Shown here: in pieces, positions 1 to 64,000 of the stretch
Numbering within the stretch: position 1 is the stretch's first letter
How the letters are laid out: the number at the start of each line of letters is the position of its first letter
Assembly: GCA_963922205.1 (NCBI GenBank)
Contig: CAWUHX010000046.1
Location: forward strand, 62,001-126,000
Direction of reading: 5' to 3'
Source: Romanomermis culicivorax
Taxonomy: Eukaryota > Nematoda > Enoplea > Mermithida > Mermithidae
DNA: 64,000 nucleotides
Notes under the pieces: generated by a model
The model's database searches: none
Told to the model about the DNA's origin: nothing
The model's input: only the letters and a program-made list of their open reading frames with translations
Translations under genes and position numbers: made by a program

Positions 1-514
1 ATTTCCATAAGTTTCTGAAAGTCTTACATTGATTTTATTCTCCGCACCACTTGTACAGAAGTTTCAGCATACATCAGGGTGGAATCTGATGCTGAAACAT
101 CACTGCAAAAAAGTTCATTGACTCTTTTGAGAGATAGTTGTAGTAATCAATTTATTCTTTGTGTTTGAACTTTTTATGAATGAGCATTATCCACATCACT
201 ACCACAAACATCTCATGGAGATGCATTTGAAACTGGTGAGATAGATCACTGTGAAAATTTCGTTGTAGAAAACATATCACAGGTCACAAACTAGCAGACG
301 TCAGGATTTCCGCAAGTCATCTTATATCCTGATGGTTTAATGCTCATTATGAAAATTTTAAGATCTCTTTATTGAATTGGAATTTTTCTAAGCTCGATAG
401 CAAACTTTTTATTCCACTGTTTCACCTAAAGTGCTGTCATTTGAATATTTCATTTTGTTTAGTTGGCTGAATATATATTGATGCATAGAGTATCTAATCT
501 ATTCCATTTGTACC
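1..514. other. 5' flank of the PAN/mucin gene
   Basis: This is AT-rich sequence without a supported coding exon. It precedes the ATG at 515 and should hold the promoter and 5' UTR of the gene that follows, but I see no convincing TATA box or repeat. Confidence 0.4.
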
Positions 515-566
515 ATGAACTTTATTATTACCCTTTTCGTCGTTCAATTATCAGTTGTTGCAGTCC
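515..566 (+). CDS. Exon 1, signal peptide
   Basis: The ATG at 515 opens 17 codons with a hydrophobic run (MNFIITLFVV...) ending in VVAV, followed by a phase-1 donor GTATGA at 567. Splicing to 719 gives Leu-Glu-Ala-Asn. A signal peptide on its own exon ending in phase 1 is a classic arrangement for extracellular modular proteins and fits all downstream exons. This start was chosen because it is the only ATG with a signal sequence that joins in phase. Confidence 0.6.
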
Positions 567-3500
567 GTATGAAAAAAGTTGTATCGCTCAGAAAAATATT
601 ATATTTTCGTCATAATGGTACTGTGAAATCAAATGGTACTAATTTTTAATAGATCTGTAGACCCAACTTTTCAATCCCTGAATTTGAGATCGATTCATGA
701 GAATCCACTTTTTCGCAGTAGAAGCCAATTTTACAACGACAATCATTCCCACCACAATAAATTCAAATGTCACCATTGGAGCATCAGGAGGTATGGATAA
801 TCTTAGAAAGCTTTTTATCGTTTCATCATGCAACCACTAATAATGTAGAACAGTTCACTAACGCTACATCAGCGACCACTAGTGCTGCAATTAGTGTCAG
901 CAGCAACGAGACTACTGCAAATCAAACGACCACTGTGGTCACTACTGCTGCACCGACAAACGAAACGACCACACAAACAGTGGCCAGCAATGAAACTACA
1001 GTAGTCAGCGCAGGTTAGTGCTAGAAAACTGGCATGATATGAAGCATTGATTTTCTAGTGTTTTGTTGTAAAAAATCCTTAGTTATTCATAGGAAAATGT
1101 AGGCCAAAGCAGATATTTTTCTACAATCCATTTAGAGAAGTGCAGAAAACAATAGATTATCTAGTTATATTTTTTATTCATCTTTTATACAGTTGGAATA
1201 TCGGTTACTGTAAAGAAATCTTCGAATCTCTGCGAAAAATATCTTGCATGTTGATTCTGTTTGCACAGTGCATGATATTATAATATAGAAAATCAGACGA
1301 GCACTGCCTCAATGCTTACCTTCACATCAACACTAGCCCCAAGTTCCGGCGCCGCCGTCCCCGTCCAAATGTGCCCCGAACCTTTGGCTTACAGAAGCGA
1401 ATATATCGGTTTCGAACAAATGTCTTCTTCGTCGAACAATCACGCTTCACTGTCCGTCGACAATGCGACCGCGTGCGCCGAGGCGTGTTTCGCCAGGAAT
1501 TGTTCCTCGGGGGTCTACACGCCGGCCCAAGTCCTCAAAGCCCAACGGGGCGATTGTCAATTGACGTTCGACGAAAACTCGGTTTGTACGGGAGCCGGGG
1601 CTTCGAGCAGGATCGATGAATCGGAACCGAGGCCGATTTTGATTAGTTGTCTGAAATGCAGTGAGAGAGCGCGAGTTTGATAGGCTTTTTGCTTGCATGC
1701 ATGCAGAGTTACTGTAGATCAAGGTTTCAGGTGTCTTCGGTATGAAACAATGCTTAAGATAAATTCGTGATTTCTACATGTTCCGTTTTTTTCTTGAAAA
1801 ACTGTTTTCACAGAAAAAGCATTTTGCACATGGATATTTGCCATTCAATGATGCAACACCACAGACCTGTTTTTATACGAAAAGTCAACGAAATTCATGA
1901 ATGAAAACATTTTCTTATAACATATTTGGCAGAATTCCAATGATTCAGTTGTTATCACGTGAAACTAGATTTTTTGGGAATTATAACTTTTATACTGTAT
2001 GTTCATTTGATAATGTTAAAATTTCAGTTTTTGAGTTTGCTTGATTTCGATGAGGAAAAAACTCTTCGCATAGCATTCCATGACAAATAATCTTTAAAAT
2101 ATCTACCATGAAATTCATGGACACAAAAGATGAATTCTTAGGTCCTAGAATTAAGTTTCAGACTTACAATTTCTTTTCCAGTGCATTAATGTGTCGCTTA
2201 ATTTGAATTTTTAAGCTTCTGGAGCGAATAAAATTGCTCCACCATTCGTCATACCTCCTATGAAAGACAATACAACAGAAGCCACAATCGAAGTTACAAA
2301 CAATACCACTCCACTCATAGAAACAACTACAGAAGAAATTACCAGTCAAACAGCCCCAAACGTTCCATCTTCAGGAAGAAACTATGGTAAGAATTATTGT
2401 AAGAAGTTTTTTACTTCGAGGAAACTTTAACTAGCTATCAACTAGTACGTAGTACGAGAACTATCACTTGCTTTTTTCGACGTGAAACTAGAAAAACGAG
2501 TGCGATACTTGAAAAACGCATTTGAGCGTCCACATGACTTAATAAAAAATTGTGCACGATAAATCGCATCGCAATGGTCGACGAAAAAGACAATCTAAAA
2601 TCGCACAATCGGGAAATCATCTTGATTAGAACGAATTAACTATCTTGATTGCAAAAGAAGTAATCAAGTGCATCTTGATTATAAAAAAGTAATCATCTTG
2701 ATTATCAAAAAGTAATCTTCTTGATTATAAAAGGTAGAAATCATCGTGACCATTTTTAACTTGATTATTTTTTTTTAAATCAATACGAAAAAAATCAAGA
2801 TAGCCGAGCAATCAGAATCGAGAACGTTTGGCGTTTAATATTATGTTTCGTCTATTTTTTGGGACTAATTGTAGGTGTTGCTCCGCCTCCTACGTCTATA
2901 TTTAACGGAACCTTCAAAGTGGATTTTTGAGATCAGGGTGTTCTGAAAGATGGTGCCCTTGATTTCTGTGGGTGGGGGTGTCACAAAGGGGGCGGACTTA
3001 TTTTGAATGAGAAATCCGACGTACAGGTTGGATTTCGATGAAAAAATGTTTTTTTTTCGGGATTTCTCATGGAAAACATCAAAAATGCTTGTTTTCCACC
3101 TAAAAAACAGTTTCGGAAAATAATCAAAATGTTTATTTTTTCCTGTCAGTTTACTGAGCAACTAGTGAATTTCAAGGGGCAAAAAAACTTCATTTGGGTG
3201 AAAAAGAAGTATTTTTAACGCTTTTCTGAGAAATCTGGGAAGATAAATATGTTTTGAGAAACACTAAAAAAATTCAAATAACCTGTAGTGAAAAACAACG
3301 ACGACCTCCGATAGCTAGTCCTGGCCTTAAAAATCCACTTGGAAGGCTCTCATTTAGTATAGAAGCGGAGTATCGATCCATAAACATGCTTGATTCTGAC
3401 TGGTCGGCTATTTCCATCTTGATTTCAGAAAAAAGTAATGAACATAAAGATAAGCAAGGTGCACTTGATTACTTTTTTGTAGTCAAGATGATTAGTTTCA

Positions 3501-6500
3501 ATCTTGAATATTGTGTTGCTGAACTTGCTTTATCAAATTTTTAAACAGTCATAAGGAACTTCATGCTCGTTTTTCAAATTACATCCAAAAAATCAAGTGG
3601 CCTTTCGCCTATTTGCTACACACTGTTGCCCAATTTATAGATTTTACAGCCCTGCAAAAGTCAGTTATCATAGAAATATCGACTGGGTTACTGACAGCCT
3701 GCTAAATCCACACCTCTTGCAAGCTGTTAATTATAGTAGTTATTTCTACAAGTCAATGAACCAGAGCCGTCGCAAAAAAACGTGCGCTATTCTAAATCCT
3801 GTAAATTTCAGACTGCCACCGGCTCACCTTCGAAACGTTACCTCCCGATCCGTTAAATGCCGCCAATTTCACGACCAGCATCGACGTGACCAGCGTATCC
3901 GAATGCGCCCGTCTATGCTATTCGTCCGGTTGTACGACGGCCGGATTTTTGGATTTCGGCCTCGGACCCGACGTCCCTTCGTCCTGTATGTTGGCTTTCG
4001 AAGCGAACGAACGTTGTACGCCGGGCGGTAAACGCGTCGGCGAAGCTGCGTCGCAAGGAAATATCCAAATTCAATGTATCAAATGTGGTGAGTAAATTTT
4101 ATATGATTCAACTAAATTACAGTATTCCGCCGAAATAAGATGATTCGCAGGATGTTTTTCTAAATTCAGTTTCCCGTTTTTGTAGCATATAAGAAAATTG
4201 TCCTTTTTTGCACTTTTTTTGTTCTGAAAGCAGTGGTTTCGCATAACATGTGAACTTTTCGCATCTGTAAGAGTTTCAGATCATCATCAAGTTTTCGGGA
4301 CCTTGCCAGCTAAAAGATCAATTCCTGATTATTCATGTACACCATAGAAACCTTGGGGTTGTCACATCGCAATTTTTTTCAAAAGTGCTCAGAACTGAGT
4401 CAAAATTGATCAGAATATTTTGTTTTTATCGGAATATTTCGTTTAACTTCGTTTTTATATTTTTCTCAGTGTGCTCTTTCAGTTTTAACAAAAAATTAAA
4501 ATTGCATGAAATTTCCATTAAAAATGCATGAAATTTCCATATCGAGTCTTCTAAGAGCACTGAACTGTTTTAAAATCGTATCAATTTTATGTATTTGTAA
4601 CATTTACTTGAGAAAAATTCTACCTGTACATTTCATGGTATAAAAGTCCCAAAGGATGAAAATTCTAAGCAGGTTAGCCAGTATTCTGCCCGGGGTCGTC
4701 CTGGATTCAGCCCGAGGTCCGGATCCCTAACAAGTCCTCCAAGAACATGTATACTCCTGATGCCATTTAAGTCCTCAGTCCAATCCTGAACCTAAGCCTA
4801 AGCCTGAACTTGAGAAATCCTAAGCCTGAACTTGAGAAATCTTAACTCATAGCATATGTTGTAACACATTAGAGTCAGATTGAGGTTCCAGACTACAGTT
4901 CTGTTCAATGCCTACTGGTCCCACAAACGAGTCTAAGTTGAACTCTAAGTCTAAACCCACTGAACTTGAGACAAAGGTTTCCTGCCGGGTTCCTCAGGTT
5001 GATCCTACATTTATGAAATAGTTGAATTCATTGCATATTTATGTTATGGTGGAGTCAGATTTCAGCTTAAGAGTAAAGTTAGTTCACATGCCAATCTGGT
5101 GAGATGTACATAGGATGAATGGGCGCTCAATATCCAAAAGTAATCGTGAGAAACTACAGTGCAGATGTTTGCGATACTGTAGCATGGTTAGTTTTATTGG
5201 GATGTATAAGAATAACAGAAATTGCGAATTTTTCAATTCATAGCAGTTTTATTTTAAACTGATAAAATCACTGTTTGCAGTCTATTTACACATTTTCATT
5301 GATTTCCACACCTTTTGATGAAAATGTAAACATTTAAATTGAGTTTCACTGATACTGGTGCACTGATCAATTTTAGGCAGGATGTGCTGCATTGAATGTA
5401 AAGAGATTTCTAAAAGTACCAAACCAACTGTTTGTATCAGCTGAATAACTAAGATGCGGGTTCAGTGCTCACCTAATCCGTGAATTAAAACCCTGAAATT
5501 GAGGCGTAGTGGATAGGCTCATGGAATTTTTTCGTTGTCTTCTATCGTTGAAATAAGATATACTTCACTTCAAATAAGTAAAACTATTTACTGGATCCAT
5601 AGTATTTCAAGTTCTAATGTTACTTTTTTTGAAATCAAATCTGCTTTGCATGGAAAAATTCTATTATAGAATTATTTTCATTATAATCTTCTTATCTCTT
5701 GATCTGATCATTTCTGGAGTGTCAAATCTGTTGATGGTCAGCAAGACTGTGCTGGAAGTCAACTCCTCCACGGGCATAGTATGCCTCTTGTTCATGAAAT
5801 TTTATAGTCATGTTCTGACAGGGCTCAAAATTTTGACCATATGTTATCCGAGCTTCTACTTTTCCGTAGAAGATATCGGTGGTGCTACTGCGACTACACC
5901 GGTCGTCGAAATCGGGGGCGCCGATTGGAAACCTTCCAGGATCTGCAAGCGGTGCAGCTGAATCGTCGACCACTACCACTACTGAAGTCAGCGAACCGAC
6001 GCCTTTCACCGAACTTTCGACCTCCGAATCTATCCCCGCGGCCCCGGTGGCCGTTGGCGGCGAAAACGTCACGGGCACCGTTTCCGCCACTGAAACTTGG
6101 ACGGCCACTCAAACGACGTCTTTCGCCGCAACCGCTGCAACGCCGACTGCGGAATCTATACCGGCAGCGCCCGTTGAAGTTGGTGGCGAATCACCGTCAA
6201 ACGTCACGGGCTCGATTTCCGCCACTGAAACTTGGACAGCGACTCAAACGACGTTCGGCTCTATAACCGCTGAAACGTCGACCGCGGAATCCATACCGGC
6301 AGCGCCAGTGGCTGTTGGTAGCGAATCAACGTCGAACGTGACGGGCTCGATTTCTGTCACAGAAACTTGGACAGCGACCCAGACGACGTTCGGCTCGCCG
6401 ACCGCTGAGTCTATACCGGCAGCGCCCGTAGCCGTTGGGGGTGAAACAGCGTCGAACGCCGGGGGCTCCATTTCCGCCACCGAAACTTCGACGGTGGCTG

Positions 6501-9500
6501 AAACGACGCCTTTCGTCGTGGCTGCCGAAACGTCGACTGTCGATCTTATACCGGCTGCGCCGGTCGCCATTGGTGAAACAACGTCGTCCAAAGCCACGGG
6601 TGCCGTTTCGGTGCCCGAAACGTCGACTGTCGCCCGAACAGCAGCCGCAGGGACCGTTGCGTCATCGACGGGCACACGCGGCATTGGCACTTTGCCAGCT
6701 GCAGCAATGGAGAAAAATGCAGGTTAGTAGAGCAGGCGGTGTTTTGAGTTCAATTCAAATTTTCGTGCAAAAGTGCTTCCATTAGTTGAACTAGGGTGAC
6801 CGGAGGTCATTGTCCACCGAAATTTATGATTGAGCACCCAAGGGTCAAGGCGGTCAATCCAACGCAAATTGTGTTGGAAAAATCATCTACTGCACATGTT
6901 GTACGTTTCTGCACATTATTGCGTTTTTTGCACACGTCTGCACATTCCGCGAGCTTTAAGCACATTTTTGTCCATTTCTACACATTTTGACATCTTTCTG
7001 CACACTTTCTAACATTTTCGCCTACTGCAATGTTTTGCACATTCTGCAAGTTGTCAGTGCATTTTTGCGTTTTTCTGCATACATCTTCACTTTTTCAAGC
7101 TTCTTGCTGTTTTTCAGTACATTTCTGTACGTTTTTAATTTTCCTGCAGAATCGGGTGTATTCGGCAGAGTTCAGCGCTGATTTATAAAGATTTTTAATA
7201 GTTACTGCACATTTTGCGTTCTATACAATAAATGCACGCTATTTGCATATTTTGTCTATATTCCTGCACTTTTTTGCACATTCTGCAGGTTTTTGCCTCT
7301 TCCTGCGCACAGCCGCTCATTCCTCAAAATTTTATTTGTATACTGTACATTTTTAATGCACGTTTTTGCATATTTTTTCATATTCCGCCACATTTTTGAA
7401 CATTCTGCAAGGTTTTCAGCACATTTATGCGTTTTCCTGTACACATCGCACATTCTTCTAACATTTTTCTTATTTATGTACATTTTTGAATTTTTCAGCC
7501 TTTTTTACTTACTGTTCAGGTTTAAAATTTTATGCACGTTTATACACATTGTAACATACTTCCTGCACACGTTAACGCATATCTGCACCTCCAACTATTT
7601 TTCCGCTTATTTTTACACATTATTCACATCTACTGCAAAATATTTTTACTCTCTGACGCACTTTCACACATTTGATGCTTATCTCCATAAATTTACTGCA
7701 CATTTGCACATTTTTGTATTTCCAGAAAGTTTTCACCACATTTTTGCTAATTTCTGTACATTTTTCACATTCACCGTTTTTTTTTTATAATATGCTTCTA
7801 AATCGAAAAAAGGACGAAAATAACTAATATCTTAAAATTGCGTTTACAGTAGGATTTTTTGTTCGAAAAATTGATAAAGATTGATCGAATAAGCTTAAAA
7901 ATTTTCAGTCTCTCTCCACGGATGGTTAAGCAGAAAATTGTAGAAATTTAAAATTGCTACTTCCTTTCCACTTTCATAATTTAGAAGCATTTCAACAGAA
8001 ACAAATTATAGGGCACATTCGCTGCACACTACTACACTGTTTATGCATAACCTGACATTTGCTTTAAAACTTTTTCAAAGGTTTTGCATATTCTGCATTT
8101 TTTCACATATTTCTGCACATTCTGCAACGTTTCTGCATATGTGACGAATATTTCTACATATTTTTGCATTTTTGAACATTTTTTGACACTTCTCGACATT
8201 TGGTCAATAATTGTTAAAGTCACCTTATCACCACATGTTTCATATTTTCACTGGAATAATAGCCAATGAAGGTATGGTAAGGCTCACTAAATCTCAATAT
8301 CTTTTCACTGATCTATATTTTGGAAATATTTAATATGAAGCTCAATTATATGTACAACTACTTTGTCCCTTTGAGTTTTTTTCAAGAAAACAGTAATTCA
8401 GAGAGGAAACTAGCTAAAGCTAGATCAACTTTTCCAGAACAAATTCAATTTTGATGAAAACGATGGTGAAAATGTTGATAGGAGTCTATACAACACTTGT
8501 TTAAAATATTTTTTATTAAATTCCAACTAATCGACAACTTAGATATATTATACATTATCATAGTCTTATTGAAAGAATTTGTAGCAAGATTTTTTAAAGT
8601 TTCAGTATTGCGTCCACATATGTTCCAAAACCAAATTAGCAAAAACACGAAAAATATAAGCAGGATTCTACGCGTAACGTAATTTTGACTGTAACGATCG
8701 ACGTACTAGGCCTCAGCATAGCTAGGACTAATGCATTGCACTTCGAAGTGCACCTATAAACTCGTGTTTCTATTACTCCCTTCTCAAATTTCATTTACAG
8801 GTACTTTAATGGCCAACAAGTGTGACTGGTCAGTCCACTTTCCTGTATGAAGTACTATAATCAATTTCTTCGATATCGGTCGCTCTAATGGTCTACTCCC
8901 TAGTGAGCGAATTCCCCAATTGGGCGATTCCAAACGAGTGATCCAGAATCTAATAACACTTTCTTCTTATTTTCCTTCTTTACCTTATATTTTTCTTTGT
9001 GTGTATTTTCTATTTCTTTCGTTTTCTGGGGGTATAGTTTATGGTTTCGTTTATGTATACGTTTTATACATTTCATCTTTTGTCTCTGCTTTCTTTCATT
9101 TTAGTTTTTCTTTTCATCTACATTTTTACTTTTTGCTCATGAAAACAACACCTTACAAGTTGTCATTTTGAATAACCCTAGACACCTGTGTAATTCTTGT
9201 ACAGTTCGGCAATGCTTGAGTCTTTCATCGTTGTAAGCGTGAAAATCTTCATAAAACATAAACAAAAAGAATGCTGGAAAAAACAAAACATCCAGATAAA
9301 GGAAACGTCAGCAAAAAAGAGGACATTAAGTATAAGTGAAAATAAATTGAAAATCATTAGAAAAGAAAAAAACATGAAAACTGTGACAGGAAAAAAGAAG
9401 CAACATAGCTAAAGCAGCAAGAAAGAAAGAAAAAAATGTGAAAAAAAAGAAAGAATCATGAGAGGTCAAAAGCAAGAAACTAAATGAAAAAAAATCAAGA

Positions 9501-11413
9501 AAAAAAATTATACGGAAAAAAATTATACGGAAATTATTATCAAAAATGACAACTTGTAATTTGTTGTTTCATGAACAAAAAAGAAATAGTAGATAAAAAA
9601 CGAAAATGAAAGAAAGCAGAGACAAAAGATGAAAACGTAAAAAGATACATAAACGAAAACATTCACAATACACACAAAAATAAAAGAAAAAGAAATACAT
9701 ACAAAGAAACATATGAGGTAAGGAAGGAAAATATTATGAGGAAAGTAGTACAACATTCCTGGTCGCTCGTTTGGAATCGCCCAATTGGGAATTTGGGAAT
9801 TCGCTCACTTGGGAATCGCTCACATGGGAATCACTCACCTGAGAATATTCCACTCATATAACCACCATGTTATGACGTAGCATCCGTCATGATCCAAGGT
9901 CGGGTTTCACTATTTTTTGGTCTGCATTAATGGAGCTACAGTAAAATTTTTAAGCTGGATGTAACGGTACGTTAACTTTCGAAATTTCGTCAATCACCGA
10001 AGTTTCGCCATCGACGCAGCAAAAGAAAGACGTTTCGGCGTCGACCGCCCAACGTTGCGCCCAAGCTTGTTACAAGGACGCCGAGTGTACGGACGTTTCG
10101 ATTTGCCGCCGAAGACAAAGCGGCCACATTGCCGGCTCTTTGTCAATTGTTTTACGGCGCCCAACCGCCAAAATGTCGCGCTGGCAATGACGTCAGGTCC
10201 AACGATTATAAACTCGGCAAAATTGTCAGACTGTCATGCATAAGATGCGAAGGTAGAAAATAAATATAATGGTTATTGTAAGAGTATGCATCACACTACA
10301 GTATCCTTAAATATACAGGTAAGATCTTTACATTTTTATTACTCTCTGAATTTCGTCCACTTCATACAAAAATCTGCAGTGACCTGACGCAGTTGGAGTA
10401 AGCTTGATTGATTTTTTAACTCTAACATTGATTAGAAAACAGCACAACAAATTGTTATTCAAGACAGTAAAATAAAAAATTTTGACATAATTTATTGTAA
10501 TGTAAAATAGAACTGAATTGAAAAAACCTGTAATAATATGAATTCGAGTAAAATCATATGAACTAAAATACTACAAAGTTCAATAAAGTAGGATGCAAAT
10601 TCTAAAAATACACTTTGGAATAAAAAAAACCATAAATTGAGATTGCATATGAATAGTTGAATAATTAAGGTTCGATATCTTATAAAGCAAAATAAAATAT
10701 CTGGTAAACTAAATCTGTAAAGTAATTAAATTTACACATTGAAAAAATACGATAAACTAAAATAGAAAACAATTGAATGAAATTAGATGGAATTGAATTA
10801 AGTCAAATTAAATTAAATTAAATTAAATTAAATTAAATTAAATTAAATTAAATTAAATTAAATTAAATCAATTAAATCAATTAAATTAAATTAAATTAAA
10901 TTAAATTAAATTAAATTAAATTAAATTAAATTAAATTGAATTAAATTAAATTAAATTAAATTAAATTAAATTAAATTAAATTAAAGTAAATTAAATTAAA
11001 TTAAATTAAGGTAAATTAAATCAAATTGAATTAAATAAATTAAATTAAATTAAATCAAATTAAATTAAATTAAATTAAATTAACTTGTATTGAATTAAAT
11101 TATATGGAATTAATTGAATTAAAATAAATTTAAAATAAATTGACATTAAATTGAAACATAAATAATACAAAACAAAATAATATAATACAAATAGAATTAA
11201 ATAAATTAAAATAAAGAGTATCGACATGAAATAAAATATTGGTACGTATGCTACTGTAAAGATGAAGATAAATTCATGATAAAGATAAATTGAAACCAAA
11301 ATAAGACAAAACAAAATAATATAATACAAATAGAATTAAATAAATTAAAATAAAGAGTATCGACATGAAATAAAATATAATAATTATATTATAATAATAT
11401 TATTATGATAATA

Positions 11414-11464
<51 letters not shown>

Positions 11465-14400
11465 TATATAATAATAATTATTATTAATATTATTATTATA
11501 CGTTATAATTATAATTAAAATTCGATTAAAAAACAATAATAAAAAATATTAATAAATAATTAACGTGATAAAAAATTTAAATTTCCAAGATAACTTTTTG
11601 AAAACAACAATCTTTGTACAAAGGAAGGATTTATTTAATAGATACTCTGTCATAGATGCTTTCACCAGCACCTTCCGTTTGATTTCTTGCGATGATTTTC
11701 ATAACCATATTATGATTTTTATCTGTTCTTTGTCGCTTGTTTTTTGGTTTTTGTTGAGGATTAATAGAGCATGGTCACATTTTTTTACTCTGTGAAACAC
11801 GCTTCAACAAAAAATAGTAAAAAACTGACTATGGTTCATGCAAACAAATGTATGTGACTTGATTTAATGCCATAAAAACTGTCAAGTGCATTATTGTAGA
11901 AAATGAAGGATTTTAGCAAGTACAGTTTTTCTCAAAAAGCGGTCTTCGTTTCAGCAAATCGGAGCAAATTTGTGTCGGGCGGCGGTTTCGAAACTGAACA
12001 CAAATCTACCACTGCTCAAACGACGACAGTGAACACAGTTACTCCACAAAGAACGACCGTTTTGGTGAAGGCTCCTTCAATAGACAGCACTGCAGGGATA
12101 CTGAGTATGAAAATTAATACCTATTTTGATTCATACGTAATGAAAATAAATTTTGTTTCAGAAAAAGGCCCACTCATAATTGATAAAGTTGTCGAAGAAG
12201 GCGGTGAGTTAGCTCATGAACACCAAATTCTAAAATTGCATTTTAGTTTTGTCATTTTTGCAGTTCCAACTCAAAGCCCAAAAGAAACGATTATTGATCA
12301 GATCGGTCAACGTCAAGCTAGACTATTGGACCAAGATAAACGAGCCAACCCAAGTGAGTCATTGTTCATGTGGACTAAGATTAGTACCAATCATACGGAC
12401 AAATCCACGTATGACCGGCACGCCAGAAAAAAGTGCCTGGTGAGGGGTTTGAACCCTCGCTACTAACTGGGTTTACCAAGCTACATAAATAGTATGAAAA
12501 TTGTGATTGCAGTTGTGGTATATGCAGAGCAGACTGCATGATGAATAGTTGGTTGCAATATATTAGCACCTTTTCTTCTATTCGAAGAGGAATGAACTCT
12601 GGAAGTTACTGATGTCACCCAAAGTCATGAAGGAGGTGCGTCAGAAAATAACGTCCGATGAGGGGCTCGAACCCTCGACGGTCTGCATACAAGGCAGAAA
12701 ATGCTAACTGAGCCACATGAACAGTTCAGAAACCAGGTCATGTGACGAATATCTAGACGCGCTACTACAACACCTTTCCCCTTCAGAGAGGAAGGTGACC
12801 TGTCGATGTTGTATTCCCAAATCCATGTGACTGATGGATCAGAAAAAAATGAACAAAAAATAAAAATAATAGAAAAATGGTGAGGGGCTGAAGCCCCGGC
12901 TTCATGCTTTAAAAGCTACCAAGTGGTCTAATTGAGCCTCGTGGATATTTCAGACTGTGGTTGTATGTGCCATGCAGGCCATGTCGTGAACAGATTAACG
13001 CACCATTGCAACACTGCTCCATCTTTAAGAGGATGGGGCATTGTTGCATGCCCAAATCCGCACTTGGCTGTTGCGTCAGAAAAATGATGCTCGGTATTGG
13101 CCTCGAACCGCCGACCTTCTGCATACCAGGCGGACATGCTACCAACGCACTAACCAAGAATTTACACTTTGTCATATAATACACAATATCCCCAAAAAAT
13201 TTTATAGTGACAATTTTGTAGTGATCTTACTACCTTCTTTAGGCTCTATATGAAGGCTTTTTTTTACAATTCTAGACCCTGGAGCTGAAGGTCAATGACC
13301 ACCATTCCATCTGAGCAGCCTCAAGAAATTTGATATGAAAAGTATAAAAATTTGTCAAATCTGGAATAGGAATTTCGTCACGTGAAACCAATCCCCAACT
13401 CAAGAGCATACATAAAGTATCTAAAAATATCACAAGTGGCCCTCATGACCTAGTTATTAGTAACTAGTTACTACAACTGACTCTCTTGTCTCAAAAATCA
13501 AAGTTCGCGGTTCTAATCTCCAGTGCATTCATAAAGTGCTGTATTGTATCGTAATAGGTTCATGTGGTTGTTCTGAACCTCTGAACTACTGACAGATCTG
13601 ATCTGAGGACCTACCATTTTAGAGCACTTCTGGAAAGGCAACTTTTCAAGAAGTTTTTAGTACAGCAAACAGTTTTGAACTTTCAAGGAGTAGTACAGCA
13701 CAAAATCTCAACTTCTGACATCTAGACTTATGCGAGTTAGACCTGGAACCATGCATGCAGGTGGGGGGTTGGGAGTATTGACCCCCAGCAGAATTTTTAT
13801 GCTGTGCATGTATGTCTGAAGCCATATGTTGAAAGATAGTAGCTGGGTAGATGATACCAGAGCAAGCTAGATTCTTAACATACACGAAGGAACATCATCT
13901 AGACTATTAGCATATCAACTAGTTGCTTTTGAGAAAAAACTAAACACTTTATAAGATAGATTAAGCACAAGCTAGATTTCGAAATCTTTCGAACCTCATA
14001 AATTTCCGATATTTTGCATTAGCAAGTTTTTTTCCACCCATGAAAACGTGGAAATTATTGAAACGAAAGTTGAGCTTGTCATTTTACGAGTATTGATTAA
14101 AAGTCATATTTGTCGCTTTGTTTGACTCAAAAATGTGCGACTTACAGTAAGACATTGTCAGCGAAGCAGACGAATCTATTTTCACGGCAGGGTTCTTCAA
14201 TTTTTACGAGAAGAATTTTCGAACTACTTAATTTTCGTCGAATCCTTGGCCATTTTTTCGCGTAACTTTGCTATCAATTTTTTTTCGGATTTCGACCGTT
14301 TTTGGTTTCATAATGTGAGGAAACATATGGAAATTTTTTCTCAATAAATCAACTTATGGCTCATTAATTTATAGAATTTAACATGCTGCATTCGGCCAAA

Positions 14401-17400
14401 AAAATGTTTTTTCTAAATAATCGAACGCTGGCCAAATTTTCACCTTGTGCATTGAAGTTTCAAGAAGTTTCAGATGTATTTTCGTGAGACTTGTGGAAAA
14501 CTAATCAAGAAATAGAGGAAAGCGCCATAAGATACATCCGAGATCGTCGACCATATGGTGTAACCAAGATTAAGGTTAAAATTGGCCAGCCATAGGAACC
14601 CTATCACTTCGGTCGAAAAAAAAACTGAAAAATGTCAATTCTTCCGCAGGAAATAGTCATTTTTGAACAAAAACTGACAAAAATGTCATATTTTTCTTTC
14701 GTGGTTTTTTTCAGACAAGAATTAGTATTTATTGAGTCTTTTTCGAACTTTTCAGCTGAAAAATAGTCCCTCCAGTAACCCCGCCCCCAAAAATTTTAGA
14801 TGGCCGATGACTCCACCCATAAAAGAGGCACCTGAACCCCGCCTCCAAGACTTCGACGTTGCCTCACATCTTTCCTTTTTCATCCCAGAAAGTCCAAAAT
14901 GTTCCAATCGCTTATCGTTCCAAGTACAGCCCACCGTCAGCACGCTCACCGTCCAATTTACCAACAGCGTCAAAGTGGATTCGGCGGCCGGTTGCGCTAA
15001 AGCTTGTTTCGACCGCGGTTGCCAAGTCGCCCAGTACATCCCGCCGCCGAGTGGCCGTTCGTCGGGCATTTGTTTGCTGTCGTCGTTGAACGGCCAATGC
15101 AACGAAGGCGTGGAAAAAGTTTACCAAGAATACAGGCCATACCCGTTTATTATCAATTGTATCGAATGTTCGCGTAAGTTTTTTTAAATCGAGCTTACTG
15201 TAGCTTGTCTCTTACTATAGTTTCGCTTGACTAAAGATAGCCTGCAAGTCATGATATTCTCCAATTTCACTGTAGCACGACAACTAAAGGTTGCAGTTGG
15301 TATTTTATTACAGTAAGACTTTGTTTCTTGAACCTAGAAACGGAAAACGCAGTTTTGACCAGGAAATTCAGTAAATTTGAGGTTTGCTGAAAATGTTGAT
15401 GTTTTTGATATTTTAGTTTTTTGTGTTTTAAAATTTTGATCTTTCTGCTTTATATCCCATACCTAATGAAATGTCAGACAAGCAAGAAAACTGAATGTTC
15501 ACTTCAAAAATGGACGAATTCTCGCTGACCTGAAGATACTGTAATCGAACAGTATATCACAAGCAATTATCATTACTGTATCGAGAACGGTTCTTTGTAT
15601 CTTCAAGTGCACTACAGAAACATTCGACTGCCGATACAGCTATCGTACCATTTCGATATGTTCATTCCGTATTCTCATTTTGGAACGACTTTGGAGTTTA
15701 CTGGAACTTTCAAATCAATAATCTACAAATCTGGCTATGAGCGAACTGCAAAGAGTCCTGAAACGGGTGCATTTAAAAATTAAAAAAAAATATTAAACAA
15801 ACTAAATTTAAAAAAATTAAATTAAAAAAAATCATTAAAAAAACTTTAAAAAAGTAAAAAAATTTTCGTAGAACAAATACTGTAATCCTTATATTGATTA
15901 ATAAAGTCGAAGTTTATGTGTCTGTTCTATAAATTGTACAGTAATAAATTTTTCGATGTGATCATATTAACCACAAAAATTAGCTTAAAAGTCATGTTTT
16001 TTTCAATCTTACTGTTGTGCTGCAAACTCATAGCTGCACTCGCTTTTTTCAGTATGACGTTGTTTTTTGGAACTGCAAACGCGAAATTCACCTTTCGCCA
16101 GAAAATTCGTTTCTTTGAACCTGCAGTTTGTTAGAAATTTTTTGATTTCGTTTGTCTGCTCTAAAATTTTTTTCTTACTACGTTTGCCGTAAATCTGACG
16201 AGATGCCAAAAAAGTGAGGAAAATAAATAATTTTCACTCCAAAGATGGACGAATTTTTGCTAACCTAAACATACTGTAATTTTAAAATCTATCTCATCGG
16301 GCTGTAGAGCTTGACTATCGATACATTACCACCTTCTTTGTGTTTACTTCGTACAATTCTCATTTTGGATAACATCTGAAGTTTCTTGAAATTTTTAAAT
16401 CAAATATCTACAAAAGCAATTCTTGTTATGTGCTAACCGCGAAAAATCGTGACTTGAAAAAGTAAATTTTCTCATAGAAGAAATATGGTAACCTAAACAT
16501 TGAAGTTCAAAAATCAAAGTTGATGAGTCTGTTTCTAAAACCTGTACAGTAGTCAATTTTGTGCTATGACCACAGTGCATCCAAATAAACCAGATCTAAC
16601 AATAAAATTTTTTTCAAAATCTATCGAAAATATAATTCCAGGTTGAATGTGCATCTTTTTAAAAATATTTAATTTTTGAACTATTCAAATACAGATCGTA
16701 AACAATTTCAACTGAAATGAAAGTCTTTCCACACAATCTGATTTTGTACTGATTACTGTTCTTCTAATTACTATACTATAATACCCTTATCAAGAAAGTA
16801 ATGTCTAAAATTTGAATACATTCTCAAAGTTTTATAACATTTGCATGAAGCACGATTAATCATCAATATATACCCCATTACTACCGATCAAAATGTGCCA
16901 TTTCGCAGGTAGCTTTGAAATGCCTGTATAATAAAAGGTTTAGGGCTTTGCATCAAAAAAGTTCTGGGTGAATGATTTGACCTGGTCATTGTTTTCAATA
17001 TCTATATCGACAAGGCTATTCTGCAATGACCAGAACAAATAATAATCTCATGGTGCAATGTCTAGTGAATATGGTGGATGGGGTAACAACTCTCAATTTA
17101 ATTCCTGGATTTTTTCCTGGACAATGGCAGTGGTATGTGGACCAGCATTGTCATGGAGCAAATGTACGCCTTTGCGGTTTACCAATGCAGGCTTCTTCTG
17201 AATCAAGGCATTCTGTACACGATCAAGCTGACCTTCATAGACTTCAGTAGTAATAGTCAAACCAAATGGAAGAAAATCAAAGTGAACGATTCCCTGTATT
17301 GACCATCATCCAAATAACATAACCTTGTGTGGCTGTAGATTGGGCCCTGGCACTTGTGCTGATTTAGAGCCTTTGGTAACCGATTGTCACCCTCAGATGA

Positions 17401-18502
17401 TGTTAACATACACATTCCACTTTTTACCTCCAGTGATTATTTGATCAAAGAAAGGCTCGATTTTTTACTTTGAAAGTAAAGACATGGAAATGATGTCACG
17501 CTGTTGCATAACATGATCACTCAATTAGTGAGGCACCCATGTTTGGAGCTTGCAAACCATGTTCATCTGCATCGTTTGATTTTCAATAGAAGTGTGTTTA
17601 ATGGCGAGGACTTCTGTTTCCCTAGTGGTGGCTTCTGGATCGTGGTCCAGCTGTTCTTGAATTTCTGCTTCTGACACTTGATGTGGTCATCCACTACAAG
17701 TTTTATCTTTGATACTGCGGTTGCCAGTCCTGAACTTTGCAAACCACTGTTCGACTGGATGTTCGGACACAGCAGGTTCCCATATGCTTGCCATATATTT
17801 CTCGTTGCCTTTATCCAAATCATACTCATACAAAATGCAATGACCTATACAGTGGGGACGGTAACATTTTGTTTCAAATATCAATAGAACGGACGGTATG
17901 AGCCAACCGAAAACTGACCCATTTTTCAGAAGAATACTGTCTGCTCTTCCAAACAAACAATCAGTAATCCAATTTATTTAGCTGGATTTTAAGAAAAAGT
18001 TGATTGACCAAAAATTGAAATTACTTTCTTGCCATCCCTATATTATTACTTTGTTGCATTTTACGACCGTGCTGCTGAGTGCTGACTACTGTAACTATCG
18101 TAATCACTCTACTGTAGATGGTTACTGTTCTTCACCCTGCTTTCTGCATTTTCAGATTGCACTTTTTCGTTGCGTAACGTTCAAAAAGAAGAATCGTTAG
18201 ACAAATTCGACGTCAAACGAGACGCTTCGTCCATGTCCGATTGCGCCCGTTTTTGCAGCAGCCGTCCCAATTGCCGTTCGGCGCTTTTTACGCCCAACAC
18301 TGTCAAAGAAAACTGCCGATTGCCGACGGCAGCACTGGTGCCACAGTCGTCAACGACAACGTCCGAACAAAGTTTGCCCGGCTACGACGACGATTACTGC
18401 ATCCAAAAAAGAACTAATCTCAACGAAACACGGGTAGACACCAGCAACGTCAACGTTCCCGTCGTTATGGAATGTATAAAGTGCGAAGAAAAATTTGCAT
18501 AA
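515..18502 (+). CDS. Secreted multi-module protein: signal peptide, five PAN/Apple-like modules, mucin-like linkers
   Basis: Spliced gene assembled by eye. Exons: 515-566, 719-790, 849-1013, 1289-1660, 2216-2386, 3812-4087, 5940-6722, 9955-10252, 11955-12104, 12162-12203, 12264-12353, 14889-15173, 18156-18502; about 3.1 kb of coding sequence, roughly 1,030 residues. All introns are GT-AG and all interrupt codons after the first base (phase 1). Every internal exon except 9955-10252 has a length divisible by three. The protein starts with a hydrophobic signal peptide, alternates Ser/Thr-rich stretches with eight-cysteine PAN/Apple-like modules, and ends in the fifth module at a TAA. No membrane span is seen after the signal, so secretion to a surface coat, cuticle or mucus-like matrix is inferred. 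PAN domains bind proteins or sugars; the ligand here is unknown. Small exons may have been missed, and a split into two genes is not excluded. Confidence 0.7.
719..1013 (+). CDS. Exons 2 and 3 (719-790, 849-1013), Thr/Ser-rich linker
   Basis: Exon 2 follows TTTTCGCAG and exon 3 follows AATGTAG; the intron between them is 58 bases. Both exons are phase 1-1. They encode a Thr-, Ser- and Asn-rich segment with repeated N-E-T-T sequons, expected to be densely O- and N-glycosylated. Donors are GTATGG at 791 and GTTAGT at 1014. There are no cysteines. Confidence 0.55.
1289..1660 (+). CDS. Exon 4, PAN/Apple-like module 1
   Basis: A 372-base phase 1-1 exon after the acceptor ATATAG, ending before GTGAGA. 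After a short Ser/Thr leader it encodes a cysteine-rich domain of eight Cys: one early Cys, a C-x3-C-x5-C helix-like core (ACAEACFARNC), a Tyr, a paired C...C hairpin (GDCQLTF...SVC), and a terminal CxxC (ISCLKC). The core matches the PAN/Apple pattern; the extra terminal CxxC is shared by all five modules here. If the exon were read through instead of spliced, a stop follows six codons later. Confidence 0.65.
2216..2386 (+). CDS. Exon 5, Thr/Pro/Asn-rich linker
   Basis: A 171-base phase 1-1 exon between TTTTTAAG and GTAAGA. It encodes about 57 residues rich in Thr, Glu, Pro and Asn, with N-N-T-T sequons, a mucin-like spacer between PAN modules 1 and 2. There are no cysteines. Confidence 0.6.
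2641..2740. repeat. Short tandem repeat in intron 5
   Basis: About four imperfect copies of a roughly 30-base unit of the type CATCTTGATTATAAAAAAGT lie in the intron between exons 5 and 6. The rest of intron 5 (2387-3811) holds nothing I can recognise as coding. Confidence 0.5.
3812..4087 (+). CDS. Exon 6, PAN/Apple-like module 2
   Basis: A 276-base phase 1-1 exon between AAATTTCAG and GTGAGT. It begins CHRLTFE, has the core C-x3-C-x5-C (ECARLCYSSGC), the hairpin cysteines SCMLAFEANERC, and ends IQCIKC, the same eight-Cys plan as modules 1, 4 and 5. The codons are rich in TCG, GTC and CGA and stand out sharply from the AT-rich introns. Confidence 0.65.
4088..5939. other. Intron 6
   Basis: About 1.85 kb. 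It contains a small direct repeat at about 4790-4850 (units of CCTAAGCCTGAACTTGAGAA) and a coding-like but out-of-frame stretch at 5870-5939 that resembles the downstream mucin repeat. A fragment near 5385-5410 reads MCCIECK, like a PAN module end, but lacks a donor. Otherwise nothing is recognised. Confidence 0.4.
5940..6722 (+). CDS. Exon 7, mucin-like tandem-repeat domain
   Basis: A 783-base phase 1-1 exon between CCTTCCAG and GTTAGT, about 260 residues. It holds five imperfect units of 40-45 residues starting at 6026, 6152, 6287, 6407 and 6542. Each unit reads (E/D)(S/L)IPAAPV followed by VGGE, mostly an NVTG sequon, then SISATETWTATQTT. Ser, Thr, Ala, Pro and Val dominate, so heavy O-glycosylation and an extended stalk are expected. 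There are no cysteines. A second acceptor at 5869 would add 70 bases but puts the frame off by one. Confidence 0.65.
6890..8190. repeat. Degenerate TGCACATTTTTGC-type satellite in intron 7
   Basis: Roughly 1.1 kb of T-rich sequence in which TGCACAT, TTTCTGCACA and GCACATTTTTG recur every 12-35 bases in one orientation. It produces long Phe/His/Ser-rich spurious ORFs. The array is split by a MITE at about 7770-8010 and resumes afterwards with the same motif. Confidence 0.6.
7770..8010. mobile_element. MITE family B copy (TIR ends in ATGCTTCTAAA)
   Basis: About 240 bp interrupting the TGCACA satellite. The left end has TATAATATGCTTCTAAA and the right end TTTAGAAGCATTTCAACAG; the interior matches the copy at 59741-59990 (AGTAGGATTTTTTG, GTTAAGCAGAAAATTGTAGAAA and similar phrases). 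It is non-coding. Confidence 0.55.
8905..9800. mobile_element. Foldback (long inverted repeat) element in intron 7
   Basis: The arm at 8905-9172 is the diverged reverse complement of the arm at about 9540-9800. Shared features are the ends (CCAATTGGGCGATTCCAAACG), the centre (CTCTGCTTTCTTTCATTTT) and the inner edge (ACAAGTTGTCATTTTGA). The arms surround an A-rich loop of about 370 bases. No transposase is present. A transcript of the host gene would carry this as a large hairpin until spliced. Confidence 0.65.
9955..10252 (+). CDS. Exon 8, PAN/Apple-like module 3, frame-disrupted
   Basis: The acceptor TTTTTAAG at 9954 and donor GTAGAA at 10253 would give a phase 1-1 exon, but the length is 298 bases, one more than a multiple of three. 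The first half (to about 10105) reads a normal PAN start (GCNGTLTFE, RCAQACYKDAEC). The second half continues in the next frame with the hairpin cysteines (LCQLFYGAQPPKC) and terminal SCIRC. A one-base insertion, a two-base loss or a sequencing error between 10095 and 10115 is implied. If real, it truncates the protein here unless the exon is skipped. Confidence 0.55.
10795..11100. repeat. AAATT pentanucleotide microsatellite
   Basis: About 300 bases of nearly perfect AAATT units with scattered substitutions, in intron 8. Confidence 0.95.
11148..11384. repeat. Direct duplication of about 90 bases
   Basis: The segment 11148-11240 recurs at 11291-11384 almost unchanged (for example AGAGTATCGACATGAAATAA in both), separated by about 50 bases. 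The sequence is AT-rich and non-coding. Confidence 0.8.
11385..11510. repeat. AAT/ATT trinucleotide microsatellite
   Basis: A run of ATA/AAT units (clearest at 11408-11462) flanked by inverted TTATTATTA, able to fold on itself. Confidence 0.85.
11955..12353 (+). CDS. Exons 9-11 (11955-12104, 12162-12203, 12264-12353), linker
   Basis: Three small phase 1-1 exons of 150, 42 and 90 bases, separated by introns of only 57 and 60 bases. Acceptors are GTTTCAG, GTTTCAG and TTTGCAG; donors are GTATGA, GTGAGT and GTGAGT. Exon 9 is Thr-rich (TTAQTTTVNTVTPQRTT). Exons 10 and 11 are more charged, with Lys, Glu, Gln and Asp, and resemble a stalk rather than a mucin. There are no cysteines. The joined frame has no stops. 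Confidence 0.55.
12420..13165 (-). repeat. Tandem array of four tRNA-like units, about 220 bp each
   Basis: Four units with T-arm/B-box sequences at about 12441, 12660, 12882 and 13103, spaced 219-222 bases. On the - strand each has a D-arm-like A box and a T arm (for example GAGGGTTCGAGCCCCTC). Units 2 and 4 also keep an anticodon-like hairpin with loops CTTGTAT and CTGGTAT. Acceptor stems do not pair, so these are not functional tRNAs. Each unit also shares a hairpin spacer and a CGTCAGAAAA-type junction. The best reading is a tandemly amplified tRNA-derived SINE or tRNA pseudogene cluster in intron 11. Confidence 0.6.
13752..13823. mobile_element. MITE family A, internally deleted copy
   Basis: Only the two ends remain: CCATGCATGCAGGTGGGGGG on the left, then GACCCCCAGCAGAATTTTTA and TGTGCATGTATG on the right. 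The same ends bound the roughly 410-bp copy at 56994-57405. Confidence 0.55.
14545..14868. repeat. Dispersed repeat R, copy 1
   Basis: It contains ATCGTCGACCATATGG, TGTCAATT...TTTTGAACAAAAA and a C-rich tail (CCCCGCCCCCAAAAATTTTA). Related copies lie at 25600-26030 and 26220-26610. It ends a few bases before PAN exon 12. Confidence 0.55.
14889..15173 (+). CDS. Exon 12, PAN/Apple-like module 4
   Basis: A 285-base phase 1-1 exon between CATCCCAG and GTAAGT. It begins SPKCSNRLSF, has the core GCAKACFDRGC, hairpin cysteines GICLLSSLNGQC, and ends INCIEC. All eight cysteines of the module plan are present. It is flanked upstream by a 2.5-kb intron and downstream by a 3.0-kb intron. Confidence 0.65.
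15480..16590. repeat. Diverged tandem duplication in intron 12
   Basis: About 15480-15990 and 16205-16585 align in the same orientation: ATGGACGAATT...ACTGTAAT, TTCTCATTTTGGA, CAAATCTACAAA-like phrases, and the ending GTGTCTGTTCTATAAATTGT / GAGTCTGTTTCTAAAACCTG. They are diverged and non-coding. Confidence 0.5.
16930..17965 (-). pseudogene. Mariner-like transposase pseudogene
   Basis: Read on the - strand from about 17,960, the translation shows the mariner N-terminal DNA-binding region (VEQWFAKFRTGNRSIKD). Downstream come the catalytic-domain phrases EVYEGQLDRVQNAL, HDNAGPHT (the second catalytic Asp region) and LPHPPYSLDIAP with the expected SDYYLF changed by a stop, then FFDAKP near the C-terminus. 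Multiple stops and frame changes show it is dead. Terminal inverted repeats were not resolved. It sits antisense inside intron 12 of the PAN/mucin gene. Confidence 0.8.
18156..18502 (+). CDS. Exon 13, PAN/Apple-like module 5 and C-terminus
   Basis: The terminal exon follows TTTTCAG, starts in the same phase as the other PAN exons, and reads CTFSLRN, the core DCARFCSSRPNC, NCRLPT, a longer Ser/Thr insert, YC, and MECIKC, then EEKFA and a TAA. No GPI signal or transmembrane segment follows. No AATAAA signal is visible close downstream. Confidence 0.65.
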
Positions 18503-18615
18503 AATTTATTCAAGATTTTGTATGTGACTACGTTGAGTATATATAGTTCGATCCTGAATCGGGCGAATTGGATATTGATTGACAGATATCGTTGAGATCT
18601 ATTCAAAAACGTTAT

Positions 18616-18831
18616 TTAAAATTGCATATCTCCATTTTTGACGACGTTAGGACTGTTCATATAACTCTCGGTTAAACCCCGATCAGTTTCGGGTATACTC
18701 AGACCTTTTTTGTTATTTTTCTCAATGGTGGACATATTTTTTCCTTCTCGGACGTGTTTCGCTAGTCCGCCTATGTAGATTTTTGTTTTTATTTTTTCGT
18801 AAAATGATGATTGCTGCCTCCTACAGTACAT
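18616..18831 (-). CDS. Unassigned basic ORF, possibly a C-terminal exon
   Basis: I do not recognise this protein. The - strand frame is open from about 18,933 to 18,616 and reads as a Lys/Arg-rich segment followed by a soluble tail (IYIGGLAKHVREGKNMS...SIPETDRGLTESYM). Codon choice looks less random than in the surrounding DNA. It could be the last exon of a gene converging on the PAN/mucin gene, or chance. No upstream exon was found. Confidence 0.25.
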   Translation of the reverse strand: MYCRRQQSSFYEKIKTKIYIGGLAKHVREGKNMSTIEKNNKKGLSIPETDRGLTESYMNSPNVVKNGDMQF

Positions 18832-19984
18832 TTTGTGCTTGTAAATACGACTCGATTTGCATAATTCGTCATTATATTTTGTCTTTTTTGTATAGTACAG
18901 TTTTTGGAAGCTTTCGCGTGATTTATCGTCGCTTTATCTCGTATATGCTGCTTGGTTCACTGCTATGTCTATAGCTTTATTTTGCGTACCCGATTTATGC
19001 TTTTATTTGGCAACTGAAGAAAATACTGTTTTTCGTGATACAGATAGAACAATAACGTGGGAATAGAAGAAAAAAGCATCTTTCTAGAGTAATCTCATGC
19101 ATTTCTTTAATAAGAAAAAAATTAGGTTTGATTTGAGACACTATTTTCACGAAATGAAAAACTCTACTGTATGAAAAATATTATGCTTCTTGCTTTACTT
19201 TACCGTCGGCATCTTTTTTTTATCATGGACGAGAAATTTTCTTCATTCGTTACAGTAATAAGATGATTTTAATCTTGAACTTATTTTTGGTATAAGAAAT
19301 TTTTAGGCAAAAGTCTTTTTGAAAATAGAAGCGTTTTGCGGAACAAAAAAGATCGATGCAGTGATCTCGTGAAAGTGAGTCATGGAAAAAGTGGTAAAGC
19401 TTTATTACTGTAACCAATGATGAAAATTTCTCAGCGGGAAATGGGAAGTTGTCCACTTAGATTGCGAATCAAATTGAACATTTGATTGCCCATCGGTGCG
19501 ACTGCCATTTGAAAACTATAGTCTGTTTTTCTTAGACGGCTTCCAAGTTGCGAATCTGTAAAGCGACTGCTACTTTATATTTTCAGCATTTTCTGCCACG
19601 CCGTACGTCCTACACAACTTAAAACTTGTGATAGCACTCAACTAACACTCAAAAATTTTTTGAATAAAAATTCTATACTGATTTATGCAGAAGATTTTAA
19701 ATCACCACATACTTTTATAATTTTTCACTTTTTGAAGCATAGCTGCTTATATGTGACAGAATAAAAACCGTTAGTAGAAACTTAGTGGATGGGTTGCATC
19801 AGAATTCTTGGAATTTCATAAATCCAGTCGATAGTTATTGCGGAATTTATGTCAAAAGTATAGTAATTGCTGCGGAACGGAGATGTATGAATATGCATAT
19901 ATCTGCATACAAGGTCTAATTTTTAAAATTTAATCCTGAAGCTACTGTAATATCGCTGATGATGAATCCACAATTTTTCGCCTT
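18832..19984. other. Intergenic, nothing recognised
   Basis: AT-rich sequence with a few TTACAGTA/TACTGTA motifs. No gene, RNA or clear repeat is supported. Confidence 0.4.
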
Positions 19985-20640
19985 CCCCGCACTGTTTTTT
20001 TTTCCACATTTGCACTATAATGTGGAAAAAAAATCTGGAATGTGGAAAAAATTTTTGAGGTCTTTCCACAAACGTGGAAGAAAAATTTGGGGTTTTCATA
20101 TTGAAAAGATGCATTTTGGTGCATTTTAGGAGGTCCAAATCTCAAAATTTTCCGGCGCGTAGCGCCGGTTATAACTTTAATAATCATCATCATTCATTAA
20201 GTAGCTCAGGCGCGGCTTTTATCATGTCTACCTTCATTTATCACTTAATCTATAATAGTTTTCATCATCTTAAACGTAGTATCTCATGTTTTAATTGGTA
20301 ATCTTCAACATTTTATCATAATATTTAATGAAGATTGGAATTTTTTCCTTTTGAGAAAGATCAATACACGTCAAGTCTCTATGATTTATGATGCGATTAT
20401 TTGTTTTCTAACTTAAAATCAATTCAAAAGCTTCATGGAAATATCTTTAGGAAATTTATACTTTGTAAAATTCTAGAAATTACGACTCTTGAACACAAAA
20501 TTGGAATTTAATGCTTGAAATAAGTGTTCGGAAAATTGATTTTCCAGCATCCCAGGATGTCAATATACCAAAAAAATTTTCCGGCGCTGCGCGCCGGAAA
20601 GAATACCATCTTTTTTGGGCTTTCACTTGTCATCATAGAG
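19985..20640. repeat. Repeat block D, copy 1
   Basis: It begins with hairpin-prone TTTTTTTCCACATTTGCACT and GTGGAAAAA sequences, continues through GAAAAGATGCATT and a CCGGCGCGTAGCGCCGG palindrome (about 20150), and then TTATCACTTAATCTATAATA to the next palindrome near 20580. It is repeated with good similarity at 22185-22900. Confidence 0.7.
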
Positions 20641-21188
20641 GACTTGACCATTGATTTCTTGTGTAATTCAAGTCAATTATGCTCTTGGATAGTTTGCTAG
20701 AAAATTTGTTCAACGATGCTTGTAGATTGGGCTTTAAAACCGAACATTTCAATTTTTCCTCCAATTTTAATGAATTAACTTCTCTAAAAACTCCGGAAGG
20801 CTTGAAAAAGCTCAAAAACAGTGCGATAAAGCGTCTGTGAGCATTTTAAGCCAAAAAACGAGGATTTTAGGACGAAAAAATTTTTTTTTCACATGTGGAA
20901 AAAAAATTTGACCCCTTTCCACATTTGTGGAAAAAAGTTCGTGGAAAAAAAACAGTGCTTGCCCGACACCAGTGTTTTTTGTGTGCCAAAACATGGTTTT
21001 TGGCACAAAAAAAATTTGGAATGGCACAAAAAATTTTGAGCGTTAGTGCCAATTGGCACAAAATTTTTGACTGGTCAAACATTAAATTTCCTTGATTTTT
21101 AGACGTTTTAGAGGCTGAAAACACAAATATTTCTCGGCGCTTCGCGCCGAGTCAATGAACATAATATTTCGTATTCCTATATTGGACC

Positions 21189-21418
21189 CATACCTGTACT
21201 TGGGGGGGTTGTGGGGGGACCTCCCTCCAACTTGGCCAACCCAGTACCCAAAATGATTCCCCCCAACCCCCCCCCAGTTGGGAAAAAATTAAAAAAATTT
21301 GTCAAAAAGTGTATGTTTTTTGGCCTTTTTTGGTAAAAATTTCGACTTTTTCCTACCCCCCCCCTCAAAATTTCGGATTTACTCCCCCCCCCAACTGGTC
21401 GGAGGTCTTACAGGTATG
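21189..21418 (+). mobile_element. G/C-run MITE, copy 1
   Basis: About 230 bp with perfect 10-base terminal inverted repeats CATACCTGTA / TACAGGTATG, G-rich just inside the left end and C-rich runs toward the right end. The reverse-complement copy is at 23468-23683. Confidence 0.65.
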
Positions 21419-22184
21419 ATTTGACCCGCCCAGCACGAACGATTTCTCTCCGAACAGTGTATTGGTATCGTTGCAGCACATTTTATAGGCTGTCAATGAC
21501 TAATGAATGAGAAGAAATTCTGAATATTTCCTGTTAATTCAGTCAGATTCGGATGAAAAACTGAAATTCTTACTTTTTGTGTTTGATAGATTCAAATAGA
21601 AAAATTGATATCGTTGGTAATGGTACAATATTCCGACCGAAAATTTACACAATTTTTAACTTTATTTTCCCTAATCTTTACACTGTTGCTTAACATAGGT
21701 AAAGTGGGGTGAGTTTGATTAGGGGCGACTTCGATCAGAGTATGATAGATAACTATTTGAGATCAGCAGGTCATTTTTGCTGTGTACTGTAGCCAACCTC
21801 ACAGCACCCCAACCCTCCAATTACAGGCAGGATTCGAATTTCCTGAACAATTCTAGAATTATTTAAATTTCGTCAGCATTCCATTTCTTTTAGAGTCATC
21901 GTGGAATATTTTCTTGCACATTTTTTTCTTATCTGAGTGAAATGGTTCAGCTGAAAATAGGTTGAGCAGAGCACGATTATTACAAGAAATTAATGCGTCT
22001 TAAACGTTAACTTTTCATTAAACTTTTGGCATAAAACTTTTCCGCAGTTTTTCAGTATGTTTCTAGTAAAAAAATTTTTTGTGCCATTGGCACAAATTAT
22101 TTTGGCCGTTTGTGCCAATTGACACAAATGTCCGTGCACAAAAAAACGCTGCCCGACACGCACATGGCACAACCATAGTTTTTT

Positions 22185-22900
22185 TCCACATTTGCACTAT
22201 AATATGGAAAAAAATCTGGTATGTGGAAAAAATTTTCGAGGTCTTTCCACAGACGTGGAAGAAAAATTTGGGGTTTTCTTCATATTGAAAAGATGCATTG
22301 GCGCATTCTAGGAGGTCCAAATCACTGATTTTTTCCACATTTGCACTGCATTATGTGTGGAAAAAAATCTGGAATGTGGCAAAAATTTTTGAGGTCTTCC
22401 CACAAATGTGAAAGAAAAATTTGGGGTCATATTGAAAAGATTCATTCTGGCGCATTTTACGAGGTCCAAATCTCAAAATTTTCCGGCGCTTCGCGCTGAA
22501 CTTTAATAATCATCATTTTTTATTAAATAGCTCAGGCGCGGCTTTTATCATGTCTACCTTTATTTATCACTTAATCTATAATAGTTTTCATCATCTTAAA
22601 CGTATTATCTCATGTTGTAATTAGTAATCTTTAATATTTTATCATAACATTTAATGAAGATTCGCATTTTTTCCTTTTGAGAAAGATCAATACGTCAAGT
22701 CTCTATGCTTTTTGATGCGATCATTTTTTTGCTAACGTATAATCAAATCAAAAGCTTCATGGAAATATCTTTCGGAAATTTATGCTCTTCTAACTCATAT
22801 ATTTCCGACTAAAGTTTACAAATAAATTACAGATTTTAAAATTTTTCTAGTAAAATTCTAGAAATTACGACTTTTAAACACAAAATTGGAATCTAATTCT
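22185..22900. repeat. Repeat block D, copy 2
   Basis: Same order and orientation as 19985-20640, including CTCAGGCGCGGCTTTTATCA and the TAGTTTTCATCATCTTAAACG phrase. It carries an additional partial tandem copy of the TTTTTCCACATTTGCACT segment near 22330. Shorter relatives are at about 20880-21130 and 23690-23960. Confidence 0.7.
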
Positions 22901-23467
22901 TGAAATAAATGTTCGGAAGATTGATTTTCCAGGATCCGAGAATGTCAATATCTTGGATTTTCGAACTGATCTGGTTTGCTGACATCTTGAGGAGCCCGAA
23001 AATGCCAGTTTGGACCATAATTGGGAAGGGAACCGACTTGTATAAAAATTCCACTGTTTTTGGAACACTTTTAAACAAATATGTAAATTTTTAGATTTTC
23101 CTAAATATGTGATTTTTTCGGCCTAACCTGTCTTTTCATGGTTTGAAAACACGCCTATTCCATTCCCCGTGTTGCAAAGTGCTTAACTACCATTAGTTTT
23201 CATTTTTCAATATTTGGAAAAATATGCAAATTTTTGACATTGCCTAAAAATGCCAATTTTTTAACTCAAACTCTTTTCCGCGCTTTGAAAACGTGCTGGT
23301 TGGCCCTCTCAAGTGTCAAACTACTTGAAAAAGCCCAATTTGAGCAAATTTGAGAGTTTAGGCTAAAATATACTCGTTCCAAACCCATCAACCCAAAAAC
23401 CCAATGCCCGCCAACCCGGATTTTAAGACGAAAACCTGTCGTCAAAAAATTTTCCACATGTGGAAAA

Positions 23468-23683
23468 CATACCTGTAAGACCTCCGACCAGTTGGGGGGG
23501 GGGGGTAGGAAAAAGTCGAAATTTTTCCCAAGAAAGGCCAAAAAACATACACTTTTCGGCAAATTTTTTTAATTTTTTCCCAACTGGGGAGGGGGTTGGG
23601 GGGGGGGGTAAATGATTTTGGGTACTGGGTTGGCCAAGTTGGGGGGGGGGGGGGCCCCACCAACACCCCTAAGTATAGGTATG
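23468..23683 (-). mobile_element. G/C-run MITE, copy 2 (inverted)
   Basis: Reverse complement of 21189-21418, with CATACCTGTA at the left and TATAGGTATG (one change) at the right. Runs of 9-14 G are present. The two copies could pair as 2.5-kb-spaced inverted repeats. Confidence 0.65.
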
Positions 23684-23960
23684 GTGGAAAAAAATTTGAA
23701 CTCTTTCCACATTTGTGGAAAAAAGTTCGTGGAAAAAAACAGTCGGCACAACCTTTTTTTTCTCAAATTAAGTCTTTTGAGTAAAAAAATTTGGAAATGA
23801 GGAAAAAAATTTTGGTTGATGGTTCTCATCATGGAAAAAATTTTGAGGAATTCAAAACCGAAAAGATGCGCTTTGGTGGACTTTGAAAGATCGAAATCTC
23901 AAAATTTTCCAGCGCTTCGCGCCAGTCAGGTGTATAATAATCACCATTTTCTATTGGGCG

Positions 23961-25600
23961 CGGTCTTTAGCATATCTACTTCCACTTACTAATTGTCATA
24001 TAGGAGAAAATAATTACGATTAATTGCGCGTGTTTTAATAAGAGACATACGGAACGTAGGAAAGCGTGCGGAATGCTGTAAACGAAACACTCGGAGTGTT
24101 TGACAATTTCACGCAACGATAATTGTAGGCAGGAGATTGACGGGCTCATAGAGAACGCTATATCAATTTATCCAAGGAACTTCGCTCGGGTCGTTTAAGG
24201 TTTTTGGATGCCGAAACTCGCTATGCACTTGACACCTATACTGGACCGGTCTTACTACTACTTTAGTTATGACAGATGAAAGGATTCTATATTTTATTAA
24301 ACAAAAACCTACCACTGCGAATCGCCCCTTCACAATGTTCACTATGCGTCACGATAGACAACAGGAGATAGGACTGCTCAAGACCGCAACAAAAACGAGA
24401 ACTAATTTTATCACAAACCTTCTGTGAGTATAATGTTCAATGTTGTGAACCTTAGGACAACTTTGAACAACTTTGAGCTCTGAAACGATGTGTTCTTGTG
24501 AATCACTTTGTAAAACCGATGAGTTTACACTGTAGTCAATCGGCCCCCTACTACATAATTAATTCTCAACAATTTCTATCAATCAAGTTAACTTGTCTCA
24601 TTTTCTAATTGTTAACAGCCAGTATTTCGCCGAAAAAAGGATTTTTCATCAATTCTTTCAATTTTTCTCTCTCGATGCTTGAAATTTTTCAAACATTTGC
24701 AACATGAACTTTTGGGTTTATTGAAAATGGGAATTTTCGGAATTTTTTTACAAGTCGATTCCCTTCCAAATTATGGTCCAAACTGACATTTTTGGACTCA
24801 TCAAGATGCCATCTATCCACATCAGTTCGAAAATGTAGGTGCTCATGGCATACAGGAACTCATTTGCATAAAATCTACACGCATCTCACATAGTCATTGC
24901 CACTACAGAAAAATACTACCTACTTCAAGAATCGAACCAGTCCACCAGCCTATGGACTTAATGCGTTTACCACTACACAATTTCACTAGAAAGTATAAAC
25001 ACTATATTCCTTTAAGACCCTTGATATTATTTTAACTAACAATTTCATTTGGAAGAGCCTCAACAGTGCTGCGTCCTTGGGGCGCAGCTGCTGTACCCTA
25101 AGCCTAAGGAAAATTTTGAAGGAAAAATAAATGTCTACTCACTAGTCACAGAAATCCATGCTCAAAATTAACAAACAACTCATATACAATAATTAGACTA
25201 AAGGCCGGAAACCGACTTATAAAATTTAGCCCATCATTCAAGACTGTGAATTTAGAACTTATGTTCATTAATATCTTCTGAGAAGACTTATTTTCCAGCA
25301 TTTTGGAATATAAAAACTCGGAATTTTTCCGGCGCTTTTCGCCAAAATGGGAAGCAAATTACACTTCATCAGTCTGATTTATTTCTCAACGTTGTGAATG
25401 TTCATTTACCAGCGTTTTACAAGGTGAAAATCCAAAAAAATTTCCAGTTGTTGAAGTTTAATTAGTAAGTTGAAGTTAGATATGATAACGACCGCGCCTG
25501 ATAGAAAATAATGACTATGACCGGCGCCATGCGCCGGAGAATTCTAGTAAGCGATGGGAGATTTTCTGTGTGACCAACCGGACCAATCCTGAGCAAAAAA
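23961..25600. other. Intergenic; one tRNA-like fragment at about 24915-24985 (- strand)
   Basis: The only recognisable item is a - strand A box/B box pair (TGTAGTGGTAAACGC and GGTTCGATTCT) without a pairing acceptor stem, a tRNA-derived relic. No other gene is supported. Confidence 0.35.
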
Positions 25601-26610
25601 ACATACATGTAATTAGGGGAAAGTGCTATCGGAACCTCCCCCAGAAATCGTCGACCATATGGCTAGCCATTGGGCGACCCCCTCCCCAGGATTTTCCATT
25701 CCTGTGGCTAGCCATATGGTAGCCTTAGGGAACCCCATACTTTTGATCGGAAAAATACTGGAAAATATCAATTTTTGATGGAGAATGTCAATGTTTGAAC
25801 AAAAAATGGTCAAAAACGTCAATTTTGTCGACGGTTCACACCATGCATACGTTTTTTAGGCTTTTTAGAGAAAAAATACTTTTTTGAATTGAAGTATTTC
25901 TTGGACTGTTTTCGTGAAAAAATCGACTTTTTTTCCTTCAGAAATCCCTCCCCCAAAAATTTTGGGAATCACGGACCCCCGGCCCTAAAAAAGTAGCCCG
26001 ACCCCCCAGACCTCGGGGCCCCGTTATATATGCAAAAAACCCTAATTTTTGTGATTCTGATTAGACTATAGACTCTAAACTCATCAAGACGCAGAAAACT
26101 TTTCGATCTTCTCTCTGATTCCAGACGCATTTTATTTGATTTTTACTTTCTTAGCTTCGCCGTATCTCCTGCGGATCTTCATCATATTCAAATTTTCATT
26201 CCGAAAATTCAGATCATACATGTAATTGGGGAAAAGTTCCGTAAGAACCTCCTCGGAAATCGTCGTCCAAATAGCGTTTCAGTATCACCATGCGATGACA
26301 CTGAAATGAACTAGCCATTAGAATCACAATCATTTTGGTCCTGAACAGAATAATAAAATGTGAATTTTTTGATATAAACTTCCATTTTTTAAATCAGAAG
26401 ACTGTCGATATTGTCAATTTTTCAACGCTTCGCGCCATAAATATATGTATATGTATTTTAACAGTTTAAAAAAATACTATTTTTGAACCGTTTTTTCGGA
26501 CTTCTTAGGCGAAAAAATGATACTTTTCTAATGGCTCCCCCTCTAAAATTCTGGTTCAGTGGACTCCACTCTAAAAAGTCGCTTTACTGCCCCCAGACCT
26601 CAGAGCTTCG
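25600..26610. repeat. Dispersed repeat R, copies 2 and 3
   Basis: Copies at about 25600-26030 and 26220-26610 share CATGTAATTGGGGAAAAGT, ATCGTCGACCATATGG-like text, a C-rich segment and the end CCCCAGACCTC, and match 14545-14868. A shorter relative lies in the first p47 intron (about 27170-27360). Confidence 0.55.
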
Positions 26611-26750
26611 TAGTAGCTTTACCAAATCAATGCAGTTTTCGGAAACGTCCTTGTTGTTTATTATTTCTTTTACGGCTTTAGTTTTTTCTTCCTCCCTTAA
26701 AGTCTCAAACAGTTATATGATTATACCCTAAAGAATTTATATTACTTTTT

Positions 26751-26753
26751 TAG
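26751..26753 (+). promoter_or_regulatory. 3' splice site upstream of p47 start (possible spliced-leader acceptor)
   Basis: TACTTTTTTAG followed by 24 bases and then the ATG of the p47 gene. With no upstream coding exon in frame, this is either the end of a 5' UTR intron or a trans-splice acceptor, as is common in nematodes. Confidence 0.45.
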
Positions 26754-26777
26754 GCAACGCTATTTTACACAAGCATT

Positions 26778-29700
26778 ATGTCTAATACCGAAAATCAAAT
26801 CGAATTAATCAATCAGTTTATGTCTATAACTAGTTCGAATGAAGAAACGGCCAAGTTCTATTTAGATTCTGCCGCTTGGGATGTTCAGGTAATTATAGTT
26901 ATCGTTTGTAAAAATGTCAGTTCTACAGTTATTTTCAAGTTAAGAGCATAAAGAATCCCATCCTTTTGACTGAAAAAAATTCAAGCCCCATGGGGAGGGG
27001 TATGAGGGGGGTATTAACCCCCACCAAGTCCTAATAATTGATCACTGGTTGCCTAATTTTGGAGACGAAATGAAGTGTTTAGTGAACATTTAGCTTATAC
27101 TGCTTCCAAAAATTTTCAAGTTTACCCCTTTACCTGAAAAATCTGACCTTGCGGACCTATGTCATTTTCTGTTAGACAGTGGTCATTTTTTGATATAATC
27201 AACACGTATTTATGTGGTTTTTAGGACACAATTACAATTTTTCGACCGTTTTTTGAACATTTTAAGCAAAAATCGATTTTTCTGTCCTCAAATGACCCCC
27301 CCCCCCCGCTAAAATTTCAGACAATCGATTGTACTCCACTAATATGACCCCTCCCTCTCCCAGACTTCTGTACTTCTGTTATAAATATGGTTTTAATGCG
27401 CCTTTTAATATTTTTTTCAGGCGGCTGTCGAAAGCTTTTTCGAAAATGGCCCAGAAATAGTCAACGATCAAAATAATTTGAATGCTTCGTCCGAACGCGT
27501 CTCCAATTTAAGCGATCAAGAAGACGATGTTCAAATAGTTGAAGAACATAAACCGAAAAATTCACCGTCGAAGAAAATCGTCGAACCTTACTCTTCGTCG
27601 GGTAAAAAATGCGAGCTCCGAGACCCGGGCGACCTTCTTATGAGTGGAGTCATGAATGGTCCAGTATTTTAGTCATTTAAATAGAAAAATTTCGTTTTTC
27701 CGCCTTAAAAGTAAAAACGGTTTAAAAATAATCATTTTTGTCAAAAAAAAGTATAAAAATATGTATTTAATATGGGCTAAGAGGCAAAAAATTAACATCT
27801 TTGACTCTTATATCCAAAAAGGATCATTGTCTAGCGATGTATGGCGTTGTTTTCATCAGTTGAATGAGGTTCCTATGGCGATTCCAGAAAAATTATTGGC
27901 GAATCTTGGGAGCGGGCTCTCATGACAGTTTCTTACTCTCCAATTACATGCGTATTCAAATTGTCAAAATATTGATTTATAACGTTCGTTGCTGGTGTCA
28001 AAACCGGAAAACTCCAGAAAAAATGGAAATTGTAACATTTTAAAATTTGCAGGTTCTTCTAACGCTAAAAATATGGCGCCCAAACCGAATAAACGATTCG
28101 CAACGTTATCGGATTTGGGACCGTCGAAGAAAAATAACGAAGAATCGTCGGAATCGGATTCTGGTAACGAAAGTCCGGCCGATTCCAAAAATAAAGGCGC
28201 CCAACAATCGTTTTATGTAGGCGGTGGAGAGCATAGGTGGAGAAAATAATGTTTGATTAGAGAACAATTTTCTCTTTTTTCCTTGGAAAATTGCCGTTTC
28301 TGGGCAACGCCGCATTTATATTCAGTTAAATCCTAATATTTCGAAATGCTGGAAATTTCAGGCAGAACTGTGCAGTTTTTTGCTTTTTGTCTCTGATTTT
28401 TTCGTATTTTCGCGTTTTTGATTTGCAAATTCTTGAATTTATTTTTTTAAGTGGTCAAGAAGTTTTGGGGCCGAGAAAACCCGTTAAAAACGCCAGCAAG
28501 ATTGTGGATCGATTATTCAAAGAAGCCAAAGCGTGAGTTTTTCTCTTTGATGAAAATCTCTGAGATTCATTGAAGGGTAGACATTTTCGTCTGAATAGTC
28601 CGAAGAGCAATTTAAAAATAGTAATTTTTGTCTTATAAACCATGAAAATATGTATTTATAGCGTTGAAATTCAAAAAATGACAATGTTGATTCTTTTTTG
28701 TTCAAAAATGATCATCTTCAACCAAAAAAATTATAATTTTTCAACAAATTACTATTTCCTGTTACTAGCCCATTCAACCATACGATTGGCAAATTTTTGA
28801 GGCGTTTCTTACATCTGCCACGCCCCCTCTTACATGTTTTGAATTTACCATATTCCAAAATTTCCATTTTAAAATTTCAGGCTTGGAGCAGTCGATGGTT
28901 CCGCGGCATCGTCTTCGCCGTCGGTCGCCGACGACGTTTTTTCGGGCGCCGGTATTCGATTGGGCGATTCGACCACGGGTTCTTCGCATATAGTACCCCG
29001 TACGGCGCCGTCGGCCGCTTCTGTGCCGCCCCGAGTGGTGCCCGTACGCGTCGCCATGTATAATAACGGTTTGTTAGTTGGCGACGAAGTCAATTTGAGG
29101 CTATATTCCGATCCGCAAACGAAAGCTTTCATCGCGGCCGTTATGAAAGGGTGAGGCGCATATATCATGGGGAGAATCAAGGGGAAAAATCCTGATTTTT
29201 TTGACTAAAAAGTCGGAGAAATTGTGCACAAAAAATAACAATCTTGGTCTAAAAACCATAATAATATGCATATATATGGCGCGAGAATCGACATTTTTCG
29301 GCTGCTTTGTTCAAAAACTACTTTTTCTCTATCGGAAAATTAACATTTTAACGTTCTTGTTCTATAGCCGCGTTTTCCCATCAAAAAAATTGGTATTTTG
29401 GACTGTCTTTTCAAAAATAACATTTTCTTGTCACAGAATAAACATTTTCGACCTCTCCTGTTCGAAGTATAGTTTCTTCCTATCAAAAAATTGACTTTTT
29501 CTTTCCATAATCTTTTTTTCGCATGAAAAAATAACATATTTTACTGTTTTCATTCTTAAAATTGGAATTTTTTACCGTTTTTATTTACAATTATTTCTGG
29601 TTTTTGTTGACTTAAATTAGATTTTTTCACATGAATTCTTTTCGGAAAAATAATATGCTTCAACAATAAATAGAAATTTTTCACTAATGAATTTTGCACC

Positions 29701-31480
29701 CGTAAAATGTTCTCCAAATTTACATAACGGATCGATTATGAATTAGTGTAAAGTCTGTAATTTGTCATTGATGTAGAAAAAAGTTTGCACTATCTCTAAT
29801 GTCAAAATAATTTGAAATCTCTGTTTTGATTATTCTGTGTGTATTTTTAATGTTAATTTCCTTGACGCTGAATGCACAAAAGTCGATCAGTTAGAAACCA
29901 AAAGCATTGGTATGATTCGAAGGAAATTTTGAATTGTGGAAGATTATTAGTTTTGAATGCAGGGCGAAAACTTACCGAGGAATGAACAAATTAGCATAAA
30001 ATACAAACAATTGAAACCTTTTCACGTGGAAGCCATTTTGCAATACTGTAAAGTTATGTTAATACTGATCGTAAATACCAAACTTTACACCAAATCTTAT
30101 TAGATAGGGTTCAAAACCCTTTTAGTTCCTCTCCCTAGTATTTTCGCGAAGAAATTTTCTGGCTTCGAAAAGGGGTGTTTTTTCGTCGGAATTCACTAGA
30201 CCGGAAATTTTTCCCAAATTTAAAGTGATTATTTTGCATTTTTCAGACAAATTCCGCACGAATTGACGGCTCATTACCCCGGGTCCGAAATTGATTTGCA
30301 TATGGAAAATCACCAAAACGAAGAATACGTTCCGCCTAAGGCGGCCGTGCAAGCATTTTCGGGTCAAGGATATATGCTCGGAGGGTAAGATTTGCATAAT
30401 TTAGATGTAGTTTAAACGATGCCGGTAAACACTTTAACCTAAAGTTAAAGCTTGACGAAAAAACGTTAATTTTTCTTTATTTTTCGTGAACATTTTGAAA
30501 AATAGAAAAATTTATGTTGCTAGCAGCAAAGTGAAAATTTAGCATTAGTTTACATACATTAGTTTTAGTGTAAGAACTTGACCTAAAGTGTAAAGCACTG
30601 CGGATAGAAATGGAGTGAAAATTAACATAAGAATCCAGCGTTTTCCTTTAAATCGGTACTGTTCACGACTCTAAATATATATCCGAAATCTGATGTGAAA
30701 AACTACAACTAAACTTAAGATATGTTCTTGACTAGTTAGGGTGTTGCAGTCTTTTTAGGATTGATTTTCTTATTCTTCGTTCTCATTTGGTTTTTTCAGA
30801 GTTGTTCCCAATGTCATCGGCGCCGGTCAAGTAGGCGTGAAAAACGCCGCCGCGGCCTCTTCGCAACCGGAGCAGCCTGTAAAATCCATAGATGTCGACG
30901 AATCGAAACCGACCACGCGGCTAAGAATACGACTTTTGAACGGTCAACAATTGGTCGGACGTTTTAATACGTCGCACCGTATATCGGACGTACGAAATTT
31001 TATAATTCTACAGTGAGTAGAACGTGTGTAGAATTTCATGTTTTAAATTTCGAAATTTTGCATAAATATAGAAATTATTTTTATAGTAAGAATTTTTATT
31101 CCAGAGTTGGCAGTTAAAATTTTGCTCATAAATATACACTACTTTAAATGTAGAAAATTGACTCGAAAAAATACCCTAATTTCGAATATTTATTTTCTCT
31201 TTGTTTTTTTTGTTGTCTCACGTCTTTCTCATTTGTTATCTCTTCCTCTTTTTTCTCCACTTTTTCCAATTCTTTTTTTTTATTCTTAAAATAAAATTTT
31301 TCAAAACTGATATGTTAATTTCCAATTCTATTTAATTTTTTAAGGAACAGCGAGTTTCGCACTACTCCTTTCGATTTGTTGGCCAATTTTCCGCCTACGA
31401 AATTGGAGGACGAAAATTTAACGTTAGAAGAAGCTGGAATTTTAAACGCTTTCATAGTTCAAGGCAGAGTTGTTGTTTAG
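26778..31480 (+). CDS. NSFL1C: p47-type p97/Cdc48 cofactor (UBA-like, SEP, UBX)
   Basis: Eight exons join without stops into 437 residues: 26778-26888, 27421-27601, 28053-28236, 28452-28532, 28881-29150, 30247-30384, 30800-31012, 31345-31480. The N-terminal 45 residues form a UBA-like helical bundle. An acidic Ser-rich linker carries the conserved FYVGGGEHSGQ and VLGP. The SEP domain is at about residues 240-322 (RLYSDPQTKAF, GQIPHEL, ENHQNEEYVPPKAA, AFSGQGYMLGG). The UBX domain is at about 357-435 (TTRLRIRLLNGQQLVG, LLANFPPTKLEDE, EAGILNAFIVQ). By family knowledge it adapts the AAA ATPase p97 to ubiquitinated substrates and membrane fusion in cytosol and nucleus (C. elegans counterpart UBXN-2). 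It is longer than human p47 (370) because of the linkers. Introns carry T-rich repeats. Confidence 0.92.
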
Positions 31481-31698
31481 AAAAGTATTTTCACGACTTT
31501 GTTGAGGCTTGTTGCCCATTTCTGTGTTGATATATGGTTGATTTCTCCGTAATTTATAACGTGTATTCTATGTCTCTCTTTATGTTACAACTTTGTGGTT
31601 AAAATTCAAAAATGCGGAATTTAAAACGAACCGGGCTTCTTTTGGTGCCGGAAATATAGTCACTGGGTATGTATATGCGTTTTGAAGTGGGTTGTGTC
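31481..31698. other. 3' flank of the p47 gene
   Basis: Short AT-rich stretch with the likely 3' UTR. No canonical AATAAA is seen before the MITE that starts at 31699. Confidence 0.4.
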
Positions 31699-31806
31699 CA
31701 TACATGCACGTGGGGGGGGGTTTGACTCCAGCAGATTTAACTTTTCCAGCAATGATTGAGAAGATGACGAAGGAAAATGAGCAAGAGAGAAAAAAAGTCG
31801 TCATAA

Positions 31807-33197
31807 TGTCACGTTTATCGGGGGAGCTGGGGAGGTTTGGGTATCACATCAGATAGTACCGCGTTTTAGACGTCACATTGATGGTGAACCATATCAGATT
31901 GATCCTATTACAGTGAGTAATAGGCTGTGACTCTTGATGGATACTGGCATTTTCCCCCTGGTTGGCGTTGGGGGCCTAACCTGGCGAATGGTGGCTATAG
32001 GGAGACCCATAGCTGGTACTCTCTGGTGTTGTCCTGGGGTCTTACTGTAGGGTAATGGACAACGCCGCCAGGCTAGGTGTGACAATCCCCGAGTCCTGCT
32101 CAGTGAGAGTGGGGACAGGGTCACCCGTAAAATGACCTGATCTGTGGGACCCGATTATGAACCAGACAGTCCCTTTTAGCCCGAACCTGAGAGGTGGAGG
32201 CCCTACTTATCTGGGGAAAAACCTGGGAAACCGACTTAAGAAGGTTTCCCCAACAAATACCCCACAAACAACAATAGTCCTCTGAGAAGACTCACCTAGT
32301 CCTGTTTCTCAAGCGATTCGACGAAATTGGGCGGCAAGTCCCTGGATACTTTCGGTCTTCTGGCACTGGGCGGGGATGCGATCCACACGAGTCCTAGCGA
32401 CGAGTTTCGGCTATCGGGAGGCGACTCTCCAACGTTTCTCTGCTAACCGGAGCGGTCGGACACCTGGCACTGATGGGCAGCGGGTACTGTAGACGGGTAA
32501 GCAGCGGACGCAGTAGAAGGGTATAAATTTATGCAAATTTATTCGATATAAGGCGGCGGACGCAGTAAGAGTAGATATTCGAATTTATTCAAATTAGGCA
32601 ACAGGCGGTGGACACTGACAACAAAATCGGACGCAGGGGTAAACCCAGGAATGAGCGAAAAATTAGAGAAACATGTCCTTTTAAGGACATGTTTGGCTAC
32701 AGCTGCAGCTTGGGCCGAGTTTCTCGGCGTCCAAGCTAACTTCTGCAGCTAGACGCGATGCAGAAGATGTCTATGAGCACATAGACATTTTTCGTTCACA
32801 TGCGTTTAGCACTGAGGCCGACTGCAGTGCCTATGCTAAGCATATGAACGTCTTTAGCTAAACTTCTTAGCTAGTCGTTTTTGCGTAACAAAAACGACGC
32901 TAATTTTTGGTGATAAGAGGTGCATGGAATGCACCAAAAATAGCCATGTGCTCGTGAAGCACGGCTGGCGGAAGTTTTTAGCTAAAGGGCCTACTGTAGC
33001 CCGCGTGCATAAAGAAATAAAAATACAACAAAACGAAACATAGAAATGCATGAAAAATATAAAAACGAGCACGAAATGCGTGAGTAGAAATCAAATAAAC
33101 GAAAACATGAATGAGTAATAAACAAAACATGAAGAAAAACAAAATATTGACATGTTTTGGATCACGTGACGTTGGGGAAATTGAGCGGCACGTGACA
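31807..33197 (-). repeat. 3' LTR (left copy)
   Basis: 1391 bp, starting TGTCACG and ending CGTGACA. On the - strand it carries two AATAAA polyadenylation signals (+ strand TTTATT at 32538-32543 and 32584-32589). A 26-base near-perfect palindrome lies at 32669-32694, and CACGTG E-boxes lie near the U3 end. Confidence 0.9.
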
Positions 33198-33720
33198 TGG
33201 CGGTCCTTCGAAAAAGGGCGTCCTCGTCCTTGTGGTGGTTGGTAGTGAGGTTTGTGCGGCATGTCCATGGTCATAGGTCATTCCAAGTTGTGACGGCGAG
33301 TGGTCGAATAGGTCCGTTGGGTTGTTGGCGGATAGAGCCTTCTTTGATCGTAATTCGTTCGACAGTATGGTAACCGGAAATCGTTGATGCGATAAGTTGC
33401 AGACATTGAATATCCTGTGCGAAAGTCTAGAACACAGAAAAGAAAAATTTTCAGGGCGAGATGTAGGCTATCGCAGAGGATGCGCCCAGTGAGGTATAGA
33501 TTATTGGGTTATGGCAGGGGATGCACCCAGTGAGGTGTAGGATATCGGGTTATCGCAGGGGATGCACCCAGTGAGGTGTAGGCTATCCCGGGGGGATGGG
33601 CCTAAGATGTGATGCTCTGGTTGCTGCACATTCTCTTCTATCCACTAAGATCCAGCATGGATAAGAATGGATACTTCGTGAGGGGCAGGGCAGTCCTTCG
33701 AAAAAGGACGTCCTCGTCCG
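33198..33720. repeat. Duplicated CCTTCGAAAAAGG segment near the 3' LTR
   Basis: A roughly 28-base segment built around GTCCTTCGAAAAAGG followed by CGTCCTCGTCC occurs at 33205-33232 (touching the LTR) and at 33691-33718. On the sense strand it reads GGACGAGGACG. It is the only purine-rich candidate for a polypurine tract here, although weak. Confidence 0.5.
33470..33600. repeat. Three 41-bp tandem repeats before the 3' LTR
   Basis: GGATGCACCCAGTGAGGTGT and following text starts at 33478, 33519 and 33560, giving an exact 41-base period in the non-coding stretch between integrase and the 3' LTR. Confidence 0.85.
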
Positions 33721-33753
33721 TAAGCGGGGACAATGAAGAAAAGACATCTTGGA

Positions 33754-36006
33754 TTAGGGGTCGGGGACCTCTGCATCAAGATGTGGGTCAATCAAATTCG
33801 GTGTAAGGTCCCGGCTTATTGAAGGAAACAACAAGGGTGCCGAATCCGTTGCCTGTGAAGTGGGAGGTGTATCCTCTGCTTCACTCGGTGGTTTAGGGGA
33901 CACGTAAAGTCGAAGCTGGTTGACATGTACAGTGTCTTCCTGATCCGTCTCGAGACGAAGTGTGACATTGGGATATGCCACACTTGTTACAAGATAGGGC
34001 CCATCGTAGATGGGCAGCAATTTAGGAGTGAGTCCACGTTTGCTGGAGGTGCGCAGTTTGAGCACCTGATCCCCTACTTTGTACGAGACATCTTGTGCCC
34101 TCCGGTCGTAAGACCGTGCATAGGCCTCCTGTGCTTTCTCAATCCGACTCTGGATTAAGGTTAACGCATTCGTGAAATGACGTTTGACCTCCATATCATA
34201 TGAGGAAACATTAATGATATGGGCCGGAGGGTTGAATGAGAGCGCGGCATCAACAGGGAGCATGGGTGTGCGACCGTACATAAGTTCAAAGGGGGAGTAC
34301 CCTGTTGACTCATTCATGCTGATATTGACGGCAAACACAGCGTATGGTAGGTGTTCATCCCAATCAGTATGTCCGTGGTGAACATACATACGTAGCCGTG
34401 TGGCTAGCATCTGATTAGCTCTTTCCACCTCGCCATTGGTCATCGGATGACAGGCGGTAGAGTGGATCTTCTTCGTTGAACAGATCGCAGTGATCTCAGT
34501 CATCAGTTTTGATGTGAAGTCAGTGCCACGATCGGACTGAAGAATCTGCGGTGCCCCGTGCCGGCAGACAATTTGCGTTACAAACCGTCGGGCTATGGTG
34601 TGTGCAGTGATATCCGGAGTAGCAAAAGCCTCGACCCATTTCGTAAAGTAGTCGATGAAGACTACGATGAAACGGTTGCCAGCTTCGCTAGTGGTCATTG
34701 GTCCCATACAGTCGACACCTACCCGATGAAACGGTCCCGTAATGGTGATGGGTTTCAGGGTCGCAGTGGTTTTCTGTCGAGCGGGCTTATTCCGTTGGCA
34801 AAGATCACACCGCTGACAGAAGGACGTGACATCCCGTCTGAGGGACGGCCAGTGGTATCTGCGAGCAATGAGCTGCGCAGTACGTTTAGCACCAAAGTGT
34901 CCAGCTAAGATGTCATCATGATGAGCCCGGATAATGGTAGTAACCATGGATCTGGGTATGACAATCTTATTGGACTCGCCTGTCCATTTCTGAAGAACGT
35001 TATCCAACAGATGGTAGCCTCGCACATCATCCTGGTCGCCCAGGGGCTTAAGAGAGCGAATGATGTCGGCTAACTCCGGATCCTCCAGCTGAGCAGCGAA
35101 AAGGTCGGGGTGCTGTGCACCAACCGATATCTCGGCATAAGACTCTGATCGTACCGGGCGCTCTGTGCCAACAGTGATCGGTGCTGAAATACTTGATCGC
35201 GCCAGGTGCTGCACACCATCGGTCAAAGTTCTCGATCTCGCCAGGTGCTGCACACCATCGGTGATCATCATAATGTGCCCCTCAGGTCTGTAAAGGGGAG
35301 TATCATCAATACTCTGACCGGTGAGGGAGTTAGGATCTGGCAGGCGTGATAATGCATCAGCATTACCATTAGACTGACCTTTTCGCGGCCGAATTGTCAG
35401 TTTGAATTCGGGGAGCGCGAGTCCCCATCGAGTGATCCGAGCAGAGGGGTTAGGCTTCTCCAACACTGCTTTGACCGCTGTATGGTCAGTCTGAACGACC
35501 ACCTCGTGCTGGAAGAGGTATGGCCGAAAGTGCTTGACGAAATGGACAACAGCGAGAGTTTCCAGTTCTGTAATGGAATAGTTTTTCTCAGCCACTGTTA
35601 ACCCTCGGCTGGCGTACGTGACAGGATGGTCATATCCAAATTCCTCTAACTGGCTTAGAACCGCTCCTATCCCCGAAATACTTGCATCAGTTTGAAGGAT
35701 AAAAGATTTCGAGAAGTCCGGATGGCGCAGGATAGGAGGGTTGGTCAGCAGGCGGCGGAGTTCGTCGAACGCCTCCTGCTGAGGTTTTGACCACTGGAAA
35801 GTGATTTCCTTCCGTAAGAGCTTGGTGAGTGGCTCGCTGAGCCGGGCACAACCAGAGATGAAACGCCTGTAGTAAGACACGAGGCCTAGGAAGGACTTGA
35901 TGTCTTTGGCGTTTTGTGGAATGGGTAGATTTTGGACGGCGGCCAGCTTGGCTTGGTCAGGTTCCAGGCCGCTCTGTGAGATGCGATAGCCTAGGTACTC
36001 TACCTC
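33754..36006 (-). CDS. pol: RT connection, RNase H and integrase (pol C-terminus)
   Basis: In frame with RT after its TAA. It reads EVEYLGY and the RT thumb (FLGLVSYYRRFI), then Ty3-type RNase H (LQTDASISGIGAVL, VVQTDHTAV). A linker follows with a duplicated DGVQHLARS repeat near 35215-35260. The integrase has an HHCC zinc domain (H...H...CQRCDLC) and a D,D-35-E core (GVDCMGP, QSDRGTDF, NGEVERA). A GPY/F-like module (YDGPYLV) precedes an acidic/Pro tail; there is no chromodomain. About 750 codons. Integrase inserts the DNA copy with a 4-bp duplication, consistent with the ATAA flanks. Confidence 0.88.
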   Translation of the reverse strand, partial: EVEYLGYRISQSGLEPDQAKLAAVQNLPIPQNAKDIKSFLGLVSYYRRFISGCARLSEPLTKLLRKEITFQWSKPQQEAFDELRRLLTNPPILRHPDFSKSFILQTDASISGIGAVLSQLEEFGYDHPVTYASRGLTVAEKNYSITELETLAVVHFVKHFRPYLFQHEVVVQTDHTAVKAVLEKPNPSARITRWGLALPEFKLTIRPRKGQSNGNADALSRLPDPNSLTGQSIDDTPLYRPEGHIMMITDGVQHLARSRTLTDGVQHLARSSISAPITVGTERPVRSESYAEISVGAQHPDLFAAQLEDPELADIIRSLKPLGDQDDVRGYHLLDNVLQKWTGESNKIVIPRSMVTTIIRAHHDDILAGHFGAKRTAQLIARRYHWPSLRRDVTSFCQRCDLCQRNKPARQKTTATLKPITITGPFHRVGVDCMGPMTTSEAGNRFIVVFIDYFTKWVEAFATPDITAHTIARRFVTQIVCRHGAPQILQSDRGTDFTSKLMTEITAICSTKKIHSTACHPMTNGEVERANQMLATRLRMYVHHGHTDWDEHLPYAVFAVNISMNESTGYSPFELMYGRTPMLPVDAALSFNPPAHIINVSSYDMEVKRHFTNALTLIQSRIEKAQEAYARSYDRRAQDVSYKVGDQVLKLRTSSKRGLTPKLLPIYDGPYLVTSVAYPNVTLRLETDQEDTVHVNQLRLYVSPKPPSEAEDTPPTSQATDSAPLLFPSISRDLTPNLIDPHLDAEVPDP

Positions 36007-37294
36007 TTAATGCGAGAATTTGCACTTGCTCAGTCTGAGCTTCATTCCACCCTGGCGAAGACGGGCGAACACATCTGCCAGGTGCTCAAGCATTTGGGTG
36101 TGAGAGTTCCCAAACACCAAAATGTCATCGTGATAGGTCAGAACCGTGCGCCATTGGATTCCAGTAAGAAGGAGGTCCATGAGGCGTTGAAATGTCCCTG
36201 GTGCGTTGCACAGACCGAAAGGCAAATAATTGAATTCGTAAAGTCCAATGGGCGTATTGAATGCCGTCTTCTCTTTATTCGCCTCGGCAATCGGGATTGA
36301 CCAATAAGCGTTAGCCTGATCAAGGGTAGTGAAATACTTCATACCCTTGAGTGTGTCAAGGATGTCATCTATCCGAGGGAGAGGGTAGACATCCTTTTTC
36401 ATGACCTCGTTAAGACCGCGAAAGTCAACACACATACGGTGAGAACCGTTTTTCTTGTGCACCAAGACAGTCTTAGTAGCCCACGGTGACGTGCTTGGCC
36501 GGATAATACCTTTCTCCTGGAGCGCCTTGACCTCCTGCATGATGAGATCCTTTTCCTTAGGTGAGGACCGATAAGGGAAACGGCGGACTGGGCGGGCATC
36601 GCCCGTGCTGATTTCGTGCTGGACGAGATCAGTGGAACCTGTGTCCTTTTCATCAAGAGCAGAAAGGTTAGTGTATGCAACCAGTAGGTCGAGTAAGGCT
36701 GCGCAGTCCCGAGGGGAGATATCCGGTGAGATTACAGCATTGGCCTCGACCCATTGACGATCGAGGATGGTGTCTGAGTCGATCGGTGATCCCCATGAGG
36801 GCTCACTATGCATTTGCACATGACCGATGGTCATGTGCGGGTAGAGAACCACGGAATGAGTATTGGGGTTGACTACTTGAAGTGGTATGTGACCGTTGGT
36901 CACGCTACTCACGCTCCCAGCAAAATATACGTTTCTTTGAGATCCCGTGAGGTGCTTTGGGAAGAAGGCCACCTCAGGTACGTTCGTATAGATTGGCGGT
37001 ATGGGTACAGTGAATCGTGTCACGGAGGGAGGCTCCAGAATTACCAAGTCCTTCAGGGGCAAGGCGCCGCGAGCAGAAGGTGGGCTGTGGATGAGACCGT
37101 CACAGGGGATTTTACTCTCCTTGAACTGGAGGAAGGATTTCTCCCAGTTCAAGCTGACACAATTGAACCGGCTGAGGAAGTTTGTTCCGAGGACCAGTTC
37201 AGCTGAACAGTTTTCCTGTATTTGGACCTGAATCCGTTCAGAGACATCAGCTACTGTTACCCTGATGTAGGCTGCTCCTAGCAGGGGATTGGGG
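36007..37294 (-). CDS. pol: Protease C-terminus and reverse transcriptase
   Basis: The frame opens at the protease end (VLGTNFLSRF near 37170) and continues into RT: VDFRGLNEV, YPLPRIDDILD, the first catalytic region FTTLDQANAYW, LPFGLCNAPGTFQRLM, and the active-site motif YHDD in VLTYHDDILVFG (the family usually has YLDD or YIDD). A TAA at 36007-36009 interrupts it after KCKFSH; the next codons, EVEYLGY, are the expected continuation. CAA to TAA is the simplest explanation. The enzyme copies element RNA into DNA inside the particle. Confidence 0.85.
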
Positions 37295-37952
37295 ACCCGT
37301 TGGCTGCGATAGGATGAGCCCTGGTTTGTGTAAGTGTCAAGTCGGGCAGCTGGGCCGCTAACTTGTGGTCCAGGAGTGAGAAAACAGCTCCTGTGTCGAC
37401 CAGTGCCTTTGCTTCCACCCAGTTGTTGAGGAGAACTTTGATATGGGGTGTCCGAATATCATTTGGGTAAAAAGCAGAGACCACATGACCTGAATCAGGT
37501 GTGGTGGCACCACTAAGGTAATTGGTCATACCGGACCGCTTTGGAATCGGCAGTCCTGTACGAAGTAGCAGACCTACTAGAGCATATCCGACGGAGGGTT
37601 CCGGGTCATTTAGAAGGGTGGACTCATCCTGTACCGTGAGTACGTGGTCTGAGTGGTCCCTTGGGCTCTGAGTAGCTCCTAGTGATTCAATCTCAGTGTC
37701 TGATAGCGGTGGCGCGGTTGGCACGGGTGATGCCGGAGCATCTGAATCACTTGGCTCACGGAATCGGCCTTTCTCTAGCGTAACTGGAGAGTTTCCAGGC
37801 GGAGGTCCAGGGCAACCTGACCCGTGCAAGGTCGACAAATGACGACTTGCCCGTCTGGAGGAAGTCCAGTATCCCCGGGTTGACCCATGTGATGAGGCAA
37901 CTGAGGAAGCCCGTGAGTGTGGCCGAGAGATGGACGAAGCCCTGGACCGCGA
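37278..37952 (-). CDS. Ser/Arg-rich segment and second retropepsin (pol N-terminus)
   Basis: In the same frame as env, directly after its TGA, about 38 codons are rich in Ser and Arg, then a Pro/Ser/Asp-rich stretch, then a typical Ty3/gypsy protease start with ALVDTG (active-site codons at about 37397). A stop at 37278-37280 truncates it. The missing half (LLGAAYIRV ... ELVLGTNFL) is found one frame over and runs into RT. A run of four C at the junction is one base short for continuity, so a one-base deletion, a sequencing error or -1 frameshifting is implied. Confidence 0.65.
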   Translation of the reverse strand, partial: SRSRASSISRPHSRASSVASSHGSTRGYWTSSRRASRHLSTLHGSGCPGPPPGNSPVTLEKGRFREPSDSDAPASPVPTAPPLSDTEIESLGATQSPRDHSDHVLTVQDESTLLNDPEPSVGYALVGLLLRTGLPIPKRSGMTNYLSGATTPDSGHVVSAFYPNDIRTPHIKVLLNNWVEAKALVDTGAVFSLLDHKLAAQLPDLTLTQTRAHPIAANGSPIPC

Positions 37953-40322
37953 TCATGATCCCGACCTGTGTGAATTTCTTGAGAGAGCACGGGTGTTCTC
38001 CCACCAGGGGTCGATCTGGTCAATCTCTGGCGTGGTCAGCAGGAGGGGTAATTCTACCCTGTCCAGCCGACAAACATTACGTTGGTAGTCAAACATAATG
38101 TTCTTGAACTGTTCTAAGAAGTCCAGTCCGAGTATAAGGTCAACAGGTGCCCAGAAGGGAGACGTAGTCTTGCACACATGGAGATGTATATCGATCCGTG
38201 TGTTCGGCTGGTGGTTTCCGGGCAACATGATTTCATATGGTCCCGAAAGGATGGTATGAACGGCTTTACCATTGATGCTCATCAATGGGTTAAAGTCGTG
38301 ATGTTGCTGGAACGCCATGACCGCCTTCGGACTTTCTTTAGCCAAGGCCTTATGAAGATGTTGGCTAATGATAGTGCGGGGGCAACCCGTATCAAGGAAA
38401 GCAGGAGTTTCCTTGGCATCCAGCAGCACGACGAAACACGGTGTGATTCGGTCAAGCTGGGAGGGCACATCGTTTTGCACGTAGTGAAAAGCAATCCAGC
38501 GATGGACTTTGCGGTAAAGACCCAACGGGGAGAAACGGCTAACAAACCGGACCTGTTTGCTCCGCAGATGGTAGCTGAGATAATAAGATACACCAAGATA
38601 GGCAAGGTATCCGACACGGATCAGCACCGTCAGGGTAATTAGGACGTTAAAGATCAACTGGACCGGCCCGCTCAGGACAGCATGCAAGCCCTGGACGAGG
38701 GTGTGTTGTTGACCCGTAATAACATGGTTTGCTGCCAAACCGACACCTTCCAGAGAGGCCTTGATGTCGGTTCCTACCCCTGCAAAAGCCTGGTAGATGG
38801 CGTCTGGTTGCAGGGATAGACCAGCGGTAAAGTTTACCAGCCGGTTTAGTACCGCTTCAATTTGCTCAGTCTTGTAAACGTACTGTTTAAAGAAGGCAAA
38901 GTTTGAAGGGGTCATCGCCAACTGGTCATGGAAGAGCGCTGGTGCATCAAAGTGAGTGATGTTGAAACCCTGTTTCCAGAAGAGTTCCAGTGGGATAAGG
39001 CTCACATGGACCGTACCAGATTCAGTAAACCAGCCCGAGCGATTTCGGAAAATCCCTGTAAAGTGGTGATGACAGGGCACAATTGGGCTAGATTTAATGA
39101 GATCTGGACCACCGGGGGTGGCCAAATAGATGGTGCCGCCGACCTGTACAGGTAAGTACTTGTAGCAAACGTTTCCCACCCGATACGAGTGGTAGAGGTA
39201 GGTGGCGTTGACCTTCTGACATGGCCATATTGTCAGTGCATCGCCTGTGAATTCCGCCGTCAGGTCATTCCTCTGGAGGAATGCCCGGGCACCCAATGTA
39301 GGATCGAAGCGAAGCAACTGCCAAGTCAGATCAAGATAGCGTTGAGCGTGAGAGCAGAGCTCAAGCCACGTGAACCGGAAACCGTTAATTTCGGACTCCT
39401 TGATCTGCTGAGCCAGATAGTTCAGTTTGGCATTGACAGGATCGGGACGTGTGTCCTTTGCCATCCTGAACAAGTTTTGGGTCAAATTGTATCTCCCGTG
39501 GATGCGTAGGAGAAGACCCTGATCCGTCCGGACTGTGGTGGAACGTAGTTCTGGGCACAGTTGGAAGATGCGGGAGTTTCCCGGGATCTTGAGGGCAACC
39601 TGTAGATCATCGATAATGATGTGGTTCCCTGACATGGACGCAGTGTAATTTCCCTTGGGGTGATAATGACACCGCGCCGTGAAGTTTTGTGCAGGCCAGA
39701 CAATGACCCCGTCTAGGGTAGTGCACTGACCTGCAGTGGGACTGCATCCACCTACATCGCCTAAGGTGCTCAGGGCCGTAGTGCCATCCCACGAAGTGAC
39801 TTGTCCCTCCTCGATGAAGAGGTTAGTCACTGTCTTGCAGACGTTGCTGCAGCACCATTCGTACATCACTTCCAATGTTTGGTTTGTGCTATAAAAGCCA
39901 GGGCGAATGCCGACAAGTTTTTGTGAGCCAAACATTCTAGTGCGATGTGCTAGCGTGCAGGCCGCAGGCGCTAAGTGCTGAGTGGTAATGACGTCTGCAG
40001 TGATGCCCCTAGAGCCGAAGAAACCAGTGTTGGTGCAGACTTTGCGGGTGCACAATGTGCATTTCCACGCTGTGGTTGTGATCGGGTCTGAGCTAGGAAC
40101 ATACACCGTAACGTTCATGCGCCGTGGGCTCCATGAAGATTGCGGTGGTTTACATTCTACACGCTGGGGTAACTCAAGTGGATGTCCGCGTCTTGAGAGA
40201 CCACAAAATTGATACTGAGCCGCCGGTGCTGACAAACTCACCCCTAGAAACAGTGATGTTACTATGGTCAATTTTATTATCAAAGACAACTGTACAAACG
40301 TGGTTTGTAAGTGTTCACACAT
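37953..40322 (-). CDS. Envelope-like glycoprotein fused to an aspartic protease
   Basis: The ATG at 40322-40320, 28 bases after the ORF X stop, opens 789 codons. Residues 1-36 are a signal peptide (hydrophobic core LTIVTSLFLGVSL, then SAPAAQ). Residues of about 37-550 form a Cys-rich ectodomain with about nine N-x-S/T sequons and CxxC-type motifs (CTLC, CCSNVC). A membrane span lies at about 554-584 (LIFNVLITLTVLI). The reading frame then runs without interruption through a basic linker into a retropepsin: the DTG active site at residue 644 (codon 38393-38391), a flap region, and LILGLDFL. It ends at TGA 37955-37953. By architecture it is a class I or III-like viral membrane glycoprotein; a relationship to monjiviricete/chuvirus-type glycoproteins is only a suggestion. 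Its position between gag and pol is abnormal. An AG acceptor (GGGCCAG) just before the ATG could serve a spliced env message. Confidence 0.7.
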   Translation of the reverse strand: MCEHLQTTFVQLSLIIKLTIVTSLFLGVSLSAPAAQYQFCGLSRRGHPLELPQRVECKPPQSSWSPRRMNVTVYVPSSDPITTTAWKCTLCTRKVCTNTGFFGSRGITADVITTQHLAPAACTLAHRTRMFGSQKLVGIRPGFYSTNQTLEVMYEWCCSNVCKTVTNLFIEEGQVTSWDGTTALSTLGDVGGCSPTAGQCTTLDGVIVWPAQNFTARCHYHPKGNYTASMSGNHIIIDDLQVALKIPGNSRIFQLCPELRSTTVRTDQGLLLRIHGRYNLTQNLFRMAKDTRPDPVNAKLNYLAQQIKESEINGFRFTWLELCSHAQRYLDLTWQLLRFDPTLGARAFLQRNDLTAEFTGDALTIWPCQKVNATYLYHSYRVGNVCYKYLPVQVGGTIYLATPGGPDLIKSSPIVPCHHHFTGIFRNRSGWFTESGTVHVSLIPLELFWKQGFNITHFDAPALFHDQLAMTPSNFAFFKQYVYKTEQIEAVLNRLVNFTAGLSLQPDAIYQAFAGVGTDIKASLEGVGLAANHVITGQQHTLVQGLHAVLSGPVQLIFNVLITLTVLIRVGYLAYLGVSYYLSYHLRSKQVRFVSRFSPLGLYRKVHRWIAFHYVQNDVPSQLDRITPCFVVLLDAKETPAFLDTGCPRTIISQHLHKALAKESPKAVMAFQQHHDFNPLMSINGKAVHTILSGPYEIMLPGNHQPNTRIDIHLHVCKTTSPFWAPVDLILGLDFLEQFKNIMFDYQRNVCRLDRVELPLLLTTPEIDQIDPWWENTRALSRNSHRSGS

Positions 40323-40350
40323 TTTCACAAATCTGGCCCGATGGGCAGTG

Positions 40351-41777
40351 TCAGATTTCTTTTTCGTCGCTGTCAGATGAGATGGGTTCCTGACCGGGGA
40401 AATCAAGGACCAACCCACCGCATGGGTGGATTTCCCGGAGGATGCCAACTTTTGGCGACCATGGGGTGACTGCCGTTGGGAACGGTGATTCCTCAACAAT
40501 GCTGACATCCTCATTAACCGGACGTAGGATCTCATCGACGGCCATGTGTTCGACGACGGGCGACTTGGTCGCAGCGGTCGGAGATGTCTCTTGGGCTGGC
40601 GCCGGTGATTTGGTTTGGGCTGCTGCCGACGATGTATTTTGGGCTGTTGCCGGCGGTGTGGGATCAGTTGCTGGTTCCTTGGCCCGAGGCGAGGAATCAA
40701 TAGTGACCATTTCTGTTGGCGGTGTAGCGGCAACAGGTGGCGCTGCTGTCGGTGATGTAGCGGCGACTGCAGGCAGGAGGATCCGACTGGCCTGTTTGAC
40801 TGCTCGGCGGACGGCATCGACCGAAGGCGAGGATGGCTCCCCGTCCAATAAGAACATCTCGACGGGCGAGATTGTGATAGTCCCATTGGCAATGAACTCG
40901 AGTGCCCGTCGGGCCACGTCGGGTCGTAAGAGTCGCATTGATACAGGTGCTGCGAGCACCACGTCGGCGGCCCTGAGCGCTTCGACATGCGATGGCTCGT
41001 TGAGCAGAGTCCATGGCAAATGCAGGTATTTCTTGGCCAGGTCAACTGACCAGATGGCCAACATCGCGTCTTGGACGGGCGATGGTGCTGTGAACAAGAA
41101 ATCGATAGAGTCGTAGACTGAGATAGATTCCTGGTTCCTACTCTAGGATCACCTGAAGAAGAAGGTAGTATACCTGACAAGTTCATGGGCTCGACCTGGT
41201 CGAGGGCTTCCATAGCCAAATCCGTATGGATCGCTGGCGGTGGTCCTGGAGGGACGATGCGGGCCGGTGGCGCCGAAGACGTCGTATCTGTGGCTGGAGC
41301 TGGCTCCACAGTCGTGGTTTTGGGGATGCAATACAATGCTAGGATGTTAGCGTGGCCAACAAACTGGGGTGTCGTCGAGGGGTCCATGGTGACCGGCATT
41401 GAATACCTCGGTGGTGGTGGTGGCAGCGGTATGTCCGATACATTTATCGGTAGGGGTACCTGAGCTGCTTGAACCACTGAAAATCCAATACTGATTACGC
41501 AGACAGGATAACACTGTTGTGAAGGATCTGTCAGGTGTTCAGCAAGTGCCTCGTCATCCAGATCAAGAGGATCTGGATGAGGAGGGCCATCGGTAGCCCC
41601 AACGGCTTTGTTGCGACGTATGGGCTGCCGATATTGGTTCCCCATCCCGTTAGGAGGGTGATAACCGTTTCTCTGATGATACACATTTGTCCCCTGGAAA
41701 GAATAACCAGTATTTTGGTAGTCATTCTCACCCGTGTTTGCCGGATTGCGCTGCGGACAGGCAGTTGATCGGTGCAC
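40351..41777 (-). CDS. ORF X: Pro-rich gag extension and Ala/Pro-rich 248-codon ORF
   Basis: I do not recognise this protein. From 41777 to about 41140 the gag frame continues after the TGA with Gln/Asn- and Pro-rich sequence ([15 protein letters not shown]). Around 41110-41140 the protein-like frame changes by one base to the ORF at 41097-40351. That ORF has an ordered first half ([33 protein letters not shown]) and an Ala/Pro/Thr-rich acidic tail ending SSDSDEKEI. The original frame stays open here but reads Arg/Gln/His/Ser-rich, like a shadow. It may be a gag C-terminal domain or an accessory protein. A one-base frameshift or a separate translation start would be needed. Confidence 0.5.
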
Positions 41778-42893
41778 TCACACTTGACGACAATGAGGGC
41801 ATGGCCTATCACATCGGTTCGTGGGGTGGGCATGTGTACGGCAAAAATAACATCGACCACCGTTAGCGGTGTTGTTACCGGGAGCGGCACCGGTGGGACG
41901 CTGGGCCTGGCAGTCAGCGTCACTATGTGTACACAGTCCGTGGAAGGAGCACGTTTGAAGGTGTGCTCCCGACGAGCGTCGCCCGGCGGACTGATTTGGT
42001 GTTGACATCTGTGGAGGTGGCATCTGCTGGATTGGCGCTGGTGCATGTTGCTGGGCCCTAAGCTTCGCTACGTGGGCCGTTAGCCTGGCCATTTCCTGTT
42101 TCAAGCGGCGAACCTCATCGGCGGAGGATGATGACGTTTGAGCGTTGCTCTGACGACCATTAGCGCTTCTGTTAGGCATATCGGGATTATATCCGGTGTG
42201 TTTAGGTTCTGAAGAGAAAATGGGGTTAGATGGTGCGGTGTACCGAATCTCGTCCCGGAAGATTTGGGATTCTGCATAACAGGCTGCCTTGAGTGTCTCT
42301 TCAAGAGTCGTAAACTCCCTAAACTTGATACTATCTCGGAGGACCAGTTTCAATCCACGCAGAAAGATAGGTTTGATGATAGAATCTCTGACATCCGTCG
42401 CGATATCTGAATACGCTACCCTGGACAGTCTCTTGAGGTGCTCAAGGTAGACTATTGCGGACTCGGTCAGCTTCTGCAGTCGATCTTGGATCAGCTGCTG
42501 ATGCAGATCAGAGTCGCACCCTACCGGAAAATCTCTCCGTAGAAAAGCCGTAAACTCTTCGTAGCGGGTAGGTTGTGGAGTGCTGCTGCTAAAGTCCCGG
42601 TAGGAGGCAAGAGCAGGACCCGTAAGGCATGACTCCAGAAAGGCGATTTTATACGCATGATCCGTTTCGCTTACACCCTGGAGTGTAAAGAAACGAGTAA
42701 GATGCGACATAAAATCTGTGATAGACTCACCTAAAGCACCGGAGAAGGTTGGAGGGGCCATAAAGCTGGACACGGGAGTATGCCTCCAACCATTCATGGC
42801 CTCTAACTTTTGGTTGAGGGGTCCAAGAGCATTCTCAAATGCTGCCTGGACCTTGTTCTCGATCTGTGAAGGGAGATCAGTTTCCGACTTCAT
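41778..42893 (-). CDS. gag: Gag (capsid and zinc knuckle)
   Basis: 371 codons. The middle is a Ty3/gypsy capsid-like helical region (FSGALGESITDFMSHLTRFF, YRDF, LRRDFPVG). A coiled coil lies at about residues 258-284. A CCHC zinc knuckle lies at 348-361 with exact C-x2-C-x4-H-x4-C spacing (CYFC...H...C). A second CxxC (365-368) is followed three codons later by TGA; the same frame then continues V-H-R-S-T-A-C, so the stop splits a possible second knuckle. It forms the particle and binds RNA (family knowledge). Either the TGA is a nonsense change (CGA to TGA would explain it) or it is a gag readthrough site. Confidence 0.85.
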   Translation of the reverse strand: MKSETDLPSQIENKVQAAFENALGPLNQKLEAMNGWRHTPVSSFMAPPTFSGALGESITDFMSHLTRFFTLQGVSETDHAYKIAFLESCLTGPALASYRDFSSSTPQPTRYEEFTAFLRRDFPVGCDSDLHQQLIQDRLQKLTESAIVYLEHLKRLSRVAYSDIATDVRDSIIKPIFLRGLKLVLRDSIKFREFTTLEETLKAACYAESQIFRDEIRYTAPSNPIFSSEPKHTGYNPDMPNRSANGRQSNAQTSSSSADEVRRLKQEMARLTAHVAKLRAQQHAPAPIQQMPPPQMSTPNQSAGRRSSGAHLQTCSFHGLCTHSDADCQAQRPTGAAPGNNTANGGRCYFCRTHAHPTNRCDRPCPHCRQV

Positions 42894-44690
42894 GTCCGAG
42901 GGTTCGTTCTCCCGTAAGGTGGTTAGAACAGACGTTCTTGCCTGTGAAGCAATTAAGTCAAATTGAATAGAGAGCGGCTCACTGGTCTGTACAGGCTGGG
43001 TACTGAGACGGCAGGAACGACGAGGTGTCTCTATTGTGTAAAGTGAAAGTGAGTACTACTTTTGAATTCGCGGCGAAAGAGCGCGTGAATTCGAAAAACG
43101 CGTGCGCGACGGCATTTGTGACGTAAACTTGGTTTAGTTTAAGACTAGCGACCACGAAAATGGAGCTAGAATTGGAATATGATTGTAAGATGCAAGATCA
43201 GAGTACACCAGGGTGACGCAGAAGGGAATTTATCTGGTCGCCCATGATGGATATAGGCCTGGCCCTGAGATATGGGGGAATCGATCCCGACCAAAAGGAT
43301 GTAAAGTTGGGGCCTGGACCCGGCAATTGGAATAGCCGAAAAGGACAGAAGAATAGATATAAAAGGAGAGAAAAGGCGGTTTTCCTGCCGAGAAATAAGA
43401 TGACGGATGAACCTGCTCAGGAGGGATTTTTCCTGGAGGTTGGACCGTTTGTACTAGTTTACAAACCTTGGGGCGAGGCGGACTCGTAGCCGGCAAGATC
43501 CTACTCACCAGGAGTAGCGCATAAAGTGGCATAAAGTAAAAAGGGTGTGGACAACTGAAAGTGAACTTAAAAGGGAGCAATAAATAGGGACAAAACTAAT
43601 TTACAAACCCAGCTATGCAAAGGGGCAGCGCAGTTACGCAACGGGCCTCACTCGCCAGGAGTGATTGCGATCTCTGTACAGTGTGATGGACTATACAGAG
43701 GTTCCGTGCTGGACGACATTCGCAAGTAACTTACAGCCGTGTTCGAAACGGGAGCCTGCATTCCGAACAGAACGGACACTCTCCAGGAGTATTATATACA
43801 GCTGGTGGCCAGGTTGCCAATCACTGAGATGTAATGAGGCTCGCAGGTCACACAGTGGAAGAGAGAGAGAGAGCACGGGTACCAAGGGTGCTATTCTGAC
43901 ACACTCAGTCAGTTAAGATGAATTTACTCTGGATGTCTTGAGGGCGCACCCGAAAACATCTAAGGGATCACGGGTAAAAGTTGTCCCTGGGTGAATTATT
44001 GAGTGTAAATAACTGAGGCCGACCCAGTTATGTATTGAGGCGTACTCAATACCTTCGCTGAGGCAGACTCAATGGTGCCTATTATATTACATGACTAACA
44101 GGGGTGGACTGCGGAGGCGGACTCTGGGTCAGTGGCAACTCTAGCGCGGGCATTGTTAAGCCAGTTAACGAAGGCGTTCAAGTGAATAAAATATGACAGG
44201 GGGTCCTATACACTCTAGGCCCAACCGGAGGCTGTGCCGCGGTCCCTCGGGAACCACTACGGCCGGGACACTAAAGAAGATCTATGTATGACAGCTCCAT
44301 GAGATGAAAGAGAATGAGTGAATTTAGATAAGAAATTTACAAGAAGGCTACTGAACCCTTGCAGACGTCAAACACGGGCAGTACTGACTGCAAATGCCTA
44401 CCATCTACACGAGTTAAACAACCAACCCAGCTGAGGCCAAGTGTAACTCGTTCAAACCTGCAGTTAAAGCTTAAAGGCAGCCACATGCTGATCAATAGTG
44501 CCGCTACCCCGGCGGACAACCTGATCAGTACATGGACTAGAGAGCATCTCAGGTAGTGTATGTATGTGGACTGATGTTTCCCAGGCATCAGTCCCAGACA
44601 CACACCAACCCTTTGGCAAGAGCAGTAGGTGAAAGGATCATGCGCCAGCAACCACCTACAACTCAAGTGGAATACCCAAAGGACCGACAG
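42894..44690. other. Distal leader of the retrotransposon
   Basis: About 1.8 kb between the repeat array and gag. Phrases such as GAGGCGGACTC and CCAGGAGTA recur weakly. The ORFs here lack protein-like composition. It should contain the packaging signal, and perhaps the splice donor for a subgenomic env message. Confidence 0.4.
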
Positions 44691-45400
44691 TAACCTGGTG
44701 CTGACGTCAAAAGGTAAGGGTATGAACCAACACATGACCTTGGTGCTGACTACAGGTGCCTGGGATAAGAGTATTCAAGTATCATGTCGCAGTTGCAGAC
44801 GCCAGGGGTAAGTGCCTAAGGCCAGCAGATCCCTGCAGTAACACGTAATGTTGCCGTTGCAGACGTCAGAAATAGGATCATGTAACCTCAATTCCTGCTG
44901 CGGGAACATGATACATTGTCATTGCTGACATCAGCAATAGGGCCCTGAAGCCAACTATCAGTATACAGCAACACGTGATGGTGCCGTTGCTGATGTCAAA
45001 AGGTGGAACCACGGGTCCAATACCTTAAGTCAATGACATGAGATGCAGTTGTTGCAGACGTCAGATGTGGCACCCGTAAGACCTGCACATCTTTGAATAG
45101 TGACACGGTGCGTCACCATTGCTGACGTCACAGATGGGGGTGCAGGGGACCAGCCGAATCTGTTGCAACAACGTTAGCTTCAGCTGTTGCAGATGTCAGA
45201 AGTCAGTACTGCAGGAGTATTAACTAAAGACAACAACATGTAATGTCACCATTGCTGACGTCAGGAGTAGAACCCGGAGGGCTACCCACCCCTTAAAGCA
45301 ACAGCAAGTGAAGCAGCTGTTGCAGACGTCAGTGGTTGCATCCGTGAGGCTGAACCACACAACAACAACAACCCGTAACGCTGTTGTTGCTGACGTCAAA
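44690..45400. repeat. Array of GTTGCwGAyGTCA units in the retrotransposon leader
   Basis: The core GCwGAyGTCA lies at about 44702, 44795 (degenerate), 44862, 44926, 44992, 45057, 45124, 45192, 45257, 45325 and 45392, mostly 64-68 bases apart, with a further copy at 44364. From 45057 onward GCAGAyGTCA and GCTGACGTCA alternate strictly, suggesting a dimeric unit of about 132 bases. Several copies contain the full palindrome TGACGTCA, the CRE site bound by CREB/ATF bZIP factors. The array lies between the 5' LTR and gag, as the Su(Hw) insulator array does in Drosophila gypsy. Confidence 0.7.
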
Positions 45401-45540
45401 GAGCATGACCCGTAAAGTCTATGGTCTAGATGCAACAACCCGAAAATAGAAGAGAACAGACCTTACAGTAAGTAGAAATGAAAAAGAGAGAGAAACTTAC
45501 GTAAGGGTGTCATACTGTAGCAGTGGCGTGAAAAACGGAA

Positions 45541-45573
45541 TTTTTTTTTTTTTTTTTTTTTTCTTTTTTTTTT
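45541..45573. repeat. Poly(T) tract in the leader
   Basis: 32 T in 33 bases, broken by one C; A-rich on the sense strand of the element. Confidence 0.95.
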
Positions 45574-46049
45574 CGCCACTCAGCTGACCGAAGAAGAAAA
45601 TTGGGGGAAAGAATAACAGAAAAGCAGAAAATACGAGATTTGGACATACGCGTGTTAAATGTGTAAACAGTAGGTGTAAAATTTTTGGGGCCGGAGAAGT
45701 GAGCAACTCTGACAGTTTCCGGCGAAACACAAAAATACTGTACACAATTAACAGATTGCAGCCACGTATGACGTCCAGAATCATAGGTGGAGGGTGTACT
45801 GTATCATAGGGTCATGGACCACTGACAGTCAGGAGAGGCCGTCAACCCCTACAGCTGTGATACCAGTACCCGCGTATGGGTATACTGTAGTTACAGTACG
45901 GGGAATGGACACAGGCGTACTGTAACGGCACCCACCCTGAGGGTTACAGTATACCACCCAAACGGACAGAGGGGGGAAATAAAGGAAAAAAAACAAATGA
46001 TGTAGTTTACAACACAGACTAAATAGTTAGAAGATACGAGATTTCTCAG

Positions 46050-46560
46050 AGGAGGAATACAGAATACTCGATATATAACTCGACTCTGGGGCAAATAACT
46101 CAAATCTGATGACATTTAACTCGGCTCTGGGGGTAAATAACTCGCCTCAGGGGAATTTATTACTCACAGGGGCGATACACACGCATGAGATAATTATTTA
46201 CACATATAGATCACATGTAGATCACTCGTAAGGGCGATTTCTGTCTTACAGTAATTAGACTTGATTTTAAGGGACAAATTCCCGACCTACAGTAATAGCT
46301 CTCGGTGCCACAGGAAAAATTTCCGACTTACAGTAATAACACTCGACTTGAGGGGAAGTTTCCGACCTACAGTAGTGGTAATCCGAAATGAGGGACATTC
46401 CCGACCCATTAGGCAGTAAACCCGAATATGGGGGGGTCTTTGACTTATTGGATGGCTAGTACCCGATTTTAAGGGGGCTTGTCCGACTTAAAATGGGAAT
46501 TGACCCGACCTGGGGGTAGTTCCCACCCAAGGGTGAAGTTTTTTGCACTTAAGGGCGAGT
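46050..46560. repeat. Degenerate repeats in the proximal leader
   Basis: Roughly 45-60-base units containing CTCGACTTGAGGGGAA, TTCCGACCTACAGTA and similar recur between the PBS and the middle of the leader. TACAGTA occurs in several of them. They are non-coding. Confidence 0.5.
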
Positions 46561-46575
46561 GCCAGACTTAAGGTC

Positions 46576-46593
46576 GATTTTCCAGCCTCGCCA
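46576..46593 (-). promoter_or_regulatory. Primer-binding site
   Basis: Directly after the 5' LTR, with no gap, the - strand reads TGGCGAGGCTGGAAAATC, a typical TGG-starting PBS. I cannot assign the primer tRNA with confidence; it would need a 3' end of ...CCUCGCCA. The other inner boundary also starts TGGCG (33198). Confidence 0.65.
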
Positions 46594-47992
46594 TGTCACG
46601 TTTATCGGGGGAGCTGGGGAGGTTTGGGTATCACATCAGATAGTACCGTGTTTTAGACGTCACATTGATGGTGAACCATATCAGATTGATCCTATTACAG
46701 TGAGTAATAGGCTGTGACTCCTGATGGATACTGGCATTTTCCCCAGGCTCCCCTGGTTGGCGTTGGGGGCCTAACCTGGCGAATGGTGGCTATAGGGAGA
46801 CCCATAGCTGGTACTCTCTGGTGTTGTCCTGGGGTCTTACTGTAGGGTAATGGACAACACCGCCAGGCTAGGTGTGACAATCCCCGAGTCCTGCTCAGTG
46901 AGAGTGGGGACAGGGTCACCCGCAAAATGACCTGATCTGTGGGACCCGATTATGAACCAGACAGTCCCTTTTAGCCTGAACCTGAGAGGTGGAGGCCCTA
47001 CTTATCTGGGGAAAAACCTGGGAAACCGACTTAAGAAGGGTTCCCCAACAAATACCCCACAAACAACAATAGTCCTCTGAGAAGACTCACCTAGTCCTGT
47101 TTCTCAAGCGATTCGACGAAATCGGGCGGCAAGTCCCTGGATACTTTCGGTCTTCTGGCACTGGGCGGGGATGCGATCCACACGAGTCCTAGCGACGAGT
47201 TTCGGCTATCGGGAGGCGACTCTCCAACGTTTCTCTGCTAACCGGAGCGGTCGGACACCTGGCACTGATGGGCAGCGGGTACTGTAGACGGGTAAGCAGC
47301 GGACGCAGTAGAAGGGTATAAATTTATGCAAATTTATTCGATATAAGGCGGCGGACGCAGTAAGAGTAGATATTCGAATTTATTCAAATTAGGCAACAGG
47401 GGGCGGACGCTGACGACAAAATCGGATGCAGGGGTAAACCCAGGAATGAGCGAAAAATTAGAGAAACATGTCCTTTTAAGGACATGTTTGGCTACAGCTG
47501 CAGCTTGGGCCGAGTTTCTCGGCGTCCAAGCTAACTTCTCCAGCTAGACGCGATGCAGAAGATGCCTATGAGCACATAGACATTTTTCGTTCACATGCGT
47601 TTAGCACTGAGGCCGACTGCAGTGCCTATGCTAAGCATATGAACGTCTTTAGCTAAACTTCTTAGCTAGTCGTTTTTGCGTAACAAAAACGACGCTAATT
47701 TTTGGTGATAAGAGGTGCATGGAATGCACCAAAAATAGCCATGTGCTCGTGAAGCACGGCTGGCGGAAGTTTTTAGCTAAAGGGCCTACTGTAGCCCGCG
47801 TGCATAAAGAAATAAAAATACAACAAAACGAAACATAGAAATGCATGAAAAATATAAAAACGAGCACAAAATGCGTGTGTAGAAATCAAATAAACGAAAA
47901 CATGAATGAGTAATAAACAAAACATGAAGAAAAACAAAATATTGACATGTTTTGGATCACGTGACATTGGGGAAATTGAGCGGCACGTGACA
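46594..47992 (-). repeat. 5' LTR (right copy)
   Basis: 1399 bp, about 98.7% identical to the left LTR, with an additional AGGCTCCC near 46745. On the - strand it opens TGTCACGTG and soon has TCACGTGA: two CACGTG E-boxes at the start of U3, where promoter and enhancer elements are expected. Confidence 0.9.
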
Positions 47993-48267
47993 ATAAAAAT
48001 GGAAATGACGTTGTAGTTTGACAATTTTTCTTAACAAATCATACTTGATTCCAAAAAAGTAACATGGAAACTTTAAAAGGTGCTGTCTAGGCAAATAGTT
48101 TCACATATCTGACTAAGATAGGTTGAAGAATATGCTGCTTGGATGTTAGAAGACTTCCTGAGACCTTTTCATTATCAAGAATGAAAAAAAATTTTGTATT
48201 CCACCCCCTGTCCTGGCTGACCCCCCGCAAAATTTCTATGCTGTGCACGTATGGTTGTGTCCGCAAT

Positions 48268-49093
48268 ACAGCGAAACTCAAAATAGCGAGACTCAAAGCA
48301 GTGATTCTCATTACGACGAATAGTAAAATTTCTATGAATTATATAGTAAAAATTTCGACGCACACATAATTTTTATGACTAATATGCAAACTGGGTAAAT
48401 TAAAATCGTTTTTGCTGATATAGTCTACTTTTAGTTGCATTTGGCAATCTGAGTTTCACATGCTTTTGTGCTGCAGTTGCGGTATGCACGAACGGGCCAT
48501 TCCATAATCAGAAAAAACATTTTTGCGAAAGGTTTGCAAAAAATTATCATAGGAATTCCCAATTAAAGTTGTATTGTATGGAGCTTAATAGCAAAAAAAT
48601 TAAATTAATGAAGTAAACAAAATAAGATGAAAGGAATAAGATAATTGAACGGTAAAGACTGAACAAGAAACAAATAATAAAGAAACGAGAAGTAAAATAA
48701 TGTAATAAAAAGTAGGAAAAAATTGAACAAAAGTACACAACATTAAAAAATTTTAAAAAATATTGACTCAAAATGAGAAGAATATAAAAACGAATGAGTA
48801 GGAAAAAAGAAACAAAAACATGCATGTAGATGTGTTAATAATTAACAAACCAGAATAAAAAGTTGTAATGTCGTGGAAAAGCATGCCATGAATCCATAAT
48901 GTCAGAAATCTGGCGATTGGTGTGAAAAAATGCGACAGCCAGCATCGACCAAATCGAAATAGAGAATCAAATGACTCATGTGCCAATAGGTCTACGCCGC
49001 CCAATCTCCATTCTAAAGATGAATTTTTTGAAAATTCGTTATTTAATTCTGATACTTCGCTGTATTGAGTCTCGCTATTTTGAGTTTCGCTGT
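48268..49093. mobile_element. Non-autonomous TIR element with AGCGAAACTCAAAATAGCGA ends
   Basis: The left terminus at 48268-48296 and the right terminus at about 49065-49093 are near-perfect inverted repeats of about 29 bases, each made of related AGCGA(A/G)ACTCAA subunits. The interior is A-rich and non-coding. It abuts the right end of the split MITE A. Confidence 0.65.
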
Positions 49094-49126
49094 TGTGTGT
49101 TTCGCTGAACAGGGGCGGAACCAGCA

Positions 49127-49750
49127 CTGGTTGCTCGAATAGCCTTCCGCCACCGTGAACATTCCAGAAAGAAAAAAAAGTGTAGTTTAGCGTGAAAATA
49201 TTTCAAAAGCTTGGATAGTTTTAATTTTTAAAGTAGGTCACTTGATACCACAATCCACGATTAACAGTGGTCACTTTGAAGACATGTCAAAACTGTTCAA
49301 AGTTTGGGGGTTATAGAAGTAACCTTTGGTTGTTCGAATGACCACTTTTTACCGTACATCTTTCGGGAGCAAAGGATCAAGGCTTTGTGCAAAAATATTT
49401 CAAACATTCATAATTTTGATTTTAAAATGTCACCTGGTGCTATTGGTCACTCTGACTACTTTTTACTAAGACTGCTTGAACTTTTGAGGTCTTTGAAGTG
49501 AGCTGTATGGTTGTGCGAATGACCATGGTTACAACATATTTCAGGAGCAAAAGTTTCGCATGAAACCGTTCGAAAAATTCATAACTTTGACAACAACGTG
49601 ATTACCGGTGGTCACTTTCATGATGAATTTTTTCCGAAACTTTAAAAAGTTTTGTGGTCACTTTTTTGAGAACCGAATAACCCTGATAACAAACGTTCAT
49701 GACCTCTTGAGCAATGATCTTTCAGGATTTCTTAGGGTATCTCTGACTAT
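49127..49750. repeat. Three imperfect tandem units of about 185-200 bp
   Basis: GTTGCTCGAATAG, GTTGTTCGAATGACC and GTTGTGCGAATGACC begin units at about 49129, 49329 and 49512. Each is followed by a TTCGGGAGCAAA- or CAGGAGCAAA-like phrase, an AAAAATTCATAA phrase and a GGTCACTTT phrase. They are non-coding. Confidence 0.55.
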
Positions 49751-50307
49751 ATGTGGAACTCTGATCGACCCTTTTGGCGTGTTCCCAGCTTATATTTGTA
49801 AATTTTTTAAGTAATCTGACATACTTAGTACATGAAAAATTGTGGAGTCAGTAAGTACGATAATTTTCGGCATCCACATCGAACGAGTTAAGTTTATGGC
49901 GTGGCGAAGAGTGAAATATGTATCGGTTTTAAATGTACAGTAGAAGATTTTAAAAATAGGCCTACTTCTCCCAAGAATATATTTTTAAGTGACAAAATCG
50001 ATTTGTCAAAGCTCACGCGAAAATTTGCAAATAACTCCAGATTACATAGGAAAAAGTTCCAATATAGAAAAAATTGAATTTTGTGCTAAATTTTCTTGAC
50101 TGATGAAATCTGATCATGTGAAAACTCTCTATTGCAAAGTAACCCTAACACATTTTTTCCGGCTTCAGTATTGTTGTCGGGGAAACCTTGTATATATTTC
50201 GATAAACCCTGTTGATATTATTATCTTTAGATTTTGATATTGATGAATGGTTTTCAAATCTATCTTTTTGCTATGTTTCTCTTCATCAGTTTTACGTCCT
50301 CTGTAAG

Positions 50308-51473
50308 GGTGCGTTTATACTTTGACGGATATCCGTCACGGATCCGTGACGGATCTCCGGAAGCAATCAAAATAGTCATGTGATTCCGTCAAAGTAAAAA
50401 CGCAAAAAATTTTCCCGGATCCGTCACGGTTCCGTGACGGAAAGCATATCTCGGATATTTAGAAAATTTTCTTAACATCCGTCATTTTTCGTCCGTGACG
50501 GACAGTTTCCTAGTCAGTTTTCTTGCGTTTTTGAACTGATATCTGTCCCAAATTCGATTGAAACTTGTTCTAAAAGCCTCAATATGTTGTTTGAATGGCT
50601 TTTTAGTGAAATTCACCAAGAAAACTCAGCTAGAAGTGGTCGTCCATGATGGACAGTTTACCTAGTCGGTTTTGTTCTGTTTTTAAACTGACATCTGCCC
50701 AGTGTTGCCAGATGCGGCTATTTCCCGCCATTTTCGCGGTTTTCAGATCCCTCTGGCGGTTTTTGCGGCGCCTTGACTTTTTGGTGGTTTTTGCCATGGT
50801 TTTTGGGTTTTTGCCGCGGTTTTGGCGGTTTTCAATTTTTTGCTTACCGCATGAAGGCAAGATCAGGGTTGGCGGCAGCGTTTTTTTGTGCACGGATATT
50901 TGTGCCAATCACCGTTTTTTCCTCGAAGCAGGCTTTTTCATTTTTGCACAGAATAGATTGCAGTGTGCAACTTGGGAGAAAAATTCGGTTGCACAGAGAA
51001 ATTTTTGGTTGCTGATACTATAATTAATAAATTCGTCTGATTTGATCAGAAAAACGATGAAAATCTAGTTTTTTGTGTTGCATTTAATGAGCGTCATTTC
51101 TAGTCTTTTAAAACTGCATTTCCTGAGTTCTAGAGCAAATATGAAAAGTCTGTGAACTGTAACTTGTTCGATGCAAAGCGCCGGGAAAATTTAGATTTTG
51201 AGATTTTTCCCGAAGTTGCACATTGCAACCTGGCCTGTGCAAAAAAAATCCTGAGTGGAACGGCGGCTAAAAAACAAAGTTTAAAAAAATAATTAAAAAT
51301 CAATAACAATATCCATTTCAAATGATTATACGGAGAAGTCACGTGATCCGTCAAGTAACCGGAAGGTCTAAACATCCGTTAAAAAGAGGCGTGGTTAGAT
51401 GATGAATGATGATTGGCTAGTTGGGTATTCGTCACGGATCCGTGACGGATATCCGTCAAAGCATAAACGCACC
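50308..51473. mobile_element. TIR element with palindromic GTCACGGATCCGTGAC ends
   Basis: 1166 bp. Both ends carry the same roughly 45-base inverted repeat, beginning GGTGCGTTTATACTTTGACG and containing GATATCCGTC and the palindrome GTCACGGATCCGTGAC. The interior includes two related GACAGTTT(C/A)CCTAGTC(A/G)G segments (about 50500 and 50650). No transposase frame is seen, so it is a non-autonomous DNA transposon. Confidence 0.75.
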
Positions 51474-52267
51474 TTAACGCCTTTTCCCACCGTACTTGGT
51501 GTTCTCTCGTGTCTAGTTTAGGACATCATTTTTATAATTACAGTAAGGAATTTCTACAGTATCTATGCAGGATTTTTTATGCTTAGTTTGATTCAATTTG
51601 CTCATCTGTGATATTTGACACAGATCTGATTGCATATAAGCAGTGTATATTCTCATGTACTAAGTTCAATGTTATCGTTTATTCTCATTTATTCGCCAGT
51701 AAAGTAAGTTTAAATACTTACTTGATTGCCTTCGCTTCCCTTTCGAAAAAGGACCCGAGTCACACTTTGAGCTTTGGCCGTGACATTGTATCAAACAAGA
51801 TAGTTGAAAAATCAAATCTCGAGGATCAATCTGTCAGTTCAAACATGTATGAAACATGGGTGGTATCAAAAGTTCCTTGGTCAGAATTTATCAAAATCAA
51901 CGTGTTTTGAACATTAGTCAACCTTCAAGAATTTTTTAATGAAAAATCCTCTTGTAAAAGCATTGTGTAAAGTATTCTGATGACAGTATGGATTTTGCAG
52001 CTTTTCTATTCACAACCATTTTAGAACTCTATGGAGCAGTTTGGCGAAAAGTTATTTTACAGTAATTGGATTAGTTTTTGTTGAAATTTATACATACTTT
52101 TTGGTATTTTATATCATTTTCATAATTTTTCTTTACTTTTTTTACATACTATTAAAATGTAGCGACTAACTTTACAACTTTACTCATTAAAGCATAATAA
52201 TTACAACATCAACTTGTTGAAGGCAATGTTTTTTAGCTGAGATAAGATAAAAAATTTCTTCTTTCAA
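51474..52267. other. Intergenic, nothing recognised
   Basis: AT-rich. A 100-codon open frame at 51608-51910 has no recognisable motif or splice context. Confidence 0.35.
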
Positions 52268-52389
52268 GACAGGATGGCCGAGCGGTCCAAGGCGCCAGAC
52301 TCAAGTGTTCTTACCACTTGCATTGATAAATATGTGAATAGTTTTCTGGTCCTCGAATGAGGGCGTGGGTTCAAATCCCACTCCTGTCA
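52268..52389 (+). tRNA. tRNA-Leu (anticodon CAA) with a 38-base intron
   Basis: The acceptor stem GACAGGA pairs with TCCTGTC; discriminator A. The D arm starts TGGCCGAG. The anticodon stem CCAGA pairs with TCTGG, with loop C-T-CAA-G-T once the intron 52306-52343 is removed. A long variable arm (CCTCGAATGAGGG) marks the class II leucine type. The T arm is GTGGGTTCAAATCCCAC. A T-run terminator follows at 52392. The intron position, one base 3' of the anticodon, is canonical for nuclear tRNA-Leu(CAA). Confidence 0.95.
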
Positions 52390-53413
52390 GCTTTTTGGGT
52401 GGGAAAGTAATTGCCTGAAATCAATATTTGCAACGTTTTTCTTTTGCAGCTATCTTACGGTAACAACCTCAAAAATTAACCTACAATGTTATTGTTTTTT
52501 CAAATTCGAATGCCCGTCAAAATTTGCACATTGCTACATTGTGAAAGAAATCCCTTACTATATTTAGAAGCAGGATGATGCTGATACAGAGTTGTCAAGT
52601 ATCTGATTATGCACTTTTGAGATGATCCTAATATGGGCATTTTGCGTTGATTCATTAATTTAATTTTCATAGCACTTACTGCTCTTTCACTATAATTCTC
52701 ATTCAAATGAGCTTGGAAAATTTCCTTGCATCAGTTTACGGATCTTAACAATCACCCGCAAGATACTAGACATAATTCTCTAGCAGAACACACATAACTC
52801 ACTATGCGTTATTCATTTTGAAATGATTGATGCAGCGATCTTATGATATTAAATTCAATGTGGACAAAATTTGCTTTCAACTTATTACAGTAATCAATAA
52901 AAAAATGTCGTCATTGCGCGGCCAACAGAATAGCTGAAAATTTCATTTCACAACCTCGTTAAATGATCCAGATAACACTCAGGTATCGACGGCCTAAATG
53001 GACAGTGGATAAGCATGATGTTTTTCAATCATTTTCGCCTTTCACATTCTGAAAAAAGTGTATTGTTTTTTACGGTATAAAATTTTCAATGAATGAAGAT
53101 TGTGTACCATATTGAGCCTAGTTTTTTGCTTTTCGCTGTGTCTAATGTCTATCATTTTTAATTAAATAGACCATAATTAATCACGAGCTTACTCAAAATT
53201 TACAGTAGAAGTAATCCGCAACGTGAAAATGACCAAGATCGGGAAATGGACAGCATTTTAGACAGTTTTCGTCTATCCTTCATTGACATCTGAAAAATAT
53301 ACTTACTCATGTTTTGGATTTTGAAGGAACAGGCTAATCCTCCGTTGAATTTCCAAGTTTTGGTAGCATTATTGTTGATATAGTTGTTACACTTTTACAA
53401 TATTGCGTATATC

Positions 53414-53596
53414 TATAGCCTGTTTATTATAAAGTTTTTCCACGTGGAAAAATTACAAACGATAACTCTTCATTGTTAATTGTAGGCTCCAGGCTCACAA
53501 ATTTTCAGTCGTGGCTTGGAAAATACTGGCGAAAATACAAAATAGTGCTTCCTTGCCATTAGTCTTAATTTACAAGCATTTCAACAAACTGTACTA
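53414..53596. mobile_element. MITE family B, diverged copy
   Basis: TATAGCCTGTTTATTATAAAG at the left and AAGCATTTCAACAAACTGTA at the right resemble the ends of the family copy at 59741-59990. The interior shares GGCTCACAAATTTTCAGTCG-like text. Confidence 0.45.
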
Positions 53597-54678
53597 TTGG
53601 TGATCGGTTATGCATGTCACAAAACTGGTTATTTAAAAGTATCTTTTCACGACCCGGTTGATCAAAATTGAAACTTCCAGTTTAAAGAATCGATGTGTTG
53701 GGTTGGGCCCAGTTGCATAAAAATCCCTTTTGCGAAAGGGGCAGTTCGAGAAGAATCGAAAGCTGGCTTTCTTCACACGGGATGATGTAGGAATCCTAAG
53801 TAGGAAATCCAAATTTGAATTGAAAAAACTCATGAAATTTTTACGATTATTAGATTCAATCTGGAGCGATTACAATACGGGAAGTTTTTAGATTCAAATT
53901 TTCGTCTATAGTGAAATTTTTTCCTACATGATGTGCAATCTAAATTTCCGCGCATGCGATTATCCTGCGTAAATTCGCAATTCTTTATTTAGTGTAAGGC
54001 TTGACTAGACCACAAAATTTCCAGTGCTGTAACAGAGGATGATGTTTCATTCTTTGATGATCTCTAATCATCAAACTAAAACTGATAATTTTACCTGTTT
54101 GCAATAACATGGTGCTGATGGAGATATTCGGTTGACTGACAATCATTGATGTCAATTCAACTTTGCCTGGCCTGGTTATGTTTTTCGAGATAATGTACTT
54201 GAGCATCTGATCAAGTTTTGCATTTTTCAATTGTTGCATCAAATCAAAAGGTAGCAAATAAGTAATAATTTGCATGATATCAGTTCAAGAATCCCATCAT
54301 CAACTTGATGCACATCTACTAATCTGAATAAATATCAAGACCTATCATATTATTATGGTTGGATATAGCTAAGGTCCAAGGTATGATCTGCAGTGATCTT
54401 GAACCTTTTATATGGGTAACACAGATCTTACACTGGATATGCATTTCGGACGTCAATCTGAGCCAGGTTGCATGGAACAAAATGATCTCGAGCTCGAGAT
54501 AATCACGATTTAGTTTTCACGCAAAATATATAAAAAAGTTGACCAGATTATCTCGAGGTCGCGTGCTATTGGCCCTTGAGAAAACTATTGTGTTTGAAAG
54601 TAGACTTGTAGTTATCACTTTGGTCCATACAAAAATCATCGAAAATCCGTGGAACTTCATCATTATTCATCATGATGC

Positions 54679-55026
54679 TCATTCTTCTTCTTCTTCCTCT
54701 TCTTCTTCTTCATCATCTTCTTCATCTTCATCGTCTTCATCTGGATACGGTGTTGTCGTACGAAATAAATTTATTCCCCATTCAATAAATGCGGATACAC
54801 CGCGTATAAGTGATCCTAAAAATCTTTGTCGGTGATGTTTTTCAGTGGTGTTGTGGGACATGAATAATTGTGATCCATCTGAAAAAATGATAAATTGTAT
54901 CAATTTTCTTTTTTTGTCATTTTTGCATACAGATTGACAAAGTTGAATTTCCCAACCCAACTGATTCACACATTGCCAATATTTCTGTAGGAATATTGTA
55001 GCCCAGAGAATTTGCTTGTTGGTCAT
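54679..55026 (-). CDS. Possible small protein with acidic tail
   Basis: Unrecognised 115-codon ORF. The C-terminal 60 residues look protein-like: a basic helix-forming segment (RQRFLGSLIRGVSAFIEWGI) followed by Pro-Asp and an uninterrupted Glu/Asp run that is a GAA/GAT trinucleotide repeat in the DNA. A TTTTTTCAG acceptor lies at about 54880 on the - strand, just upstream of MSHNTTEKHH, so the true start may be there. No homologue was recognised; a chance ORF over a microsatellite is possible. Confidence 0.3.
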   Translation of the reverse strand: MTNKQILWATIFLQKYWQCVNQLGWEIQLCQSVCKNDKKRKLIQFIIFSDGSQLFMSHNTTEKHHRQRFLGSLIRGVSAFIEWGINLFRTTTPYPDEDDEDEEDDEEEEEEEEEE

Positions 55027-56599
55027 TATTCTTCTCTGTTTGTTGATTACTTTATATTCATAATCTGTTTTTTCAAATGAAATTTTTCTGGAGAGTTGCA
55101 GGCAAGAGATTATGTAAAATGTGGGTTCGAAGAAATTACATAACTCGCGGTGGTAGTGCAGAAAAAAATTTTCTAAATCATAAATGCCATGGTAGGAATC
55201 AAAAGTTCATTTTTCTGTATCTTATGAATTGTAATTCGTGCAATTTTATTGTTAAAAATTTCGACTATTAAAATTTCAACGTGAGTTTATTTTGTGTGTC
55301 TAAAATCAATAAAACTGCATCAAAAACAAAATTGATCTTTGATTTGCTTTTTTCGGAGGCGTGCTCGAAAATCCAACTCTTCTCAGAAAAGTTTCATTCG
55401 AAAAAATAGACTGTTGTCTTGCTTGAGCCATTTTTGTAAGCATTTTCCAAGATGTACTACAAGGATTTTCATCAACACTATTCATCGTACCATGGCCAGG
55501 GATTTTGTTTGCTCTCATACACATTTCAATCATTTCTGTTGAGTCCTCACCAATATGGCGCAGGTGACCTGGGAAAGCGTGAACTTGTCTGACTTTGTGA
55601 GTTTAGTTTCCCGTTTTTTCCTTGAGTTGAGGTCAGGACTTAGGCACAGTTATGCCAACTTTGGTAGAAACTCCATAATGTGGCTGTCTCTTCTCCACAT
55701 TTTTTGGCAATGCCTAAGACTAGATGGATCAAGAAGTCAGCCTCCGTCTAAGATGAGGTTTACGCCCTCCTTCATCACAACCAAGTACATAAATTTTTGT
55801 CTTCACTAAGAAAGTTATTCTATGGTCGGCAGAAGTTTTTTATTTCAAACTGCAGTAAACTTGACACGAATCAACAGAGCTCGTTGAGATCTATGGAAAA
55901 ATATGATTTTATATCAAGTATCACCACTTTTGACTTAGTTAATACAGACGAAATTAATCATCCATTGCTAATGTGACCCATAAGTTGTTGCAGCAAGTAG
56001 AAGTGGAGCTACAACCCAAAGGATATCAGAATTTGCAGGGTAGAATCTGAAAACTAATACCAAGTTCAATCAGACGTCTCGTCAAAACAGGGATAAATTG
56101 TAGAAATTACTGAATTTCGTGGTAAAATCAGGTCTACTGAGGGCATTTCTGTTCATAAATCTTCTGAGTGACTACTTGCCTTTATTCCATGAAACCATTA
56201 TGACTTTTTCCTGTACTTCATGCCGATTGCTTTCAGATGAATTATATGAAACTTCAACCAGACCTATAGTTTGACTTTCTCAAAGAGCGCTTTTACCGTC
56301 AAAACTGAGTTAAAGAACAGTTTTCGAAATTTCATTTTTAGGGCGATCTAAAATGTGTTTCCCGAAGAAGGTTTTACGGCGGCTCCATCAAACTGAGTTT
56401 AACACACTTAAATTAAGTTTTCGTTCTACAGCCGATGAAAAAAGATGAAAAAGATGAAAAAATTTGTCGATGAAAAAAGAAGCCAAGGAGAAGATTCGTT
56501 GCACTGTCTAGGTTATTTGTATAGTCTCTCGAATTTCCAGTTCTACGTGACATACGATTTTAATAAGAAATGGTAAAAATTAGAAATAGTATACCTACT
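55027..56599. other. Intergenic, nothing secure
   Basis: Short open frames at 55306-55533 (-) and 55555-55809 (+) lack recognisable motifs and overlap each other's neighbourhood. No repeat is clear. Confidence 0.35.
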
Positions 56600-57762
56600 T
56601 TTCACTCTAATTCGCTAGCATCTCACGAAAAATACACATTTAACTTAGAAATTCGGATCTGAATGTTTCCGGACTTTACCCATCAGATCCCAGCTGAGGT
56701 ATTTATAATTAACTCTTTCAACTTGCATTTTACTAAAAAATTTCAGATTGCTGATACACTGGTTCCATTTTCCCAAAAGAAGATTACTGTTGTGGTTACT
56801 TGTCACATTCGACCACCCCAAATCTTGGCTGTAATTCGATGCTTTTGATCTTATATCGCGGCTCTTTTGATGCAAGAAAGAACCAACGCTGATGGCTGAA
56901 AAATTAAAATTCCACATTTTTGGAGGCCGTTTTAGTTTTACGGAGCTTACCGAAGTTCAACAAGTAAAGTTCAAAAATCATGGGCAGTGCACGCATACAT
57001 GCACGCGGGGGGTTGGGGGGGGTTTTGACCCCCAGCAGATTTTTATTGACCCTCAGCAGATTCTTGATGACCCCCAACAGATTTGACTATCCCAGCAATA
57101 ATAAAGAAATTGACGAAGGAAAATGAGCATAAGAGAAGAGAAAGTCGTCATGAAAATGGAAATGGTGCTGTAGTTTTCTAAACAAAGCATACTTGATTCC
57201 AAATGAGTAACATTAAAACTTTCAAAATTGCTGTCTAAGCAAACTATTTCACGTATCTATCTAATGAAGGTGTGAGAATATGCTGTTTGTATGTTAGAAA
57301 ACCTCTCCAAGACCTTTCTTTTCATTATCAAGAACGAAAAAAATTTTTGTATTCCACCCCTGTCCTGGCTGACCCCCAGCAGAATTTCTATGCTGTGCAT
57401 GTATGGCACTAATTTAATATTGAAAAGCTGTGGTTTTTTGAGAGCAAGTTTTTCACCGAAAAACACGTGTTTCTTCCCTGTATGACGTTAATTTAGAAAA
57501 TTTATTATTATCATAATATCTGTTCATTAGTCTTTCTTACAAAACACACCTAAATCGCCACTTGTTTTGGCAACATGCTAGAACGCGCATGCGTGTTCAA
57601 TGTATAATATATATGCAAGTTTTCATTAAAAAAGTCAATGCAAATCTTCTTGATCTTTGTTATGGCCTGTACAACCGCGTAAAATTGAAAAAAAACTTTA
57701 TTATATTCGACAATATAGAACAACAATAAATGATATATTCAGGGTTCAAATCCCAGTAGTTA
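56600..57762. repeat. Duplicated segment, copy 1 (with MITE A insertion)
   Basis: It aligns along its length with 61007-61733: GATTGCTGATACACTGGTTC, CTTATATCGCGG, CTTACCGAAGTTCAACAAGT, then after the MITE CCGAAAAACAC, GACGTTAATTTAGAAAATTT, and finally CAGGGTTCAAATCCCAGTA. Confidence 0.8.
56994..57405. mobile_element. MITE family A, complete copy
   Basis: About 412 bp with inverted ends CATACATGCAC / GTGCATGTATG. It is G-rich just inside the left end, with GACCCCCAGCAGA near both ends, and it is non-coding. The interior contains GTCGTCATGAAAATGG, the counterpart of the site into which the LTR element jumped in the 31.7-kb copy. Confidence 0.8.
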
Positions 57763-58914
57763 TATGGGCCAGTACAGGGGGTACACAAAAGATACCCCTG
57801 TACAAAACATATACTTCAAAGTTTGCCATCTTAACTGTGTGGGGCAATACAGGGGGTGTAAAAAGCATAGCCGGTGATCCCAATTCATATAACATGGGGG
57901 CGATACAGGGCGTGTAGAAAGTATGGTCAATGATGTGATACGATCAGAATTTTATTAAGTGTGTGGGGCGATACGAGATGGGGGGTTAAAAAGTATACCG
58001 GAAGCTTCAACCCATAAATCTCTACTTCAATGTAGAAAATACGCCCAAAGCTTCAACGGGTAAAATTCGACCTCAATGTTCGCTATGATCAACTCACATG
58101 TTGAAATTGATGATGCAATGTACACTAAAAAATTTTAAAAAATGTGCCTGAAGGTAATAGAATCTAACGATTCAACAGTTTTACTTGTTTTTTTACAAAA
58201 ATTTCACGAAAAATTTTGTTCGGAACACATTTTTTACATATTTGTGACACGTTTTTTGATGATTCCCTATACTTAAGCATTGTTTTTGAGACAGGACTTT
58301 TCACAAAATGCAATGAATATCTTGTCTCTAAACAGTGGAAAATGTGTCCCGAAATTAATGTTTGAGCACAGGGAATAATCTAAGAGCGTGTCCAGAATAT
58401 GTAAAAAATGTGTTCCAAACAAAATTTTCAAACAAAAAACGAGTAAAACCATTAGATCGTTAGATTCTATGACCCTTAGGCGTTTTTTTAAAATTTTTAA
58501 GTAAACATTGTATCATTAATTTCAACTTCTGAGTCAGTTGAGGCGAAAATTGAGGTCGAATTTTACCTGTTGAAGCTTCAGGACTAGTTTATAGATGGAA
58601 GTCCAATTTTACGGGTTGAAGCTTCCAGCGTACTTTCTACATGGAGGTCGAATTTTACACATGAAGCTTCTGGCGTACTCTCCACACCCCCCTGTATTGC
58701 CCGACACTCTTAACAAAATTCGATTTGTATTACATCATCGACCATACTTTCTACACCCCTTGTATCGTCCTTTGCACATTATAAGAATTCAGATCGTCCA
58801 GTATACTGTCTACACACTCTGTAACGCCCCACACAGTCAAGGCGACAAATTTTGATGTATAAGTTTTGCACGGAGGTATCTTTTGTGTACCCCCTATATG
58901 GGCCCTTAACTACT
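57755..58914. mobile_element. Large foldback element
   Basis: Two arms of about 540 bases (57755-58300 and 58380-58914) are diverged reverse complements. Examples are GGGGGTACACAAAAGATACC against GGTATCTTTTGTGTACCCCC, and GAATCTAACGAT against ATCGTTAGATTC. The outer ends read AGTAGTTA / TAACTACT. The arms also contain direct subrepeats (GGGGCGATACAGGG, GAAGCTTCAACCC). There is no transposase. Confidence 0.8.
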
Positions 58915-59740
58915 AATGTATCTCAAAAGTTGAACTGTAGAATTTTGAATTGAAACAAGTTGGCCTAGTATGCCCCTTGATAATTTTGGAACAGCGAGAA
59001 GTTTTTATAAGGCTCTGCTTGGTTGAAAGGCATCCGTCTGCTTTGGTTCCAAAATCATCAAAACAATCTGCCTGTTTTTTCTGATCATTCAACTATTATC
59101 GGACTCAAGAGGATGTTAGAGCGTCAAGTTTTACGGAACACTTCCATAATTTGTGTCAATGAACCAAAGATGAGATTTTGAAGAATAAAAATTTTTAAAT
59201 TTTTGTCTAAAAAATGCATCTTGATCGATTACATAAATGGAAGCCTCGAGAAAAATTAACTTTGCCTCTACAATGAAAACTCAAGAAAAAAACTTACCTT
59301 GCACCTTTTTTCTCAAAATCTACCCCAAATCACACGCAATTCGAAAAATCAGTTTTGAAAACTTCGTTCGAGAAATTAAAATTTTCTTATTGAATTGAAA
59401 CTGTAGTTTAACTAAGTTCGACGATAAACCTTGTTCGAAACTCACCCACAGTCTGCTTTTTATTAAATTTTTGTAAAAAGAAAAATGATGATGAAAAATG
59501 TTTGCACAATGTTTCTTTTGTAGTATTTTTTATTTAAAAAATATGCAAAGTTATTTCCAAAGTCGCATGAATTTCCAGTTGTATTTGAAATATGACCCAG
59601 TAAGAAAGAGTAAAAATTTGACATAGTGCTTGCGTAAGGTTTTTGGTATGGGGTTTGTAGTACATAGATTACAGGTGCGTGTAGCAGGACTGGCACCATC
59701 GAACGTTTATTTACTTGGGGGCTGTTTGAGACAAGAAACT

Positions 59741-59990
59741 TATAGTCTGTTTTTTATAAAATGCTTCTAAAATGAAGAATGACAACAATCAGTAGTAGCA
59801 TCAAAATCGTTCACGCAAAGCTTTTGCAGTAAGATTTTTTGCTCAAAAAATTGCTAACGACTGGTTGAGTAAGCTCACAAACTTGCAGTTCGTTGTTACG
59901 TATGATTCAGCAGAAAATCATAAAAACATGGAATAGTACTTGCTTTCGACTTTTATTATTTAGAAGCATTTCAGGAAAAACAGATTATAA
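59741..59990. mobile_element. MITE family B, best copy
   Basis: 250 bp with about 30-base inverted ends: TATAGTCTGTTTTTTATAAA on the left and the complementary GGAAAAACAGATTATA on the right, bounded by TA. The TIR and TA ends suggest a Tc1/mariner-type mobiliser (inference). Confidence 0.75.
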
Positions 59991-61006
59991 GTGTGTGTGT
60001 CAGAATCATAAAACTGAAAACGATGAGAAATTGTAATGGGTATTTGGACTCCGATTGTTTTACTGTGATCAACTCGAGATGGTAGTCCATAAAGAATGAG
60101 AAAGAACGATTCTAAGCTGTATATTGATCGGCATGGAACTTCCTATATTTCACATGAACCCAAAAGACGACCGGACCGATTTGGAGTTTCTAATTTATTG
60201 AGGATGGTAAATACATAAAACTGTAAGAAAGTCATTAATTTGATATAAAATTCCGTATTTATACCGCCCTAATGATTAATTGTACCAGTTGCTTATATGT
60301 TAGCTTCCATTTTCATTTGCCATATTAGTTAATGTGTTTTAAAATAAAGAAAATAAAAAGTCGGTTGGTTACATAAAGAAGTTCATATTTGTTACAAAAC
60401 ATACGGAATAGTTTTATAGGTCAAATATAAGAAGATGATAGAATACGCAAAAGAATAATGATGTAAAACGAGCAGAAAATATTCGAAAGGGCAGAAAGTA
60501 GAGGCGGACAGATGAGATAGGGAACGTGAAGGATAGTGGTCGGTCGGAAAAATGAGAAAAGGCAAGGGAGTGAAAACTGACTGAAAACTGACTGAAAAAT
60601 GAAGAAGAAACGCAGTTTATATACACAAAAATGTACATAAAATCTATCATAAAAACTAGTCACATGATGCAATGAAAGCTACTAAGTTGGGGCGAGGTAT
60701 CTAGACAGAATAGTAGAAGAAATAAGTTGGACGATTATGATTCAAAAAACATAATGATGAAAAAGTAGAATTAAGAAAGAAGAATGTTTTTAGGAAGTTT
60801 TAGGCATGAATTTAGCATATTTGGCATGATGGAAGGAAATGATAAGACAAAAAAGTATGATAAAAACAATAGAAATAAAAAGAAAATAATGAAAATGGAT
60901 GCAAAATGATCAGAGAACTGAAAATTTTAATGAGGTGAGGAGGAGAACCAGTGAAACTACAGTAATGGCCAGTTACAGTAATTCCAGGATTCTCACACTT
61001 GCATTT
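59991..61006. other. Intergenic, A-rich, nothing recognised
   Basis: Purine-rich text around 60400-60900 yields only long, low-complexity - strand ORFs of Phe/Ser/Ile. No gene is supported. Confidence 0.35.
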
Positions 61007-61733
61007 CACTCTGATGATTCACAAGTATTTCAAGAAAAATGCACATTTAACCTAGAAATTTGGGTCTGAATGTTTCCAGATTTTACCCATTAAATCCAAG
61101 ATCATGAATTGTTTCTTATTTGCATTTTACTATAAAATTCTCAGATTGCTGATACACTGGTTCCATTTTCCCAAAGGAGATTACTGTAATTTTTAGTTAC
61201 TTGTCACATTCGGCACCTCCAAATCTTGCCTGTAATCCGATGCATCTGATCTTATATCGCGGGTTCTTTGATGCAAGGAAAAACCAACGCTGACGGCTGA
61301 AAGATTGAAATTTCACATTTTTGAAGGTCCTTTCAGACTCATGGAGCTTACCGAAGTTCAACAAGTAAAGTTCAAAAATCATGGGTTAATTAAATATTGA
61401 AAAGTTGTGGTTTTCTGAGAGCAGGTTTTTTTCCGAAAAACACACGTTTTTTCTCTGCATGACGTTAATTTAGAAAATTTATTATTATGATAATATCTGT
61501 TCATTAGCATTTCTTGGAAAACATACTGAAACCATGACTTGTCATGATAATGTGCTAAAACGTTCATGCGTTTTGAAAGTATAACACAAGATGCAAGTTT
61601 TGATTGAAAAAATTATTGCAAGCCTTTTTAATGGCCTGTACAACCGCACAAAATTGTAATAAACTTTATTATATATGACAATATAAAACAAAAATAAACG
61701 ATATATTCAGGGTTCAAATCCCAGTACCATATG
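61007..61733. repeat. Duplicated segment, copy 2 (without MITE A)
   Basis: Diverged copy of 56600-57762. At 61385 the text passes directly from CATGGG to TTAATTAAATATTG, where copy 1 holds the 412-bp MITE. Homology stops at CAAATCCCAGTA, exactly where the foldback begins in copy 1. Confidence 0.8.
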
Positions 61734-64000
61734 AAATTAGGGAAAAAGCCTTTACAGTCGAAGTCAAATAGTATATACCTCCAAGGGGTCAGACTCTGCC
61801 GTATGTATGAGCCAAGCATACTTAATAAGTGAGTTTGCTTAATTTTGACTCAAATTTCTCATAACATCGAAACTATGACAAGTGTAACAGTTTAGCGAAA
61901 AAATTTGTTAATTCAGTTTGTGTAAGAAACTTTGAGCGTTTAAAATCACAAAAAATCTTCCAAAGAGCTCGAAGGCGCAAATAATTGATCATCACATTTT
62001 TGTTGTCAACAAAAAATTTTGAAGGTCCTGCAATTCGCAAAAATGAAACACAGAAGCCTACATTCTTTTTACAATTTCCGAGTTAATTTTTATCCCCAAA
62101 AATATGCATAGGTCGGTAAAAAATTCAATCTGATGTTCCTGATGTTTGATTCCTTTGAAACACAATCCATGCTTAACCCCCAACCAATCTCAAAGGTTCT
62201 CTGTAAAAAAACTGCTGGTGAACAAGCCGGAAAGCACTAAACTCTGATTTCTTGCAACATGTTCTTTAACGTCGTTTTGTATTGAATTCATATTCAATGT
62301 GGATTACTGTTGTGTGGAGTGCCTGGGCGCATTGCTCAATAGTGATCTACACAAAGCGTAGATCTCTTCTTCCAGTCAGTTGAGATAGACTTTCGTTGGG
62401 TGGAGTGATCAAACTGAAGTCCAATTTCATATCCAGCTACAGGTCGGAACTTTAACCTCCCGCCAGAGCCAGAAGTAAAACTTCTTCCAAGTTCGGCATA
62501 CAGCTGGAGGTATGATGAAAACTTGAGCTTCATCAACATTTTATTTTCTCAGCTACATCACTATTTATTTCCAGAAGAATTGACACCATTTTCACTTTGA
62601 CTGATTGCACCTTCAGCTTTTGAGTCAATGTGTAGAGGCGAGTTTGTGAAGAATATGGTGAGGCGAAGGAACTATACTCAGTTGCACCCAAATTGTATTT
62701 CAAAAAAAAATTTGAACGCTTTGATGTTGACGTGATCCCCATTTAGAGCATTCCTAGAACTTTTGAATTCTCTCTTACTAGCTACAGAGCTACTTGAAGT
62801 CAACAAATATTGCATCGCAATCTTGGAAGTTGTCTCAATTATTCAGTTAAGTAATAATTTTTATGATGGCATGTCTCACTTTGCGCAGTTTAATATGTCC
62901 ACTCTGCAAAATGTTGTCAAAACAAATGATGTCCACTGCTGCCTTTTGGGTTAAAAACCGTTTCAGCATAAAGTACCTACTCGACTAGTGTGTTTCATGA
63001 TCCAAAATAAACCCCAATTGTCGACAATGAAACCCTCCAAGCTTTGGCATTTTTTAATGTACCACCAAATAATACGCAGGATTTTCTGGAGGCTTTTTTG
63101 TTTACCGTATGTGCATGTGTTCGACTTTCGGCGTTAGGGTCAGGCGGGATGGACACTGTGAAAAGTGGGCAAGTACAAAATTTACATTGATTCATTTTGC
63201 CACTGGTTCCTGTATTTTTGGTTATTTTTCATTTTGCGTTTCTGGTTACATTTTTATGCGTCATCCAATTGTGTTATTTTGTTATTTATTTGTATTGACG
63301 TCGTCATATTGAATATCCAATACAAGCTCAACACGGTAACTTGTATTGTTTTGTGAGCACAGTGGAGGTTCTGTAAGAATAGAAAATTGGAAACGAGGGT
63401 AGGAATTCCCTGTCCAAAGTCACAGTGTTCTGCCTGAGATTAGAAAGCTTCCTGGTGAGGTATCTGTGCATCCAGAGAGGGTTCTGATGTGTTGTGTTTT
63501 TTTAGCCTGTGGTTGAACTGTTGCAACTTCTTTTGTGTAAAACCAAAGGTCTCTTCTTGCCACATCCACAGTAGCCTAACAGGCCGGAGTTAGAGTCCGG
63601 GTCGTTTACATGGACAACTCTCTGTGAGCTCATTTTGGTTTACTCTAGTTTTGTGATACGATAGGTGTGGGTGTTGGCGAACAGTGTGTTGCACTATATC
63701 GAAGGCATCACAAGATGGAGTCCTAGCAATTCATTTTCTAATTTTTATTCACATCAAAGAGAAATGATGCAGTTGGCTGTAACAACAGAGAGACTGAAAA
63801 AGGATAGCTAGATCGAGTCAGCGGCTGGAAGGATGTCATCAGTAACAAATGATGAAAAGCGCTTGTTGCTGATGTCAAATATGGTACAGAGCGCTTGTGA
63901 AAAATTTAATTGATCATATGAATGAGATATAACAACGGAAATTTGCTAGAATATTGCAAACACAAATCGACATTTGGAGAAGGAGTCAAAATATTATCGA
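61734..64000. other. Intergenic to window end, nothing secure
   Basis: Two short adjacent - strand ORFs (62533-62742 and 62336-62539) overlap by a few bases and are unassigned. At about 63860 the phrase GTTGCTGATGTCA matches the core of the retrotransposon leader array, perhaps the edge of a related element outside the window. Confidence 0.3.

What the first reader, a model, noticed from the sequence alone, without database searches (positions are those of the whole stretch)
37953..40322. Envelope-like glycoprotein encoded between gag and pol and fused to a retropepsin
Seen: one uninterrupted frame carries an ATG, a signal peptide, a Cys-rich N-glycosylation-rich ectodomain, a membrane span at about residues 554-584 and then a complete DTG...ILG aspartic protease in the cytoplasmic position. 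Known: env-bearing Ty3/gypsy elements normally place env after pol and express it by splicing, and protease belongs to gag-pol. Inference: the element has gained a membrane glycoprotein in a new place, and its cytoplasmic tail is an enzyme that could process Gag at the membrane. This is the best candidate here for an undescribed system.
Basis: partly seen in the sequence, partly recalled or inferred. Interest (0 to 1): 0.92.

Follow-up and report, generated by a model that had tools for sequence, protein, structure and literature searches.

The report
Envelope gene inside gag-pol, two proteases
A multi-copy virus-like mobile element in an animal genome carries a herpes- or chuvirus-type membrane-fusion protein in the middle of its main protein frame, followed by an extra protease, and both parts are kept intact by selection, an arrangement not expected from its usual relatives.

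Summary
The window holds a 16.2-kb Ty3/gypsy-type provirus (LTRs 98.2% identical, TSD TTAT). Between gag and pol lies a glycoprotein with signal-like start, 9 sequons, 17 ectodomain cysteines and one membrane span, followed in frame by a retropepsin (PR1), then a second one (PR2) before RT. Profiles place the ectodomain with class III fusion proteins (Pfam Monjiviricetes_fusion; herpesvirus gB in the PDB). The genome gave 57 scored env-PR1 matches (the window and 56 at 95-97%); 36 of 57 lie in one open frame of about 3,100 codons. The separate 789-aa protein is peculiar to this decayed copy: its ATG is present in 11 of 28 copies studied, and its stop does not end the frame in intact copies. 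Env (dN/dS 0.09) and PR1 (0.08; motifs intact in 28 of 28) are under purifying selection. A second family and a protein from another record also place env after gag; the second family has only PR2. An overprinted gene (ORFx) lies between gag and env. Best reading: a Gag-Env-PR-PR-Pol polyprotein element. New variant of a known kind. No structure prediction could be run.

The parts
46594..47992 (-). 5' LTR (TGTCACG...CGTGACA), 1399 bp
   Evidence: 98.2% identical to the 3' LTR, 17 mismatches and one gap
31807..33197 (-). 3' LTR, 1391 bp
31803..31806 (.). target-site duplication TTAT (other copy at 47993-47996)
   Evidence: read; an empty-site-like copy of the host repeat lies at 57074-57406
46581..46593 (-). 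primer-binding-site-like TGG... directly after the 5' LTR
   Evidence: by position only; tRNA not identified
47085..47093 (-). splice-donor-like TAG|GTGAGT in the LTR
   Evidence: found in 9 of 10 further copies looked at, the tenth fetched stretch does not contain it
41778..42893 (-). gag: Ty3-type capsid and zinc knuckles (knuckles read by eye); in this copy ends at an in-frame TGA
   Evidence: PF19259 E 1.1e-6, 28.7 bits, just under the 29.1 cut-off; 110 full-length matches in the genome including the window
41143..41777 (-). linker between gag and the overlap, polyprotein frame
   Evidence: dN/dS 0.32 over 41620-41143, no stop seen in the 28 pieces
41153..41172 (-). splice-acceptor-like CTTCTTCTTCAG upstream of ORFx
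   Evidence: CAG kept in 26 of 28 pieces, one changed, one with the stretch missing
40351..41064 (-). ORFx, 237 aa, overprinted on the polyprotein frame in another frame
   Evidence: ATG kept in 28 of 28 and open to the end (229, 237 or 253 aa) in 25 of 28; dN/dS 0.24 in this frame against 1.33 in the polyprotein frame over 41142-40355
40220..40322 (-). signal-sequence-like start of env
   Evidence: residue 1 is Met in 11 of 28 pieces; dN/dS 1.86 over 34 codons
38670..40219 (-). env ectodomain, class III fusion-protein type
   Evidence: PF24664 E 5.2e-13; profile to herpesvirus gB E 0.001; dN/dS 0.09
38586..38669 (-). membrane span
   Evidence: dN/dS 0.25 over 28 codons
38466..38585 (-). segment between membrane span and PR1, predicted cytoplasmic
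   Evidence: dN/dS 0.18
38040..38465 (-). PR1, extra retropepsin-like domain (DTG...ILG)
   Evidence: sub-threshold RVP-type and Ddi1 matches; DTG and ILGLDF in 28 of 28 pieces, dN/dS 0.08
37060..37499 (-). PR2, the ordinary gypsy protease; its halves lie in two frames in this copy
   Evidence: its counterpart in copy L004 is 42% identical over 130 aa to the only PR seen in family B; dN/dS 0.10 (N part) and 0.05 (C part)
36010..37263 (-). reverse transcriptase; in this copy followed by an in-frame TAA
   Evidence: PF00078 E 1.3e-31
33757..36006 (-). RNase H and integrase (H2C2, rve)
   Evidence: follows RT in the same frame in 10 of 10 copies looked at

Best explanation
The finding is part of a Ty3/gypsy-type endogenous retrovirus-like element in which a class III-type membrane-fusion glycoprotein sits inside the gag-pol frame, between nucleocapsid and protease. 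Shown: order gag-linker-env-PR1-PR2-RT-RNaseH-IN; one open frame of about 3,100 codons around env in many copies; purifying selection on env and both proteases; no conserved ATG for env; a second family in the same genome with the same gag-env-PR order but one protease. Inferred: the polyprotein is translated from full-length RNA; the segment at the start of env acts as an internal signal sequence that threads the ectodomain into the ER and leaves Gag (before it) and PR1-PR2-Pol (after the membrane span) in the cytosol. Signal peptidase would free Env from Gag, and PR1, held at the membrane behind Env, would cut Pol from the Env tail and possibly trim the tail as retroviral proteases do with R-peptides (recalled), while PR2 matures Gag and Pol. 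ORFx would be made from a spliced message and be an accessory protein, perhaps for RNA export.
For: LTRs, TSD and empty-site-like copy. Gag, RT, RNase H and IN domains in order. Env: PF24664 in 4 of 5 aligned members, Glycoprotein_B in 2 of 5, three PDB chains at E 0.001-0.006 by profile, two named glycoprotein B and one ORF8, 16 Cys invariant in three proteins. Copies: 57 scored env-PR1 matches including the window, 36 in open frames of 3,080 aa or more; 110 gag matches, 62 in such frames; env downstream of gag in 20 of 20 further gag copies, 8 of them damaged; RT then RNaseH-IN in 10 of 10. Selection: env 0.09, PR1 0.08, PR2 0.10 and 0.05; excess of synonymous variants p 1.1e-41 (env) and 1.8e-8 (PR1). 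Env first codon ATG 11, TTG 15, TTC 2 of 28. Family B: gag upstream of env in a frame of the same reported length in 37 of 39, one PR, counterpart of PR2. P0003: gag and env in one 1,186-aa protein.
Against: No structure prediction was obtained, so the class III fold and the PR1 fold rest on sequence. PR1 scores below Pfam cut-offs, and PR1 against PR2 is weak (hhalign probability 10%, E 0.003). No RNA or protein data: topology, cleavage and the roles of the two proteases are inference. The signal-like segment itself has dN/dS 1.86 over 34 codons. The start codon could be non-AUG (TTG in 15 of 28), so separate initiation is not excluded; an AG near 40390 is kept in 28 of 28, so a spliced env message is not excluded. 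The 27 copies used for the selection counts were taken from the best-scoring matches, and two matches with an inner stop were passed over, which favours intactness. Gag:Env:Pol 1:1:1 from one frame would be unusual; how Gag excess is made is unexplained. The window copy itself is damaged (in-frame stops after gag, after PR1 and after RT; PR2 in two frames).
Confidence: 0.66

Rival explanations
1. Env-PR1 is a separate gene made from a spliced message with its own start near 40322, as in errantiviruses, only placed upstream of pol.
For: The window copy has ATG with A at -3, the first ATG after a possible acceptor near 40390; that AG is kept in 28 of 28 pieces; an LTR splice donor is kept in 9 of 10.
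Against: ATG in only 11 of 28; the frame runs on through PR2 into pol in most copies; the polyprotein frame over ORFx is free of stops in 27 of 28 although about 6% of ORFx-synonymous changes would create one.
Confidence: 0.2
2. PR1 is a leftover of the recombination that brought env in, with no function of its own.
For: Family B, with one PR that is the counterpart of PR2, shows no PR1, so PR1 is an addition here or a loss there; it is very different from PR2.
Against: dN/dS 0.08, as strict as env and PR2; active-site motifs intact in 28 of 28, no stop, no gap, with the caveat that the copies were chosen from the best matches.
Confidence: 0.08
3. A known kind: one of the envelope-carrying gypsy elements with type III fusion glycoproteins already reported across metazoans, with nothing new but the reading of one genome.
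For: Such elements are said to be widespread (PMC13172572 passages; PMC12859917 passage).
Against: The passages that I saw do not mention env inside gag-pol or a second protease; the primary paper is not held, so this is open.
Confidence: 0.3
4. Chance nested insertion of a viral glycoprotein fragment into one gypsy copy.
For: None beyond the unusual place.
Against: 57 full-length scored matches including the window, env present in 20 of 20 further gag copies, 8 of them damaged, strong purifying selection, same order in family B and P0003.
Confidence: 0.01

Closest known systems
Errantiviruses and other envelope-carrying Ty3/gypsy elements (Metaviridae)
   Same: Ty3-type gag, PR-RT-RNaseH-IN pol, LTRs, short TSD, an envelope gene; type III fusion glycoproteins are mentioned for some gypsy elements (PMC13172572, passages)
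   Different: Here env is between gag and PR in one frame, with a second protease and an overprinted gene.
Anakin (BEL/Pao of mosquitoes) with chuvirus-type glycoprotein (PMC7642597, passages)
   Same: LTR element with a glycoprotein of the chuvirus type
   Different: Anakin is BEL/Pao; here the domains fit Ty3/gypsy. The passages seen describe Gag-PR-RT-RH-INT plus a glycoprotein and do not mention env inside gag-pol or two proteases.
Atlas virus of the hookworm Ancylostoma ceylanicum (Belpaoviridae; PMC9094657, passages)
   Same: One long polyprotein frame that includes Env (Gag-Pol-Env, 2,828 residues)
   Different: Env is at the end and is a phlebovirus-like class II protein; here Env is in the middle and class III-like, in frames of about 3,100 codons.
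Cer1 of C. elegans with CERV (PMC10309623, passages)
   Same: Gypsy/Ty3 element with a polyprotein and an extra spliced accessory protein needed for genomic RNA export; a possible parallel for ORFx
   Different: No sequence link tested; ORFx is overprinted between gag and env.
Herpesvirus gB and Monjiviricetes fusion glycoproteins
   Same: Ectodomain profile matches
   Different: Here encoded by an LTR element and followed by a retropepsin

Membership tests
Ty3/gypsy (Metaviridae) element | LTRs TG..CA with short TSD | tested here: met
   TG..CA, TSD TTAT, empty-site-like copy
Ty3/gypsy (Metaviridae) element | Order PR, RT, RNase H, IN in pol | tested here: met
Ty3/gypsy (Metaviridae) element | Ty3-type capsid | tested here: inconclusive
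   PF19259 E 1.1e-6 but 28.7 bits against cut-off 29.1
Ty3/gypsy (Metaviridae) element | RT phylogeny within Ty3/gypsy | not tested
   no tree made
Errantivirus | env downstream of pol | tested here: not met
   env before pol; only 556 bases lie between the end of the IN frame and the 3' LTR, and the stop-free stretches that overlap them are at most 101 aa
Errantivirus | env from a spliced message with its own start | tested here: inconclusive
   ATG in 11 of 28 pieces; no RNA data
Class III fusion protein | Sequence-profile similarity to known class III proteins | tested here: met
   PF24664 above cut-off; gB chains E 0.001
Class III fusion protein | Three-dimensional fold | not tested
   Structure prediction queue full at all 26 attempts
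Class III fusion protein | Membrane fusion activity | not testable with these tools
   needs experiment
Retropepsin (PR1) | DTG and hydrophobic-hydrophobic-G motifs | tested here: met
   28 of 28 pieces
Retropepsin (PR1) | Match to a retropepsin family above the Pfam cut-off | tested here: not met
   PF13975 17.1 bits (cut-off 28.2), PF00077 13.5 (20.7); Ddi1 chains E 0.01. PR2's N part, the ordinary protease, also misses the cut-offs (18.2 and 18.0 bits)
Retropepsin (PR1) | Proteolytic activity as a dimer | not testable with these tools
   needs experiment
Anakin-type BEL/Pao element | BEL/Pao pol | tested here: inconclusive
   Ty3-type capsid signal and no BEL/Pao-specific family among the Pfam matches, but no tree
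Chuviridae or Jingchuvirales origin of env | Env nested in the virus glycoprotein tree | not tested
   no virus relatives found in viral contigs; no tree

The most novel reading that the evidence does not exclude
An unrecognised lineage of Ty3/gypsy endogenous retroviruses in which Env is made from inside the Gag-Pol polyprotein by an internal signal sequence, with a dedicated second protease held behind Env at the membrane to separate Env from Pol, and an overprinted accessory gene read from a spliced message. Gag, Env and Pol would be delivered to the membrane as one chain, so that assembly and envelope incorporation are coupled by covalent linkage.
Probability: 0.45. Interest if true: 0.85.

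Novelty: new variant of a known kind. Interest (0 to 1): 0.74.

Why it matters
Capture of a fusion protein is how retrotransposons are thought to become retroviruses. Env is normally kept apart from gag-pol, as a downstream gene (recalled). An element with many well-kept copies that carries Env inside the main frame shows a different solution to making and placing Env, and a second, selected protease offers a direct test of whether Env-Pol separation can be a job of its own. Two related families in one genome, one with and one without PR1, make the gain or loss of the protease a testable step. The overprinted ORFx looks like a clean case of a selected overlapping gene in an LTR element.

Tried and rejected
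Separate gene with own ATG and spliced message: favoured early from the window copy, lost support when the copies came in. My early reading that the long-frame stretch over 41142-40351 is not translated was also changed: the polyprotein frame there is kept open while ORFx is kept at the protein level. Gag-internal donor near 42730: GTGAGT is kept in 10 of 10 copies, but it codes for Gag and the bases before it differ from the window's; not used. Recent duplication of PR2 into PR1: rejected, only weak similarity. PR1 relatives by protein search: none at E 0.1 or less; 158 candidates shared words. Viral contigs and prokaryote genome contigs: no relatives by the patterns used. PDB by single sequence of the 1,274-aa frame: none at E 1.
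Full report
What is there. The finding lies on the minus strand inside a complete LTR element of 16,186 bp (31807-47992). The LTRs are 98.2% identical with one gap, start TG and end CA, and are flanked by TTAT. The two flanks match two adjoining parts of another host repeat at 57074-57406, at 80-83% identity, which looks like an empty site. Reading along the minus strand: LTR, a 3.7-kb leader, gag, linker, env, PR1, PR2, RT, RNase H, integrase, 3' LTR. Pfam matches: Ty3_capsid (E 1.1e-6, just below its cut-off), RVT_1, RT_RNaseH_2, Integrase_H2C2, rve and, for the env part, Monjiviricetes_fusion (E 1.7e-12).

It translates as 789 residues with a hydrophobic start, nine sequons, one membrane span at about 552-579, 17 ectodomain cysteines, then DTG and ILGLDF motifs. 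Five proteins, counting the window's own, align over the ectodomain, two of them only in part; 16 cysteines are invariant in the three longest. Four of the five match Monjiviricetes_fusion, two match Glycoprotein_B and two BDV_G at E 1 or less. A profile of the five matches three PDB chains at E 0.001 to 0.006, two named glycoprotein B and one ORF8, with a fourth, a gammaherpesvirus gB, at 0.17. So the ectodomain belongs by sequence to the class III fusion proteins. A structure could not be predicted: the queue was full at all 26 attempts.

Copies in the genome. The window's assembly (359 Mb, 595 contigs, unnamed) gave 57 scored matches to env-PR1, one of them the window; all start at residue 1 or 2 and end at 789, and the other 56 are 95-97% identical; 55 of 57 have no inner stop. 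Only 57 of 4,360 first-look candidates were scored. Of the 57, 36 lie in open frames of 3,080 codons or more; of 110 gag matches, 62 do. By length and position these frames run from gag to the end of IN (43055-33754 in the window is about 3,100 codons). In 20 further gag copies chosen from those 110 and not among the scored env matches, env was found at the expected place in 20 of 20: 12 as one unbroken match up to residue 780; one cut by a contig end (L043), one seen only to residue 246 (L055), one with an inner deletion (L048) and five with a frame slip (L041, L049, L053, L057, L058). In 10 of the 57 copies the downstream piece was fetched: RT and RNaseH-IN follow in one frame in 10 of 10. 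I did not read any whole frame; pieces were studied apart.

The window copy is damaged. It has an in-frame TGA after gag and a TAA after RT, the halves of PR2 lie in two frames, and the stop that ends the 789-aa protein does not end the frame in intact copies. The first codon is ATG in 11, TTG in 15 and TTC in 2 of 28 pieces. Both ends of the discrete protein are therefore features of this copy rather than of the family. Intact copies exist.

Selection. Among 28 pieces (27 copies and the window), dN/dS pooled over all pairs is 0.09 for the ectodomain (516 codons), 0.25 for the membrane span (28), 0.18 for the next segment (40), 0.08 for PR1 (142), 0.25 for the spacer (180; 3 of 28 with a stop), 0.10 and 0.05 for the two parts of PR2, but 1.86 for the short signal segment (34 codons). 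PR1 has DTG and ILGLDF in 28 of 28, no stop and no gap. Of single-change codon variants, 120 of 162 in the ectodomain and 21 of 29 in PR1 are synonymous against 24% and 23% expected under uniform change. The 27 copies are 27 of the 34 best-ranked others; seven rows were passed over, two of which have an inner stop, so intactness is favoured by the choice. Copies are related, so these are not independent events and the p values (1.1e-41, 1.8e-8) are only a guide. PR1 is thus unlikely to be a dead leftover.

A second family and a relative elsewhere. P0003, from an ENA record of an organism not named to me, is a 1,186-aa protein with gag and env in one frame; its gag matches the window gag (26%, E 3e-10) and its env the window env (33%). 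Searching the genome with P0003 gave 39 scored env matches (of 5,041 candidates) of a second family (B) with open frames up to 2,583 codons; 37 of 39 have a gag match upstream in a frame of the same reported length. In copy L012 of family B the only protease seen is 42% identical to PR2 (E 1e-36), with only a weak partial match to PR1 (E 5e-4); eight family B loci show one DTG each downstream of env, and env and PR have dN/dS 0.09 and 0.07 among these 8. So env between gag and PR is shared by two families, and env after gag also by P0003, whose downstream part I could not see. PR1 is special to the window family, by gain there or loss in B.

ORFx. Over 41142-40355 a frame other than the polyprotein frame has dN/dS 0.24, while the polyprotein frame has 1.33 there and yet is stop-free in 27 of 28 pieces. 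About 6% of changes silent in ORFx would make a stop in the polyprotein frame and 175 columns vary, so roughly ten stop-making changes would be expected if that frame were free (my estimate). The ORFx ATG is kept in 28 of 28; from it the frame is open to its usual end (229, 237 or 253 aa) in 25 of 28 and cut short in L003, L018 and L024; length differences from the ATG on are multiples of three in all but L003. A strong acceptor-like CTTCTTCTTCAG sits just upstream in 26 of 28, and an LTR donor TAG|GTGAGT is found in 9 of 10 copies looked at. Family B has no such long second frame upstream of env in the 5 loci looked at (longest 100 aa). ORFx has no Pfam match at E 1.

How it most likely works. 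The polyprotein is inferred from open frames and the lack of a kept ATG. With a signal sequence in the middle and one membrane span after it, Gag would stay in the cytosol, Env's ectodomain would enter the ER and PR1-PR2-Pol would again be cytosolic. Signal peptidase could free Env from Gag; PR1, next to the membrane, could free Pol from the Env tail. That two proteases are kept suggests two jobs. None of this is shown by experiment.

Known relatives. Anakin in mosquitoes is a BEL/Pao element with a chuvirus-type glycoprotein (PMC7642597, passages); Jingchuvirales glycoproteins occur beside LTR elements in arthropods (PMC10084718, abstract and results section). Envelope-carrying gypsy elements are said to be widespread in metazoans, and type III fusion proteins are mentioned for some gypsy elements (PMC13172572, passages; PMC12859917, passage); the primary paper is not held and I saw only its reference. 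Atlas virus has one Gag-Pol-Env frame with Env last (PMC9094657, passages). Cer1 has a spliced accessory protein for RNA export (PMC10309623, passages). Troyka was looked at (PMC12440569, abstract and passages): it carries no envelope. Ten literature searches listed no paper whose title or abstract start reports env between gag and pol with a second protease; only the top rows were listed and many papers are outside the library, so this is weak evidence of novelty.

Verdict. I rate it a new variant of a known kind, with the in-frame position of Env, the selected second protease and the overprinted gene as the novel points.

Noticed in passing
window 40351-41064 (-): ORFx: an overprinted 237-aa frame between gag and env, with a kept ATG (28 of 28) and dN/dS 0.24 while the polyprotein frame over it stays open.
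   Followed up: partly
G000 family B, e.g. L009, L012-L014: A second element family with gag-env-PR in one frame of about 2,486 codons and a single protease.
   Followed up: partly
window 52268-52389 (+): tRNA gene with an intron-like insert, found by Rfam but not by ARAGORN; by its sequence probably tRNA-Leu (recalled).
   Followed up: no
window 1276-1680, 14726-15187, 18104-18502 (+): Three host open stretches with PAN-type domain matches, one above and two below the Pfam cut-off, perhaps from one gene or a cluster.
   Followed up: no
window 57074-57406: Copy of the host repeat into which the element was inserted, which looks like the empty site.
   Followed up: partly
window 33466-33588: Three 41-bp repeats, 80% alike, between the end of IN and the 3' LTR.
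   Followed up: no
P0006, residue 208: This relative has an RKRR motif in the middle of the ectodomain, a possible furin site; P0003, P0004 and P0005 lack it and the window protein has only two RR pairs near its start.
   Followed up: no
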